Assembly (NCBI RefSeq): GCF_000006405.1
Contig: NW_003200415.1
Coordinates: 166,753 to 230,752, forward strand
DNA from: Perkinsus marinus ATCC 50983
Taxonomy: Eukaryota; Perkinsozoa; Perkinsida; Perkinsidae
Length of the DNA: 64,000 nt
Reading direction: 5' to 3'
Position numbers and translations under genes: made by a program. Below are positions 1-64,000 of the stretch, one piece after another. The notes beneath the pieces were generated by a model. The model made no database searches and was not told the origin of the DNA. It saw only the letters and a list, made by a program, of their open reading frames with translations. How positions within the stretch are numbered: the stretch's first letter is position 1; every line of letters starts with the position of its first letter.

Positions 1-223
1 CATTTGATGTCTATCCGCTGCAGTTGTCTGCCCTCCTCGTGGTGGTAACCTTGCCTGAGACATGGGCCTCCCTCGGGCCCTTCTCATCTAGGCTGACGTC
101 TTGGTCCCCATTCAAAACCAGCGTTAACGAATTGTGAAGAATTGATGCATGCTTAGATTGCCTCGGTCGAGACCTTGGGTTTTGGCCTGTCTGAGGGATG
201 TCAGTCGGTTCCTTCCCTCTCCT

Positions 224-1692
224 ATGGATTTGTTCTCACTCGCTGTGTCGGGCTTCAAAGCCGTCCAGACAGTCCACACATGCTACGCTAAGGCGAAGGA
301 GCTGCACACGTTGGCCACTAAGGAGATAGCGGTTAGTGTGGAGAAGCTGGCTGCTGCTTTACAGTGCCTACAGGCTCCGCTACGGCTCGCACAGGTTGGA
401 CCAAAAGTGTGGTATCGATTCCCTCTACTCCTTATTCCAGTTGCTGCATACGAGGATGCCTACCAGTGAAGCTGTGAGCGCCTCTGTAGGGTTGGCACGT
501 CAGGCTGTACGTGAGGCTGAGGAACTCATCGACACTATCATGGTAGTAGTCCGACCAGCCTGCCCATTCACCAACCATGTCCCCTCAGTCGCTCGAGAGT
601 ACCGATGACGGCGCCAAGGATGCCTCCCCTAAGGAGGAGGTCGGTGTTGGTGTCATTGGAGCTGAGGAGCAGGCTCGGCGTTTGAGGGATGTCATAGCAG
701 ATGTAAGCAGCAGCATAAGGTACCTTCCTAAGGGGACTGTGCGGTAGTAGGTCTCCCTGGCAGCGCAGATGTTGACCCTTGGCCTCACCGCGGTCCGTGC
801 TGCACTTCCGGTCACAGAAGGGATGGAGACCATCATAGGCCGTTGGGACTTTGACAACCTTGCGTACTCTCACACTACTGCAAGTAGAGAAAACTGGAGT
901 CTGTCAGGTTCTCAGAGGCTCTCACTATGATGAGGCAACTGGACATGGGCCGGACCTCGAGCCGTGGGATACTTCTGGCCACTGGCCAGCTATGGAAGTG
1001 GCGTCCAGGAGCCTCGACAGCGACTAAGTGAGGCAGGAGGCGCAACCGGTATCTCCCCATGTTTACTCAGGCACAAGCTGCTGTTGGAGCCGCAGTTTTT
1101 CTGTTCGGCTAGGCTAGCACTGAGTGGTAAGGAGGAGGAGGTCCTCGCTACTCTGACCCTTGCTCCGATAGAGGACGCCAGTGAGCCCAGCGACGTCGCC
1201 GAGACGATACAAGTGGTGGGTTAATGGTACCGAAGGAAGCGGCTGAGGAATGTGCGATACAGGTCCTCACTGAGGAAGGTCTCCATGACTTTCGGATAAG
1301 ACTCCCAGATGTCTCCTCGGGAGCCCTATCCTTGCTGGCCACCACCGACAACACCAATGACGATGTTCTCGAGCGCTCATTGTGCTTTATGTGGACCGAT
1401 GAGGAGAGTAAGCAGCGCTTTCCCCCCGGCCCTTTAGGTACCTGTTGTAGGTACATGCCGGTACGCATTCGAGTTCGAGTGCTGCGGGTCGGCCAAGATG
1501 ACAGCGGAGGTGTTCGAGATGGCCCTCTACCTGTCCATGGCTCGCAACTCGATGGAGCATCCGGACTTGGGCATAGACCAAATGGAGGAGGAGGAGCTCC
1601 GCAGCTTCGTCCTGGATCGTCTGAAAGTTGTCGAACCGCCTGGTCGAGTCCGGCGGGGTAGTCTCTTGCCAGCAGTGACTCCCGCCAAGTGA
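224..1692 (+). CDS. Unknown nine-exon gene, predicted 367 aa
   Basis: I do not recognise the family. The coding sequence can be assembled as nine exons: 224-394, 441-542, 589-702, 751-863, 908-1027, 1071-1126, 1172-1212, 1263-1407 and 1451-1692. The introns are 46, 46, 48, 44, 43, 45, 50 and 43 nt, all GT-AG, and every junction keeps frame. The product starts MDLFSLAVSGFKAV. Its first 200 residues look largely alpha-helical and Ala/Leu/Glu-rich. The C-terminal part contains a segment around RYAFEFECCG followed by a helix (EVFEMALYLSMARN), which recalls a PH-like beta-sandwich plus helix, but that is only an impression. The ATG at 224 was chosen because it opens the frame carried through all nine exons; an upstream ATG at 149 in the same frame is possible. 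A family A mobile element lies directly downstream. Confidence is high that this is a gene and low on function. Confidence 0.7.
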
Positions 1693-1774
1693 AGTTTCTC
1701 GTGTGATACGCTACTTGTTGGTTTGTAAATGCACTGAGTGGCCTCTTAGGATGCATATGGGAGTCTTGTGTGGC

Positions 1775-1958
1775 CAGGGTGGGAGAATATGCACATGATC
1801 AACTACATGCGTTGGTGACAATGTGAAAATTCTGATAGAATTTTGGGATATTCTTGTTGGTCTCTGTACAATTTCATTCGCATTGGTGTGTGAACTTGTA
1901 TAGGTAGCGAGTAAACTCTTGAGCTCAGCTGAGCAAAGCGAACAAATATTCTAACAAC
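1775..1958. mobile_element. Family A MITE, copy A1
   Basis: It starts CAGGGTGGGAGAATATGC, continues with the family core CACATGATCAACTACATG, and ends near CAGCTGAGCAAAGCGAAC followed by AAATATTC. It sits in the short spacer between two plus-strand genes, immediately before the CFAP43-like start codon, so it may form part of that promoter or 5' UTR. No clear target duplication was found for this copy. Confidence 0.6.
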
Positions 1959-1993
1959 TACTCCCACAAGAGACAGTCATTACTCTCAGCACC

Positions 1994-4900
1994 ATGACAA
2001 CCCCAGCATCTGGTGAGCCTCTGAAGATCGACTCTATGGTCGGAGGAGCAGACCCCCCTGTTTTCATCGAAGAGGCTACATTGGCCTACTGTGTCGGGAA
2101 GGTCCTGTGCGTGTGGGACACTGACACCGACGAATGCAAGTATTGTCGTATGCCACTGGAGCAGGAGGGCTCACAGCAGCTCTACAGCTCTGGCCAGGGA
2201 CAGTTGGTCCTGTCCACTGAGGCCTGTGATGGCGCTGTCAAGGTGAGGCTTCATATGCGCCCCATCGTTTCCTGTTTCAACCAGGTCTTGATCTATCCGG
2301 TAGAAGCTGAGGGTCTCGGCATAGCAACCGAAATCACGGTACCGGTCGGTGAGAGTTGCAAGGGCCCTGCTGCTGTGGCAATGTCCCCATGCTGTACGAG
2401 GGTCTTCGTGATGGTCGGCGGTCCAGAAGAGCAGTACTTGGCAGTCTATGGTACTGATACCTGCAAGGTACCCTTGAGGGCTACTACTGGGCTGCCCATG
2501 CATCATGATAGGCCCTTCCTGGTCTTGAGTGGGTCCAGCTACCCTCTGCATACCCGACGCAGAGGTTCTCACGACTGCTGCCATTCCCCGAGTGAGCCTC
2601 TGCATCATCGTGTTGGTCCCGGAAGGTCTACTGGTCAGGCACAAGGACCTTCTGGCTGTTGTAGGGGAACAGGAAGTACTCATCGTCTCGTTCGAGAAAA
2701 TGTAGGTCCACTGACACCAACAGAGTGGTATGCCTCGGTGGTCAGCGCATCTGCAGATACCAAACCTTTCTAGTAAGCCAGTATGCAAGCGACACTGTGT
2801 CTGCTATTGTGGCCGCCCATCAAGGAAGCATAGCATGGACCCTGTCAGCTGCTACCTGGTGCTCCTCAGTGAGTCACCTGGGCCCTTCTTCCTCGAGGGT
2901 CCCTCTGTTCCCAGGGCCATCTGCTAGTGGCCACGTCGACGGGCCTTTTGCTGTGCCTTTCCATCGAGCAGTCCAAGGCACCGCCGACCAAAGAAGAACG
3001 TCAACGGCTCATAGGAAGGTATGAGCAGCTCATCTCGGTGCACTCCGTCACTGACATGGCGGACCTCGGCCCCATACGGCATATGTTCTTCCGTGGGCAT
3101 GAGACTCTAATCACTGTCCACATGAAACGCCGAGTCAGCTCATGGGCCTTCGACAAGGGCCACATATCTGAGCCGATCAGTGCCGACCACTTTGAGATAC
3201 AGGCCATTTCGCACTATAAGGGGACCTCTCTGGGTGATCCGCTGGTGCTGGTGAAGTCATTTGTTTTGTCGGAGCTCACCGAGGAGCAGCAGGGTCAATT
3301 GAAATGGGCCGTGTCGTCGCCCCAAGGGCAGACACTTTGGGTTTGCACCCAGGGTGGTCACCTCTGGTCCGCTAATATGACAACCGAGGAAGTCGACACG
3401 TTAAAGGACTGTACCGACAGTGGCGCCCTAGAGGTGGGGGATCAGGCCTGTCCGCTTCCCTTGGCTTACCAGGGTTCTACTTTTTGCGGGGCTCTAGACT
3501 GTATCACTGATATAAAGGTCCTGTGTGGCCACACAGAGAGCCCTACCTTTCTTGTTGCGACTTCCAGTGGGGCTGTTCGCGTCGTTGGGCCTAGTCCTAG
3601 TGAGCTCGATGATCTGCCACGGACTATGTATCTCCAAACCAGTCACGCGCCCATAAATTGTCTTGCTGTGTCGGCAACCTGTCGTTTGGTAGTGGCAGGG
3701 AGCGAAAATGGCGTTGTCCAGACCGTGGACCTCGGCGGTGGCACTTCAGCGGTCCTGAGTGCCTCTAGAGGCCTCGAGAGCTCCGCTGTCAAACTTAGTC
3801 AGGAGGCGCCAGTGGTCGATGTGGGCCTTACGAAGTTGCCATGTGGCCGAGAAGTGTGTTATGCCCGACTTGGTAATGGCGACGTATTCCTCCTCACTGT
3901 TCGCGAGAAGACCGGCCTCCTTACTGTAGTCTCCCACCTCAACCGTATCGAAGTCTTTGCCGCCGCCCTAGGGGGCCGGGAGGTATCGGCAGCCTGTTGG
4001 TGTGATCACAGACTGGCCCTCGCGGTAACTGGTGATCATGGTACAGCGGTTCTCACAGTCTCATTCACGATCGATAGGATGATGGATGGTCTCCTCGACC
4101 CGAGTGGGATTACAGTGGCAACGCATCAGCTTCCTAGTGCGTCCAAGGTCAGGGCCATGGTCTCTTGTAACCTGGGTCTAATCGCTAGTAACGTCGTCGG
4201 GGAAGTAGCCCTGTATTCCCTACCCTCGGAGCTGTCCTCCAACCTCGGTGAGCTCCCTCTAGTGAGGGTACTATATCATGGCGATAGGCCTATCAGTAGG
4301 CTGTCCATGGACGGCGACAAGGGCGTTTTCGTGGTAGCAGCAACCTCTGATGGTTCCGTTCACGTCCTCTCCCTCGCTAACGGCCACACCTCTACTGTGG
4401 AGGATCTTCATATCAAACGCGGTGGGGTCACGGCAGTTGCTGTTTCTGGTCCAAGGGTTGCATCCGGTCGAGGAAGGTTTGGGATGGCCCTTTGGCACCT
4501 ACCCGAAAAGCCTGGGACCACAGTTTCCTCCTCCGTTTGCTTCACGAAGATGGCGATGGTCCCAAGGGACGCATCACCGACAGGAGTGCAGCAGGCTGGA
4601 GTCGTGAACGATGATGAGCTGGAGGTGTGGAGCATTGGGGGCCATGGGAGGCGAATGGAGGAGGCCGTTGCGGTCCGAAGGAGCTTGGACGGTCGAGAGG
4701 CCCAGCGGGTCCAACTAGTTCACGAGGTACAGGCTAAGATGGCTCAGCTGCGGGAGAGGTTGAAGTCGATCGTCGAAAAAAATCAATCCGGGCCGGAGGA
4801 GGAAAGACTTCAAAGGGACGAATTTTGTGTTGACTTCGAGGCGCGTGAGGAGGTAGCTCTGGAATGCGAACGCAAGTCACATGAGCTGAGGGAAAAATTA

Positions 4901-7900
4901 AAGGTGAGCAATTGACCATCCACGGGTGTAACAGGTGTGTCGGTCGTCGTAGGAGGAGATAGCGGCCAGGGCGATCTTTCGAGAGAAACTTGTGAAGGAG
5001 TTCTGGGAGCCGATGGAAGTGCACATGGCCCAGTTACACTGCATTGAGGAGGGCAAGGCTCTGAGGGTGGCCAACTACCCCTTCCGCTCATCCACGTCTG
5101 CACCGGACAGCGGCAATCCTCTGCTGAGGAAGCTTCGGGTAGCACTGCCCAGTTTGGGTGGTGATGGTGACAGCATGTGGGCTCAGGTCCTTCGGGACGT
5201 CCAGGCTCGGGAGTCGATTTGGCTCGCTGGATGTTCACTCCTCGTCGAGGAAGATGCCCTCAACCCCATCCGCGTGTGTAGCGGCCAGGAGGACTACCTC
5301 GTCAACTGGGGGAAGTGCCGCTGGGAGCGTCCACAGCCCCCCTCCGGTACGACTCCATCTACCTGCTGTCTTAGCAAGGTCGTCGTTTAGGTACTGCGGA
5401 GTCCACTGGGGCAGTTGAAGAGACCAGGAAGCCAACAGATTCACAAGGCGGTGAGCCGAGAGCTTCTTTCCAGCAGTGGTTTCAGTTGCTGACACTTCAG
5501 TGATGGAGAAGACAGCGAGCTCAGCCGGCGGGTCTCTCTCTAAGGACCCTGGCCTTGCCCTTCCCTGCTTCCCGGCCTTGAATACAACCTGTGTTGATTT
5601 CCTATATCACCCGATGGAGGTCGTCAGCAGTCCACGCAAGAGGTACTATCGGGGTATTGACATATGACCGAACAACAGCGAGCGCCCGAGCGAAATTAGC
5701 ATGTAGTTGGTAAGCTCCTACTACTCTAGTATGTTTACTAAAGCCGGTTCCTCGATCGGCACCGTCCTAGTGTGGCAGGATACAGGCCAGTCTGCTAGAG
5801 GAGGTGTCCATGGAATACAAGAGGGCCTTCAATAAGGCATTCGAAGAAGTGAAGGACAAAAGGGCTAAAGCGGTCGAGGTAGCCTCGGTGGGCCAGCAGA
5901 GGGTGATGTTTTCCTTGAACGTTGTAGCACATATCGGAACAAGTTCACCGCATTGACGCCATCCTCAAGGAGCTGAAGTCGGATGAGGACCCTCCGATGG
6001 ATCCCGCAGCTCGGCACCTCGAGACCGATGAGGTGATGGGCGCTCTGTTGTTACTTGCGGGAGTTTCGTGGCGCAGTGACGTTTTTAACGCTTCAGAACC
6101 CCGAGTCTGTCCTCGAGGTCCTGGACAGGGAAATTCGTGCTGAGAAGTGGATCAGCAAGGAGGAGCGCGCGAGACTGGTGGGCATGGTCTGGGGTGAAGT
6201 GCCGCAAGGTTTTGGTGGCCCTCAACAGGATGCTGAGGCCGCCGCGGAGGCTGAACGCCTTCGGAAGCTGCAGGAGGACGATGGTGGTCGGCAGAAGGCG
6301 CTGATTACTATGATGGGAGGCACGCTGAGGACCAAGAAGGACCTCAGCCCGCTAGAGGTACTGCTACTAGGGGCTGGGGTAGAGGGCACATCGACCATAG
6401 ATCCGACTGGAGAGGGAGGAGTGGATGGACACAGTACCAGAAGAAGAGATGGATGAGGACCAAAAGGTGGTGACACCATCCTCTACTGGCTAATCGAGAC
6501 TAGTGCGCTCGTTCAGGCCGCATTCACCGAGCAACTCGCCAGAGAGAAGACTCTAGCTGAGGAGCAAGTGAGAGGGCGCCGCCAGCGGTACTACATATAC
6601 TGTGTGGCTCCAGGAGGCTTATCGGACGAGACTGGCAGAGGAGCTCGGTCAGCTGAAAGCTGAGATTAAAAAGGAGGTGGCTGCCTTTGATGATGGCCTT
6701 CTGAAGAAGCTCTATCGGGCTAGGGTAGAGACCGACTTGAAGATGTAAGGCATTCCGTGGGCCCGTGGGGGTACTCCCTCATCATTTCAGCCACACCCAG
6801 GAGCTCCTGGTCCTCCAGAATAGGTTAGCGTTACGGCAGTCTGTGGAGGACAAATCAGCAGTGGAGAAGCTCAACTTGAAAATCGCCGAAGTCCGGAAAA
6901 AGGTCCACCTTCTATTCTCACTGCGGAGGTCGCGACTCTTTGAGTCAGGTCGCTGAATGCCGAGCTGAGTTTGATGATTTCAGCCTGGTGGTTCGTGAGC
7001 TTGAACGGGAGGCGGATGAGATCGTCAGACAGGAGCGGGACTGTGTAGGTTTGCTCGTGACCATCTATGCGATGTCGTTACCCTCTGGTTAAGGTGTCCT
7101 CATTCAAGCAACAGTTCTCCACAGCCAAGACGGGTAGGGAGGCCCCTCTATGGGAGCACGAGTTGTGTACATAGGCATCGACACTGAAGCCTTCAACCAG
7201 CTCTTGGTGCTCTTCCGGACGACACTACCTGGTGAGGACGGCAGTAAAGTAAGCAGGACCTCAGAAGGCAACAGGGCACCATTACTCGTTTAGGATGGTA
7301 GTAACAGGAAAGCCCACGGAAGGGCCCATGTAAGCTGCTGCACGCCTTGGTGTCCCAATGGTTTCCCTTCCAGATGTCCCACAATCTATTCACTCGGCAA
7401 CCCTCTCGCGTACTGGCCGGCAGTGTACCAGCGGTCAGTGAAGGTAGTATCCACCCCTAAGCGTGAGCTCTAGTCGTGTTTAGCATCATCCTCCTACTAC
7501 TACGTGGATACTATGGACGACTATGAACTCCAAACGCCAAGCATCGACGATGTAGTACTCAGACCGGCACATGAGAGCAGCGGTCCACTTCTCAGATTGC
7601 TACTTTCAAGTATGCAGAGGATTGCCCAGAGGAGATCGAGGAGGAGCTCTTCGATCGTGCTATTAAACTTCGCCAGGAAAGGCATGAGACGTTTCCATTG
7701 TTTCCTTCGAGGGTCGATCTGTTACGTAGATGCCGACTGGACCTCGACGTACGGCGGATGAATGCCTTGATCGATATTGCCAATAGGCGTCTGTGGCACC
7801 ACCGACAACGGTAGTAGCGGCCGCTAGCTGAGGGGCCTCATGGGTGCCTCTGGTAGATGGGAGAAAGCTCTCTCGGATGAGAAGGCTCTTTTGGAGCAGC

Positions 7901-9230
7901 TGGAGTGCCGCAAGAGGGGCATGCTCGAGGAGAAGTTTGACGCTGCGGTTATTATGATGATCAAACAGGTGGGAGAGGGGCACTATCGTTGTCATACTCA
8001 CCATTCGGGGGGTGGCCTAGGGACTGATCAACATGCCAGAGGGTCCGGTTGTTACGGATTGCACCGATGCTATTATTGTACCAGCGGAGGAGACGATTGA
8101 AACACGCAACAGGTGGGACTACTTAGGAGGCTCAGCAGTTGCCGAGCTCAGGCACATCATGACACTTGCTGAGGAGAAGTTGGCAGTTTTGCATAAAATT
8201 AAGGAATTCCGGAAGAAACTGAAGCAAGTGGAATGGGAACAAGCGGTGCTCAAGTTGGAGAAAGAGGTGATTTGATGGGGAAAGATGCACGTATTGGCCT
8301 CTGCCCTTCAGGACCTCGAGGAGCACTCCAGAGACATTCAAATGATGCGGGTTACCAAGGACCTCAGGACAGCTCTCTCGGGTAGCGGTGGCCTCATCGC
8401 CCTTCAGTGCGAAGCAGTCTGATTGTGCAGAATCGAACAAGAAGCCGAGCGAAAGGCAGGGAGGAAAGGAAGTGGAGATCGCCATGAGGAAACTTATAGA
8501 AAGAATTGAGAAGAGTGGTATGGATAAGGAAGCAGCACTGGCTAAGGAGGTGAGCTGTCCAAAGCAATCAGGTCTGGCTGATGCATTCGGGCCTATGGAG
8601 TTAATATTCGTGGAAGTTCACAAGATGATATTCTAGTTCACTTATACCAGCAGAAGCGAATGCGGTCCATTCGAACGTCTCATGATTTTCAGTTGGAGCT
8701 CGCGAAGAAGAGAAGTGAGGCGAGGCGTAGGGAAAATGCGGTAACCTATCTGTCTACTCTGCTTCGAGGCGCCTACATTCGCCTTAGAAATTCGAACGGA
8801 AGCTTGACGATCTTCGTGAAGTAGTAGCAGAACGCGAGGAGATCAGAGATCTCGGAGACTCGCGCAACAGCGAGAGTGCTGAAAGCAGTACAGTGTAAGA
8901 ATGCGATCTTCGGTCCGCTCTCATCACATGTGCTGGGCAGGTATCGCCCTGGAGAGAAGCGCATCCCCATTGGAGGTGGAGGCCGTATCGAGGAGAATTA
9001 TAGAGAGATTAAAGAAGCCCATGCTCGATTTGCCGAGAGTAGAGTCCACCGGGAGCAAATGGACATGGCACGCATCCAAGCGAGAGAAATACAGAAGTGC
9101 ATTGTCAGAATGGCGATAGTTGGTATATACTTCTGTTAGGTTGCGAGCTGTCCTCGACGACTACCACCAAAGAACATTCCCGACTTTCGTCCATGTGCAT
9201 CAGCCGAAGGAAGCTTCCAACGGCCAGTAA
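1994..9230 (+). CDS. CFAP43: CFAP43-like axonemal protein (WD-repeat head, long coiled-coil tail)
   Basis: A long, many-exon gene. The N-terminal third reads as a beta-propeller (largest exon 2927-4915, preceded by in-frame GHLLVATSTGLLLCLS). A coiled-coil tail then runs to the stop at 9228-9230. Several short blocks match my memory of CFAP43/CFAP44 proteins: EERLQRDEFCVDFE at the propeller-coil junction, an exon from about 4955 with KEFWEPMEV and VANYPF, MEYKRAFNKAFEEV near 5810, ALITMMGGTLRTKKDLSPLE near 6300, and a C-terminal exon LRAVLDDYHQRTFPTF that joins across a 43-nt intron (9096-9138). Family proteins tether inner-arm dyneins in motile axonemes, so this implies a flagellated stage. 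The ATG at 1994 is preceded by stops and by a family A element. Introns are mostly 40-50 nt. CFAP44 is the main alternative. Internal exon borders in 5400-9000 are only partly resolved. Confidence 0.72.
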
Positions 9231-9846
9231 GGTGTTCTCTCATCACGAATTGTTGTTGTTGAGTTACAAAAGAGAACGTTGGGGTGTAAACGACAGAATA
9301 TCTCTGACGAGCCACCTCTGTCATCACGTTTGACGACGAACAAGCAAGTTCGGCAGTATATGTTCAAGTGTGACAGGAAGCAACGGAAAGTGCTTCAACA
9401 CACCCTCCACCGATGTTAGTCGAACTCCGCCCATTCTGAGGTCCGTGAGATGTTATATTTCCGCAACGTGTCAATCTTGAAGTGGGCATTGTCATTCTTA
9501 GGGTGTCGAGCTTGGATACTCATTGTCATTCTTATGTGTTCACTTGTTAAACTTGCCTGGGAAGTAGTGGGCCGCAATTGTCGGCCGGTCTGTGACCAGA
9601 GGATCACGATTCGCAAGCATACCGTACTCAAGACAGAAGCAAGGGAAGTTACGATGTAGCTAGCTCAACCACTGTGAATCATCCAGTTGCCGGCATGGGG
9701 CTCACACTACACACGAACACAATACCAACAACTCGTTATTTAATACAGCAATATCGGTCAACATCTTATGAACAACTATGATCACACACGAGTAACCAAA
9801 CACGATAAACTTACCGATGCCGAATGACTGCATACTCCAAGCGCGA
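9231..9846. other. Spacer between convergent genes
   Basis: No supported gene. One ATG-initiated frame at 9450-9659 (+) encodes a 69-aa peptide with a hydrophobic stretch (WILIVILMCSLVKLAW). It has no upstream exon or recognisable family and may be chance. Confidence 0.4.
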
Positions 9847-10918
9847 TCACGCCACTTTCATGGTACCATCAGTGAGCCAGTGGAAAATATTAACAGCCCG
9901 CTGTCCAGTTGTCAACGGGTAGGAGCTCGACTCAACTGGGTAGGGCCAGACGTCAGGGACAACAGCCCCTCCAAATGGTGAGATGTAGTTGCTATAGAAC
10001 TCCACCTGTCTACTGCATATTTCAGAGGGGCTCTCTTTCATACGAGGAGTAGCTATCTCGCTATTGGAAACCAACTCATGCAACTTCTCTGCATTGAATT
10101 TTGGCTTGACAACTCTGGAGAGGAACAAACATTGCTTGGTAGGCGGTCAGGACAGGTGTTGCATCGTTTGACTTACTTGTCCTCAAGCGTAGCTAATTCC
10201 GCCTTCAGAGCCTTCAGCTGGTACGGCTGTTCTGGGCTTTGTCTGCTGAGGTAAATTGTGTAGCGGACTACCAGCTGAAGAGCCAACACATAGGCGCGGG
10301 TCAGACTTCCCGTACTCGAACCTCGTTTCTTCCGAATTCATCATATCTTTCATCCAATGCCTGCCGCGCACAGTACAGAACGCTCCCTTTCTCGACATTC
10401 TCGTCGTATTCGTGTAGAATTTGGGAGCTTAAGCGGCTCATAAGATGAAACTTCAGTGAAGATGGACTCCCCGGTGTCGCTCCTGGGAGACCTTCAATCG
10501 ATTTATGACGGGGTTCTCCCAACATGATTTCATCAGCCAGTACAGAGAATTCGGTGTAATTATCTTCTCTGAGAAAACGAAAGTGTGGGACGGTCCTACT
10601 GCTCACCGTCACCTTATACGCGTTATCTGCGCCACGTCAGTAACATGGAGGTCCTCGCTTTCTGAGCCCTCACGATAACCCATAACAGTCTGCAAAATGC
10701 AAGAGCTTGCAACAAGACAACCATTGCGAACGATTTATCGTAAAAACAGAGTATAAACGTAAACGACTTGATAACTGTACCTCGGACGCCGTATTGGGAT
10801 CGTAGAAGTTCATTGTTACCCTAGGCGGGTCCCTGGAGACCACACGTCTCAGACTGACAGAGGCTCCACATGACGATGCTAGCAAGGCAGTGATATACAA
10901 GATGACATGGCCGTCCAT
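9847..10918 (-). CDS. Unknown secreted or signal-anchored protein, five exons including a 16-nt microexon
   Basis: On the minus strand the exons in coding order are 10781-10918, 10674-10689, 10322-10626, 10177-10274 and 9847-10114. They are separated by GT-AG introns of 91, 47, 47 and 62 nt. The total is 825 nt, or 274 aa. The N-terminus MDGHVILYITALLASSCGAS is a good signal peptide or anchor. The rest is soluble and charged, with no family I recognise; it includes EYDENVEKGSVLYCARQALD and ends in HWLTDGTMKVA. The 16-nt exon (10674-10689) is required: without it the frame hits a stop before the third exon, and with it the protein reads continuously through GYHNAYKVTVSS. The gene converges on the CFAP43-like gene. 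Function unknown. Confidence 0.68.
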
Positions 10919-11508
10919 AATTGAGAGAAGATTCTGTACTAATTAAGTGCCAGGCCAGTGCAAAGCTCGGATGAGTAGGAGGAATACTCTGCACCACGAG
11001 CAGCGAATGATTTCCATAAAGTCCCGTCGAGAAAATTGACCAGAGCTGATCTGATTCATTTAGTATGTATATAGGGAGAGGGGTATGAAGCCCATAAGAT
11101 TAGAAACTCGTAGAGCTTTCCAATGGTTTCAATGATCTAGATCAGTTCTCGACAGTTTTGTATAAAGGGAGCGACGATCTCTACGTTTTCGTTCACTCCG
11201 TTACAAGCTCAGTGGACTGGTCGAGAAACCCGCGCACTTTTCTCCTATACAAAATCGACAATGTCAAGTTCCAAACCGAGTTGTGGAAGCTACACCGCTT
11301 TGAAGGCGACTGCGCCCTGAGCTCTATCGAATGGAAGAGGCTTTCGCACGAGTTTGGATGGGACGAGACACCACTGGAAATGATAGCGCGCGAATTGCAA
11401 CACAATCACATTTGGACGAATCTCGCCGTGTTGTAGGCGCATAAGTAGAGGGCCGCGGATGACATTTATTGACAACAAAAAGTCTCCGAGGGCCACGGCC
11501 GGAAATTT
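10919..11508. other. Intergenic spacer between two minus-strand genes
   Basis: It presumably contains the promoter of the secreted-protein gene at 9847-10918. Open frames here start from non-ATG codons or lie antisense to each other. Nothing supported. Confidence 0.4.
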
Positions 11509-12852
11509 TCACTTCTCAAAGTCATTGATGGCTTTCTCCACTTTTTCTCGGAGCCACTCGCGATCCTCGAGGTCATCAACCCTCGTCAAGGTATCTTCTA
11601 GGAAGCCGTTCACATACAGCCATCGCGCACGGGAACGAGGTACTCCTCGAGAAGTGAGATAGAACAGCTGAAAACAACAACACCATAAAAGAGCAGCACT
11701 CAAACGAATAGTCCCCAACCTGCTTAGGGTCAATCGTAGTCGACAGAGCTGCGCCGTGGGTCACTTTCACGTCGTCAGCTTGGATCCTCAACTCAGGGCG
11801 GGCAGTCATCCTCGCAGTGCGGTCCAAGAGCAGGGCTTTGCACTCCTGGTTAGCATCTGTCTGTTGTGCGATCTTGTTGACCATGAACGTGGACTTCCAG
11901 CTGCTCCGACTCTTTGGTCCACACAGCACCTAAACGCAATGATGATAGTCGACGAGTGCCTCTTTCTCTGCCTTACTGCTCTATGGGTTTGCCGAGCTTT
12001 CGTCCCTGTCGAGAGGAAATTACAGTTAGAGTCCGACTCCGTGTGGACTCCTTCGCGCGCCACAACGTGCACTGAGTGAACATCGGAAACGCAGTCAGGG
12101 CCGTTCACTTCGATGTCGGTCGTATGCGTCGCTCCGTCCGAGTCTGGTACGACCAGTCTAGTCTGATTGTACTTGGACCCTCCATCTTGCCGAACCACCG
12201 TCGAACAGTCACCACGCGTTTGGTGCAGTGTGTGGACCAATCTCGCACCAGCCTGGAGATACACCTGCGTTCTACCACCGGCATCGACAGACTCTCTCAG
12301 CGTTAGACTGGCTCCTTCCTCAACCACAACCGACATATTGGGAAACGTCGCATCCCTATGGAGCTGAAGCTTTTCCTCGGTGCCAGCAGGGACCCTCAGG
12401 ACTAGCTCTCGGTCGCTGGCTTGGCAAAGGGACCGACCGTCGCCCTGGACGCTGCCACAGACTGCTGTGATGTGCTTCTTAGAAGACTGAGACTTCGTGA
12501 AATTTGTAATTTTTCTATTTTTCTTCAGAGAAGACGAACGCATAGCAGCGAGGAGAACCAATATCGGTATCATAAGAAGCCCTATGGTGTTCTCATTCAT
12601 AGCCGCGGTGACACCAAGAGGAGATCTACGTCCCCATTGCTGTGAAAAGTCTCTACCATTGACGGTCACGTCGGGAATGGGCTGACCGAGAGTGGTGACA
12701 CCATCTCTCGGATGGAGGAATAGTAGATCCATTCCTACATCCATTTTGGGGAGGAGGCTCACAGCGAGAGAGAGAGCATCAAACTGAAGAGAACATATAC
12801 CCGCACCAACTGGAAACGCCAAGACGGAACATAGCCACGAAACGAGATGCAT
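11509..12852 (-). CDS. sufD: SufD-like subunit of the SUF iron-sulfur cluster scaffold
   Basis: Three exons in coding order: 11977-12852, 11720-11929 and 11509-11667. The introns are 47 and 52 nt. Predicted length is 414 aa, close to bacterial SufD (about 420). The SUF core is clear: LVLRVPAGTEEKLQLH, then VVVEEGASLTLRES, ARMTARPELRIQADDVKVTH with the family His, and LFYLTSRGVPRSRARWLYVN at the end. SufD works with SufB and SufC to build Fe-S clusters, normally in plastids. The N-terminus from the first ATG at 12852 (MHLVSWLCSVLAFPVGAGIC) is hydrophobic like a signal peptide, and a second hydrophobic stretch (GLLMIPILVLLAAM) follows near residue 90. This could be a bipartite plastid leader. 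The start is uncertain: the Met before NENTIGLLMIP is an alternative. SufB is less likely given the C-terminal pattern. Confidence 0.82.
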
Positions 12853-13618
12853 GCGGATGAGCCCCACATGAGAGCCAAGCGATTGACCCAAGGTAGCCGC
12901 ATCACGATTGGACCTCTCACGAGAAGTGATCTGAAAGCAAGCAGTAGCTCCAGTGATGCTCTGGAAAACGAGTGACCCATAGGGGGAGAGGGGCTACTCT
13001 AACGGGCATCAGCCTGTCAATGGGAGTTATATTACTACTACGTGAGAGCTTTTCATTCACCATTACCACTCCAGGGCTCCAAGGCTACTTAGGGGAGCCG
13101 GACAGCCGAAGGTGCGAGATCCGAGCAGTTGCTGCTGTTGCCAGTTTTATCGATGGCCACCGAAATGGCACACTATAGGATGCTCTGCATCAGGGGAGCC
13201 AGTAATCTCCTCCAGCTCTCAGCGGTGTAGTCGTTGTGGCCTGGTGGGCCAGCATCGCCATCCACACCTCGCATTTACTACTCAGGAGGCGCCACAGCTG
13301 CGAACGACGGAGACCAATCTCGTGTAGTCCAACTCCTACCATACGCAGTCTTCGGTCAAATACATCCACCATGGGAGCCGTACTGACGGCTATCCACGAC
13401 CGCTCCAGCTTGCATATGGTGCAACAACTCCTACGATAGAAGGCTCTAACACATCTTCGTGGGCGGCGAGAAAATCCCCTGTCGGGTGAGTGACTGTCAC
13501 TGATGATAAACGACAGCTGCAGGGCTATGATACCATCTATGGGCTCATCCCACTGGGAACACAACAATGCTGTTTGCTCTTGAAAACAATACTACACAAG
13601 AATAGAAATATCATCGTA
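12853..13618. other. Spacer between two minus-strand genes
   Basis: A 125-aa minus-strand frame at 13190-13567 and overlapping plus-strand frames are present but show no recognisable domain. The region could hold 5' exons or promoter of the SufD-like gene. Nothing firm. Confidence 0.35.
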
Positions 13619-15775
13619 TTACTCCGTCGGTTTTTCAGCGGTAACCGCAGCAGGGGTACTCTTATCCACACCGGCAAGACGTCGATCTACTGCTGCTTGC
13701 TCCTTGGCCTCAGCCTCATCACCATCATCACGGAGCAGAGCGTCCGTCAACCCATACTGCCTCTTGAGGTTATCAACATAGTCCTTCATCTCCTTCCTCT
13801 TCTCCTGAGGGGCATCAGCTATTGCCCTGTCACACTGCCCGATGTAGTCTTTCCACTGTTTCAAAGTAGCGGGATCCATCACAGGTGCCGCTACTGTTGT
13901 CGAACCCGCTGAGGTAGTCCCGCCACCAGCAGCAGCAGCAGGAGGAGCGGCCTGGCGTATCTTCCCAGCGGCCATATCAGCCATGGCCTGCTGGTAAGCC
14001 GCCTGAGCAATAGCTTGCTCGTTCGGCCAGTGTGAATACTGGGAGGCCGCCCAAGCCTGTTGCTGCTGCATATTGCCAAACTGCTGTGCTTGAGCATTAA
14101 AATAAGCCCTGAAATCAAAATCCGTCGAGGAGTGTTGGAGGAATATATGTTCGCTCTCCTCAGCTGAGTTCAGGAGTTTCCTCGCTAATCATGAAAGTTT
14201 ACATAGTAGAAGTGTACAGAAACCAATAAACACCTGCTGCAATTTCCTCACCAAAACATGTAGTTGACCATGTGCATATTCCCCCCCCCCCCACACTGCC
14301 GTCGACCCCTCATCCAAGGGAGCTCACCCAGAGCTGTTGTCCAGCGCCGTCATCCTCACCACGGCCTGGTTGATATCGTAGGTGCCAGCGATGACCGACA
14401 TGACGTATTCGGCCGCCTTCTCAACAGCATGCTCCGGTCCAGAGATGGTCATGATGCGATCCTCTTTGGAGCCACGGGAACTGCGGTTATCTGCGGTAGA
14501 GTAGAGCGATGGGCTTCATAAACGGTGCCCTTGGGTCACTATTCAATGCTGGTGCTTTAGCCACTTACTGTGCGGAACACTAAGCGATGACTAAAGGGGT
14601 TCCCCACGACGACCATAGGGAGAATTAGAAGAAGTGAATGGCAACTGCATGATATTCCAACACAGGTTTTCAGCAGTAGAAGCTGCAGCTAAGACTACGC
14701 TCAATTTCGAACAGCGACCACCTCTGACAGCCCCTATCGCCCTGATGGGAATAACTTCATAGAGATGCGCGGCATTCGATGGTGATGATGATGATGATAA
14801 TGAGTTCACACGGACTTACCAACTTGTAGCTTAGCCCCGGTGTCGGCCTCGATAGTTTTGATAACAGACCCTTTAGGGCCGATAACACTGCCCACGTGGA
14901 TGTAGGGTAGAGGGATCTCCTACAGAGAAGAATAACCGCGAGCACCGCCGATTCGACTACCTTCCGTGTCTCCTTGCCACCAGCTTGCATGAGCTGCTCA
15001 TCAGTGTAGTCATCCCAGTTGCCGACCATCGCTTGAACATATGTCACCGCCCCATCGACGCAGGTCTGCGTGGCTAACAACACAGCGATGTAGGCGGACC
15101 AGCATGGGTGTGCCCTACGCCCTGATATCTTCACTCGAGCGAAGCCCCCAGGCTGCCCTGGTTGGCACTGGATCTTGCACAGTGTAGTGCTCTGCAGCTG
15201 GTTAATGGTCGCCCCACGGGGCCCGATGATCTGAATAGGGGCTCTATAAGCAAGGACGGCACCGGGCCAGTCCACTCACCCTTCCCATCACCGAGTGCGG
15301 GCACTTCACCTCACGAACAAACTCCTCTGGAAGTGATGATGCTATTATGGCACCATAGAACTTCGACGCGCTATTCTCCCCTATACAAAAACAATACCTC
15401 GCGCTATATCCCTATTATCACCTCCAGGAGTGATATCTAGCCGAACCGGAGGAGTAGTAGGCATCGGTGGACGAGCGAGAGGTCCCTGCTGGGCCGGTGA
15501 CTGCGAACCCTGTGGTTGCAGAATCACCCCCTGCTGCTGGGCACCTATCGGGATCTCATAATAACACGGCAGGAAAAGTACTCACTTGAAGTGACTCTCG
15601 CCGCAGCGGCAGCAGCAGCAGCTGCAGCTGCTTGGGCCACCAACTCTGCTATGGCCGGCTTCTTCTCAGGCGGCAGACTAGGAGCCTCGTCACCACCACT
15701 AGCAGAGCTCTGATCCAATCCACGTTTCACCCCCGTTGAGGGCCCATCGGAGGCTGCCATACCACTGCTATCCAT
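13619..15775 (-). CDS. Multi-KH-domain RNA-binding protein (FUBP/PCBP-like)
   Basis: On the minus strand the protein starts MDSSGMAASDGPSTGVKRGL at 15775, followed by a run of 13 alanines and a Pro/Gln-rich stretch. Two KH domains are clear from their signature. The first spans an intron, KCPHSVMGR joined to APIQIIGPRGATINQLQ. The second is IHVGSVIGPKGSVIKTIE. The second one's C-terminal part, SKEDRIMTISGPEHAVEKAA, lies after a long intron (about 14497-14818). The last exon (13619 to about 14112) encodes a Gln/Ala-rich tail with QQAMADMAAGKIRQA and ends in AEKPTE. KH domains bind single-stranded RNA or DNA, so a role in splicing or mRNA control is likely. Typical introns are 36-45 nt. The intron at about 14113-14325 is long because it carries a family A element. 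Domain assignment is firm; orthology is not. Confidence 0.8.
14130..14298. mobile_element. Family A MITE, copy A2, in an intron of the KH gene
   Basis: The termini are GAGTGTTGGAGGAATATATG and, at the other end, CATATT, a 14-C run and CACACTG. They are flanked by CCGTCGAG (14122-14129) and CCGTCGAC (14299-14306), an 8-bp target duplication with one mismatch. That size is typical of hAT transposons. The core contains CTCAGCTGAG and GTTGACCATGTG. Confidence 0.8.
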
Positions 15776-17166
15776 GGAGTATGACACCACTGCCCTAGTA
15801 ACGTAAACTACCCTCCCTAGACATCTAACACAACTACGCCTCGTCAGGAAAAGTCGGACCGCAACGAGGACTAGCCACTCAGGAAATCCCCGATGTCGAA
15901 AACCTTCGTATAACTGAGTGGTGCGCATGGTCTCTAACGCGCTGTGGTTTGTGGGGTCCGACTCACAGTGGTGGACGTGATTAACTTTCATTTTTACCAT
16001 GAATGTTGCTTGTGATATGCTTGATGTTCACACTAAGTGTCGTTGTCAAAATATACGTTGTTTAGAAATTCCAGGCTCTTCAAGTTGTCCACGAAGTTTT
16101 GAAGCACCCTTTATGCTGAACACAATAGGCCTGTATAACCTTGGCACCTGTAACTGACAACGACATTGACGCACTCCACTTCATAATAGACATTTGTGTT
16201 TCAGCGATGTGAAGGGAAACGATAGAAGATGTCTCGTATGTGCTGCGGGAGCATAACGCCCAAGCCGGCGAGCAGTAATGGCCATACCACTCCTTGAGAA
16301 AATACAAAGTTTTGTGGTAGTGGTAATCAGGTGAAACTGACAACTTGAAGTGAAACGGAGGGAGTGGAGACAGTATGAAGCAATAGGCATATCAGAGTAA
16401 CCTAGGAGCTTCCTACAGCGTGTCATTCCTGAGAACTTATCCTAGGCAGCGCAATAGATGCTCCTGCCCCAGCTAGTCCTCCCCTTATTTTAACGCTTCT
16501 CACCTTCGTTCACCTCAGTTCTCACCGGCGACAGGAATCATGGAGAAGCAACACCACCAAAGGGATCCTCCTGGCCGAGAATGGGAGGTCAAGGACCATG
16601 CTACACATATCACATTGGAGCCTTGTTCTAGAGAAGAAGGCTTCATCTTCTGTCACACACGTCAGCCTCGATCGAGCCCGTGGTGCCGACCTTTGCACGC
16701 GTGCGCAAATGAAATCCCATCACGAATTCAAGAAGGCTTCATGAAGTTTGACGTACCCAGGATTCGAACCCGGGACCTACACGGAGCGGCTGATTGAAAC
16801 GCCCTCGGTCCGCGATTGCAATTCATAGTATCAATTTCACGAAGCGATGGAGTACTTCGATCCTGATTTCGAAGGAGTTGATGGTTCAAAGAACACTTCT
16901 CGAGAGTCTTCACGGAGGATTTTGAAAGCACTCTAGGCAAAATTTGGCGGTTCTATACGTAAGGATATCAAAAATGCATCTTCAAAAAGAGGTTTGAAAT
17001 ATGCCCGAGGTCTTGTTGCCCGAAAGAGGTTTCGATGTTTATCAAATCTGGAATTCAAATCGTACTATACGTGTAAGAATCGATTCTGAGTTTCGAAATC
17101 GATATATTGAATTATCCCACTTTAGTGAGCTCCTCAGTTGTTGTTGTTGTTTTTGTTGGTCGGAAC
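15776..17166. other. Divergent spacer with a tRNA-like fragment
   Basis: Separates the minus-strand KH gene from plus-strand TFIIE-alpha and should hold both promoters. At about 16750-16780 (minus sense) there is a T-arm/B-box-like stretch, GGGTTCGAATCCTGGG. No matching 5' acceptor strand is found about 72 nt away, so a functional tRNA is not supported; it may be a SINE or tRNA relic. A longer frame at 16540-16797 is probably a shadow of this. Confidence 0.4.
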
Positions 17167-19304
17167 ATGTCGGATAAGTACTACGTTTCGGTACCAGGGT
17201 CCTCAAGGGCACCTCCTGGGTTCTCACCCTTCAACCCAGCTCTTTTCAAGGATGCTGTTGGTGAGGCCATTTTCCTGAGTTTCCATACCACACCATGGGC
17301 ACTTTTCAGAATGTTTGTGCGGCATGTTCTACGGTGATGTCGAGAACATGGTAGTGATGTTCCTACTTCACAACCATAATGTGGCTTATCCCGACCAGCA
17401 GATAGCAGAGGTGATCCGTGATACCAACGCTTATGTGAAATAACATGTCCCAGGGATTGAACCTGGCTGTTAAGCAAGTCCGAGGAGCTCTTGACGCCTC
17501 GCTCTGCCGTGACCACATCGTGGAGATGGAGAACCCCCAGGTTAGGGTAGTGTAGGCCTAAGCCCTCAGCTCTGCCCCTTAGGGTGAATCCTCTCGGCAT
17601 GCCAAGCCTGGCAGCTCTATGAATTGGTACCGACTCTCCCCGAACGTCATCTGCGCTTCGATATATCGACTCCAACAAGTACGACGACAACTGCAGGAGC
17701 AGCTGGCTCGGTGGCAAATGGCTGAGGAATTCAACTGTGATAGTAATAATGAAAGGCAACCATGGGTAGATATGATTAAATGATATATAATTTACTAGGA
17801 AATTATCATTTATTAATATCTAGTTGCAGGGCTTTAAATGCAGTATCAGAATATCTGTTCGCTTCCCTCAGCTGAGCTCAGGAGTTTTCTCACTAATTAT
17901 ACAAGTCTACACACTTATTCAGCTACGAGTATTCCGAAACTAACAAAAAATTTCCCGAATTTTCCTCAAAATTTTCAGGTTTCCATCAACACATGTAGCC
18001 GACTACGTATATATTCTCCCACACTGTTTAAATGTATGGTCATTTATACGCTATCTATATTATGATTCTCGTATATTATATATTGGGGTTTCACCCATAA
18101 TTCGGAAAACACTAGTGAAAAAACTTTCCACGACTACCGCATACCGCAAATATCGCAAAGTTTTTCGCAAAGTATTACACCACTCCACGTAAAACGGGCG
18201 AAACACAATTGTATTGTAATGAATAGTATTAGAGTATTAGATAGTAACAGCATGCCTGATATTGACAGGCATATCCTCTCGGCATTATAGATAGTACTTA
18301 TGGTTATATAGTTGTCGCCTTCAGAATGCAATCGGGTGTTTGACACCTTGCGGGCCATCTCGCTGGTAGGCGCTGATGGTCTCTTTCATTGCGACATATG
18401 TGATAGAGAGCTCACCGCTACTAATAATAAGGATAAGAAGGCAGAAGTAGAGAGCAGGATACTACGTGCCACGCAACAGCTGTCGGGCCTTGAACGGAGG
18501 TTGGAGTTATGCAGGTAGTAGAGGACAGTGTGGGAATATGTGTTCCCTTGCCTCAGCTGAGTTCGGATGTTTACAAACGAACTCGGCTGGAATTGTACAG
18601 AAACTAATGAGAATTTCCCAACACACGCAGTAGAGGGCTGTACTGATAGCAGCAATAAATCGCATCTCAGGGGTATGTACATTCCTCGGCCTATGGTCGT
18701 CAAGAAGACTATGCTGGAGAAGATACGGGCTGAGCGGGCCAAAGAGGAGGCGGCGATGGAGAATCATACTGGTCCTAGTGTTAGCAGTGGCGTTCAGGAG
18801 ATCTTCGGCAATGCTGGAGAGTGGAAGCCCCAGGCTATCGGCCCTTCGCCGAATCAATCTTCTGCTTTTGGTAAGACTGCAGTGGTAGCGCCGAGTTGGC
18901 TCAACACAGAGTCTACTACGACTAAGATAGAAGTGGTGAACCACAATAAGGATCAAGTGAAGAAGCGGCCTGCAGAGGATTCCTTCGATAAGGAGGCGTT
19001 TGAACGTGTAAAGCGACAAGAGCTAGCTCGAGAGGCGGAGAAGCTGAAGCACTTCGATGTGACGCGTCTACCAGGGGCTCAAGAGGTCATGGCTCAGCGG
19101 TCTGTGAAGGCCGAGTTGAAGGCTGAGGAACCCTCTTCTGGTGACAAGCCTGACGTTATGGTGACTGTGGCTGGAGTGAAGTATAAGCTCTCTGTAGTGC
19201 GGCAGAGGGACGACTTGCAGGACAAGATGACGGATGAGGAGTATGAGCGGTATGACGATGAAGTACAGAAGCTTCTATCAGCTGGGGGAGGAACAATCAG
19301 TTGA
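17167..19304 (+). CDS. GTF2E1: General transcription factor TFIIE subunit alpha
   Basis: Starts MSDKYYVSVPGSSRAP at 17167. A 49-nt intron joins KDAV to ECLCGMFYGDVENMV. A 43-nt intron beginning GTGATCCG then joins DQQIAE to GLNLAVKQVRGAL, giving the winged-helix region in which TFIIE-alpha binds its partner and Pol II. Next come an exon with MNWYRLSPNVICASIYRLQQ, a very small exon (about 17830-17842) and an exon with CNRVFDTLRAISL and FHCDICDREL, forming a zinc ribbon. The last exon carries HLRGMYIPRPMVVKKTM. The C-terminus has the conserved block VTVAGVKYKLSVVRQ plus KMTDEEYERYDDEVQKLL. Introns hold two family A and one family B elements. Oddity: the first zinc pair reads C-x-C rather than C-x2-C because a family A element sits at that exon end. 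TFIIE helps open promoters and load TFIIH. Confidence 0.85.
17841..18026. mobile_element. Family A MITE, copy A3, inserted at a TFIIE-alpha exon end
   Basis: A 186-bp element starting CAGTATCAGAATATCTG and ending CTCCCACACTG. It is flanked by a perfect 8-bp target duplication TTTAAATG at 17833-17840 and 18027-18034. The left copy is coding sequence (Phe-Lys-Cys). The donor GT used after the small exon lies inside the element's own terminal CAGTATCAG. Confidence 0.88.
18086..18204. mobile_element. Family B MITE, copy B1
   Basis: Starts GGGGTTTCACCC and ends ACGGGCGAAAC, with the central motif AACACTAGTGAAAA. It lies in the same TFIIE-alpha intron as copy A3. Boundaries are approximate. Confidence 0.6.
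18526..18629. mobile_element. Family A MITE, copy A4, shortened
   Basis: Starts CAGTGTGGGAATATG. It is flanked by GTAGAGGA (18518-18525) and GTAGAGGG (18630-18637), an 8-bp duplication with one mismatch. At 104 bp it is shorter than its relatives. It lies inside the last TFIIE-alpha intron, whose acceptor (…GATAGCAG) is just beyond the element. Confidence 0.75.
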
Positions 19305-19550
19305 TGATCGCACTGACTTCATTACTATTGTGTTGTACTGGGCTTGAAGTGTCGTGACATGGAAATGGTAGTAGGAAAGGGCACCTTGATGTAGTTGTTG
19401 GTCGCTGTGTAGAAACTAACGAGGAGGAATATAGTGATTAGTAAATGCGCTAATTCGATATAGCGGTATAGACTATGAATTGTGCGAAAATTGGTATATA
19501 GAATTATTGTCGAGCCGCTCAATGGGACTGGTATATCTCTGTTAGTGTGT

Positions 19551-19650
19551 TAAAATATGCACATGGTCAGCGGCATATTTTGGTGACCATATGAAAATTC
19601 TGGGAAAATTTTATGTGGATTCCTTTATATTTCTAGTCAGATTGGTGTAT
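19551..19650. mobile_element. Family A fragment, copy A5
   Basis: Contains AATATGCACATGGTCAG and GAAAATTCTGGGAAAATTTT, the left and middle parts of family A, in the spacer upstream of the WDR18-like gene. No right end is recognisable. Confidence 0.5.
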
Positions 19651-19714
19651 GTGTTCTTCTACACGATGCAGTCCAGCCTCGTTTTCAGGGCTGTTGTTGT
19701 TGTAATCTTGTAGC

Positions 19715-22700
19715 ATGCCTTCGCACAGTGTTCTTGGCATGTTGGACGTGGCCCTCGTGCCCACGACTGGCAGTGGTAGTGGCGTCTTCGTTATTGATGT
19801 CCACACTGGAGCCATCACGAGGCAGCTGAAGGTAGTTATTTTCGAAGGCACAGTCCATCGGCATGGTGAAAACTGCACATGTGTTGAAAATTCTGAGGAA
19901 AATTTTGTGGGATTCTCGCTGGTTTCTGTGGAGTTGCAACTCAACTCGTGTATAAACTCCTATGATTAGCGGAAAAAACTCACGAGCACAGCTGAGTAAA
20001 GTGAACATGTTTCGCACAGAATCGTTTACCATGCTTTCGTGCATTCAGGATTCTACATCGACCACTGTGGTCCTCACTGCTGACGGCTATGTATGTGCGG
20101 CACAGAGTAACAAGGGGCTGCTGCACTATTGGAAGATGACCGACGCTGGCTTGGATGATGACGATGAGGATAACCTCAGAGGAGTGTCCTCGAATCCATG
20201 CTACAAGTGCTCTACACCAGAGGTGGTCGCGTACTACCGATGAACATTTCATCCTTTTCCGTTTTTAGAAGCTCTGCAGTTTACTCTTCAGTGATGGGCC
20301 AGCACAGTTGTTGATTGCTGGTGGAGTCTCCGGCACGATTTACGTGTGGCAGTTGTAGGAAGCATCACTTTAGTGACCTCTTACTGAAGTTGTGATATTA
20401 TCCTTTTGCAGGAGTACGGGCCGACTTATGCGTACATGGAAAGCTCACTATTCGGGAGTTACTCAAATGAGGCTCACTGCTGATGCCTCGTTCTTGGTAA
20501 CGGCCAGTCTGGACACTACAGTGAAGGTGGGGTCGGGGAGTGCACACTACTTTGGAGTGTCAGTTTGATTTTATAGGTGTTCACTTTGTCGAGTCTGATA
20601 ACCTCGGGAGGAGGCGGAGGTAGGGCATCGATCGACGTATATGATTGGGAGCATCATCGTTGTTTCTCATCTCAGGCGGTGCTCCATCACCAGCACGTGT
20701 TTTTCGTGGGCATACTCTGCCAGTACATGCACTAGATATCCTGCAGGAGGCGGGAGTATCCGAGCCATCTAGGTAGGCTGGGGTCTTCGTATGGGAATAT
20801 AAATTTCACGTGTACTAATGTATTTCCATTCACATTGAAATGCTGTTATCTCTTGCATACTAATACACTAATGCTGAAATGTAATGAAATATGTATTCAC
20901 GAGTGATACCAGTGATATGAAAAACACTAGTGAAGAATATATTTCACGACTACTGCATACCGCGCATATCGGTGTTTTCACCGAGTATTACGCCACTTCA
21001 TGTGGAACGGGTGAAACTCGAGTATTGATATATTTTTATTTCACCATTTGGATTCATACAAACATATATGTATACCGCGAGAATGTGAGTACAGTATTGT
21101 ATTTATACTTCTTGTAAAAATGCAGATGAATCTACCCTGAGCACAGGACTGATGAACTAATAGCTAAATACTAGGGTATAGTGGAGTTTCAATATGTAAA
21201 GTATTCTACTGCTGGCAGCTGGGGGTCGCTAAAGGGTCTTCCTACTTATCGAGCTCTCTGCCGTGTAACACACTGTGTACCAGTTCATACCAGGCTCAGG
21301 CAGCAGTGACTGAGCCTGCAGCTGAACCACTGTACTGGCTATTGCTCGCCTGGTCGAAGGGGTGCTGCGCAAGGAGAAAAAGATGGAGTCTCGTTCATTC
21401 TACGCGAAGTAGCGTTATACTCTATGTGAAAAACGCGAAATTCGCGATATGAAATGAATTGAAAATCCTTGGCGAATGATCCCATATAACGTAAGACACA
21501 TCACATATTCCGCACGTTATTCATTTCTCGCATGTGGTTTTTCGTGAAGTGAAATGTGTGATATGTTTTTCACTAGTGATTTTCATATCACGGGTGAAAC
21601 TCCAATATATAGATTCAACTATTTCACGTAGAATATCGATACAGTGGTGATAAAGATAGGGTCTTCTGTGTAGTGTAATAGAGAAAGCTTTGGAGCTGGG
21701 ACCATCGAGGTCGTTGTCAGGATCCTTATCAGTTCGGGCTCTGCAGACGGCAGTGTGAAAATATGGGAGTTCACGCCTGGAGGGAGTGGTCGGCAAGTGG
21801 CAACCTTCAATCTGCCCACTCCTGTTCACCACATTGCCCTGAGCCCTCGAGGGCCACTCTATGTTGGTGGTGATGATGGTAGAGTGCACGTGAGTTCATG
21901 GGAGGAGCTGCTGAGAGACTACAGGTGTTGACTGCAGGTGATCGATATACAGAGCAAGGAGATCAACGTCCTCACGGGCTCCCATGGGTCTGCTCTGCTC
22001 GGCCTAGGATGCAGTAAGTGTCGTTTGATATTCGCCCCATTCAATGGAGTTTCACAACCCGTTTTACGTGGAGTGGCGTAAAACTCGGTGAAAAACGCGA
22101 TATTCGCGGCCTGTAGTAGTCGTGAAATATGTTTTTCACTAGTGCTTCTCATATCACGGGTAAAACTCCAGTGTTCAGCTGGGCTCGGAAATTTTTATAC
22201 GAATGTGAGAATTCTCCAAAATTTTTCTCAAAATTTTCTCAGTGTCACCAATACGACCATAGTTGACCATGTGGATGCTATTTCCCCACAGTCCATCATC
22301 CGCCGCTGGTAGGTGTTGACGGTAGTCGAGTGGTGAGCGTAGCAGCAGATGGCTTGCGCATCTGGGATGTATTCAGTGGGCAGACGATCAAGCAGGTAAA
22401 TGCCCTAGGGGGTCTGTTATAAGATGAGGTTGTTGGTCAGGTCTCTACAGCACAGTTGAGTCTCCAATCCCCTTGTGGGTTAACTATGTTGTCTCGTGTG
22501 GATTTTATGAGGCATCCTAGCGGCTCTGTGGCTCCTCGATTTCAAGCACTTCAGAGGGTACTCACCCCAGTGGATGATCTCGAGGCCCTTCCTGTGCCCT
22601 CGCGGAAAACGGAGCCTAGGAAAACCGCATCGATAAGAGATGTGTTTGAAATCGATTTGGAAAGGGAGAGGGAACGGTCTCCTGTCTCGTGCCTTACGTA

Positions 22701-23573
22701 TGGTCTTCTTGAGGACGTCTTTGCCTCACCTGCGTGCGATGAGGCAGTCAGCGAAGCCAATCGAGTGGTAGGACCTTCGTGTTAGAGCAGTGCTAGAATA
22801 TATGTTTGCTCTCCCCAGCTGAGCTTGAGAGTTTCTCCACTGATTATAGAGGTTCACATACGAGTCCGCCTAGAAGTGTACAGGACTCGATGAGAATTTT
22901 CAGTATTGTCAACAACATATGTGGTTGACCATTTTCATATTTCCCCACACTGGGGTTTGATTAACTCACAATATGCTGCCTATACAGCATGAGTTCATGC
23001 ACTTGCTATGATATTGTAGTCCATGAACTGAGATCATATATATTCTCTGAATCACCGTTCAATTTCTTAGAGAGATAAGTGGCAAAACGTTGCGTTCACC
23101 CTCTATCAGCAAGGCAGCAAGCAAGGCGGTAGTTCCTCCTCCTCGAGCGCCACCCTTGCTGTTGAGTCGTCAGTAGTGATACCACCGGCCGTGATGGAGC
23201 CTGTAAGTATATTATAATAATACTACAATGTTTAGGGTTGTAACACTGTGTGCGTTGTGAATAGTTGTATTCATATATACGGTTTGGAAGAGTTGTAATG
23301 AGCGATTTCGTTTTAATTTCCACTTATATTTTGATATCTCATCGCCAAATCTCATACTTTTGCTATTTTTATGATTATAAGCATTTCATATATGATATTT
23401 CATTACTTGAATTTTCACGAGGTTGAGATTTCTTATCCCGTTAGGCCGCGGAAGCTACTAAGGAACCCGAGGCGCCTCCGAAAGAGAAGAGGACGGTGAA
23501 ATGTACAGTCGGAGGATCGTCTCGCCCCAAACGTAAAGCAGCGAAAAAGTCCATTAAGAAGAAGAAAGCTTAG
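19715..23573 (+). CDS. WDR18: WD-repeat protein WDR18/IPI3 (Rix1 complex)
   Basis: The first exon is MPSHSVLGMLDVALVPTTGS. Propeller blades follow in separate exons: VVLTADGYVCAAQSNKGLLH, LIAGGVSGTIYVWQL, TQMRLTADASFLVTASLD, FRGHTLPVHALDILQEAG, VHHIALSPRGPLYVGGDDGR and VSVAADGLRIWDVFSGQTIK. The last exons (about 23070-23200 and 23445-23573) give KWQNVAFTLYQQGSKQG and a lysine-rich nuclear tail ending KKSIKKKKA. The order and the short linker (LITSGGGGG) fit WDR18/IPI3, part of the Rix1 complex in 60S pre-ribosome maturation. Other WD proteins are possible. Introns are unusually long for this window because they contain elements A6, A7, A8, B2, B3 and B4. The join across 20790-21640 is not fully resolved. 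Confidence 0.72.
19858..20010. mobile_element. Family A MITE, copy A6
   Basis: Contains CATGTGTTGAAAATTCTGAG, GGTTTCTGTGGAGTTG and CAGCTGAGTAAAGTGAACAT in family order. Lies in the first intron of the WDR18-like gene. Confidence 0.55.
20895..21020. mobile_element. Family B MITE, copy B2
   Basis: Contains GATATGAAAAACACTAGTG, TTTCACGACTACTGCATACC and a right end GGAACGGGTGAAACTC. Lies in a WDR18-like intron. Confidence 0.7.
21425..21613. mobile_element. Family B-related element, copy B3, diverged
   Basis: The right end TTTTCACTAGTGATTTTCAT plus ATCACGGGTGAAACTCCA is typical. The left part (GTGAAAAACGCGAAATTCGC) is rearranged and the element is longer than other copies. Confidence 0.55.
22045..22170. 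mobile_element. Family B MITE, copy B4
   Basis: A complete 126-bp copy from TGGAGTTTCACAACCCGTTT to ATCACGGGTAAAACTCCA. The central part reads CGTAAAACTCGGTGAAAAAC and TTTTCACTAGTGC. It directly abuts family A copy A7. Confidence 0.8.
22171..22291. mobile_element. Family A MITE fragment A7, supplying a 3' splice site
   Basis: Contains CAGCTGGGCTCGGAAATTTT and ends GACCATGTGGATGCTATTTC plus CCCACAG. The final AG at 22290-22291 is the acceptor of the WDR18 exon that begins TCCATCATC, and the element's pyrimidine-rich end forms its tract. In other copies this end reads CCCACACTG. Confidence 0.65.
22788..22952. mobile_element. Family A MITE, copy A8
   Basis: 165 bp, from CAGTGCTAGAATATATG to TTTCCCCACACTG, with internal CCCCAGCTGAGCTTGAG and ATGTGGTTGACC. 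Lies in a WDR18 intron. No convincing target duplication. Confidence 0.7.
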
Positions 23574-24412
23574 CGATCGTCTACCCAAACGTTAACGTTT
23601 CTACTGCCTTTGGCTACTGGTGTTTCGTGGAAGTATTTCGTGGCGCGCGAGAAATCACCCCGGGTGTTCCCATTGAACACAGTGTCTCCATTGTCGCTAG
23701 CAGAACTGTTGAGGGTTGGATTCGTCGTGCTTCCATCAGCATGCCCTCTCTGTCCGTCGTCACTGGGCCGTGAGGCTAAGGAGAATCCAGCCCGATGGGC
23801 CCTTGAAAGTGACAATTTTAAGAACTGTGAGAGTAAGTGGAGGACCTGGGATTCGAACCTGGGTGGGTGTCAATCACACCGCTAGTGTCGGCTAGAGCAA
23901 CTGATCTTATCTTGGTATCCGGGGATGATATTACAGTCTATGCAGAGAGCTCATGGGGCGGCCTATTATTCGGTAGCACGAAAGTGAGCTCCCTTGCTGT
24001 CAGGTAGATAACTAGTCGTTCATTCCATCTAGCGTGTTGATGGATACTCCAATGGAGATGGTTTCACTCGATGCCCAGAACACTTAGATTATTTACAAGA
24101 GGCTGCTAAGGTGGCCGCAACAGGATGATCGCTACTCAGGTCGGAGCCTGTATGTTGTACCACCCCTTGCTGATCCTCGCCGTTGTCCTAGCGCTTGGGC
24201 AGGTACATTCTGAGTCGGCTTATGTCGGAGCCTCGGCAGATGAGGAGAGTACACGCTGATAGCTAAACTAAAGACTTGGGGCACAGCTGGTGATTTGTTG
24301 CATGCTCGTGGTGATGTTGATACAATGCAATGTGCTAATATAGTGTATTTTGATCCCTAGAGCAGTGTTGTAGTATCGGTTGGGTGATGGTAACCCCCCC
24401 TCAGCAGTAGTG
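23574..24412. other. Spacer with tRNA-like remnant and possible small gene fragments
   Basis: Around 23850-23890 (minus sense) there is a tRNA-like T-arm, CCCAGGTTCGAATCCCAGG, and an anticodon-like hairpin, GGTGTGATTGACACC. The T-stem has a mismatch and no acceptor partner is visible. At 23905-23985 (+) there is a short exon-like frame (LVSGDDITVYAESSWGGLL). At 24126-24260 (+) there is a 44-codon ATG frame with a hydrophobic core (LLILAVVLALGQ). These could be exons of a small membrane protein gene; I could not join them. Confidence 0.35.
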
Positions 24413-26154
24413 ATGCCTCAGTTCTTCACCGAGGGCTGGTCCTTCGAGACCTCAGAGCCATCGGCAGCTATTGCAGATGCTGTTGAACGGGATGAGATCG
24501 AGAAGAAGTTGCCCTCCCATAGACGGTGGATTCCAGATATGGTCTTCTCTGGTGAGGCCAAGTGTCTTATCGGTCTTGTGATACCCTCAGTTGATAGGTG
24601 CTCATTTGACTATCGAACGGTTGGCTGCGATTTGACTATAATATGAATTTATCAGTATAGCTTAGTCTATCGAAAAAGCTTAATTATGATATATAAAATA
24701 ACAACATTATAAACATATGTATATATATCTGTATTTATATAATGAAGTTTCACCCTAGTGATATGGAAAACACTAGTGAAAAACATATTTCACGACTACT
24801 GCACAGTGTGAATATGGCGCGTTTCACCGAGTTTTACGCCACTTCACGTAAAACGGGTGAAACTCCTATAAAATAAGATGAACCCTTAGTTATAGATACT
24901 TCGCAGGTGCTCATTTGAATATTTTACGGCCCTCTGCGATTAGATTATAATATAATTCGTATCAATGGAGTTTTACCCGTTTTACGTGAAGTGGCGTAAT
25001 ACTCGGTGAAAAACTCGAAATCTGCGGTATGCAGTAGTCGTGAAATATATTCCTCACTAGTGGTTTTTTCATATCACGCGTGGAACTCCAGAGAGAGAGA
25101 TAGTAGTTTATAAAAAAACTGTATTATTAACATATGTATATATCCCTATCAATATAACTAAACAAGATAAACTCTTGAAATGTGAATATGTGGTAGGTGC
25201 TCATTTGACTATTGACCGGCCCGCTGCGAATGTGCGGATTTCCTTCAACATTACTGATGCTCTAATGGGAGTGGCGGAGTGGCAGGAGGACACCATTGGG
25301 GCAAACGACGGGCTCTTGAGTCGTGTAGGGGTGAATATATGGCAGGAACTCGGGGAAAGATGGTACTAGTGATGGTCCCTCGAGAGCTTGGTCACCGACT
25401 CTATGTGTAGTCCCCATCAAGTTCGAGTAGCCGCTGCGAGGACTTGGCACCCTGACATGAGTAATCCGGACGTGCACGTCGTCAGCCCTGCGACTAACAA
25501 TCACAACCCGCAACTTCCCAAGGCTGACTGGACTTACTCTACTGCTTATGGGGGCACGTTCACAGGGCCTTGGCTCGGTGATGAGATCAGGGGCTCGGCT
25601 GAGTGTCTGCCACGGTGTCAACTCACTGATAGGAGTCTACCAATACGGTGGTTCTCTCAGGTAGTATACTATCGTGAAATGAAAGAAGTGTGGTACTTGA
25701 ATTTTCGTAGGTTTGCTTATGGGAGGATGAGCTGGCTGATAACGGTAGTAGTAAATATGTAATACGACTGCGAGTGATGCCAAATTTTTGGTAAGTTTTT
25801 ATTTCTCAAGGGTTTCTTACATATCTGTATAGGTACGTGTTAGCGTCCTTCCTCCTACGAGTTGACGGTGTTATCATCCGTTTAGTGGAGACTCGAATTT
25901 TCCATCAATTCGGCACTCACGAGGTCATCCGCCACTGGTCCTGGCGAGAACGGGAGTTGAATGGGCTGGTCGGGAGCGTTGCCCTTCGGGGTCGTTTTAG
26001 ATGCTTGTTTGGAATTCAGGACGCGGCCCCACTGTGTGCTAAGGTTGATGCCGCTGTAGCCCAAGGACTCATCGGCTGTGAGAGTCTGGCAGAAGACGAG
26101 GGCAGTCTGTGTTTTGAATTATGTGATAAATTTACTTTCAATGATAGTTTATAA
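24413..26154 (+). CDS. TIPRL: TIP41/TIPRL-like protein
   Basis: Starts MPQFFTEGWSFETSE at 24413. The exon ends at FSG (donor 24552) and the protein resumes at about 25196 with AHLTIDRPAANVRISFNITD. Later exons carry KADWTYSTAYGGTF, VCLWEDELADNG, YVIRLRVMPNF, FLLRVDGVIIRLVETRIFHQ and IRHWSWRERELN. These match the order of the TIP41 family: DWTYTT-like box, EDELxDNG box, R-VMP box, LLRVDGV-R box. Family members bind PP2A-type phosphatase catalytic subunits and act in TOR signalling and the DNA-damage response. The intron at 24552-25195 is anomalous: it contains two degenerate copies of the following exon start and two family B elements. The intron before QVRVAAARTWHPD is not placed exactly. Confidence in the family is high. 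Confidence 0.85.
24744..24866. mobile_element. Family B MITE, copy B5
   Basis: Reads GAAGTTTCACCCTAGTGATA to AAAACGGGTGAAACTCC, in reverse orientation to B4. It lies in the first duplicated unit of the TIP41 intron. Confidence 0.8.
24965..25090. mobile_element. Family B MITE, copy B6
   Basis: Reads TGGAGTTTTACCCGTTTTAC to CATATCACGCGTGGAACTCCA's terminal ACTCCA at 25090, in the same orientation as B4. It lies in the second duplicated unit of the TIP41 intron. Confidence 0.8.
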
Positions 26155-26231
26155 CTCCAACACTTGTTGGGTTTGAGGACCATTCTGATACGCATTTTTT
26201 CGATAGAGTAACTTTGCTATCTTCTATTGCT

Positions 26232-28338
26232 ATGCCTGATCGACGTCAAGACCTTCATCAGAGTTTGTTACAGCCTACCACTACCACTACCCAGGCGCCT
26301 GATGACGTCAAGCCCATCGTTTTCTTGTGGCGGAGTTTCCTCTGTGCTTCCTTTAACGTCAAGCTCGGCTTCTTGGTCACGTTCCTGATCAAATTCAGTC
26401 AGTCTATTTGGACGGGTATACCGATGCTAGGGTATTTATATACCATTACGGGCGGCTCCAACACTATGGTTGGAGTATTCTCGTCAGTGCAAGGCCTCAC
26501 GTGCTTGGCGTGCGCTCCTATAGCAGGGGTCGTTGCTGACAACATCTCCAAACCAGATCTCATGCGTGCCTTGGGCTTCCTGGGCATCTTCAACATCGGC
26601 ATGAACTTTGCCCTTTTCCTCACGGATCAATTATGGATAGCTTATCCGTCTTATATCCTTTGGGGCACTTTTACCGCCTTCTCTGAGACGACCCTGAGTA
26701 CGCTCATTGCGGACGGGATGTCAACAGGGAATCGGGCGCCGCTTGAATCGTTGAGGTAGGCTTTCAAGGCGTGGCTTGTTATTGGAACTTGTTATTATAG
26801 GTGGACTCTGGCTCAGGTGGCCACAGCTAGTGGTCCTATACTCAATGCTATAATACTCTCCCTAGCTGGCAACACATGGACGCTGCCGTGCTTGAAAAAG
26901 GTAGGGTTGTTTTAGGTGGTTGTTTTGGTATGCTTCACCACAGGTGCTCCTTTTCGGCTCGTCTTGTGCAATTTTTGGTATGGTGGCTGACATGTTCTTC
27001 CAAAAGGACGACACTAAGGCAAGCGGGGTCGTGGCCACGAAAGCAGTATGTGAGGACGCTCCTAATGAGCTGGTCGAGGTGACCATACCCTTCACACACA
27101 CGACTAAGGTGCCAACTGTTGGTGAATGTAAGACTTCTACTGACGCGTTTCTTCCTCAGCTGATTTACTCCTATACGAATTCGATCGGCATTGTATGTGC
27201 TATACTTGGACAAGATGTTATCACCGCTTTGGGCTCGGGAATGTCAGTGCAATATTTCCAACTATGGTTTAAGAATGACTATGGCGTTGACCCGAGGACT
27301 CTAGCCTTCCTCAACGTCGTGACCACTCTGTAAGGGGGGGGGGCTCCTTGATGACTATGAGGAATCTATATTCCTTCAGGACGGTAGCGTTTATGACCTA
27401 CACTGTAACGAACGAGCTGGCTACGAGGTTCGGCACGGTTAAAGTTGTTGTCTCTATTAGATTGATCGCAGTATTATTACTGTGGGCTATGGTAGGTTGG
27501 TGGTTCTTGCCTGCTGGGTGTGTGAGTGCACATCAGGTCATAGTAAGACCGATAGAGATTTTACTGGTCTTGTATGTGATAAGGATGGCCTTTATGAATT
27601 GCTCAAGACCAGTATTCCGAGCGATGCTCATGGACCATACACCTCAGAAGCATCGAGGAAAGGTCAACGCTGTTGACATGGTAAGAGCTCATCATCCGTG
27701 CTCACTGTTATGCCAGTCGAGAGAGTTAGTACCGTGGGACTCAACACGTGGGGGAGGTGTCTCAAATCCATAGATTTCTTATTGGGATCGTCTCGCCTCG
27801 AGTACAGCGGAGCGATGCGTTCCACGATGTGCCTCAGTCACTATCTGACGTACATTAGAGTTGCTTGACAGATCCTTCTTGTTATATAGGTGCGTATGTT
27901 CTCTTGGTCGGGTTCTGCAGCAATAGGAGGTCTTCTTGTTGACCATTGGGGCTACAGGTTTAACTTTGTTGTTACTGGCCTTGTCCATTGCTGCGGTAAG
28001 AAATCTCCATGGTGTGAGATAATTGAGATCCCGTTGTAGGTTTGTTGTGCGTCTTCTCTCTCAACTTCTTCCATCATACGTACCACGGGAAGCTCTCGAA
28101 GGAATCCGAAACCCGCGTAGATCGAATAGAAAGTCAGGTACGGAGTTTTATTTCGTGGCGCGTGACGGGATTGCAACCGGTGTCTGTCAGGATCTCGAAA
28201 ATGACGTCTTTCAAGCGACTCCACGAAGCTTGGAAGAGCCCCATTACTTCCATCGCAAGTGAAGCTATTGATACCCCCTCACTGATTGTGCTTGATCGAA
28301 CTCTGCTTCTGTCGGTCGGTCGGGAAAACCTCTGCTGA
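26232..28338 (+). CDS. Major facilitator superfamily transporter
   Basis: Starts MPDRRQDLHQSLLQPTTTTT with a soluble N-tail. Membrane segments follow, including FLIKFSQSIWTGIPMLGYLY, GFLGIFNIGMNFALFLTDQL, VLLFGSSCAIFGMVADMFF and IGIVCAILGQDVITALGSGM. The loop GVVADNISKPDLMRALGF after the second or third helix resembles the MFS G-x3-D-x2-R/K loop. Later exons give QKHRGKVNAVDM and, after an intron, WSGSAAIGGLLVDHWGYRFN, a typical MFS helix 11 region. Short introns are at about 26758-26801 and 26901-26942. The last exon begins about 28040 (CVFSLNFFHH). The substrate cannot be told from sequence. The stop at 28338 assumes no further intron after RIES; an earlier end is possible. Confidence 0.72.
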
Positions 28339-28723
28339 CGATACTATAGTTACCGCCGTTGTTCGCGAAAGTACTCATGTTGTGTCACTAGTCCGCGGAC
28401 TTCATATCAGTTGTGATGTACTTGCTTTCTCGTTGCATCGCCAAGCAGCTGAGGGCGATCGTTTGCGACTGAAAGGCCCTTTTCGTATTTCATCACCGTA
28501 TCGGGCAGCGGTTGCTTCTTCGTGCGAAATGGGCGTGACTGTCATGTCGAAATCTGCTTCCTTAATTGTGTTCTTGAAATTGGAGCTTCTGAAAGCATAC
28601 ACTGTTCAGATCTAAGTCTCTGAAATTGTGTACTGTCAAAATTGAAGTTTTATTTTGAAAAGAAATGGAGTGGAGAAATCAGTGATGCTGTGTGAAGTGA
28701 GATTTTGTTTAAGTTGAACGTTT
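28339..28723. other. Intergenic spacer
   Basis: Frames in both directions, none with family similarity. It probably contains the DGAT1 promoter. Confidence 0.35.
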
Positions 28724-31400
28724 ATGTCATTTTTGTTATCTAAAGCTACCGACACGTTAAAAGGGATGTCCGTTAAAGGTGAATGGGAGAATCTGCAACC
28801 TGTTGACGAAAACTCTTCTATGGCAGATACTAAGAAGAGTGAGGAAAAGGGTTTGCAGGGCGTCGAGGTGGAAAGAGCCGGCACATTGCAACAAGTCAGC
28901 AGCATCTACCAAAGTGGTGTTGAGAAGGTCCCCGAACAGGTAGATGGGTCACTGCATCGATTATAGTGTATTGAGGTTGATAGGCTGAGGAGAAGTCCAA
29001 TGCGACTGCTTCTGGGGAGGAAGCCAAGAAGGAGGCTCAGAAGGAGAAGGTCCTCGGTCGAATGAGACGTTCCCATCCACTTGGCCGAGTCGTTAATAGG
29101 AAATGCAGTGTGAGTTTATGAGACATTAAATTGTTGTAACTGTATCTTTTCAGGTCCCCCTCCTCGGTATGAGCGCCAGGGGCATCAATTATCGTGGTAT
29201 CGTCAACCTCATGTGTTTGCTGTTGGTGGTAGGCACATCGGTTCTGCCATTATTGAGGGCTCTTCGACCCATTCCCGTGGCTAGGTATTGAATCTTCGGT
29301 TGGTGTTGGAAAATCTTATCAAGTACGGTTTGCTCTGGCGACCTTGGGCGTATCTTTCCATCGACAACCTCCGGCATAACTTGCCCCTCGTCTATACCCT
29401 CGCTCTGATCCTGTGCGGCCCTGCCCTCAGCTTCATCATTGAAAGGTGGTATGGTGCTCCGATGGATGGTGGCATACCATGGAGCCTCTATAAACTGAAC
29501 GCAACAAGTTGAGATTGGTGTGGTACTGTAACTGCCCTAGGTACATCGCACCTCGGCAGCAAGACCGTCGCCTGGCGAACGCCCTGCAGTTTTTAGTGTT
29601 ATTAACAGTCTTGCTGGGTCCACTGTATACCGTTGAAAGTAAAGTCTTGTTTCTATGAAGGCTTCTACTTGGAAATTTCAATCAGGTACAACACCGCACG
29701 GTCTCCTCGCGATGGGCTTACTGTGCTGCTCGGTCACCTACGCAATGAAAATTGGGAGGTGAGTCCACCACTGGAAGAAAATCTCAGCTCGCTGATCGTG
29801 TCAGTTATTGGCACGTCTGTCACGACCTGTTCTGGTCTGTCAAGATGAACAAACTAGAGGTAGATTCATCCGTCCAGTATCACTAGCAACAGGCTTCTAT
29901 AATTAGATGCTTCTCATTGATGAGAAAGAGACGCTAGAAATGGCGAAGAAGTACCCCCGGTGCCTCTCACTCAAGGACATGTAGTATATGAATGACCGTC
30001 TATTGCAGTAGTGGAATACAGGTACATGTATATTGCCTATCCAACTCTGTGTTATCAACTGTGGTATCCCCAATATCCCCGTCGCAATGTGAGTACCACT
30101 CCTTCCACTTACCGTACTCTAGAGTTTGTTATTCTCAGTGGGTGCGGTTACTGAAGTACACCGCTCTGCTACTGTTCTGTCTCGCATTGCAACTCATCAT
30201 CATTCAACAGTAAGTAGTAGTAGGGATAGTCCCAATGACAGTTCTCGACATCGCAGAGATTCATCTGGATCAGGGTCGTTAGGACGACACGTCATTTTTC
30301 TGAAGGAGTTTTATGACTGCATACGAGTAGGTATATGTTGCCCGTCCTCCTCAACGCTCCAATCATGCTGAAGGAGTCCCAAAGTTGGCGTCAAAGTGCC
30401 CTGTAATCTACTCCGTATGACTGGCCGTGGGTATTCACCTGTTGTCAGGATCTTATCGGAAAGGATATTGAAATTAGCTGTGCCCAACTTGTATTTGTGG
30501 TTGTTGATGTTTTTCACTCTTTTTCACACTTGGATGAGTAAGGGGGAATTAAGTCTCAGGAGTTCAGTTACTTAGTCTTGTTAGATATCCTGGCGGAGTT
30601 GACCAGGTTCGGAGATCGCGAGTTTTACTTGGACTGGTGGAATTCGGTCAATTTTAGAGAATATTGGCAGAAATGGAATCTTCCTGTACGTCCCAGGGTG
30701 GACTTGAACGGATAGCGGTGCCGTCCTACAGGTTCATTACTTCATCCTTCGTCACATGTACATCCCTATGAGAAGGCAACTAGGTTATTCCCCAGAGGCT
30801 GCAGGAATGCTCTGCTTCGTAAGTACTAAAGCCTAGTATGGGACGATATGCACATGGTCAACCACATGTGTTGGTGGAAAAATGAAAATTCTGAGGACAT
30901 TTTGAGAAATTCTTCTCATTCGTACGAATTCCGTTAGAAGTGCTCAGGAACCAACAGAAATTTTCCGAAATATTCGCCCAGTTTTTATATTGTCACCAGC
31001 ACATGTAACTGACCATGTGAGTATCCTCCCACATCGCTTCAGCCCAGTAGATTATCTACTAGGCATGAGTGTCTATTGTAGATACTCTTTATACAGTAGA
31101 TAGTGTCTCTACTGGTAGACGGTCAGGTTCTCTCTGGTATCGTCCATGAGTACATTTGTATGGTGCCGTTTGGTTTGCCGTTCTACACTGTGGTCACTCA
31201 AGGGTTCATAGCACAGGTTATTACATGTCGAGATGGCTGTAGTGCGATCGAGCGTATCGGCTCAGGTACCACTTCTGATCATAACAGAGAAGAAGTTCAT
31301 CAAAGAAAGGCCCAACTTAGGGAATTGCATTTTTTGGATTACCTTTTGCTTCACTGGACAACCTGCAGCTATGATGGTAATACGAATACTACTGGTGTAG
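28724..31400 (+). CDS. DGAT1: Diacylglycerol O-acyltransferase 1 (MBOAT family)
   Basis: DGAT1 makes triacylglycerol in the ER by acylating diacylglycerol. The ATG at 28724 opens a soluble N-tail, [16 protein letters not shown] short intron (about 28939-28983) leads to [20 protein letters not shown]. Conserved blocks then follow in order: [131 protein letters not shown] with the MBOAT catalytic His, and [20 protein letters not shown] stop at 31398-31400 follows in frame; a further short exon is possible. Introns are short except the one around 30830-31120, which holds a family A element. Parts of this gene are duplicated 15-17 kb downstream. Confidence 0.88.
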
Positions 31401-32062
31401 TACTGCCCTTGATAATACAGGGTGTCCCCGCTACATTACTTGTACCATTGAATAGCGCTCGCCAAGATCTTTCTAATGAACAATCTCTCACTGGGATATT
31501 CTTTGAATTCTACAAGTTATAAACAGTAGCACAGTTTAATTGGGGCACCCTATAGAAGTATTAATGAGGTTCGGGGCTCCAGCGAATCGCGTGTCCATTC
31601 GATCGATATTATAATTTATTGTAGTAGTCTAGGATGTTACTACAGGGTGGTGTTCCAAAAAAGGGCCCATCCCGTGGTTGTATATATGTAACTTAAAACA
31701 TTGTATATATGTTGTAACCATAGTGTGGCAGTCTTATTCCCTCATGATGTTGTATTATAATGTATACGGAATGATCGATTCGCCTTGTAATGATGATGAG
31801 GGTGACAATGGCAAAAAGGACCAGTTGTGAGTTGATTTCCTAGTGTTTTCTTTCAGGTGTTCTTCCTACTCAAATACATGTGAGGCGGCTAGTGCGTTTA
31901 CCCGATTTATTCCGCAAAGTTGACAATACATCGTCGGTTACCGTAAGCTTTGAAGCTATACTCTGAAAAATGGCCGGCTCAAGTTTGATGTTTGGTGTTC
32001 CAGTCGTGAATGTTTGAGGTGTATACTGCTTCCCTGGGGCATAACGTGCTTATCGTAAGTAT
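30385..32062 (+). repeat. Segmental duplication, source of the copy at 47452-49033
   Basis: Near-identical over about 1.6 kb, from the last third of DGAT1 through its 3' flank. The copies share small differences and a few indels, including loss of the GNCIFWITF exon from the downstream copy. Confidence 0.85.
30832..31044. mobile_element. Family A MITE, copy A9, with long inverted ends
   Basis: The left part GATATGCACATGGTCAACCA and the right part TAACTGACCATGTGAGTATC are inverted relatives, so this about 210-bp copy could fold back. It is in a DGAT1 intron and was copied with the gene to about 47858-48055. Confidence 0.65.
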
Positions 32063-32090
32063 TGCATCTGAAGATTTTGTAGTCGCGTCA
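31401..32090. other. DGAT1 3' flank
   Basis: Non-coding as far as I can see, yet well preserved in the duplicate. Contains TATATATGTAACTTAAAACA and other AT-rich stretches. A polyadenylation region is likely but no clear signal was chosen. Confidence 0.4.
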
Positions 32091-33800
32091 GGCGACTACA
32101 GCGAAGCAGCAAGCATTAGAGTTTACAGGCGACTCGCGTCTAAACTCTGCTGCTCCCAGTGATCTCGCTCACGTCTCGACTGGTCCAGGGCGGTTCGGAC
32201 ACGCGCTAGGGTCCCTCAAAGATCCAATGCCTAGCACGATGCTGCGAACGCAACTTTGCACTCAGCATTTTATTTATCGCTGCTAACGAATCACCGATCA
32301 TGATGATCGGATCGTCCCCCCGTCCCAAAGAGTCTTCACTGCCCAGATCTCTTCTTGCAATTCCTGAACGATTCTCCTGAAGGTAGTGCAATCTCAAAAC
32401 TCCCCGGGATGAGGAACTCACTCGAGCCTGTCGTTGTCGCTACGTACGTGACTAGCAGCCGCCTTCAATTCCTTTTTATCAGCATTCAGAGACTGACACG
32501 TGAGCGAGTGTGCAAAGCACCTCGCTCATCGCAGTCCCATCCACTTGTCGAACTCTACAATCCCGTTCCTGGGCCATGGAATGATCCGTGATACCGAGGT
32601 CCCGATGGAGAGTGGAGCCATGTTCCTGGCATCAGCAGATCCACAATCATCCAACTCACCAAGTGACCTGCCTCACCCGCTCAGAAAGAAAAAAATACAA
32701 CGATCAAAGCGGACCGACAACTACACAAGACTCATATCGCACTGCAATCGGCCGCCTATCCACCGCAACATTCGCAGCACTTGAAGAACTATCGTACATC
32801 TCGGACGTGCGCTCTTAGCTCGTGATTTGCACCTCCCAGCACTTCGTGCTCTCCAAAACAACGTGCGGGACGGTGCGATCTGCTCGATATCATTGATCAT
32901 TCGTTGTCGTTCATAGTTAGAGCATTGCGACTCATGGTCCATGCACGACTGCCCCCCTTGTTAGTTAGAGTTTATTAGCGCCAACTGCCTCACTGTGTTC
33001 GAGTGTTACATCATAGGGATCCCGGCTTGACAATATTGTCCTCCTTTTCCCGCCGTTCCTCCTTCAATGCAGCCACATAGTGGGCACTCCGCCGTAGGCA
33101 ATCCTTCTTGTGTTTAGCCTCACATCGGAGTGTATCGAGACGGCTACGGAAAGAGGCGTTCTGAAACCAGTCAGTGTGCCGTTTAACAGACACTGACGCG
33201 ATGATTGCAACGTCGGAACCAAAGTGTGATCACCTCAGCCGCCAGATCGGTGTTGATACGCTTGAGCTTTTCTATTGTCGCCATTTGATCAGAAGATCGT
33301 TGCGCAATTTTATCTTCTACTTCTCATGCGAGCTCACAGCCGATATCTTCGTCGGTTCAGAGCTCCCGCAAGAGGTGATCTGGTACGGAAGTTTTTCAGG
33401 TTGCCGATCAGTATCCGACTCTCACTCTCTCTCTCGAGCACGGAGTTCATGGAGCGATAACTCGAGTACCGATAACGGTACCCCCCCCCAACTGTTCGAC
33501 TGCCTTCCGTACGATCTGCCCCAACCAACCTCTTCACGAGAGCGTCCCTCATACTCCGGCCCCGAGATCGGCTACCTAAGTCCGTTGCTACAGCAACTGC
33601 GGAACCGTCCACTCTGTCACTCACTGATGAGCGATCGTCGAAGGGTTAAATCGGCATGCAGAGGATTTTTCAGTTCTCTCAGTGATGAGAGAACTAAAGA
33701 CTGTCCCAATCACCAAGCATACAACCAACATTTGATCCTTTGCTTACCAGCGATCTGAACACAGAAAAACCATAGACTCTGCCAGCGTCACGCTGGGGCT
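32090..33800 (-). pseudogene. Degenerate copy of a coiled-coil protein gene
   Basis: Minus-strand paralogue of the copy at about 52560-53640. Preserved exons include NASFRSRLDTLRCEAKHKKD with CLRRSAHYVAALKEERREKE (33040-33160) and MATIEKLKRINTDLAAE upstream of a GTGATCAC donor. Elsewhere the frame is broken and local palindromes replace sequence: at 32294-32310 coding text is changed relative to ALKALRDEGADQVIRWQQE in the other copy. Probably a decaying copy; partial expression cannot be excluded. Confidence 0.6.
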
Positions 33801-33829
33801 GGGAAAGATGCTGTACTTAAAACCCGCGG

Positions 33830-34030
33830 GCCGCGGCCCCGGGTCGATATTCGGGCCGAATATCGACCTCGCAGTTGTCCCATCTCTGGCCTCCCAACTT
33901 GGGAGGCCAGACTTGGAGGACCAAACCTCCGAGATGCGAACTTACTCCGGCAAATGCATGAACGCGAATCTCATGGTCAGCGGGAGGACAACAGTCCCGG
34001 GAGCCCCCTCCTTACTAAGGAGGGGGCTGC
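33830..34030. other. Cluster of perfect one-nucleotide-centre palindromes
   Basis: Three long ones lie in 190 bp: 33843-33867 (arm GTCGATATTCGG), 33886-33910 (arm CTGGCCTCCCAA) and 34002-34028 (arm AGCCCCCTCCTTA). Each has a single central base. GC-rich even palindromes (CCCGCGGG, GGCCGCGGCC) lie just upstream. No gene is supported. Confidence 0.85.
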
Positions 34031-35588
34031 CGATAAAGACATGTGACACGATTGAAATGCGCGCGCCCGGTCAACGGTTTTCGAGTGCTGCAAAGCCGAA
34101 ACCGAAGGTGAAATAACCTCGAGTTGGACTATAAGGGTCTACAACGTGGATTGGGTACGGCTGTGAGACTGAGCTTATCCGCGAAAGTCGAGAGTATCCC
34201 TCGACGGGCCAGAATATTTTTTCTTTTTATTTTATTCCCTTGAGTATGGCGAGGCCTTCATACTGATCCCACCAACATTGGAGGACCGGACAGGTATGTC
34301 CGGCTTCCATCCCAGGTGGGCCCTTCGCGCAGCTACGTGGGGGTCACAGGATCGATTGAAGGCATTGGTAGCACCTAATCTGGTTGGATCGTGTGTGGCC
34401 CAAGCAGATTGGGTCATTAGTAATGACTCATTACGGTTAAAGAAACCAACCGTTGGTTACCAACGGGCCGACCGACCACGGTTGCTACCTCCTGCAACAT
34501 GTATTCGATGGGATTCCACTTGCGTAAATGTGACTCACATTATGTGAGAGCCACACCACATTCTGAGCGCGACTTCACAGCTTCATCATAGAGTTTGGTC
34601 TTCGTGAAACACAAATCTTGATCTGCTCCATCTGAGGAGAGGTTATATTTGATATGATCGATAGGAAAGCCTCCTGCATAGAAGTTTCGAAGTTCGCCTG
34701 AGGAAGCCAAACTCATATCATCTCGAGCCATACAAGCCCTTTGTGCTTATAGAGGCTTTATAAGCTGTATAGAGGCTTCGAAGAATCTTCTTTGCGGGAC
34801 TTGTCTCCGAGGCAAGTGGATACGAGACAATGTCTCGTATTCACTTGTCTAATCGTCCCAACGTTCCTTAACAGTCTGTTGGCTCGATGGCAGAGTCTCA
34901 TCAGCAAGAATCGTTGACGACAGGTTGCGGCAATGCACGCTTCAAATAACTTTTCTCCCAGATTCGGAGTTCCAATTCGCAAGGAACGGTTCATCCGCTG
35001 GGGGAGCTGATAATCATGAATGTAGACAAGTCACGAGAACGCGAGTATTATATTAGAAATCAGCGCGATGGAGGGAGTTCAAAGCAGGAAGTGCATGCGA
35101 TACCACCAATGAACTGATAGTGCTGATGCTCCTGGAGAATTACCCGTTAACAACAACTCAGTTGTCGTGTCATTGTAGGTGAATTGCATAATGCTATGCA
35201 TCGTCGTAATGTCGCGTCCCCAACTCTTCTCACGCTTCACGTTTTGAGAATTGGATTTCACTCCGTCATGTCCTGCAACTCTCCTGTGCATTTCTGACAA
35301 ATGACAGCGGACTCGTCAGACAGTCATCGGAACTGCAGCTCCGTACATTCCGGTACGCTAGTTTAGCGGCGACCGCACACGAGACCAGTCTCCATGACCT
35401 CCGCTCTTCCTTCAGGACTGGCGTGACGCCGCTAATCGCGCGAAGCATCCCGACTTTGTTTGTTATTCGTGCGAGGAAGCCCCCATGAGGCCCGATCGAG
35501 AGCTTCTCTCCAACTTTCCATTGGCTCGTCGTCGTCACAGAGGTTCGTCGTCGTCTTGAGTTCTTCAGTATACTCACCCCTACCATCT
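34031..35588. other. Duplicated upstream flank of saposin-like gene 1
   Basis: About 34510-35588 is repeated at 42410-43550 and, in part and inverted, at 57539-58330. It contains further odd palindromes (34413-34434, 34444-34466 and an imperfect one at 34811-34849). A minus-strand frame at 34540-34731 recurs in the other copy but has no recognised domain. The TACTCACCCCTACCATCT stretch directly before the ATG is kept in all three paralogues, so it may be the promoter or 5' UTR. Confidence 0.55.
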
Positions 35589-36395
35589 ATGACTCGCCTG
35601 CTGAATATCTTCGCAACCATCGCCGGTGTCCTAAGCATTCAGGCTGACCCTTTCGCTGACGATCTAGTTGCAAGCTTCATGGCCCTCCTTGGTACTCCGG
35701 ATGTCCACAACTTCATAGACCAAGTCCTGATTGACGCTCCTCCACCGGTTATCGCCGATAACCGTGAGCTGGGTGAGGTTCCCGTAGGCAGAGATCTCTC
35801 GTTCGACCCGCACCCCAAGCCGCGCCCCACTCTGCCCCCCGTCCCCTTCTGTTCTAACTGCAAAACCATCCACAGTACGGCCATCAACGCGTATTTCATC
35901 CAGCAGATCACAAATATTTGCAAGGGAAAAGGGAATGCCGACTCCTTATCCACAGTCGAGTTCTGTGGTTTCCTCCAGAAGGGATTGTCCACGATCAGTC
36001 AGGTCTTGAATGGTTACATCTTCGTGCGCTCCCGTGCTCTTCAACTCGCTACCGCTACATGCATCGGCACTAAACAGTGTCCGACCAAGGATGCCTTCAA
36101 CCCCTTTTTCAATCCTATCGTTCCTGGGCGACTCGTGGACTTCACTCGTTTCGGGTTTTGCCCACGTTGGCCTTTTCACACCGTTGAGGCCTGTTTCGGT
36201 GAGATAACAGAGAAAATGCTGCAATTCGCCTTCGGCAACGTGCTGAATGCATGTGACAGCCTTAAGGACGAGGATCTATTTGAGTTCTGCGGGTATGTAG
36301 CGACTGATAAGAGCTTTGGTCTTGGCCTGGTCTACGGGTATGTTGGTGTATTCGAGCAAGCTACTGGTTATTGTGTCCGCGACCAATGCCATTAG
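35589..36395 (+). CDS. Secreted protein with two saposin-like domains, paralogue 1
   Basis: 268 aa, no intron. [20 protein letters not shown] is a signal peptide. A short acidic helix region (LVASFMALLG) and a Pro-rich linker (PHPKPRPTLPP) follow. Domain 1 has six cysteines in saposin-B order: CSNC, then NICKGK, VEFCGF, TATC and KQC. Domain 2 repeats the theme: FCPRW, EACFGE, NACDS, FEFCGY, GYCVRDQC, ending at His-stop. Saposin-fold proteins bind or perturb lipids, as sphingolipid activators, surfactants or membrane-active effectors. The role here is unknown. A perfect odd palindrome (35746-35764) lies inside the coding sequence and changes the residues relative to both paralogues. The 3' flank GTTTTTATGATATATCATGG is shared with paralogue 2. 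Confidence 0.75.
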   Translation: MTRLLNIFATIAGVLSIQADPFADDLVASFMALLGTPDVHNFIDQVLIDAPPPVIADNRELGEVPVGRDLSFDPHPKPRPTLPPVPFCSNCKTIHSTAINAYFIQQITNICKGKGNADSLSTVEFCGFLQKGLSTISQVLNGYIFVRSRALQLATATCIGTKQCPTKDAFNPFFNPIVPGRLVDFTRFGFCPRWPFHTVEACFGEITEKMLQFAFGNVLNACDSLKDEDLFEFCGYVATDKSFGLGLVYGYVGVFEQATGYCVRDQCH

Positions 36396-38743
36396 TTTTT
36401 ATGATATATCATGGTCCTCCAATGAGTTCGCCTGGAGTTTGTGCTTCTGATCAATGTTCAGATCATGTTGGAACGCAAAAAGTGAGTTCTATATGAAGCT
36501 GATTCGATCAGAAATTCTCCTTTCGTTACATCAACTCTACTACGACTTCATCAAATCCTGATTCTCTTTCATTACATCCAGTCAAGCGCGACTCGACCAC
36601 AGCCTTCAAAGCTGAGCCTTGTTCTCGAGCGCTTCTGGTCTGCGAACTATTCGGTCTACAAGTCAATGCTGATTCTATGGTGCTGTCTCCTATTTCTATG
36701 ATGCACGCATGCGCATCAGCCTGAATATTGCCAGTGGAACGCGTGCCCATCTTCTTGACCTCATGATGTTGTACGTGCACTATTAACTAACCTCGTTATT
36801 TCTCGTCTATGCTCGATCTACTCGAGCTCTCTTATTGCTTCCTATTGTCAGTACGTACTTCCATCTTTCCCCTATGTCTAGTGTTCAACACTAGACAACT
36901 GGCAACTCGCCAGTCGGGCGAAGCGGGCACGCACCGTATCTCCACACCTACACGGAGATTCACAACAACATTAGTCTTCTCTTTCCTATAATATAGGATT
37001 GTGTTCAGCCCTCGGCTGAGTATACCGGATCGAGCATCAGTCGTGGGATCAATGTTACACGGTTCTCAATCTATCCCGAATTGGCGGGACCAGCTCTCGT
37101 GACCAGCCACATCTCCCGTACATCGGGAAGGGAGATGTGGCCATCCCGTCCAACGAGTCCATCGGATATAATTGACATATACGCAGTGGGAAGCAATGGG
37201 TATACCATTGTGATCCTCCATGCCCCTCCAGCTCGTCGGTTGGTATCCGGACGACTGTGTGCGTGTGCGTGTGTGAGTTCAAGTCCAACGCCGACAACAC
37301 GGCTAAGTTAGACTCGTATCGATGCACATTGGCTCCCGAGGGATCAGTTTTTGCCTCTTAAATCGTCTACTTTCATCATGCCAATGAGTTTTGTCCACAG
37401 GGCGGGATAACCTCTGCCAATGTACTTCCTTGAAGGAAGTTCCTTTCCTCTCGGCAAGATCCGCTTACACAACTGCGGGGGCTGTGTACGACAACGGAAC
37501 ACAAACACTCGCCACAGTGTGTTGACCACAAGCATCATCTCGAAAAATCCATATCCTAGCAGAAGTCCTCCCTCACCCGAGACTACCATTCTCGATGGCA
37601 GAAGCATATACTTCTAGTTGCGTTCCTCATATCATGGGTTTGTCGCATTTTTGAGGGTAAGTATCTCACAAAACTTCGCCATAGCTGTGCATCGATTCAC
37701 ACTAATTGTTATTTGCCCAAGAGTTCCGCTTCCGTCCACATAATTCGGACGCAAACGTGGCCGATCTGGTCTTGTGCACTTGAGCAAGAGGTATCCACTG
37801 GGCTCTTCAACATGGCAATGACAGCAATTCTCATCATGCGAACCCAAGCTGCTTGGTATCCTGCTGGTAACTGCTGCAGTAGCTGGGTCAATATCTATAT
37901 CCTCTCGATGAGGTAGAGTGACCGGGGAGCCACTGGAGGAATGCTCCATTATTTCTGTACGATAGTACCAAAGTTTGGTAACCAAACGGACGAATTCTCC
38001 GCCCTCCAGAGTGCCGATCTCTCGTAGACTCAGGTCCAAGCTTCCTCCTCACTGTCTACCTCCTCGGAGAGACTTCCGCGGTCATCTTCCCCATCGTCCA
38101 TCGGATGGTCATTCCAGTCTCCTTTTTCACCTTCTTCCTCGTTCTGTTTCCCTTTCTTCTTATTGACGCCAGGTGTTCCTCGAGGACGCTTCAGTAGGCT
38201 GTTGCGCTGGAACGAGGCCTGCCGCAGGCCGCCTGCGGCAGGTGCCACCGGGCGATGGAGGTGGGCACCCGGCGATCTTCTAGTCACCCGGCCAGGCCCG
38301 GCAGTCTTCTCTCACCCATGTTCCGGGTTTAGCGGGCCCGCCGGGTTGGCCGGAAAACCCGCCAAACCCGGCTGGCGGATTACCAGGCTCACTGTACTAT
38401 TGAGTCTCAAGAATTGAGAGACTGAACGCAATTCATCATCAATGATTCATGATCAGTGATTAATTAACAGAAGACGCAGGCTTAGTCAGCCTTATCGAAA
38501 TTTGATTTGTCTGATAATCAGACAAAAGATCGCACGATAACCAACGAACGCAGGCTGCGCTACGCAGCCTATTCGCTGTTAGACGACTTGAAGTCGTCTA
38601 ACAGCGAAGTTCGCCTTAGCCTGGAGAGGGCCCCGGCAACGGAAAAACAACTTTTGCTACTTACCGATGGTGCTGGGACCCCCATCAAGATTGTAGACAG
38701 AGTAAATAGCTCATCTAGATCTTTGTTGTGGAACCACAATAAT
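36396..38743. other. Duplicated 3' flank, then palindrome-rich non-coding DNA
   Basis: 36396-37030 matches 44676-45270. Odd palindromes occur at 36888-36904, 37424-37440, 37973-37987, 38218-38242 (arm CCTGCCGCAGGC), 38506-38526 (arm TTTGTCTGAT) and 38572-38608 (arm TTCGCTGTTAGACGACTT). A further inverted repeat with a 12-nt loop (CCACATCTCCC … GGGAGATGTGG) is at 37108-37141. Open frames are short and look like chance. Confidence 0.7.
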
Positions 38744-39680
38744 TTATTCCGAAGCGAGACCCGACGATACCGTCGAGGAGAGGCCGACTGTCGTGTTCTT
38801 GATGAATAGGGTAGGTTTTTGCCCTACGCTCATACTCGCTAAGAAGGCTTCGTAGGCGCTCTTCATCGACGTCATTGTGCAATAATTTCTGGGCCCAGAA
38901 GCTGGGGTAAGATCAGAGCAGATTTGATTGCTCATGAAATCGAAGAATGCACTAGTAGACTTCTTCTCGACCTTACATGGTTGTCGATTGGGCTTTGCAA
39001 CAGGCAACGAGACGAATTTGCTGGACATCTTCAGACGTTTCATGCATTCGATAATCGAATTGCATCGATGCATGCAATTCGACAATCGATGCATCGAATT
39101 AGTCGGTCTAAGACCGACCAATTCCATTATCCACTGAGAGCTCCTTTGAATAGGTGCGTGAAGCACCTGTTCTCCATGCTTCTACGCGTGTCAACATTCA
39201 GATAGGCAGCAGCAAGGATGAAATCATCCGCCGTAATATATCCGAAATACTTCTACAGCTGGAAGAGAAGATTTCCCTGCAAATGCCTGACCGTCAGGCC
39301 CATTCCTTGCATTCGTCTGCCCATTGCATTCGTCTGACCCACGCAGTGCTCTTAGTCTCGCTCGGTTGTGAAAAGAGCTTCAACATAGAGATAACCTCAC
39401 GAAGCTGTGTGAGGGTACTGAATTTCGAAGCGCTAAGCAGTTTGGTGGCATCATTCAAAGGCTCTAGAGTATTACAGATAGCCAGCATTAAACCATACTC
39501 GGTGTCTTTCAGTTTACAAGGTTTACACGTCGTATAAATAGGAGAGTTTGGCTTCACATGCTCGGGGGCATCCTTCAAAAACTCCTCATACGATTCTCTA
39601 TTAGCATAGTAATCCTTTAGCATGGCATAGGTAGAATTCCAACGAGTACGGACATCCATGGGGGAAATGTACTTTTTCAA
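38744..39680 (-). pseudogene. Decayed hAT-family transposase
   Basis: The minus-strand frame 39294-39680 carries DVRTRWNSTYAMLKDYY, LEPLNDATKLLSASKFSTLT and LREVISMLKLF. This is the R-W-N-S-T/ML block and following helix region of hAT transposases (RICESLEEPER/ZBED type). A second frame, 38744-39166, continues downstream with weak similarity and an odd palindrome (39102-39118) inside it. No single frame spans the gene and the catalytic regions are missing, so it is inactive here. It is a candidate relative of the source of family A elements, whose 8-bp duplications are hAT-like, but no shared ends were identified. Confidence 0.65.
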
Positions 39681-40130
39681 CTACGGTTGTTTTGCGTCTG
39701 CAAAAATATTGTTTTTGTTAACTATCTTGTTGATAAAGTGTTCGTGTGTTTTTCAACACTTTGCACGTTCAGCACGGTTGGATTTGTACTTGTGTTTTCC
39801 CCACGCGTTTACTTTTGTGGTGTTACTCAATCAACGCCTTTTATCTCGTTGGCTTTATCCTGTGTTGTTTTTCTCTTCATGTTGGCTTTTGCGGTGGTGT
39901 TTCATTAACGCCTTTTTATCTCGTTGGGCAAGTCCTGCGTTGTTTTTCCCTTTATGTTAACTCTTCCGTTCGTCCTTACTTCATGTTTTCTGGATCCAAG
40001 CTGTCCTCGAAAAACATGTATGAAAGTAGTCATACCGCTACCTCACCTCCTCACCTCGCTATCTACCTCACTTCAGCTAACTCCTTTCACCGCTTGATCT
40101 TAGCTTACGATCCTTAAGTAACACTCCTCA
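39681..40130. other. T-rich spacer
   Basis: The plus strand is T-rich with several overlapping hydrophobic frames (about 39650-40117) that are typical composition artefacts. A direct repeat around TTTTATCTCGTTGG occurs at about 39838 and 39914. Nothing else. Confidence 0.4.
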
Positions 40131-40134
40131 GCTT

Positions 40135-40273
40135 TTTTATAGTGTCCAGGACACTATAAAAGCTAAGCCGTGGAAGGAGTACAGGAGCAGCTCCTGTACC
40201 CCTGAGCTCCTGAGGAGCTCTACCTGCAGTACTCCTTGAGAGTACTCGCAGGACACTGTGTCCTGCGAGTACT
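40135..40273. other. Chain of four perfect odd palindromes
   Basis: 40135-40161 (arm TTTTATAGTGTCC, centre A), 40179-40199 (arm GTACAGGAGC, centre A), 40204-40220 (arm GAGCTCCT, centre G) and 40241-40273 (arm AGTACTCGCAGGACAC, centre T). Spacers are 17, 4 and 20 nt. All have exactly one central base. Confidence 0.9.
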
Positions 40274-40476
40274 GTTTGTTGCTCCACAGACGATTTCTGT
40301 AACACAGGTTGCATCTCGCGAGGTGTCGACGACAAAACAACTTCAAGTTAAAGTTTTACTATCTATTTCAGCTGCAGTATAGTTGCGGCTATGCAACCTA
40401 ATCTCTAACATAGTGCAGTCCGTGATATTCTAGACGTGCCGACATTACCACTCCTTAGCATACTCATTAGTTTTCC

Positions 40477-41282
40477 ATGGCAAATACTGAAGAAGTGAAC
40501 GATCTTATATGCAAGTTACAGGCCGTTATTGGAACAAGTAATAATGTGCCTTCTGCACCAAGCTCGGGACCTGACATACAGAATCGAGGGCCGAGTGACC
40601 AAGAGATGCTCAGAGTTGTAGATGTGGGTGATCAGCAGTTATTGCAAAAAACGACTACGGGATATCGTGGGCGTAGCCGTGAATCACGGCCCGTGATTAT
40701 ATCTCGGCCACAAAAGAGATATTCGCAACCAGAGCCGAGGCAGAGAAGAGATTGTCTGAGTTTGCAGGGCTTCCAGATGGGTCACGTATGATCAGGCACG
40801 CGGTGACTTATCCCAAATCGGCAGGTAGTGCTAGGGCGACGTGCACTGGTTACAAGTGTCCTTTCGATAGGAATCCGAATTTCGCTGGATGTGGAATTGC
40901 AATGTGTGTTTGTGGGGATGGCACGGCTGGTTTCCAGGTCATCATGTCTGCTCGGCACTCTCCACATAAAGCACGGTCGTCCCCTATCGACTTGCGCAAA
41001 CGGAAGCCTATGCTCGACTCTCCCACCAAACAGTTGGTGAAAGACTTGAATTCTGCGAGGTCCACGCCACGCGATATCTTTCGCGTTCTCCATGAGAAAC
41101 GAATGCTCCTGGTGGGCGCTACATACAGCACGCTTCTGAAGTCAATTTACAATCTCCGGCACGTGCATAAAAGAAACAATCCAGACCGCCCAGTAGACGA
41201 CCCTATCGGCTCTATCCGTGCGTACTGTCACAGAACTACATTTTCTGAAGCTACACTGTACAGTTATTGCACAGCTGCATGA
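40477..41282 (+). pseudogene. Transposase-like gene broken at a palindrome
   Basis: An ATG at 40477 (MANTEEVNDLICKLQAVIG) opens a frame that reads to about 40680. The natural continuation, DYISATKEIFATRAEAEKRL then SEFAGLPDGSRMIRH, is in another frame from about 40694 to 41282. Between them is the odd palindrome 40682-40698. The second part has CTGYKCPFD, a Cys-rich stretch (CGIAMCVCG) and SARHSPHKARSS, which recalls the zinc-binding N-terminal region of MULE-type transposases (C…C…H-x-H), followed by LRKRKPMLDSPTKQLV. No DDE core follows. The family call is tentative. Confidence 0.45.
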
Positions 41283-42409
41283 AACCAGGAACCAATGTCT
41301 CTATGCAAGTAATTCTCGTCAAGAATGTGATTTCGCTACTTGCCGAATTGGTGACCTCCGCGAAGCCTCACTCGCAACACAGATTTCTGAAAGATAACGT
41401 ATGCTAGGATCTCTTTAACCTCTCAGTCTATAAACGCAGCATCCAATTCTTCAGGAAGCTGGGCTGTTTCGATGGATTCCTTTCAGACTCATCATCGGTT
41501 GAACGCATCTCACGGGGAGATTCTCCCCTCAACTTGATTTAGAACTTGAAGGTATGAAGTATAAATCAGAGGTGCTGCTTACGTCTTAACTACGACCCTC
41601 TAGTACACACCATCGCTGGTGATTCGAGTCACTCGAATCGAGTATGTGGATTGTATCTCGAGCGCGCAATGAAGACTTGCAAACACTCGAGTGCTCAACT
41701 TGACCAGGTCAAGGAAGACGCCCAAACACCATGCGTTATGATACTTGACGTATTGCAACATAACAACATACCCAAAACCTCAGAGAATGACACCTCAGCT
41801 CGACTGCAATTCTCACTGTGGTACCATGGTAATGGAGACTCTAGCTTGAGTTGCGTGCTGCACAACTTTGTGCCACTAATGTACCGTCCACTATGGGTGC
41901 TGGGTCGCTTACACTACTTCCACAGGTTACACCCGTGGGCCACGGGCTGTGGCAGCCACAGTGTGGCTGCCACTTCACTCCAAATTCCTCTCTGTAGCTT
42001 TGCGTATCTGCCAATTACCCACCAAGCGTAACACTCAGTGTCACTGAGTTGGTGAAGATCCTCCCTCATATGATTCGCATCACGGAAATCTGCATCCCAT
42101 CGCTGACTATGACAGCATGAGAAATGCCGGAGAGTCTACTTTGTGATAAGTATCACTACGGAGAACCCTGATATCCCGCTCGAGAACTATCTATCTATGG
42201 GTACCAGTAGACTGCCTTTTAGGTCAATTGTTATCGATTGTGTAGGCGAAACTCAACACGAAGAAAATTTCCAAGTACGAACTTGAGCATCTCACACGCA
42301 ACATTCTTCTAGTTCGAATTCCACGCTTAACAATTTGCTTTATCCTTTCCGGAAGCCCTCCACTCCTCTGAGACGCGGACTTACTCCGACAAATGCATGA
42401 ACGTGAATC
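41283..42409. other. Non-coding accessory DNA with odd palindromes
   Basis: Perfect one-centre palindromes occur at 41621-41639 (arm GATTCGAGT), 41932-41946, 41949-41973 (arm GTGGCAGCCACA) and 42033-42049. A frame at 41651-42031 exists but has no recognisable domain and runs through palindromes. Confidence 0.5.
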
Positions 42410-43550
42410 TCACTTGCGTAAATGTGAGTCACACGGTGTCACACGCTCAGAATGTGGTGTGACTTACACCATATTCTGAGCGCGACTTCACAGCTTCATC
42501 ATAGAGTTTGGTCTTCGTGATCTGCTCCATCTGGAGAGAGGTTATATTGACATGATCGACGGAAAAACCTCCTGCATATAACTTTCGAAATTTGCCTGAG
42601 GAAGCCAAACTCATACCATCTCGAGCCATACAAACCCTTTGTGCTTATAGAGGCTTTATAAGCTGTATAGAGGCTTCAAAGAATCTTCTTTGCGGGACTT
42701 GTCTCCGAGACAACTGAATACGAGACAATGTCTCGTATTCAAATCGTCAAAACGTCCCTCAACAGTCTGTTGGCTTCATGGCAGAGTCTCATCAACAAGG
42801 TTCGTTGAGTACAAGCCGTTGATTGGTCGCGGCAATGCACGCCTCAAATAGATTTTCTCCCGGATTGGGAGTTGCAATTCGCAAGGAACGGTTCATCCGT
42901 TGGGGGAGCTGATAATCATGAATGTAGACAAGTCATGAGAACGCGAGTATTATAGTGGGAATCAGCGCGGTAGAGGGAGTTCAAAGCAGAAAGTGCATGC
43001 GATACCACCAACGAACTGATAGTGCTGATGCTCCTTGAGAATTTCTGTGAATAATAACTCAGTTGTTGTCTCATTGTAGGTGAATTGTATAATGCTATGC
43101 ATCGTCGTAATGTCGTGTCACCAACTCATCTCACGCTTCACGCTTTGAGAATCGGATTTCACTCCGTCATTTCCTGCAACTCTCCTCTACATTTATGGCG
43201 AATGACAGCGGACTCGTCGCTTGCATTATCATGAAATTCTCGACAAAGGAACATCTCATCCGCGGATTCTGAGAGAGAGTCCTATTACTGATAAGTTATC
43301 ATCGTTGGAACTGCAACTCCATACATTTCGGTACGTTAATTTAGCTGCGACCAGTTTCCTTCAGGAAGAGGAGAGACGTTGCTCATCGCGCAAAGTAACC
43401 CGACTGTTATTCGTGCGAGGAAGCCTCCATGAGGCTTCATCCATTGAGAGCTTTTCTCCAACTTTCCATTGGCTTGTCCTCGTCACAGAGTTTCGTCGTC
43501 GACTTGACTCATGACTCTTGATTTCTTCAGTATACTCACCCCTACCATCT
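42410..43550. other. Duplicated upstream flank of saposin-like gene 2
   Basis: Matches 34510-35588. Contains a perfect palindrome at 42715-42741 (arm TGAATACGAGACA, centre A). The equivalent site in the other copy (34811-34849) is longer and imperfect. Confidence 0.6.
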
Positions 43551-44675
43551 ATGACTCGTCTGCTGAATATCTTCGCAACCATCGCCGGTGTCCTGAGCAT
43601 CCAGGCTGATCCTTTCGCTGACGATCTAGTTGCAAACTTCACGGTTCTCCTTGGTAATTCGGATGTCCAAAAGTTCATAGACGAAGCCCTGATGGATGCA
43701 CCTCCACCGCCTAATCTCAATAGTCGTGAGCTGGATGAGGTTCTCGTAGACGGAGATCTCCCGAGCAAGCCGGGCCCCAAGCCGGACCCCAAGCTGGACC
43801 CCAAGCCGGACCCCAAGCTGGACCCCAAGCCGGACCCCAAGGTGGACCCCAAGCCGGACCCCAAGGTGGATCCCAAGCCGGACCCCAAGCCGGACCCCAA
43901 GCCGGACCCCAAGGTGGACCCCAAGCCGGACCCCAAGCTGGACCCCAAGCGGGACCCCAAGCTGGACCCCAAGCCGGACCCCAAGCTGGACCCCAAGCCG
44001 GACCCCAAGCTGGACCCCAAGCCGGACCCCAAGCCGGATCCCAAGCCGGACCCCAAGCCGGACCCCAAGCCGGACCCCAAGCCGGATCCCAAGCCGGACC
44101 CCAAGCCGGACCCCAAGGCCTACCCGTTCTGTTCTAAATGCAAAACCATTCACATTGCGGCCATCAACGCGTATTTCATCCAGCAGATCACCAAGTTTTG
44201 CAAGGGAAAAGGTTATGCCCACTCCTCATCCACATCCGATTTCTGTGGATTCCTCCAGGAGGGAATTTCCTCGCTCAATCAGGTCTTGAATGGTTACATC
44301 TTCGTACGCACCTGTGCTCTTCAACTCGCGACCTCTATATGCATCGCCAATAATCAGTGTCCGACCAAGGATCCCTACAACGCCTTTTCCATTCCGATGG
44401 TTCCTGGACGACCCATAGGCTTGACTGGTTTCGAGTACTGCCCACGTTGGTCTTTTCGCAAGACTAAGGCCTGTTTCGGAGTGATACCAAAGAAACTGCT
44501 GCAGTTCTTCTTCAGCTTGGTGCGGTATGCATGTGATCACTATCATATCAAGGGTCTGGATGAGTACTGCGGGTATATTGCGACTGATTCCAGCTTTGGT
44601 ATTGGCCTGGTCTTGGGGTTTGTGAGTATCTACGAGCAAGCTACCGGTCATTGTGTCCGCAACCTATACCATTAG
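43551..44675 (+). CDS. Secreted protein with two saposin-like domains, paralogue 2, long KPDP linker
   Basis: 374 aa, no intron. The signal peptide [20 protein letters not shown] is identical to paralogue 1. A helix region ([10 protein letters not shown]) follows, then a linker of roughly 110 residues made of [12 protein letters not shown] units. Both six-Cys saposin-like domains follow: CSKC, KFCKGK, SDFCGF, RTCALQ, SICIAN and NQC, then YCPRW, KACFGV, YACDHY, DEYCGY and GHCVRNLYH. The last cysteine of domain 2 is lost: the tail reads NLYH where paralogues 1 and 3 have DQCH. The linker expansion separates the N-terminal helix from the lipid-binding part and is alternately charged (Lys, Asp). 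Domain 1 also has an extra Cys (RTCALQ). Confidence 0.75.
43776..44115 (+). repeat. 12-bp coding minisatellite (PKPD units)
   Basis: About 28 tandem units of CCCAAGCCGGAC, with third-residue variants CTG, GTG and CGG. It encodes [12 protein letters not shown] and PKRD. The unit is a multiple of three, so length changes stay in frame. The antisense strand is open in two frames for the same reason. Confidence 0.95.
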
Positions 44676-46178
44676 TTTTTATGATATATCATGGTCCTCC
44701 AATGAGTTCTTCCGGAGTTTGTGCTTTTGATCAGTGTTCAGATCGTGTTGGAACGCAAAAAGTGAATTCTATATGAAGCTGATCCGATCATCAACTCTCC
44801 TTTCGTTACATCCACTCTACTACGACTTCATCAGAGCCTGATTCTTTTTCATTGCATCCAGTCAAGCGCGACTCGGCTACAGCCTTCAAGGCTGAGCCTT
44901 GTTCTCGAGCGCTTCTGGTCTGCTAACTATTTGGTCTACAAGTCAATGCTGATTCTATGGTGCTGTCTCCTATTTCTATGATGCACGCATGCGCATCAGC
45001 CTGAATATTGCCAGTGTGACGCGTGCGCATCTTCTTGACCTCATGATGATGTACGTGCACTATTAACTAACCTCGTTATTTCTGGTCTGTGCTCGATCTA
45101 CTTGAGCTCTCTTATTGCTTCCTATTGTCAGTACGCACTTCCATCTTTCCCCTATGTCTAGCGTTACCAGTTGGGCGAAGCGGGCACGCACCGTACACGG
45201 AGATTCACAACATTAATCTCCTCTTTCCTACATTATAGGATTGTGTTCAGCCCTCGGCTGAGTATACTGGATCGCCACTCGGGTTAAAAAGTCTTGAATC
45301 AAAACCCGCCGCAGGTCAGCTAGTATGCTATTGAAATGCGAGTCAGTGTCAACATACCATTTCAGAAACGTGGAACGACTCCTATTTACTACGTGAGTAC
45401 TAGTGTATGTAGATCTTTCGTACGTCACGGATGACCAAATCATAAATAATTACGCCCAATACGAATTTTCTTCAGCTCCACGATGTCAAAATGCGCCGTT
45501 TCACGATTACAGCACCACGTTCTGCTGTATAGAAGTTTCGAACTTCGCCCGAGGAAGCCAAACTCATACCATCTCGAGCCATACAAGCCTCTTGTGCTTG
45601 GCCGAGGTTACTCCAGTTGACATAGAGGGTAGAGAGGCAACAGGTCCTTTAGGGAGGCCTGAAGAGCCCCGGCGATGTCGATCCTCGTTGGCTCGATACG
45701 TTGGAACCACAAACTACATACGTTGGGACCCATGGCCAGATGGGTCACTGCATCGATTATAGTGTATTGAGGTTGAAAGGCTCAGGAGAAGTCCAAAGCG
45801 ACTGCTTCTGGGGAGGAAGCTAAGAAGGAGGCTCAGAAGGAGAAGGTCCTCGGTCGAATGAGACGTTCCCATCCACTTGGCCGAGTCGTTAACAGGAAAT
45901 GCAGTGTGAGTTTATGAGACATTAAATTGTTGTAACTGTATCTTTTCAGGTCCCCCTCCTCGGTATGAGCGCCAGGGGCATCAATTATCGTGGTATCGTC
46001 AACCTCATGTGTTTGCTGTAAGTGGTAGTGTTTGTTGAACCTTCCCAGCACTGTCATGGCTGCTACGCCATGATACCGTCTCGATCGCCTACATACGCTG
46101 CAACAGCAGAAACGGCTTGGAGAAGGCTTAGAGTATCCTTTTGGCTGATAGACTATGTATTGAGAATTCGTTAGTGTG
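44676..46178. other. Duplicated 3' flank plus mosaic fragments
   Basis: 44676-45270 matches 36396-37030 but lacks inserted text found there. About 45300-45480 is related, inverted, to about 55750-56110. Around 45535-45600 a short piece repeats part of the 34680 region. The DGAT1 N-terminal fragment follows. No intact gene. Confidence 0.6.
45737..46020 (+). pseudogene. DGAT1 N-terminal fragment copy
   Basis: Near-identical to 28932-29218, from the first DGAT1 intron through the exons reading [14 protein letters not shown] and [13 protein letters not shown], then diverging at the next intron. It has no upstream start exon and no downstream catalytic part in continuity. Confidence 0.85.
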
Positions 46179-46185
46179 ATGCATG

Positions 46186-46774
46186 ACCGTAGCCATTTGG
46201 CTCAAGTGTACTCTTTGCTTGTTTATCCCATGGCGAGTAGCGTTCCACAACCAGTACATCGGGGACGAACCGACGCGCCACAACATGGTGACAGCTGTGC
46301 TAATCACTCGACTATCCCCGGTGTAGAGACCGTCGACGATCTGAGCAGGCAGCTGCGTGCATTACGTACGCAGTGTGGCCGAGTCCGCGGTATGCGCCTC
46401 CGCGTTCAGGAGGCCATTGATAACATAATCATTGATGACAACGCGCCAGCCGAACAAGCCAAGGAAGACGACGAAGTAGTGGACGGCCTTCACCGCAAAG
46501 AAGAAGAGCTGACGAACAAGATCGATCCGTTGCAGGCAGACATTGCTGAAGTCACTGTCAAGCTTGATCTTCGATGCTCAACCAAAGAAAGCTCCCAAGC
46601 CAAAGAAAGGGGCCGTTCTCGTGTGGGCTCTCCAACGCCGTCGGCTCGTGCTCGTCAGTAACGTCATCTGAGGAGACCCGATACAATCTATATGAGTCAG
46701 GGGCAGACATGACCGCAGGTGAGCTGCGGCCGCCGACACGGTTGGTAGAGCCAAATCCTTCCATCATGCATGAC
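46186..46774 (+). mobile_element. Retrocopy of a trans-spliced mRNA with relict spliced leader
   Basis: 46186-46206 reads ACCGTAGCCATTTGG followed by CTCAAG. This is the dinoflagellate/perkinsid 22-nt spliced leader with one T missing from its T run. It lies 23 nt before an ATG. The unit is flanked by the 9-bp direct repeat ATGCATGAC at 46179-46187 and 46766-46774. The enclosed gene has no intron, unlike most genes here. No poly-A tract remains at the right end. The direct repeats could be chance. Confidence 0.65.
46230..46661 (+). CDS. Intronless coiled-coil protein in the retrocopy, 143 aa
   Basis: Starts MASSVPQPVHRGRTDAPQHG just after the relict leader. Predicted coiled coil: VDDLSRQLRALRTQCGRVRG, then LHRKEEELTNKIDPLQADIA. 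It ends with a basic Ser-rich tail (GRSRVGSPTPSARARQ). The family is unknown. The frame is intact, so it may be a functional retrogene or simply young. The ATG at 46179 in the same frame would translate the leader itself and is rejected. Confidence 0.5.
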   Translation: MASSVPQPVHRGRTDAPQHGDSCANHSTIPGVETVDDLSRQLRALRTQCGRVRGMRLRVQEAIDNIIIDDNAPAEQAKEDDEVVDGLHRKEEELTNKIDPLQADIAEVTVKLDLRCSTKESSQAKERGRSRVGSPTPSARARQ

Positions 46775-47451
46775 AGAGTACGACAACCACGACTTTCATG
46801 AGGAACACGATACGGAAGGGAGAGTGAAGATCACAACAAAACGAGCTTGAAGCAAGATGGCTACGGCTCAACTCGGACTCATGAGTGCGCACTATCACTA
46901 ACTCGTTATTAATTGCTTATATACTACGCCACTGGAAGCTCAAAGATTATCAAAACCAAACCGAATATCTGTCATCATCACTGGTTGGCCAACCGTTTCT
47001 GATCCAAAGGGCGGTTGCTAACTTCCAGATCCGACCGACCCGGGGATTTGGACACGCCCCCCTGAAGACTCTTCAGTGAAGAGGTCGTCGATTCTTCACC
47101 ACTCCACACTTCGTCATCCAGGTGAAGCCACTCGAGAACGGATACGCCTGGATCAGCCTGATCCCAAACCACCAGAACCCTAGACTTCCCTTCAGCCGAT
47201 CCACCGCGGTGATGAAGCACAGAACATCAGTGGAAGTGTTTATCGCCGTTCTCGTGGGTGAGTAGGAATCTCAATCTCCAACCAACAAAAGTGGGACCGT
47301 GCTCCAACTCGGCGTACACGTCCCCGCCTTGTCCACGAATATAAAGTGGCACTACGTTGGAGTGATTCACAGTGGTGATTCTTTCCCGATTCCCATTATC
47401 CGCATAGAGGATCTTATATCGCCGCGAGCTCAACCGTCTCGCTTGAGTGCC
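46775..47451. other. Spacer with two consecutive minus-strand frames
   Basis: Minus frames at 47227-47496 (SNVVPLYIRGQGGDVYAELE) and 46978-47220 (VLVVWDQADPGVSVLEW) sit end to end and might be pieces of one decayed protein, possibly from a retroelement. I cannot identify it. A 7+1+7 palindrome lies at 47062-47076. Confidence 0.3.
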
Positions 47452-49033
47452 AAGTGCCCTGTAATCTACTCCGTATGACTGGCCGTGGGTGTTCACCTGT
47501 TGTCAGGATCTTATCGGAAAGGATATTGAAATTAGCTGTGCCCAACTTGTACTTGTGGTTGTTGATGTTTTTCACTCTTTTTCACACTTGGATGAGTGAG
47601 GGGAATTGGGTCTCAGGAGTTCAGTTACTTAATCTTGTTAGATATCCTGGCGGAGTTGACCAGGTTCGGAGATCGCGAGTTTTACTTGGACTGGTGGAAT
47701 TCAGTCAATATTAGAGAATATTGGCAGAAATGGAATCTTCCTGTACGTCCCAGAGTGGACTTGAACGGATAGCGGTGCCGTCCTACAGGTTCACTACTTC
47801 ATCCTTCGTCACATGTACATCCCTATGCGAAGGCAACTGGGTCGTAAGTACTAAAGCCCAGTATGGGAAGACATGCACATGGTCAACCACAAGTGTTGGT
47901 GGAAGGAAAATTCTGAGGACATTTTGAGAAATTCTTCTCATTTGTACGAATTCGGGTAGAAGTGCTCAGGAATCAACAGAAATTTTCCGAAATTTTCGCC
48001 CAGTTTTTATATTGTCACCAGCACATGTAACTGACCATGTGAGTACCTCCCACATTGCTCCAGCCCAGTAGATTATCTACTAAGCATGAGTATCTACTGT
48101 AGATACTCTTTATACAGTAGATAGTGTTCTACTGGTAGATGGTCAGGTTCTCTCTGGTATCGTCCATGAGTACATTTGTATGGTGCCGTTTGGTTTGCCG
48201 TTCTACACTGTGGTCACTCAAGGGTTCATAGCACAGGTTATTACATGTCGAGATGGCTGTAGTGCGATCGAGCGTATCGGCTCAGGTACCACTTCTGATC
48301 ATAACAGAGAAGAAGTTCATCAAATAAAGGCCCAACTTAGGGAATTGCAGGGTACCCCCGCTACAATACTTGTACCATTGAAAAGCGCTCGCCAAGATCT
48401 TTCTAATGAGCTATCTCTCACTGGGATATTTTTTGAATTCTACAAGTTATAGACAATAGCACAGTTTATTTGGGGCACCCTATAGAAGAATTAATGAGGT
48501 TCGGGGCTCCAACGAGTCGCGTGTCCATTCGATCGATATTATAATTTATTGTAGTAGTCGAGGATGTTACTACAGGGTGGTGTTCCAAAAAAGGGCCCAT
48601 CCCGTGGTTGTATATATGTAACTTATAACATTGTATATATGTTGTAACCATACACAGTATGGTTGTTTGAGTGTGGCAGTCTTACTCCCTCATGATGTTG
48701 TATTATACTGTATACGGAATGATCGATTCGCCTTGTAATGATGATGAGAGTGACAATGGCAAAAAGGACCAGTTGTGAGTTGATTTCCTAGTGTTGTCTT
48801 TCAGGTGTTCTTCCTACTCAAATACATGTGAGGCGGCTAGTGTGTTTACCCGATTTATTCCGCAAAGTTGACAATACATCGTCGGTTACCGTAAGCTTTG
48901 AAGCTATACTCTGAAAAATGGCCGGCTCAATTTTGATGTTTGGTGTTCCAGTCGTGAATGTTTGAGGTGTATACTGCTTCCCTAGGGTATAACGTGCTTA
49001 TCGTAAGTATTGCATCTGAAGATTTTGTAGTCG
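47452..49033 (+). pseudogene. DGAT1 C-terminal fragment copy
   Basis: Duplicate of 30385-32062. It retains [20 protein letters not shown], the [12 protein letters not shown] region and [13 protein letters not shown]. It lacks part of the [13 protein letters not shown] exon (deleted after RRQLG). It also lacks the segment coding [15 protein letters not shown]: the text jumps from GGGAATTGCA directly to GGGTACCCCC. It is therefore non-functional as an acyltransferase. Confidence 0.85.
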
Positions 49034-50021
49034 CCTATGAACGGATTGAGTTGATTCTCTAGGGCGACCGTGGTTGTTTCAAACTCGAAATGTGTTGTTC
49101 GGGGGGACCTTTGGCTGTAGAGTACTATGGATGCAGACTCAGCCTGATCTCCCTCGTGCTGAACTGATGGGCAGAAAGGCTTTATCGTGACTCGTTGCCG
49201 TCGCATTGAGATTTCCTTTCCCAGTCATCACATACTGCATCTTACACGGTGAAAGTTCGATTCGCAAAAATACTGTATATTAGGCCTCTTATAACATACT
49301 ATACATCTACCTTCCTTGCCCGATACTATTATTATTGTGTTACATCCTAGAATGTAACCAATGTATGATGTAATGCATACCCTAGTCGAAGGAGTTCCTC
49401 AATAGCTAACAGCTAAGGCATGTCTCTCGAACTGTCGGCTGTGAGTGGCTGGCCCTCTCAGTTGATTTCGAATGTCCTCTGCAAAGGAAGCTTTATCGAA
49501 CTCTTCGGCAGTACATGGGCCTCTCTGGTCAGCTAGATCGAGGGCCAGCAGGTCAGGTCTGCGTCGAGGTTCTCCTTCCCAAGTTGTTCTCGCTCCTCAG
49601 GNNNNNNNNNNNNNNNNNNNNNNNNNNNNNNNNNNNNNNNNNNNNNNNNNNNNNNNNNNNNNNNNNNNNNNNNNNNNNNNNNNNNNNNNNNNNNNNNNNN
49701 NAAAGAGACTCTCGCGATGCTGCTGGAACACCTGCATGGGAACACATCAGCAGGACGTAGGTGGCGACTATTCGAATGAGGTACACGACTATCTTCATTT
49801 AGCATATGCTGCGTTGTTGTTCCTGTCGACGCTCTTGCCATGCCTATTGTTGTGACCCTCCACGTGACGTACGGTTGGTCCGAAGATACATCAACGGAGA
49901 ACAGTGGCGTTGCCTTGAATGCAGTGTGAGGCTTCTCGAGGTTATGGACGCTGTTGTGGCGTATCTCCTTCGATAAACTGGCCTCGCTGTCGCGATTACG
50001 GATTCCTGGTTCTGGCTCAGG
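49034..50021. other. Spacer with assembly gap
   Basis: 49602-49701 is 100 N, a scaffold gap of unknown true size. Frames that cross it are meaningless. 49034-49440 shows nothing. Exons of the PHD gene may lie between the gap and 50021. Confidence 0.9.
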
Positions 50022-50469
50022 TATGTGCTGTGTGTCATGTATCGGGCGATAGTACTAGCACCCTGCTGAGGTGTGCTGACTGCGATAGATGCTTCCACCT
50101 CGAATGTGGGCACCACAGTGGGCTCGTCGGAATCGATGCCGATGGGATTATCGATGATGTGAGACCCTTCTTGAGTGTGTTCACGTGCAATTAATTCGAA
50201 AGGTTCAAGTCATGTTGATTATTTCCTAGTAAGAAATTCTTCTACCTTTGAAGGTACGTAGCTCGCACAAACGATGGGTTTGTTCGGAGTGTCAGCAGTG
50301 CTCAAGCTGTCTTTCTCCGCTCAATGAGGGGAGTAGAGTGACTGCCAATGGACGTATATGTTTTAAGTGCTACGATGATCATTCTTCGAACGTGTCCGAG
50401 GTCACAACATGGGATTCACGGAGAAGACCGGGCCTCATTCGAATCCGCAGGAATTGCGATCCCGTGTAG
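50022..50469 (+). CDS. PHD-finger protein, partial
   Basis: Two exons, about 50022-50160 and 50254-50469, joined by an intron beginning GTGAGACCC. The zinc ligands read in order: CAVC, LRCADC, FHLEC, then after the intron WVCSEC and CSSCLSPL with CFKC. This is the Cys4-His-Cys3 pattern of a PHD finger, with the hallmark Trp two residues before the last pair. A further Cys pair suggests an extended PHD or adjacent zinc knuckle. PHD fingers read histone H3 tails. The 5' exons are hidden by or near the N gap, and the end at 50469 assumes no further intron. Confidence 0.7.
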
Positions 50470-51592
50470 CGCCTCATTGTGCCGGCAATTTCCATTCTTT
50501 GGCAAAGAATCTTTTCGCCTCAACTCGGAATCAGGCATGAACTGAGAGCTCGACTGAGAATGTTGCTCCCCAGCGATCACTCCGTAGTTTGTCGATATTG
50601 TCCGCTGTATTAGTCTCGGTATCAACGACTTCCTCTTAATACGTAAAGTGACGATTCACTTTCATGCTTTGTTGCCTCTTCTGGATAGTACAATTGTGAC
50701 ATTCTTGAATTGAACTCTTCCGTCTGATTTCGAGTTTTGAGTTCCTACGCCTCGATTGGTCAACGATGGTGGGCCCACGTGGTAGACGTGCGGAAACCAT
50801 GTATTTGAGCAATAACCGCCAGACATTTCATCGACATTTTATTCGGCGAGGTCGGCTGGATGATGCTTGGTACATTCAGAGGGCTTAGCGTTCCGCGTGA
50901 AAGGAAGCAATTTGGATACAACTCTGGATCATGGATGCACGCTGATACACATTTTCTCCAAGTCTGGAGAGTCCTGCTCCCCCCACTCCACTTTGTTAGC
51001 TGGTGGTGTTGGCCGGAAGGTAGAGGGGATATTGAGAGGGTTCCAACCATAAGTCGCTTTGCTGAACCAAGCATGTGACGGAGACGAAGGCATGTCTCAA
51101 TATCCGCCATCCTTCTAATAAGGGATGCTCAAGCTGGTGGTGAGAGCGCTAGACTATTGACCGAAAGATGACTGGGACTGCTGTGCTGCTTTCCGAAAGC
51201 TCCATCGAAGGGAGGGGATATGACTCTCCAACACATTCGTCGGTTGCGATAGTTGTTATGAAAGACAATTCACACTTGTCCGGATGCCACCGCGCACCTA
51301 GTAGATATCTAACACCGCTGGAGATGGGACGGCAGCATTAGTCGCAATGATGGATAATCCTGGTCACAACGAGATCAATGAAGGTCATATAACGTTAGGA
51401 ACACAGCACTCAAAGTAACCTCAAGAAAACCTTCACCATACGAATCGTTGGCTCATGAGAAATACCCCATCAAAAACATCCTCGTCAACCAAATGTTATA
51501 TATTTGTAGTGCAGGCTCGCGCCTTCTTCGTGTACGAGTAAATACCTGCGGGATGCGAGACAATCGAAACACCCTCACACTCGAAGACTCAC
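50470..51592. other. Gene-poor spacer
   Basis: A 116-codon minus-strand frame (50760-51110) and overlapping plus-strand frames lack domain or splice support. Nothing else seen. Confidence 0.35.
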
Positions 51593-52210
51593 TCAGTCTT
51601 CGACGTTTGCGGCTCGACGAATAATCTCGAGATCGTTCTGCATCCTCCAGTGACCAGAGGAGGCCGGCATGGTCCAGTCGTAGAAGGCAGCACAGTCTAT
51701 CGTCAACACCTTGCCACGTATGCGAAGGAAAGGATACTCCTACCTTCGCTCTTGCATCTAGACCTGAGCAGTTCCAAAGCATACCAGTCGCGGTCACGCT
51801 GACGGATGTAGTGGAAGAGCCCCACGAGAGGGATCACTGGCCAGACCACCACACGACACAAGGTGCCCAACCTGGAATAGACACTGCAGTACTGAAGGAG
51901 TACCATCCAGGTGACACCTGCTGATATTAGCGAAGCGTTGTCTCTCAAGATTGAAGGCGGTGTATGCAGAAGCGACCTCGAAAGCTCCCCGCCATACTCC
52001 GCCGATGCCTCCCTTGGGGAGAGGGACCCCACCCGGCATCGGAGGCCACTTGGCCACTTGCACAGGTCTGGTCTTGCCACTTGAGAGGACATCATAGGAA
52101 GCGGGAGGGGTATGAGTAGGGAGCTTAGGGTCGATGCCAGGTATCCCCTTGCCCGTAGCGAGGGTAGAAGCTTTCTCGGAGATGGAGGCTGGTGCCTTGC
52201 TGGTTGTCAT
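51593..52210 (-). CDS. Small single-membrane-segment protein, three exons
   Basis: On the minus strand the ATG at 52210 gives MTTSKAPASISEKASTLATG, then a Pro/Gly-rich stretch (VAKWPPMPGGVPLPKGGIGG). An intron of about 46 nt starting GTGTCACC joins RFANISR to LGTLCRVVVWPVIPLVGLFH, the membrane segment, followed by YIRQRDRDWYALELL. A 47-nt intron starting GTAGGAG joins CKSE to DCAAFYDWTMPASSGHWRM and the end RRAANVED. The architecture (short N-tail, one helix, charged C-tail) resembles accessory subunits of mitochondrial complexes, but I do not recognise the family. Confidence 0.6.
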
Positions 52211-52559
52211 TGGTGAGGAGCAAACCTGAGCCACTATAAAGAGAGCTACAAGATCACTTTTATCTTGCTCAACTCCTACGGAGCGAAGTGCTTCACGTTT
52301 TCGCAAAAAAGAGCACTGCGTAAATCGCAACAGCGTACGACCCGGGTTCGACCCCTGGTAGGGACAAGTGAAGCTGGAGAAATAAAACCTGTACTTCAAC
52401 ACCACACCGTTGATAGACTCCATTGATTGCTCAACTCGACGAAAACCGTCTAACATCATGAAATGGCCGAGTCGCATTCGACGCATGCGGCATGCCATGC
52501 TTCATACGAGACCTTCGTATCTGCACTCAGGAGCTAGCAGCGATCGCTGCCATGCGCTG
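52211..52559. other. Divergent spacer with tRNA-like T-arm
   Basis: At 52338-52363 (+) GACCCGGGTTCGACCCCTGG resembles a tRNA T-arm/B-box. No complete cloverleaf is found. Probably a relic. Confidence 0.3.
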
Positions 52560-53640
52560 AGTAAGCTGGTACCACTCCTGAAACAACCAATATTGGAGAC
52601 AGGAGCATCAACATGCACCCGCTACGGTATCATCCTCTCCGCTGGTGGTATCGTCACGGACTTCATCAACGTCCTCATCAACCGAGGGAAGCTGACCTCC
52701 TCCACGGCCGCGCAGCTGAGCATTCTCGAGCTCGAGAGCTTTGACCCTCATGGTCAACCTGAACACAATATACTCGAGCAAGCGAATCATTATGCCGCAC
52801 TCAGCGATTCGCTCATCCATTTCCGAGCAGTGCCGACTCGCCTGTAAACTCTGCAGCTTCCAGTGTTCCCTCTCACGTCTCGACTGGTCCAGGGCTGTTC
52901 GAACACGCGCTAGAGTCCCTCGAAGATCCAGTGCCTGGCACTATGCTGCGAACGCAACTTTTCACTCGCCATTTTACTTCTTGCTGCCAACGAATCACTT
53001 GATCAGCCCCTTCGTCACGAAGAGCCTTCAACGCCGAGATCTCTTCTTGCAATTCCTGAACGATTCTCCTGAAAGTTGTGCAATCCCAAAACTCCCCGGG
53101 ACGAGGAACTCACTCGAGCCTGTCGTTATCGCTACGTACGTGACTAGCAGCCGCCTTTAATTCCTTCTTATCAGCGTTCAGAGACTGACACGTGAGCGAG
53201 TGAACAACGTGCGGGACGGTGCGAATCTGCTTACTTCCACTAGAGCTCGCAACTTGACAATATTGTCCTCCTTTTCCCGCCGCTCCTCCTTCAATGCAGC
53301 CACATAGTGGGCACTCCGCCGTAGGCAATCCTTCTTGTGTTCAGCCTCACATCGGAGTGCATCGAGACGGCTGCGGAAAGAGGCGTTCTGAAACCAGTCA
53401 GTGTGCCGTTTAACAGACACTGACGCGATGATTGCAACGTCGGGACCAAAGTGTGATCACCTCAGCCGCCAGGTCGGTGTTGATACGCTTAAGCTTTTCT
53501 ATTGTCGCCATTTGATTAGAGAATCGTTGCGCAGTCTTATCTTCTACTTCTCGTGATGAGCATTTCCTCTCATGCGAGCTCACAGCCGATATCTTCGTTG
53601 GTTCAGAGCTCCCGCAAGAGGTGATCTGGTAAGGAAGCTT
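52560..53640 (-). CDS. Coiled-coil protein, better-preserved copy
   Basis: Minus strand. Clear exon pair: EVEDKTAQRFSNQMATIEKL with KRINTDLAAE, then, after an intron starting GTGATCACAC and ending TTTCAG, NASFRSRLDALRCEAEHKKD followed by CLRRSAHYVAALKEERREKE. Further exons: SLNADKKELKAAASHVRSD, RIVQELQEEISALKALRDEG, and a last one with MRVKALELENAQLRGRGGG and an acidic tail (PSVDEDVDEVRDD). Heptads are obvious. Function is unknown; structural or cytoskeletal is the default guess. The start is unresolved because the reading frame continues upstream of the Met at 53511. Paralogue at 32090-33800. Confidence 0.5.
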
Positions 53641-56600
53641 TCAAGGCTGCCGATCAGTATCCGACTCTCACTTTCTCTCGAGCATGGAGTTCATGGAGCG
53701 ATAGCTCGAGTTGGCGGTATCGATTCTTTAGTACAGCCAGCTCCCTATCGAATGATCGATTGAAGGTTAGGAACAGAGACTCGAACCCCTCTCCCCTAAC
53801 TGTTCGGCTGCCTTCCGCCTTCGGTCTGCCCCAGCCACCCTCTTCACGAGAGCGTCTCCCATATCCCGCAATCGCTCACACTCTCTCTTACTCGCCATGT
53901 GAAGTGAACGATAATGCCTGGCCCCGAGATCGGCTACCTAAGTCCGTTGCTACAGTAACTGCGGAACCGTGCACTCTGTCACTCACTGATGAGCGATCCT
54001 CAAAGGGTTCATTCGGCATGCAGAGGATACTCAGGAACGAGAGAACTGAATACTGTCCCAATCACCAAGAACACAACAAAGATTACACAACAACAAACGG
54101 AGGTCCTTTGCTTACCAGCGACCTGAACACAGAAATTCCATAGACTCTGCCAGCGTCACGCTGGAGCTGGGTAAGATGCTGTACTTCAAACCGGCGGCCC
54201 GGAAACCGGGGCTTGCGTTTGGCAATAGAGGACTGTTAGAAGGTTGAGATTGACTGCAGTGAAACAACTACCCGAATATCGACCTCGCAGTGCACTGAAC
54301 GTTCCCTATCAAAGTTACCACTTTATTGGGTACATACGCTCCATATACATTCGAGGTTCTCAGCCCAGCCTGGGTTGTACTCGTCCAAGCCGCCCTTCGT
54401 ATTATCTGATCTTCGAACTCCGGCGAGAATGCCCCGATCAGCCTCTCCGAGATGTCCTCTACTAGATGAGTCAGTCTGAACGGCGACCAGATCAGAACGC
54501 CGCGGAGACCACCACTCAGTAGTCGCCGACATGAGTGATAGGGTCGCGACTCGTTAATTTCACTGGGTGAATGGAGGTGAATGTACGAAGCGGATTGATC
54601 AGTGCATATACGAAGGCACATCAAAACTGTACTCCGAACTACTAACGGGCAAGAGATGCTCGAGAGGCGGCCGTATTGGATGAAAATCGCCATGAAGGTT
54701 AATAGGTTCGACTAACTGGAGGGAAGCAGGGAAGAACTCTACTATAATGCTCACTCCTCTGACATGCGAACTTACTCCGGCAAATGCATGACCATGCGAG
54801 TCGCATGGAGCATGGCATGTCGTTTTGTTTTCATCGAGTTGAGTAGTCGATGAAGTCCGACCCATTAATGCGACAAGATATCCGGCGCGGTCTATGATAA
54901 GAAGCAAGAATGTACAAGTTTTTCTTCGCTTTCACGGGTTGTCACAGATATTGCGCCAAGATCTACCCCATTAAATTTCTATCTTGGCGCACGAAATTGT
55001 AACGGGTTCGAGTAGATGTAGCGGAAGGGTGTGATGTGATAGTAAAGCCCACGGACTGGATAACACAAGTACGGATGAGCTTGTAGAGCCTCTACAGTAG
55101 AGGTAGCTGAGGTACGGAACCTTAGGGCAGTGACTCAAGAGGAGAGGGAAGGGAAACGTGCCGTCCAGCGTCTGGGCGAACTACCATCACCATTAGCTAT
55201 AGATCTCAGGAAGCACGCAAGCACGTTGATGTGCGCAGGATCCAATAACAAACTAGCCCGCCTGGCGAAAGTGAAGCCTGTGATGGTGGTGTAGAGGCTG
55301 GGAAGGTGTAGATAGTTCTGGACGGCTAACGTAAAGCTCTTCATCAGCAAGATCAGTGAGGTTGTGACATAGGTCGCAGTATTCTTCAGACGCATTCCTT
55401 TGTGTCATTCAAATGACCAAAGCGATACACATATTCTATGAGTAACATCATGGCGATCGCGCCAAGAAATCGTCCGTGAAGCAATTACCGTTTCGGAGGC
55501 TCATGATCGCCATGAACTTAACCCAAAACTACAGACTATTTTCTGACCTATTCGCTTCACCTATCCATTGTTGTGTGATGACCAATGGATCGCCAGACTT
55601 GATCATTGACGTTTTGATGAAGCGAACGGAGTCGTTGTGCGAGTGGTGATCCAAATATATACGGCTCATCGTCAAAATCTCTATCATCGGAATTTTCCCT
55701 TGGGAGAGTGGATACCGCATGCAAAGTCATAAAACGGCACATTCTAACATTGTGGGTCTAAGGGAACTTCGTGTTGAGCGTAAGAATTTATGATTCGCTC
55801 ATCTGTGACGCACGAAAGATCTACATATAGTACTAACGTATTTAATAGGAGTTGTTTCACGTTTTTGAATTGGTATGTTCGTTGGAATTTCGGAATGATT
55901 GTGACCAGCTGATGAAAATTGAGAAAAAATGCATTCTTCCAGAACAAGTGAAGTCATTAGAAATTCATGCAAAACATCAAGTTGACTTGGAAACGCTGTA
56001 GCTGACTTTCACACTTGAACGAGTCCGACATTATTTACTCTTGGATCACTACTTGTCACATTACTTGTTCCCAAACCGATCGGGACGAGGATCTGCACTG
56101 ACTCGCATATCAATTGCATACTAGCCGATATGCGGCGGGTTTTGAACCCGAGTGGATACGCATATCATTGTACAGATGCGAACACAAGCAATGTCATGGG
56201 AAGGAGCGAGTACCTACCCAAGCATGCTCCACAGAGTATTCCGGATAACAACCGACTAGCTGGAGGGGTATGGAGTATCACAATGGTATACCCATTGCGT
56301 ATCGCTGAGTATATGTATATTATATGCGATAGACTCGTTTGGGAGATCTAGCTCGTCATGAGAGTTGGCCACGCCAATCCGAGATAGATTGAGAACCGTA
56401 TGACATCATTCCCACGACTGTTACAGCGTTTGATCTCCATATACTCAGCCACGGGCTGAACACAACCCCATTGTATCGGAAAGAGAAAAATGTGAACAAA
56501 GATGAAGATAAAAATAAATTGTAAAAAATAAAAAGATGAAAAACGTCTGAGAAGAAGGCTGGAGTCGAGTCGCATTGGCTTAGATATAATAAGAAGTGTT

Positions 56601-56728
56601 TCCTATCGAATCAGCTCAATAGAAAGTCCATGGCTTACGGAGCGTTTACGCTCCAACACGATCTGAGCATTGATCAGAGGCAGAAACATCGGAAGCCTCC
56701 ATTGGAGGACCATGACATATCATAAAAC
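53641..56728. other. Duplicated and gene-poor DNA
   Basis: 53641-54190 matches the end of the copy near 33360-33800. A 7+1+7 palindrome at 54150-54164 is shared with 33782-33796, and 54792-54808 is 8+1+8 (arm CCATGCGA). An inverted repeat TGCGCCAAGAT … ATCTTGGCGCA with an 18-nt loop is at about 54948-54987. 55089-55103 is 7+1+7. About 55750-56110 is related, inverted, to 45300-45480. No gene supported. Confidence 0.5.
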
Positions 56729-57538
56729 CTAATGGCATTGGTCGGCGATACAATAACCAACGGCTAGCTCGAAGACACCCACAAAGCCGAGAACCAGACC
56801 TTGGCCGAAGTGCTCATCAGTTGCAACATACCCGCAAAACTCTTCTAGATCCTTATTTCCATAGTCTCCACATGCACACTCCACCTGGCGGACGGCGAAC
56901 TCCAGCATCTTATTCGAGACCTTTTCGAAACAATCCCTGTCGCTGTGGAAAGGTTGATATGGGCAATACTCGAATCTGGTGAAGTCAACGAGTCGTCCGG
57001 GGACGATGGGATTGAAGAAAGAGTTGTAGGCGTCATGGGTCGGACACTGCTTAGTGCCGATGCATGCAGTGGTGGCGAGTTGAAGAGCACGGGAGCGCAT
57101 GAAGATGTAACCGTTCAAGAACTGGTCGAGCGAGGCGATTCCCTTCTTGAGGTGATCACAGAACTCGTCGGTGGGTGAGAAGTGATCTCTCCCAGGTGAC
57201 CTGGGGCCTGGGTCAGGTCCAGATCTCCGGCAAATCTCAGTGATCTGCTGGATGAAATACGCGTTGATGGCCGTACTGTGAATGGTTTTGCATTTAGAAC
57301 AGAACCGGTAGCGACCCCTTCCACTTGCAAGATCTCCGTCTCCGAGAACCTCATCCAGCTCACGACTATTGGGGTTAGGCGGTGGAGGAGCCTCCATCAG
57401 GGCTTTGTCTATGAACTTGTGGACATCCGGATTACCAAGGAGGGCCGTGAAGTTTGCAACTAGATCGTCAGCGGAAGGATCAGCCTGGGTGCTCAGGACA
57501 CCGGCGATGGTTGCGAAGATATTCAGCAGACGAGTCAT
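56729..57538 (-). CDS. Secreted protein with two saposin-like domains, paralogue 3 (inverted)
   Basis: 269 aa from the ATG at 57538. The signal peptide is [20 protein letters not shown]. The linker is short (GDGDLASGRGRYR). Domain 1: CSKC, EICRRS, DEFCDH, TACIGTKQC. Domain 2: YCPYQ, DCFEKV, CACGDY, EEFCGYV, GYCIADQCH, with all cysteines present. Between the third and fourth Cys of domain 1 there is an insertion, SGPDPGPRSPGRDHFSPT, absent from the others. Its DNA (about 57180-57230) contains the palindrome CCAGGTGACCTGG and an inverted CCTGACCCAGG/CCTGGGTCAGG pair. Transcribed opposite to paralogues 1 and 2. Confidence 0.75.
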   Translation of the reverse strand: MTRLLNIFATIAGVLSTQADPSADDLVANFTALLGNPDVHKFIDKALMEAPPPPNPNSRELDEVLGDGDLASGRGRYRFCSKCKTIHSTAINAYFIQQITEICRRSGPDPGPRSPGRDHFSPTDEFCDHLKKGIASLDQFLNGYIFMRSRALQLATTACIGTKQCPTHDAYNSFFNPIVPGRLVDFTRFEYCPYQPFHSDRDCFEKVSNKMLEFAVRQVECACGDYGNKDLEEFCGYVATDEHFGQGLVLGFVGVFELAVGYCIADQCH

Positions 57539-58330
57539 AGATGGTAGGGGTGAATATACTGAAGACGAGGACAAGCCAGTGGAAAGTTGGAGAGAAGCTC
57601 TCGATCGGGTCTGATGGAGGCTTACTCGCACGAATAACAAACAAAGTCGGGCTGCTTCGCGCGATGAGCAGCGTCACGTCACTCCTGAAGGAAGAGCGGG
57701 GCTCATGGAGACTGGTCTCGTGTGCGGTCGCAGCTAAATTAACGTAACGAAATGTACGGAGCTGCAGTTCCAATGGTGATAACTTATCAGTGATAAGACT
57801 CTCTCTCAGAATCCGCGGATGAGATGTTCCTTTGTCGAGATTCTCATGATCATGCGAGCGACGAGTCCGCTGTCATTTGTTAGAAATGTAGAGGAGAGTT
57901 GTAGAAAATGACGGACTGAAACTCAATTCTCAAAACGTGAGGCGTGACAAGAGTGGGTGGCGCAACATTGGTGGCGCAACATTGGTGGCGCAACATTATG
58001 ACGATGTATTCACCTACAATGAGACAACAACTGAGATATTATTCACAGAAATTTTCAAAGAGCATCAGCACTATCAGTTCGTTGGTGGTATCGCATGCAC
58101 TTCCTGCTTTGAGCTCCCTCCACGGCGCTGATTCCCACTATAATACTCGCGTTCTCATGACTTGTCTACATTCATGATTATCAGCTCCCCCAACGGATGA
58201 ATTGTTCCTTGCGAATTGAAACTCCCAATCCGGGAGAAAAGCTACTTGGAGCGCGGATCGCCACGAACGGTCAATGGCTTGTAGATGTCTTCTACTCAAC
58301 GATTCCTGTTGATGAGACTCTGCCATCGAG
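57539..58330. other. Inverted copy of the saposin-gene upstream flank
   Basis: Matches 34900-35588 and 42830-43550 in reverse. Contains a perfect 3 x 14-bp tandem repeat of GGTGGCGCAACATT at 57956-57997. Confidence 0.65.
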
Positions 58331-59320
58331 CCAACGGACTGCTAAGGAACGTTGCGTGGCAGGGCTAATCCAAGCAGTCATTGTTAAATCAAGCAAGTCC
58401 TGTAATATCAAGCAGACCTTGTTATCTCAAGCTCGCTATAGCGCATGGGGGATATACCAAGAATGGGAAAGGGCTTCGCGAGCGAAGCGAGCGAAGAGGA
58501 AAATCAAAGCGCAAAGATGTTCTACGTTTCCCAGCAATATGACCCTTCTCATATCACTCCAAGTAAAGCACTTTTGGAGAATCGGAAAGAGTTAACTAAG
58601 TAACTCAATGTTCTGGGTGCGAACTAATGGTTATTGAATATAGGACGTTGGGGATGTTGGGATCTGGAAAACGTACCCACATCCCCAGGCGAGCCAAGAT
58701 GTGAGGGGATTGTACTCGCAGTGGCGCGCTGATATTAGTTATGATGGTGCTACCACCAATTATCGATCAGTCATCTAAGTTCGTTCTACACAATATTATA
58801 TTATTGATATGTGATACGCATATTACGTGATTCTCGTCCGAAACTTCTGCGAGAGCTTCGGTTCGGAAGTTCCAGACACCAATCCAAGTGGTAGCGACTT
58901 GCTACTAGCAAGAATCGTCGTTGTTTTTTTCTTTGTAAGGTAAAGGGTCCAGCTTGGCTTCTTGACACAGGGTGCATGTTTTTATTACAGAATGAAACGT
59001 GCACGCAGTGATGTTCGATGTGTTATGGTCATTGAGGCATGATGTCTCAGCCTGAGACTCTCAGGTATCTATCGGCTGTTCAATGACGAGCAGTGTCACC
59101 CAACATACGGAAAGCACTCAAACAGTTCGGTTGCTAGTCTTGCCAGTCGATAAGTAACAATGACAAGGCGGGTCACACTGGCTGCCAAGGAGAAGCCATT
59201 CGAGGGAGAGTCGAACTCGCGTCATATTTTTCATTCTAGTGAAAACCTAATCGATGAGCGGGGCGCGCGCAATTTCACCGCCAGATTGTTCATCAGTTGC
59301 AGACATGCGGCGGAGATGTA
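58331..59320. other. Gene-poor spacer
   Basis: Only short frames. A 7+1+7 palindrome GTCTCAG-C-CTGAGAC lies at 59044-59058. Nothing else supported. Confidence 0.35.
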
Positions 59321-59640
59321 GACCTCGGAGTAGGAAGCGAGTGTGCCAAGGGCTTTCCCTAGTATTACTGGGTGTCAGCTTTGAGCACATCGACGGCTTA
59401 CCGAGAGTTTGCTCTCCCCATTTTTTCACTGCTGGAGGTGAACCTCGGAGTAGGAAGCGAGTGTGCCAAGGGCTTTCCCTAGTATTACTGGGTGTCAGCT
59501 TTGAGCACATCGACGGCTTACCGAGAGTTTGCTCTCCCCATTTTTTCACTGCTGGAGGTGTCGCTGACGGAAGTAGATCTCCAAGTAGCAAGCGAGTGTG
59601 CCAACGGTGCTCCTTTGACGGTCGGGTGTCGAACTTGAGC
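59321..59640 (+). repeat. 120-bp tandem duplication with a third diverged unit
   Basis: 59321-59440 and 59441-59560 are identical apart from the first base. A diverged partial third unit (AAGCGAGTGTGCCAACGG) follows at about 59582. The unit is 40 codons, so the plus frame reads through (RKRVCQGLSLVLLGVSFEH repeated). There is no other evidence that it is coding. Confidence 0.9.
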
Positions 59641-61599
59641 TCACCGCAGGCTTAGCAAGAGGTACTTAGCGAGGAGTTTAGGTAGACCAATATGAAGTCT
59701 CACCATTTTTCGCTCAACATGTTTCATGTATGTGGTACAAGTACTGTTACGTTGTGTTTCCGAATCCGCTAATATTTTTGTTACGTGAGCCTGGTGTCCG
59801 AATCATCGAGCTTCTCCGATTTGATGGGCAACAAGAGAGGAGGGCGTCGCAAGCGCATGAATGCTCGGCAGGTAGGGAAAGCCACTGTACTAAAATCGTG
59901 ATCTTTATCACAATCATAGAAAGAAGAACATGAGGCTACCAGAGCGGAGTTGCAGAGACTTCAGGGAGAAATCTCTCGGTTGTAATGGGAACACCATGAG
60001 GCTTAGGTGACTGGGGGACATGCTCTCATGAGTACGCAGTGGAAGTGCTTAGGGGCACGCAGGACCCGTAAGTTTGCCACTTTATGCCTGTCTAACATTT
60101 GCCGTTCACATCATATATATTCCAGAGAATCGGGGACTCCCCACTGTCCGTAGAGGCCGCCCAACAAGGCGACGGGTCGGTGCTCTAGGTCGGTATCATT
60201 TCGCTGCTTCGGCGTCGCGTGCAGGTGACATGAGGATAACGCAACTCGTATTGTTAATGACCGTCATGCAGTTCCTGTCTCTGTTCACCGGGACCAGATA
60301 AGACAGGAGACTTATGCAGGCGACAGTGATGGCATAGACTCGGAATCTAGCATTGGAGAGAGACGTAAACACATCATGTCTTAATGGTTCCATATCAATT
60401 GAATGTGGACTCCCTATGGGAAAGATAGGAGTGATTATGTCAACAAGATTGTTTCTCAGACTTTTCTATCTTGTCGTGCATGCCAGGCATGGTGAACTTT
60501 TGCAGGGGATTGCCGGCCATGTGGGGCATAAGATGCTCTGTTTTTAGGACGCGTGCTCGATAGCATCCCTCGAAGGTAGTTCCCACTGGAGTAGTAGAAC
60601 TGCAACTGCCTCGGTCAACGATGGGGAATCTCTACTACAAGGTAGCAATTCGTCAGGAGAATCGGGATGTTACGAGCTCGGCGCAGTATAAAATACGATT
60701 GTTGTTAGCAGTGCTTACACACCATAGGTTGATGACTCAGGCCTCCCAAATGATATAGACGATGGTGACTGGCAAGAAGAATGACAGACGACGAAGCAAA
60801 CAGTGATGAAGCAAGCTCGGTGAGCGCAAGCTGCTCGTCGATGCAATTCCGGAATGAATCTATTCCGAGCGTCGCTTGGCAGAATGAAGGGAACATAAGT
60901 CCTCGTTCATCCGAAGAGCAAAGTAAGGAGTACAGGAGGAATCATCTGTAGAATGAGTATTCTCTACACCTCAAGGAAGCTCTCAGGTTTAATCTGGCCA
61001 GTGGCTGATCACTGGTGATTTGTATGAATTGGACTTCAGTCTGCAGCTTGTGACCTGGGTATTAGTGTACCTCTCAATACGGTGATAACGGATATTAATA
61101 CTTCTTCATGTCAACTGCCATTCCTAAGAGAACATCCCGTTGCGAAATGAATGTAAAAAATGTTTCATGATATATGCGGATACTGTTCAGCTCCGAGTTG
61201 ATTGAGGGATATACCTGGTGTTGCTGCTTTGAAGGACAGAGCACGAATGTGCCTTGATTGTGCTCCATTTGACAACGAAAACATAAAGTTGACGCAGTAT
61301 GTAACAGATTTTATATTACCGGCGAAGCAAGTTACAATAGTTACTTGTAATCCCAAGCACACCGCGCTGCTTGGAATAACAAGCTGTGCATGGCTCTCGC
61401 AATCCCTGCTTGCAATAACCTCTTCTGCTTGTAATAAACCAATTTCGCCGAATAGAAACTGGATTTGAACTCCACACTGATCTATGATCTTAGATCATGA
61501 ACCCAACACGCGAAGAAGCGCAAGATTCGGATTTCTACGACCAAATGAATGGTAATAGAGACCGTGTGACATAATCTTCTCACAGAGACACAGAGTGGT
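59641..61599. other. Gene-poor spacer
   Basis: Several short frames on both strands, none with family similarity or convincing splice joins. One short peptide frame at 60231-60301 has a hydrophobic stretch (LVLLMTVMQFLSLF). Unassigned. Confidence 0.3.
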
Positions 61600-62250
61600 G
61601 GTGCCAGAATTCGCTGGAACGGTGTAATACAATCCGGCAATCGCAACTTTTTGCTAATGTTGCGGGTTTGCCAAATGCTATAATTCCTGGCAGTCTCACT
61701 TTTTTGCTCATTTGTATGTGCTGCTTTTTCAGTTACAAAGTAGCAACCACATTTACACCCTAGCAATTTCTGGTATAGGTTTTAGCAACCAAATGTTGAA
61801 AGTAGCAAATTCGAAAGTGTTTTCCAGCAAGTCGCTCTTTTTTGCTCTTTTTTTGCTGCATTGTATATTCCCCCGGAATGTTTTACACCCTGGCACTTTT
61901 GCCCAAATGTGCTTCGCCCGCACATTTTCGTTATTCTGGCAAGTTGTGCTCATTTGCTGTTTAATATGTTTCGCGTTGTAATAATATAATCTGGCACCTT
62001 TCAAGGTTTGCTCTTGTGTGATGTTCCTGCATGAAATATACAAATTGGCAGTGGCCGGTATGTGACAATGCTGCGCTACTTTCATGTTTTGGCTATTTGC
62101 TCTCTTGTAACTTACGCCCTGCGGGAATATATACTAGCGTTTTGCTCACTCGCTCAAACTGCGTCTCTGTTGGGGTTATTAGCAAACTTATCATTTTGCA
62201 TTATTCGTACGAGCAATATACAATCGAGCAAACATAGTTATGGGATAGCG
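61600..62250. repeat. AT-rich patch packed with GCAA/TTGC motifs
   Basis: Roughly two dozen occurrences of AGCAA/TTGCT or close forms in 650 bp (AGTAGCAACC, TTTTAGCAACC, AGTAGCAAAT, TTTTTTGCTC, CGAGCAATAT and so on), on both strands. No constant repeat unit. Confidence 0.6.
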
Positions 62251-63780
62251 TTTCTCGTTCGATTACGGTATTACGCCTTATATCTTACGCTCCAGAACAT
62301 GTTCATGCCCTGTGCACTTACTAAGTATCTTATCTATCAAAGGTGTCACACTTTGTGTCTCACTTCAAGTGAGTCACTTAGTATCGGGTCAAAGCGTGAT
62401 AGCACTCTAGTGAGATATATCATTCACTCCGAAGACAGCGCGAGTGATGATCAATGCTGAATACCAAACACATGATTGCTCTTGCATGTCGTGATTGAAT
62501 CAGATGAGATAACAGTTAAAGTGAGTCCCATCTTCGAGTATCCTCCCTCTTTTAGCATCGTATCAGTTGTGTCTCATGGTTTGGTACGATTGTACGAATT
62601 GACGACTCAACAATACCCAGAAGTTAAACCCTAAAGTAGGCATTACGTAAGTATTACGGGCAACTTTGACATTCTACACGAGAAACATTCACTCATGGGC
62701 AGTGGCACTCATCGGAGCGTCTTCGTGGAGCTATTGTTATGGACTTCGCAGAGGTGCCGAAGGATTGTACAGGGGAAACGCAACACGGACTAAATTACTG
62801 ATTATGAACTCTACAGCCCTCCGCACACAATATTCACTCCCGGGCACCACTAGAGGGCCTTCATAGAGATACTATTAAGGGCTACAAGAGAAGCATATTG
62901 AGAAACGTCCAAATTTTTCTCTACCAATCACCGAGACAGCTACTTGTAGCAACTACAACAGCTGGGCACCACTGACTCAGTGGCACCGAGGAGCCTACCT
63001 TACTGCGAGTGCGTACATGGTCGCCAGTCTCCAATGATGGGAGAAACTACTCCGATTCCTCACGCTCGTCCTCTTTCGACCGCTTCTGCTGCAATTCTTT
63101 TGCCGCGTGGCTCTCATACTCCTCCACCAATAAAATAGCATTGTTGTTAGGCGAGTACTTTCGCATTATCTCCTCACATCTGGTACCTCGGGAGAACTTG
63201 TTCAGCACCGGGTAGATGCGGAGTGCTAACTTAGCACTGCTAAGCCAGCCTGCCTCTTTCCTCGATAGTCTCGTTCGCGAGGGGCATCTTTCTGCAATGA
63301 CCAGTATTTGCTCAGACTATAGGCCATGTAAGGATCAGGATGCGTGTATGAAAGTCACGACATCTCGCATGGGCACCACTGGGGTGCCTGCAATACAGCA
63401 CTGCACTGCAGATGAGTGATCCGTGTTGATCCAAATAAGTGATCTCGGATCACTCAGTACGAGTGATTCCGCCCAATACGAACTACCATCTAAACACAAA
63501 TCCGCTCCCTCGTCCTTCTGTGACCATGTGCGGATTGCAATGATGTGGAAAATATGAAAATCCAACGAACCCTTAACGAATCTAAGTCTTTACTAACGAC
63601 CTACTACCACTTACAATAGTCCATCCATCATCCTCCCAGTGCTGCAACTATACTTATCTATATCGACAGAACCAAAGAACTTTGCGAAATAGTCACCACT
63701 CAGAGACTTCGGAACTATAATGCAATGCTCAACACAATCACCAACAACCCACCAAGGTTCGACTCTCGCGTGCGAAATTT
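62251..63780. other. Gene-poor spacer
   Basis: Chained odd palindromes occur at 63223-63244 (GTGCTAA-C-TTAGCAC overlapping CTTAGCA-C-TGCTAAG). A phrase near 63465 (CCGCCCAATACGAA) resembles the 45450 repeat. No gene supported. Confidence 0.35.
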
Positions 63781-64000
63781 CAATTTCTTCTTCCGATTAT
63801 AAAACAGCAAAAATTTGCTCCATTGCGGGGTTGCCCATTCGTAAAGCGGCAAATTGCTCCTCTGAAAAGTAGCAATTTGCTCAATAGCAGAAGGGGCAAT
63901 TTATTGGTTTGCCCCTTTTTTGAGCAATATTGCTCAATTTTGTTACATAGTAGCACTTCACATAGCAGCAACTTTTGTATATTGTAGCAAATTTCTGAAA
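63781..64000. repeat. Second GCAA/TTGC-rich patch at the window end
   Basis: Contains AACAGCAAAAATTTGCTCC, AAAGTAGCAATTTGCTC, GAGCAATATTGCTCAA and TTGTAGCAAATT. Similar in motif and spacing to 61600-62250; truncated by the window edge. Confidence 0.6.

Follow-up and report, generated by a model that had tools for sequence, protein, structure and literature searches.

Which process writes perfect palindromes with a single central nucleotide into the DNA of Perkinsus marinus? The 64-kb window, by which we mean the whole stretch of DNA analysed, contains 26 perfect inverted repeats with arms of at least 8 nt and a 1-nt centre. Twenty-two of them start within the region 32290-42745, where 200 shuffles, with letters permuted within 60-nt blocks, gave a mean expectation of 0.13. 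The initial annotation had listed 21 starts there against a chance level of 0.16. All 21 palindromes are present, with three starts slightly displaced (33843, 33886 and 36888, correctly 33842, 33885 and 36875), and one further palindrome, at 34820-34840, had been overlooked. Rescanning confirmed the longest arm of 18 nt (38572-38608) and the reported absence of such palindromes from 1-32 kb, with zero starts in positions 1-32000.

The spacer-length scan (0-20 nt) that the annotation had proposed as a check was carried out on a 264-kb sample consisting of the window and 20 stretches of 10 kb each, and revealed a clear excess at 1 nt. With arms of at least 8 nt, 57 palindromes had a spacer of 1 nt, compared with 3-4 in each of three shuffles, while spacers of 0 and 2-20 nt accounted for 1-13 palindromes each (mean 6.25; 6 at spacer 0, and the top value of 13 at spacer 12). 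The excess recurs outside the window, in L014 (5 palindromes), L015 (10) and L022 (7). Geometry is the constant feature, as the annotation had stated.

Most of these palindromes are arranged in left/right pairs built on one identical 8-bp word, T. In its compact form such a pair, which we refer to as a scar, spans 22 nt and reads T1-7, the reverse complement of T1-8, and T2-8. This form occurs exactly 26 times in the 264 kb against 0.001 expected; with up to one mismatch the count rises to 51 (0, 0 and 0 in shuffles), and with up to two to 72 (0, 1 and 1). When target lengths of 5-14 were scanned at centre offsets of 0-4, length 8 with offset 1 was the sole clear peak; length/offset combinations 5/1, 6/1 and 5/0 gave 9 (4 expected), 3 (0.25) and 2 (0.25), respectively. 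Other joints were not detectable, and an identical 8-nt insert is found in every joint clearly above chance. The centre likewise follows a one-base offset rule, being the complement of the target base that adjoins the element: with the centre bases left free, both were the predicted complement in 46 of 54 scars, one in 7 and neither in 1. An exact partner as predicted by the rule accompanies 24 of the 57 palindromes (0/57 and 1/57 in controls), and 25 of the 57 lack a partner. Within 32290-42745, a pair can be assigned to 14 of the 22 palindromes, weakly in one case; the other eight, including the longest, are single. The features of the window, none assigned to a strand, are as follows.

32295..32316: compact scar, one mismatch, T=CGATCATC; palindrome 32294
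33775..33796: compact scar, one mismatch, T=GACGCTGG; shared with 54143-54164
33842..34028: three partnerless palindromes with 13-nt arms, at 33842, 33885 and 34002
34413..34434: compact scar, exact, T=GTCATTAC
34444..34465: compact scar, exact, T=AACCAACG; palindrome 34450
34527..34548: compact scar, exact, T=AATGTGAG
34801..34840: long pair, T=TTGTCTCG, with one base of the left half changed by decay; palindrome 34820
36875..36914: palindrome 36875 with a quasi-palindrome on its right; no exact 8-mer partner
37425..37446: compact scar, one mismatch, T=CTTCCTTC; palindrome 37424
37966..37987: compact scar, exact, T=TACCAAAC
38216..38242: compact scar, exact, T=GGCCTGCG; palindrome 38218
38506..38608: two partnerless palindromes, 38506 (10-nt arms) and 38572 (18-nt arms, the longest)
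40135..40273: long pair with filler, T=AGTGTCCT; palindromes 40135 and 40241
40179..40220: nested second pair, T=CAGGAGCT; palindromes 40179 and 40204
40676..40698: compact scar, exact, T=GCCGTGAT; palindrome 40682
41621..41644: compact scar, one mismatch, T=TTCGAGTG; palindrome 41621; also present at L014:5296
41692..41713: compact scar, one mismatch, T=TGGTCAAG; L014 exactly 14 nt shorter
41947..41973: compact scar, exact, T=CTGTGGCT; palindrome 41949
42034..42055: possible compact scar, two mismatches, weak; palindrome 42033
42699..42741: long pair, T=TTGTCTCG; palindrome 42715
44880..44901: compact scar, exact, T=CAGCCTTG; a copy at 36600-36621 has decayed
47062..47083: compact scar, exact, T=CTGAAGAG
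48067..48108: long pair, T=AGTAGATA; palindrome 48088
55082..55103: compact scar, exact, T=TGTAGAGG
59044..59065: compact scar, exact, T=GTCTCAGG
63223..63244: compact scar, exact, T=GTGCTAAG; palindrome 63222

Related copies preserve the empty site for some of the scars. Among 112 scars (up to two mismatches) that we compared, 22 had a related copy spanning the scar in the DNA sampled. The copy was exactly 14 nt shorter for nine of the 22, one of these gaps resting on a 62.6% alignment and a 3-mismatch target, and four matched neither the 14-nt gap nor a shared scar. The scar structure adds a net 14 nt over the empty site in related copies. The long pair at 34801..34840 is the same scar as that at 42699-42741, and L014 carries TTGTCTCG once at the corresponding position. 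Elsewhere, the copy of scar 32295..32316 at 52.9 kb is 12 rather than 14 nt shorter, 36875..36914 is inserted sequence when compared with the copy at 45.2 kb, and the long pair at 48067..48108 has a copy near 31 kb with two bases changed.

We propose, with high confidence, that DNA transposons of the hAT superfamily left most of the palindromes behind as footprints of their excision. A hAT element would initially be flanked by two copies of its 8-bp target T. The transposase would nick each flank one base in, and the 3' end so freed would attack the opposite strand, sealing each chromosome end as a hairpin, the left one reading T1-T7, the complement of T8, and then back; we infer this intermediate from the sequence of the scars. 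The host would then open the hairpins far from the tip, leaving long 3' tails with the reverse complement of T on the left and T on the right, so that 8 nt of complementarity would be available for any target. Annealing of the tails over T, followed by fill-in, would produce T1-7, the reverse complement of T and T2-8, a 22-nt scar that equals the empty site plus 14 nt and appears as two overlapping odd-centred palindromes. Where annealing of the tails over T failed, the products would be longer palindromes that include filler, as is probably the case for 40135/40241, 40179/40204 and 42699/42715. Both the position of hairpin opening and the annealing step are steps that we infer.

Two earlier statements about the palindromes need amending. 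Their arms had been called unrelated, which holds one by one, but adjacent palindromes have an 8-mer in common and are therefore not independent of each other. Similarly, the view that they do not represent one element is correct in that no two sites are the same, yet 14 of the 22 are explained by a single kind of mobile element.

Resident hAT elements are present in the genome, whose spliced leader identifies it as that of a Perkinsus. The hAT dimerisation domain (PF05699) matches at 14 places and lies within three ORFs of 703-842 aa. Four elements have terminal inverted repeats (TIRs) and exact 8-bp duplications, and for two of the four an empty related site holds the 8-mer once. Exact scars number 18 in the 43 kb of hAT loci, compared with 4 in the 190 kb of tiles, and hence are denser in the former. 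We recognised no hAT element within the 64-kb window; the genome's hAT ORFs gave no match there at E<=0.01, and the ORF at 39294-39680 had no Pfam match. A search for resident insertions with 8-bp repeats and TIRs, which covered the tiles, the window and the hAT loci, returned 14 candidates, compared with the 14 and 9 obtained from shifted controls, and thus pointed to nothing beyond the known elements. In the flanks of three of the four elements we found no site at which one copy holds an element and another a scar; two empty sites were present there, neither with a scar, and no scar was matched to a particular hAT element. Among host repair genes, Ku matches were weak (best 2.2e-6) and an SNM1/Pso2-type match reached 8.8e-16, which is too little to account for the uniform joint.

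The initial annotation had favoured a process that writes odd-centred hairpins, such as snap-back synthesis or quasi-palindrome correction. A hairpin intermediate is indeed the best explanation, but the processes named do not fit the paired 8-bp words and the net gain of 14 nt. Template switching that perfects imperfect inverted repeats does yield perfect palindromes, and the 25 partnerless palindromes of the 57 speak for it; palindrome 35746, moreover, is perfect in one gene copy and, in an ungapped alignment, imperfect in four others. However, such a process predicts neither two palindromes with a common 8-mer and complementary centres, nor an exact net gain of 14 nt, nor a spacer of 1 favoured over 0, 2 or 3, whereas pairs with a common 8-mer and 14 additional nt are what hAT excision predicts. 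Only 35746 is length-neutral, the paired scars having gained 14 nt. Snap-back synthesis or quasi-palindrome correction is unnecessary for the paired palindromes, and we regard it as a very improbable origin of the population.

Flank hairpins are also made by transposons other than hAT, and it is improbable, though conceivable, that these scars were left by a Transib/RAG-like class or by some unknown superfamily that likewise generates 8-bp duplications: none of them is linked to an identified element, and a few joints fit a 4-bp overlap by eye. Transib/RAG excision gives 5-bp targets and even-centred palindromes. The corresponding 5/0 combination occurred only 2 times (0.25 expected) against 26 for 8/1, spacer 0 gave 6 palindromes against 57, and the genome holds hAT elements with exactly 8-bp duplications. 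Retention of the sites for binding of dimeric proteins or as RNA hairpins would agree with their perfect dyad symmetry, but the sequence differs at almost every site, the palindromes come and go between related gene copies as 14-nt insertions, and an Rfam search of the window gave no match; we assign this explanation a negligible probability.

Excision of hAT elements leaves the eight single palindromes mostly without an individual explanation. They are perhaps one-sided joints; no target remnants were found by eye beside 34002 and 38572. Palindrome 35746 has no indel relative to four related copies and could be due to chance or something else. The assignment of 42033 is insecure, since a 2-mismatch fit is not rare given a palindrome (~2.6% by our own arithmetic). 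By eye, 36875 and L014 8203/8188 resemble a 4-bp overlap; the length scans started at 5.

The cutting mechanism is already known from Ac/Ds and Hermes. We found no published description of a near-uniform excision product or of scars that so greatly exceed the resident elements in number. At somewhat less than an even chance, we suggest that excision of hAT elements in this Perkinsus lineage leads essentially to a single result, namely opening beyond the target, annealing over T and a 22-nt scar, and that the few resident elements have moved so frequently that heritable scars outnumber them by orders of magnitude. If so, each excision would add 14 nt and never be frame-neutral, and past visits by transposons, together with the work of one end-joining pathway, could be read from the genome as from a log. 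The palindrome population becomes a precise, countable signature, and scans of other genomes for T1-7, the reverse complement of T and T2-8 could map and date hAT excisions where the elements are gone. It also carries a warning to check for scars before taking odd-centred palindromes for replication errors or regulatory sites. Since no other joints were detectable, hairpins are probably opened and joined mainly via one annealing step in this early-branching alveolate, in contrast to the mixed footprints reported from yeasts and plants.

V(D)J coding joints similarly receive palindromic P-nucleotide additions from opened hairpins, but they involve no target duplication and have even centres; programmed rearrangement is not suggested for the Perkinsus scars. 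Hermes and Kat1 nick and then form a flank hairpin, which for Kat1 lies predominantly 1 nt from where the TIR begins and predicts a one-base centre; those data describe the biochemistry of cutting (PMC4763223). For mPing, target duplication provides the microhomology that sets the joint, as here, but repair is precise, to judge from the title, whereas Perkinsus uses the duplication inverted and gains 14 nt (PMC4561436). The Ac/Ds footprints known from S. cerevisiae, Candida and plants share hAT excision, palindromic P-nucleotides and microhomology joining with the present scars, but they are mixed footprints from introduced elements, mostly with short P-nucleotides: at most 3 nt in Candida, and in S. 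cerevisiae arms of at least 3 nt in 66/140 and of up to 20 nt (PMC5873905, PMC1978519). Their palindromes have as their centre the complement of the nucleotide adjoining the element (PMC5873905). Unlike these footprints, the Perkinsus scars form a resident, heritable record of nearly one product, in which the full 8-nt target is inverted.

A count of perfect palindromes in the window, requiring arms of at least 8 nt around a single central base, gives 26, and 22 of them start within 32290-42745. The initial annotation had listed 21 in this region; all are present, with three starts misplaced by 1-13 nt and one further palindrome (34820) missed; no palindrome starts within 1-32000, where the annotation had likewise noticed none of this size. 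Shuffling the region in 60-nt blocks gave a mean of 0.13 palindromes (200 shuffles) versus 22 observed. In a 264-kb sample, made up of the window and twenty 10-kb stretches of its genome, a 1-nt spacer yielded 57 palindromes, and every other spacer of 0-20 nt yielded 1 to 13 (mean 6.25). The proposed constancy of geometry therefore stands, as neither a lack of excess at 1 nt nor an equal density in shuffled sequence was found. The 12-nt spacer was also somewhat enriched (13 inverted repeats versus the mean of 6.25; 9 in the window).

We aligned five related gene copies around three palindromes (window 34.5-36.9, 42.4-45.2, and 58.3-56.2 kb, and stretches L014 and L015 of the same genome). The minus strand of L015:3298-3337 reads GCGAGTCTAT-G-ATAGACTCGC and then CCGATAGAC-T-GTCTATCGG; at this place the copy in the window carries AGTCTATC once. 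With T denoting the 8-bp target word, the left palindrome has T1-T7 at its end and the complement of T8 at its centre, while the complement of T1 forms the centre of the right palindrome and T2-T8 follow it. An exact partner lay within 160 nt for 24 of the 57 palindromes in 264 kb, versus 0/57 for reversed probes and 1/57 for probes without the complement. Longer pairs in the window follow the same rule.

Long palindrome pairs in the window obeying the pairing rule
40135 and 40241, T = AGTGTCCT
40179 and 40204, T = CAGGAGCT
42699 and 42715, T = TTGTCTCG
48067 and 48088, T = AGTAGATA

Full overlap of both palindromes gives T1-7 + rc(T1-8) + T2-8 (rc, reverse complement), a 22-nt sequence that we call a compact scar. 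Exact compact scars numbered 26 in 264 kb (0.001 expected), and a scan of target lengths 5-14 and centre offsets 0-4 had its sole clear peak at 8/1, with small extras at 10/3 (2 versus 0.001 expected), 5/0 (2 versus 0.25), 5/1 (9 versus 4), and 6/1 (3 versus 0.25). Allowing up to one, two, or three mismatches raised the 264-kb count to 51, 72, and 107; three shuffles gave 0/0/0, 0/1/1, and 6/6/6, respectively. With the centre bases left free over ~319 kb, both matched the predicted complement in 46/54 cases, one in 7/54, and neither in 1/54.

Random joining of opened hairpins would leave inserts with variable contributions from the two sides. We scanned 319 kb, with low-complexity words removed, for joints carrying a nt (left) and b nt (right) of rc(T), a and b each ranging from 0 to 8. 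There were 41 joints at a+b=8 (0.001 expected) and none in any cell at a+b=7 or 9-16. Joints of recognisable length are therefore nearly uniform, and shorter joints may also exist. Cells at a+b=5 or 6 held 0-2 joints each (0.02-0.08 expected), a small surplus, those at a+b=4 held 0-2 (0.3 expected), and the classical short form (1,1) occurred once (4.9 expected). The surplus at (0,0), 223 versus 78 expected, may represent plain direct repeats or clean joins.

Of the 57 palindromes, 22 lie within a compact scar (up to two mismatches), 10 belong to a longer exact pair, and 25 are single; for the 22 in 32290-42745 the corresponding numbers are 8, 6, and 8. One of these eight compact fits, 42033 (two mismatches), is insecure, because by our arithmetic ~2.6% of given palindromes pass the two-mismatch bar by chance. 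The singles without a partner in the region are 33842, 33885, 34002, 35746, 36875, 38506, 38572, and 39102. Compared with the copy at 45.2 kb, palindrome 36875 is an insertion, with a quasi-palindrome to its right; 35746 leaves length unchanged relative to four related copies, and the longest palindrome of the region is among the other six. The 25 singles remain more numerous than the inverted repeats at other spacers (mean 6.25), and from this surplus as a group we infer that many of them probably arose from hairpins, one end of the joint having been trimmed. Adjacent odd-centred palindromes at L014 8188-8225 (minus strand) and window 36875-36914 overlap by 4 nt, not 8, and may represent scars that were trimmed or another class of element.

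Among 112 scars (up to two mismatches) in 319 kb, redundant loci removed, a related copy in the DNA analysed extended across the site for 22. At least one copy was exactly 14 nt shorter for 9/22, and at least one was of equal length, the scar being common to both, for 11/22, several such pairs being counted from both sides; two scars fell in both classes and four in neither (net 2, 2, 12, and -15). The 8-mer was present with at most two changes in eight of the nine shorter cases; the ninth, in an alignment of 62.6% identity, had three. The TTGTCTCG scar is common to two window copies and L015, and L014 has the single word, a distribution that dates the excision between duplications.

The genome (54.46 Mb, 347 contigs) has at least 14 places matching PF05699 (hAT dimerisation), a domain borne by three ORFs of 842, 703, and 760 aa. 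Four elements have terminal inverted repeats (TIRs) and exact 8-bp duplications.

hAT elements in other loci of the genome
L038 590-3640, TIR and 8-bp duplication (CAGGGGTTTATC, GTCGTGGT)
L039 346-2941, TIR and 8-bp duplication (CAGGGGCGGC, ACCCCAAC)
L037 115-3421, imperfect TIR and 8-bp duplication (CCGCGAAT)
L040 1612-3327, TIR and 8-bp duplication (TATAGATGGGC, GTGTTGAA)

A fifth locus, L036, yielded no TIRs with an 8-bp duplication. Empty sites were found for the L040 element in a neighbouring repeat unit (GTGTTGAA once) and for the L039 element at a related place on contig C137 (ACCCCAAC once). Two of the four elements had their left ends searched against the genome: that of L038 matched 2 places and that of L039 matched 1. 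ORF 39294-39680 (minus strand) in the window resembled a hAT transposase by eye, from a motif, but matched no Pfam family and was not similar to the other hAT ORFs of the genome.

Exact scars numbered 18 in 43 kb at nine hAT loci, 12 in the 32 kb of window 32001-64000, 0 in window 1-32000, 10 in 10 kb of L015 (chosen because palindrome-bearing), 2 in 12 kb at four loci taken for other genes, and 4 in 19 tiles totalling 190 kb, which were picked before the rule was discovered and are a non-random sample, 11 lying on the window's contig. The concentration of scars around hAT genes is compatible with local hopping and also with a shared tolerance of intergenic islands. Five scars, four of them exact and one mismatched, are packed into ~1 kb at L036 5123-6155, on the downstream side of a hAT transposase ORF, and local hopping may account for them. 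Scaling the 13 scars (up to one mismatch) in the non-random tiles gives, roughly, a few thousand genome-wide versus at least 14 hAT-domain matches.

As to the setting, a tRNA search of the window found none, and its longest ORF has 662 aa. CCGTAGCCATCTTGGCTCAAG, with 34 exact copies genome-wide (reversed control 0), equals P. marinus PmaSL1 minus its first base (PMC3101222), and we accordingly assign the genome to Perkinsus or a near relative. Related genes at 43518-44675 and 35460-36395 both have a hydrophobic start, the former with a long DPKPDPK repeat and a weak PF05887 match under the cut-off; further copies lie at 57 kb (minus strand), in L014, and in L015. A CACTAGTG-AAAAACATATTTCACG motif, repeated at 18118-25054 and at L016 7810-9737, with inverted ends ~4.1 kb apart (20933-25054), is possibly another repeat or element family.

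We infer every step after cutting. The complementary centres would, by our reasoning, fix the polarity of hairpin opening, leaving 3' tails; the left tail would carry rc(T) and the right tail T, so that pairing of the two along 8 nt could produce the compact scar. Searches of open-licence papers turned up none that describes scars of this kind in Perkinsus, and none that reports a uniform T/rc(T)/T product. According to published work, hAT transposases close the flanking DNA into a hairpin, for Kat1 usually 1 nt away from where the TIR starts (PMC4763223), and the footprints of Ac/Ds in Candida, yeast, and plants contain palindromes that have the complement of the element-adjacent base at their centre, often with microhomology (PMC5873905; PMC1978519). 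The cutting mechanism is already known, and it is the uniformity of the product and the scar-to-element ratio that point to a variant of this known process deserving pursuit.
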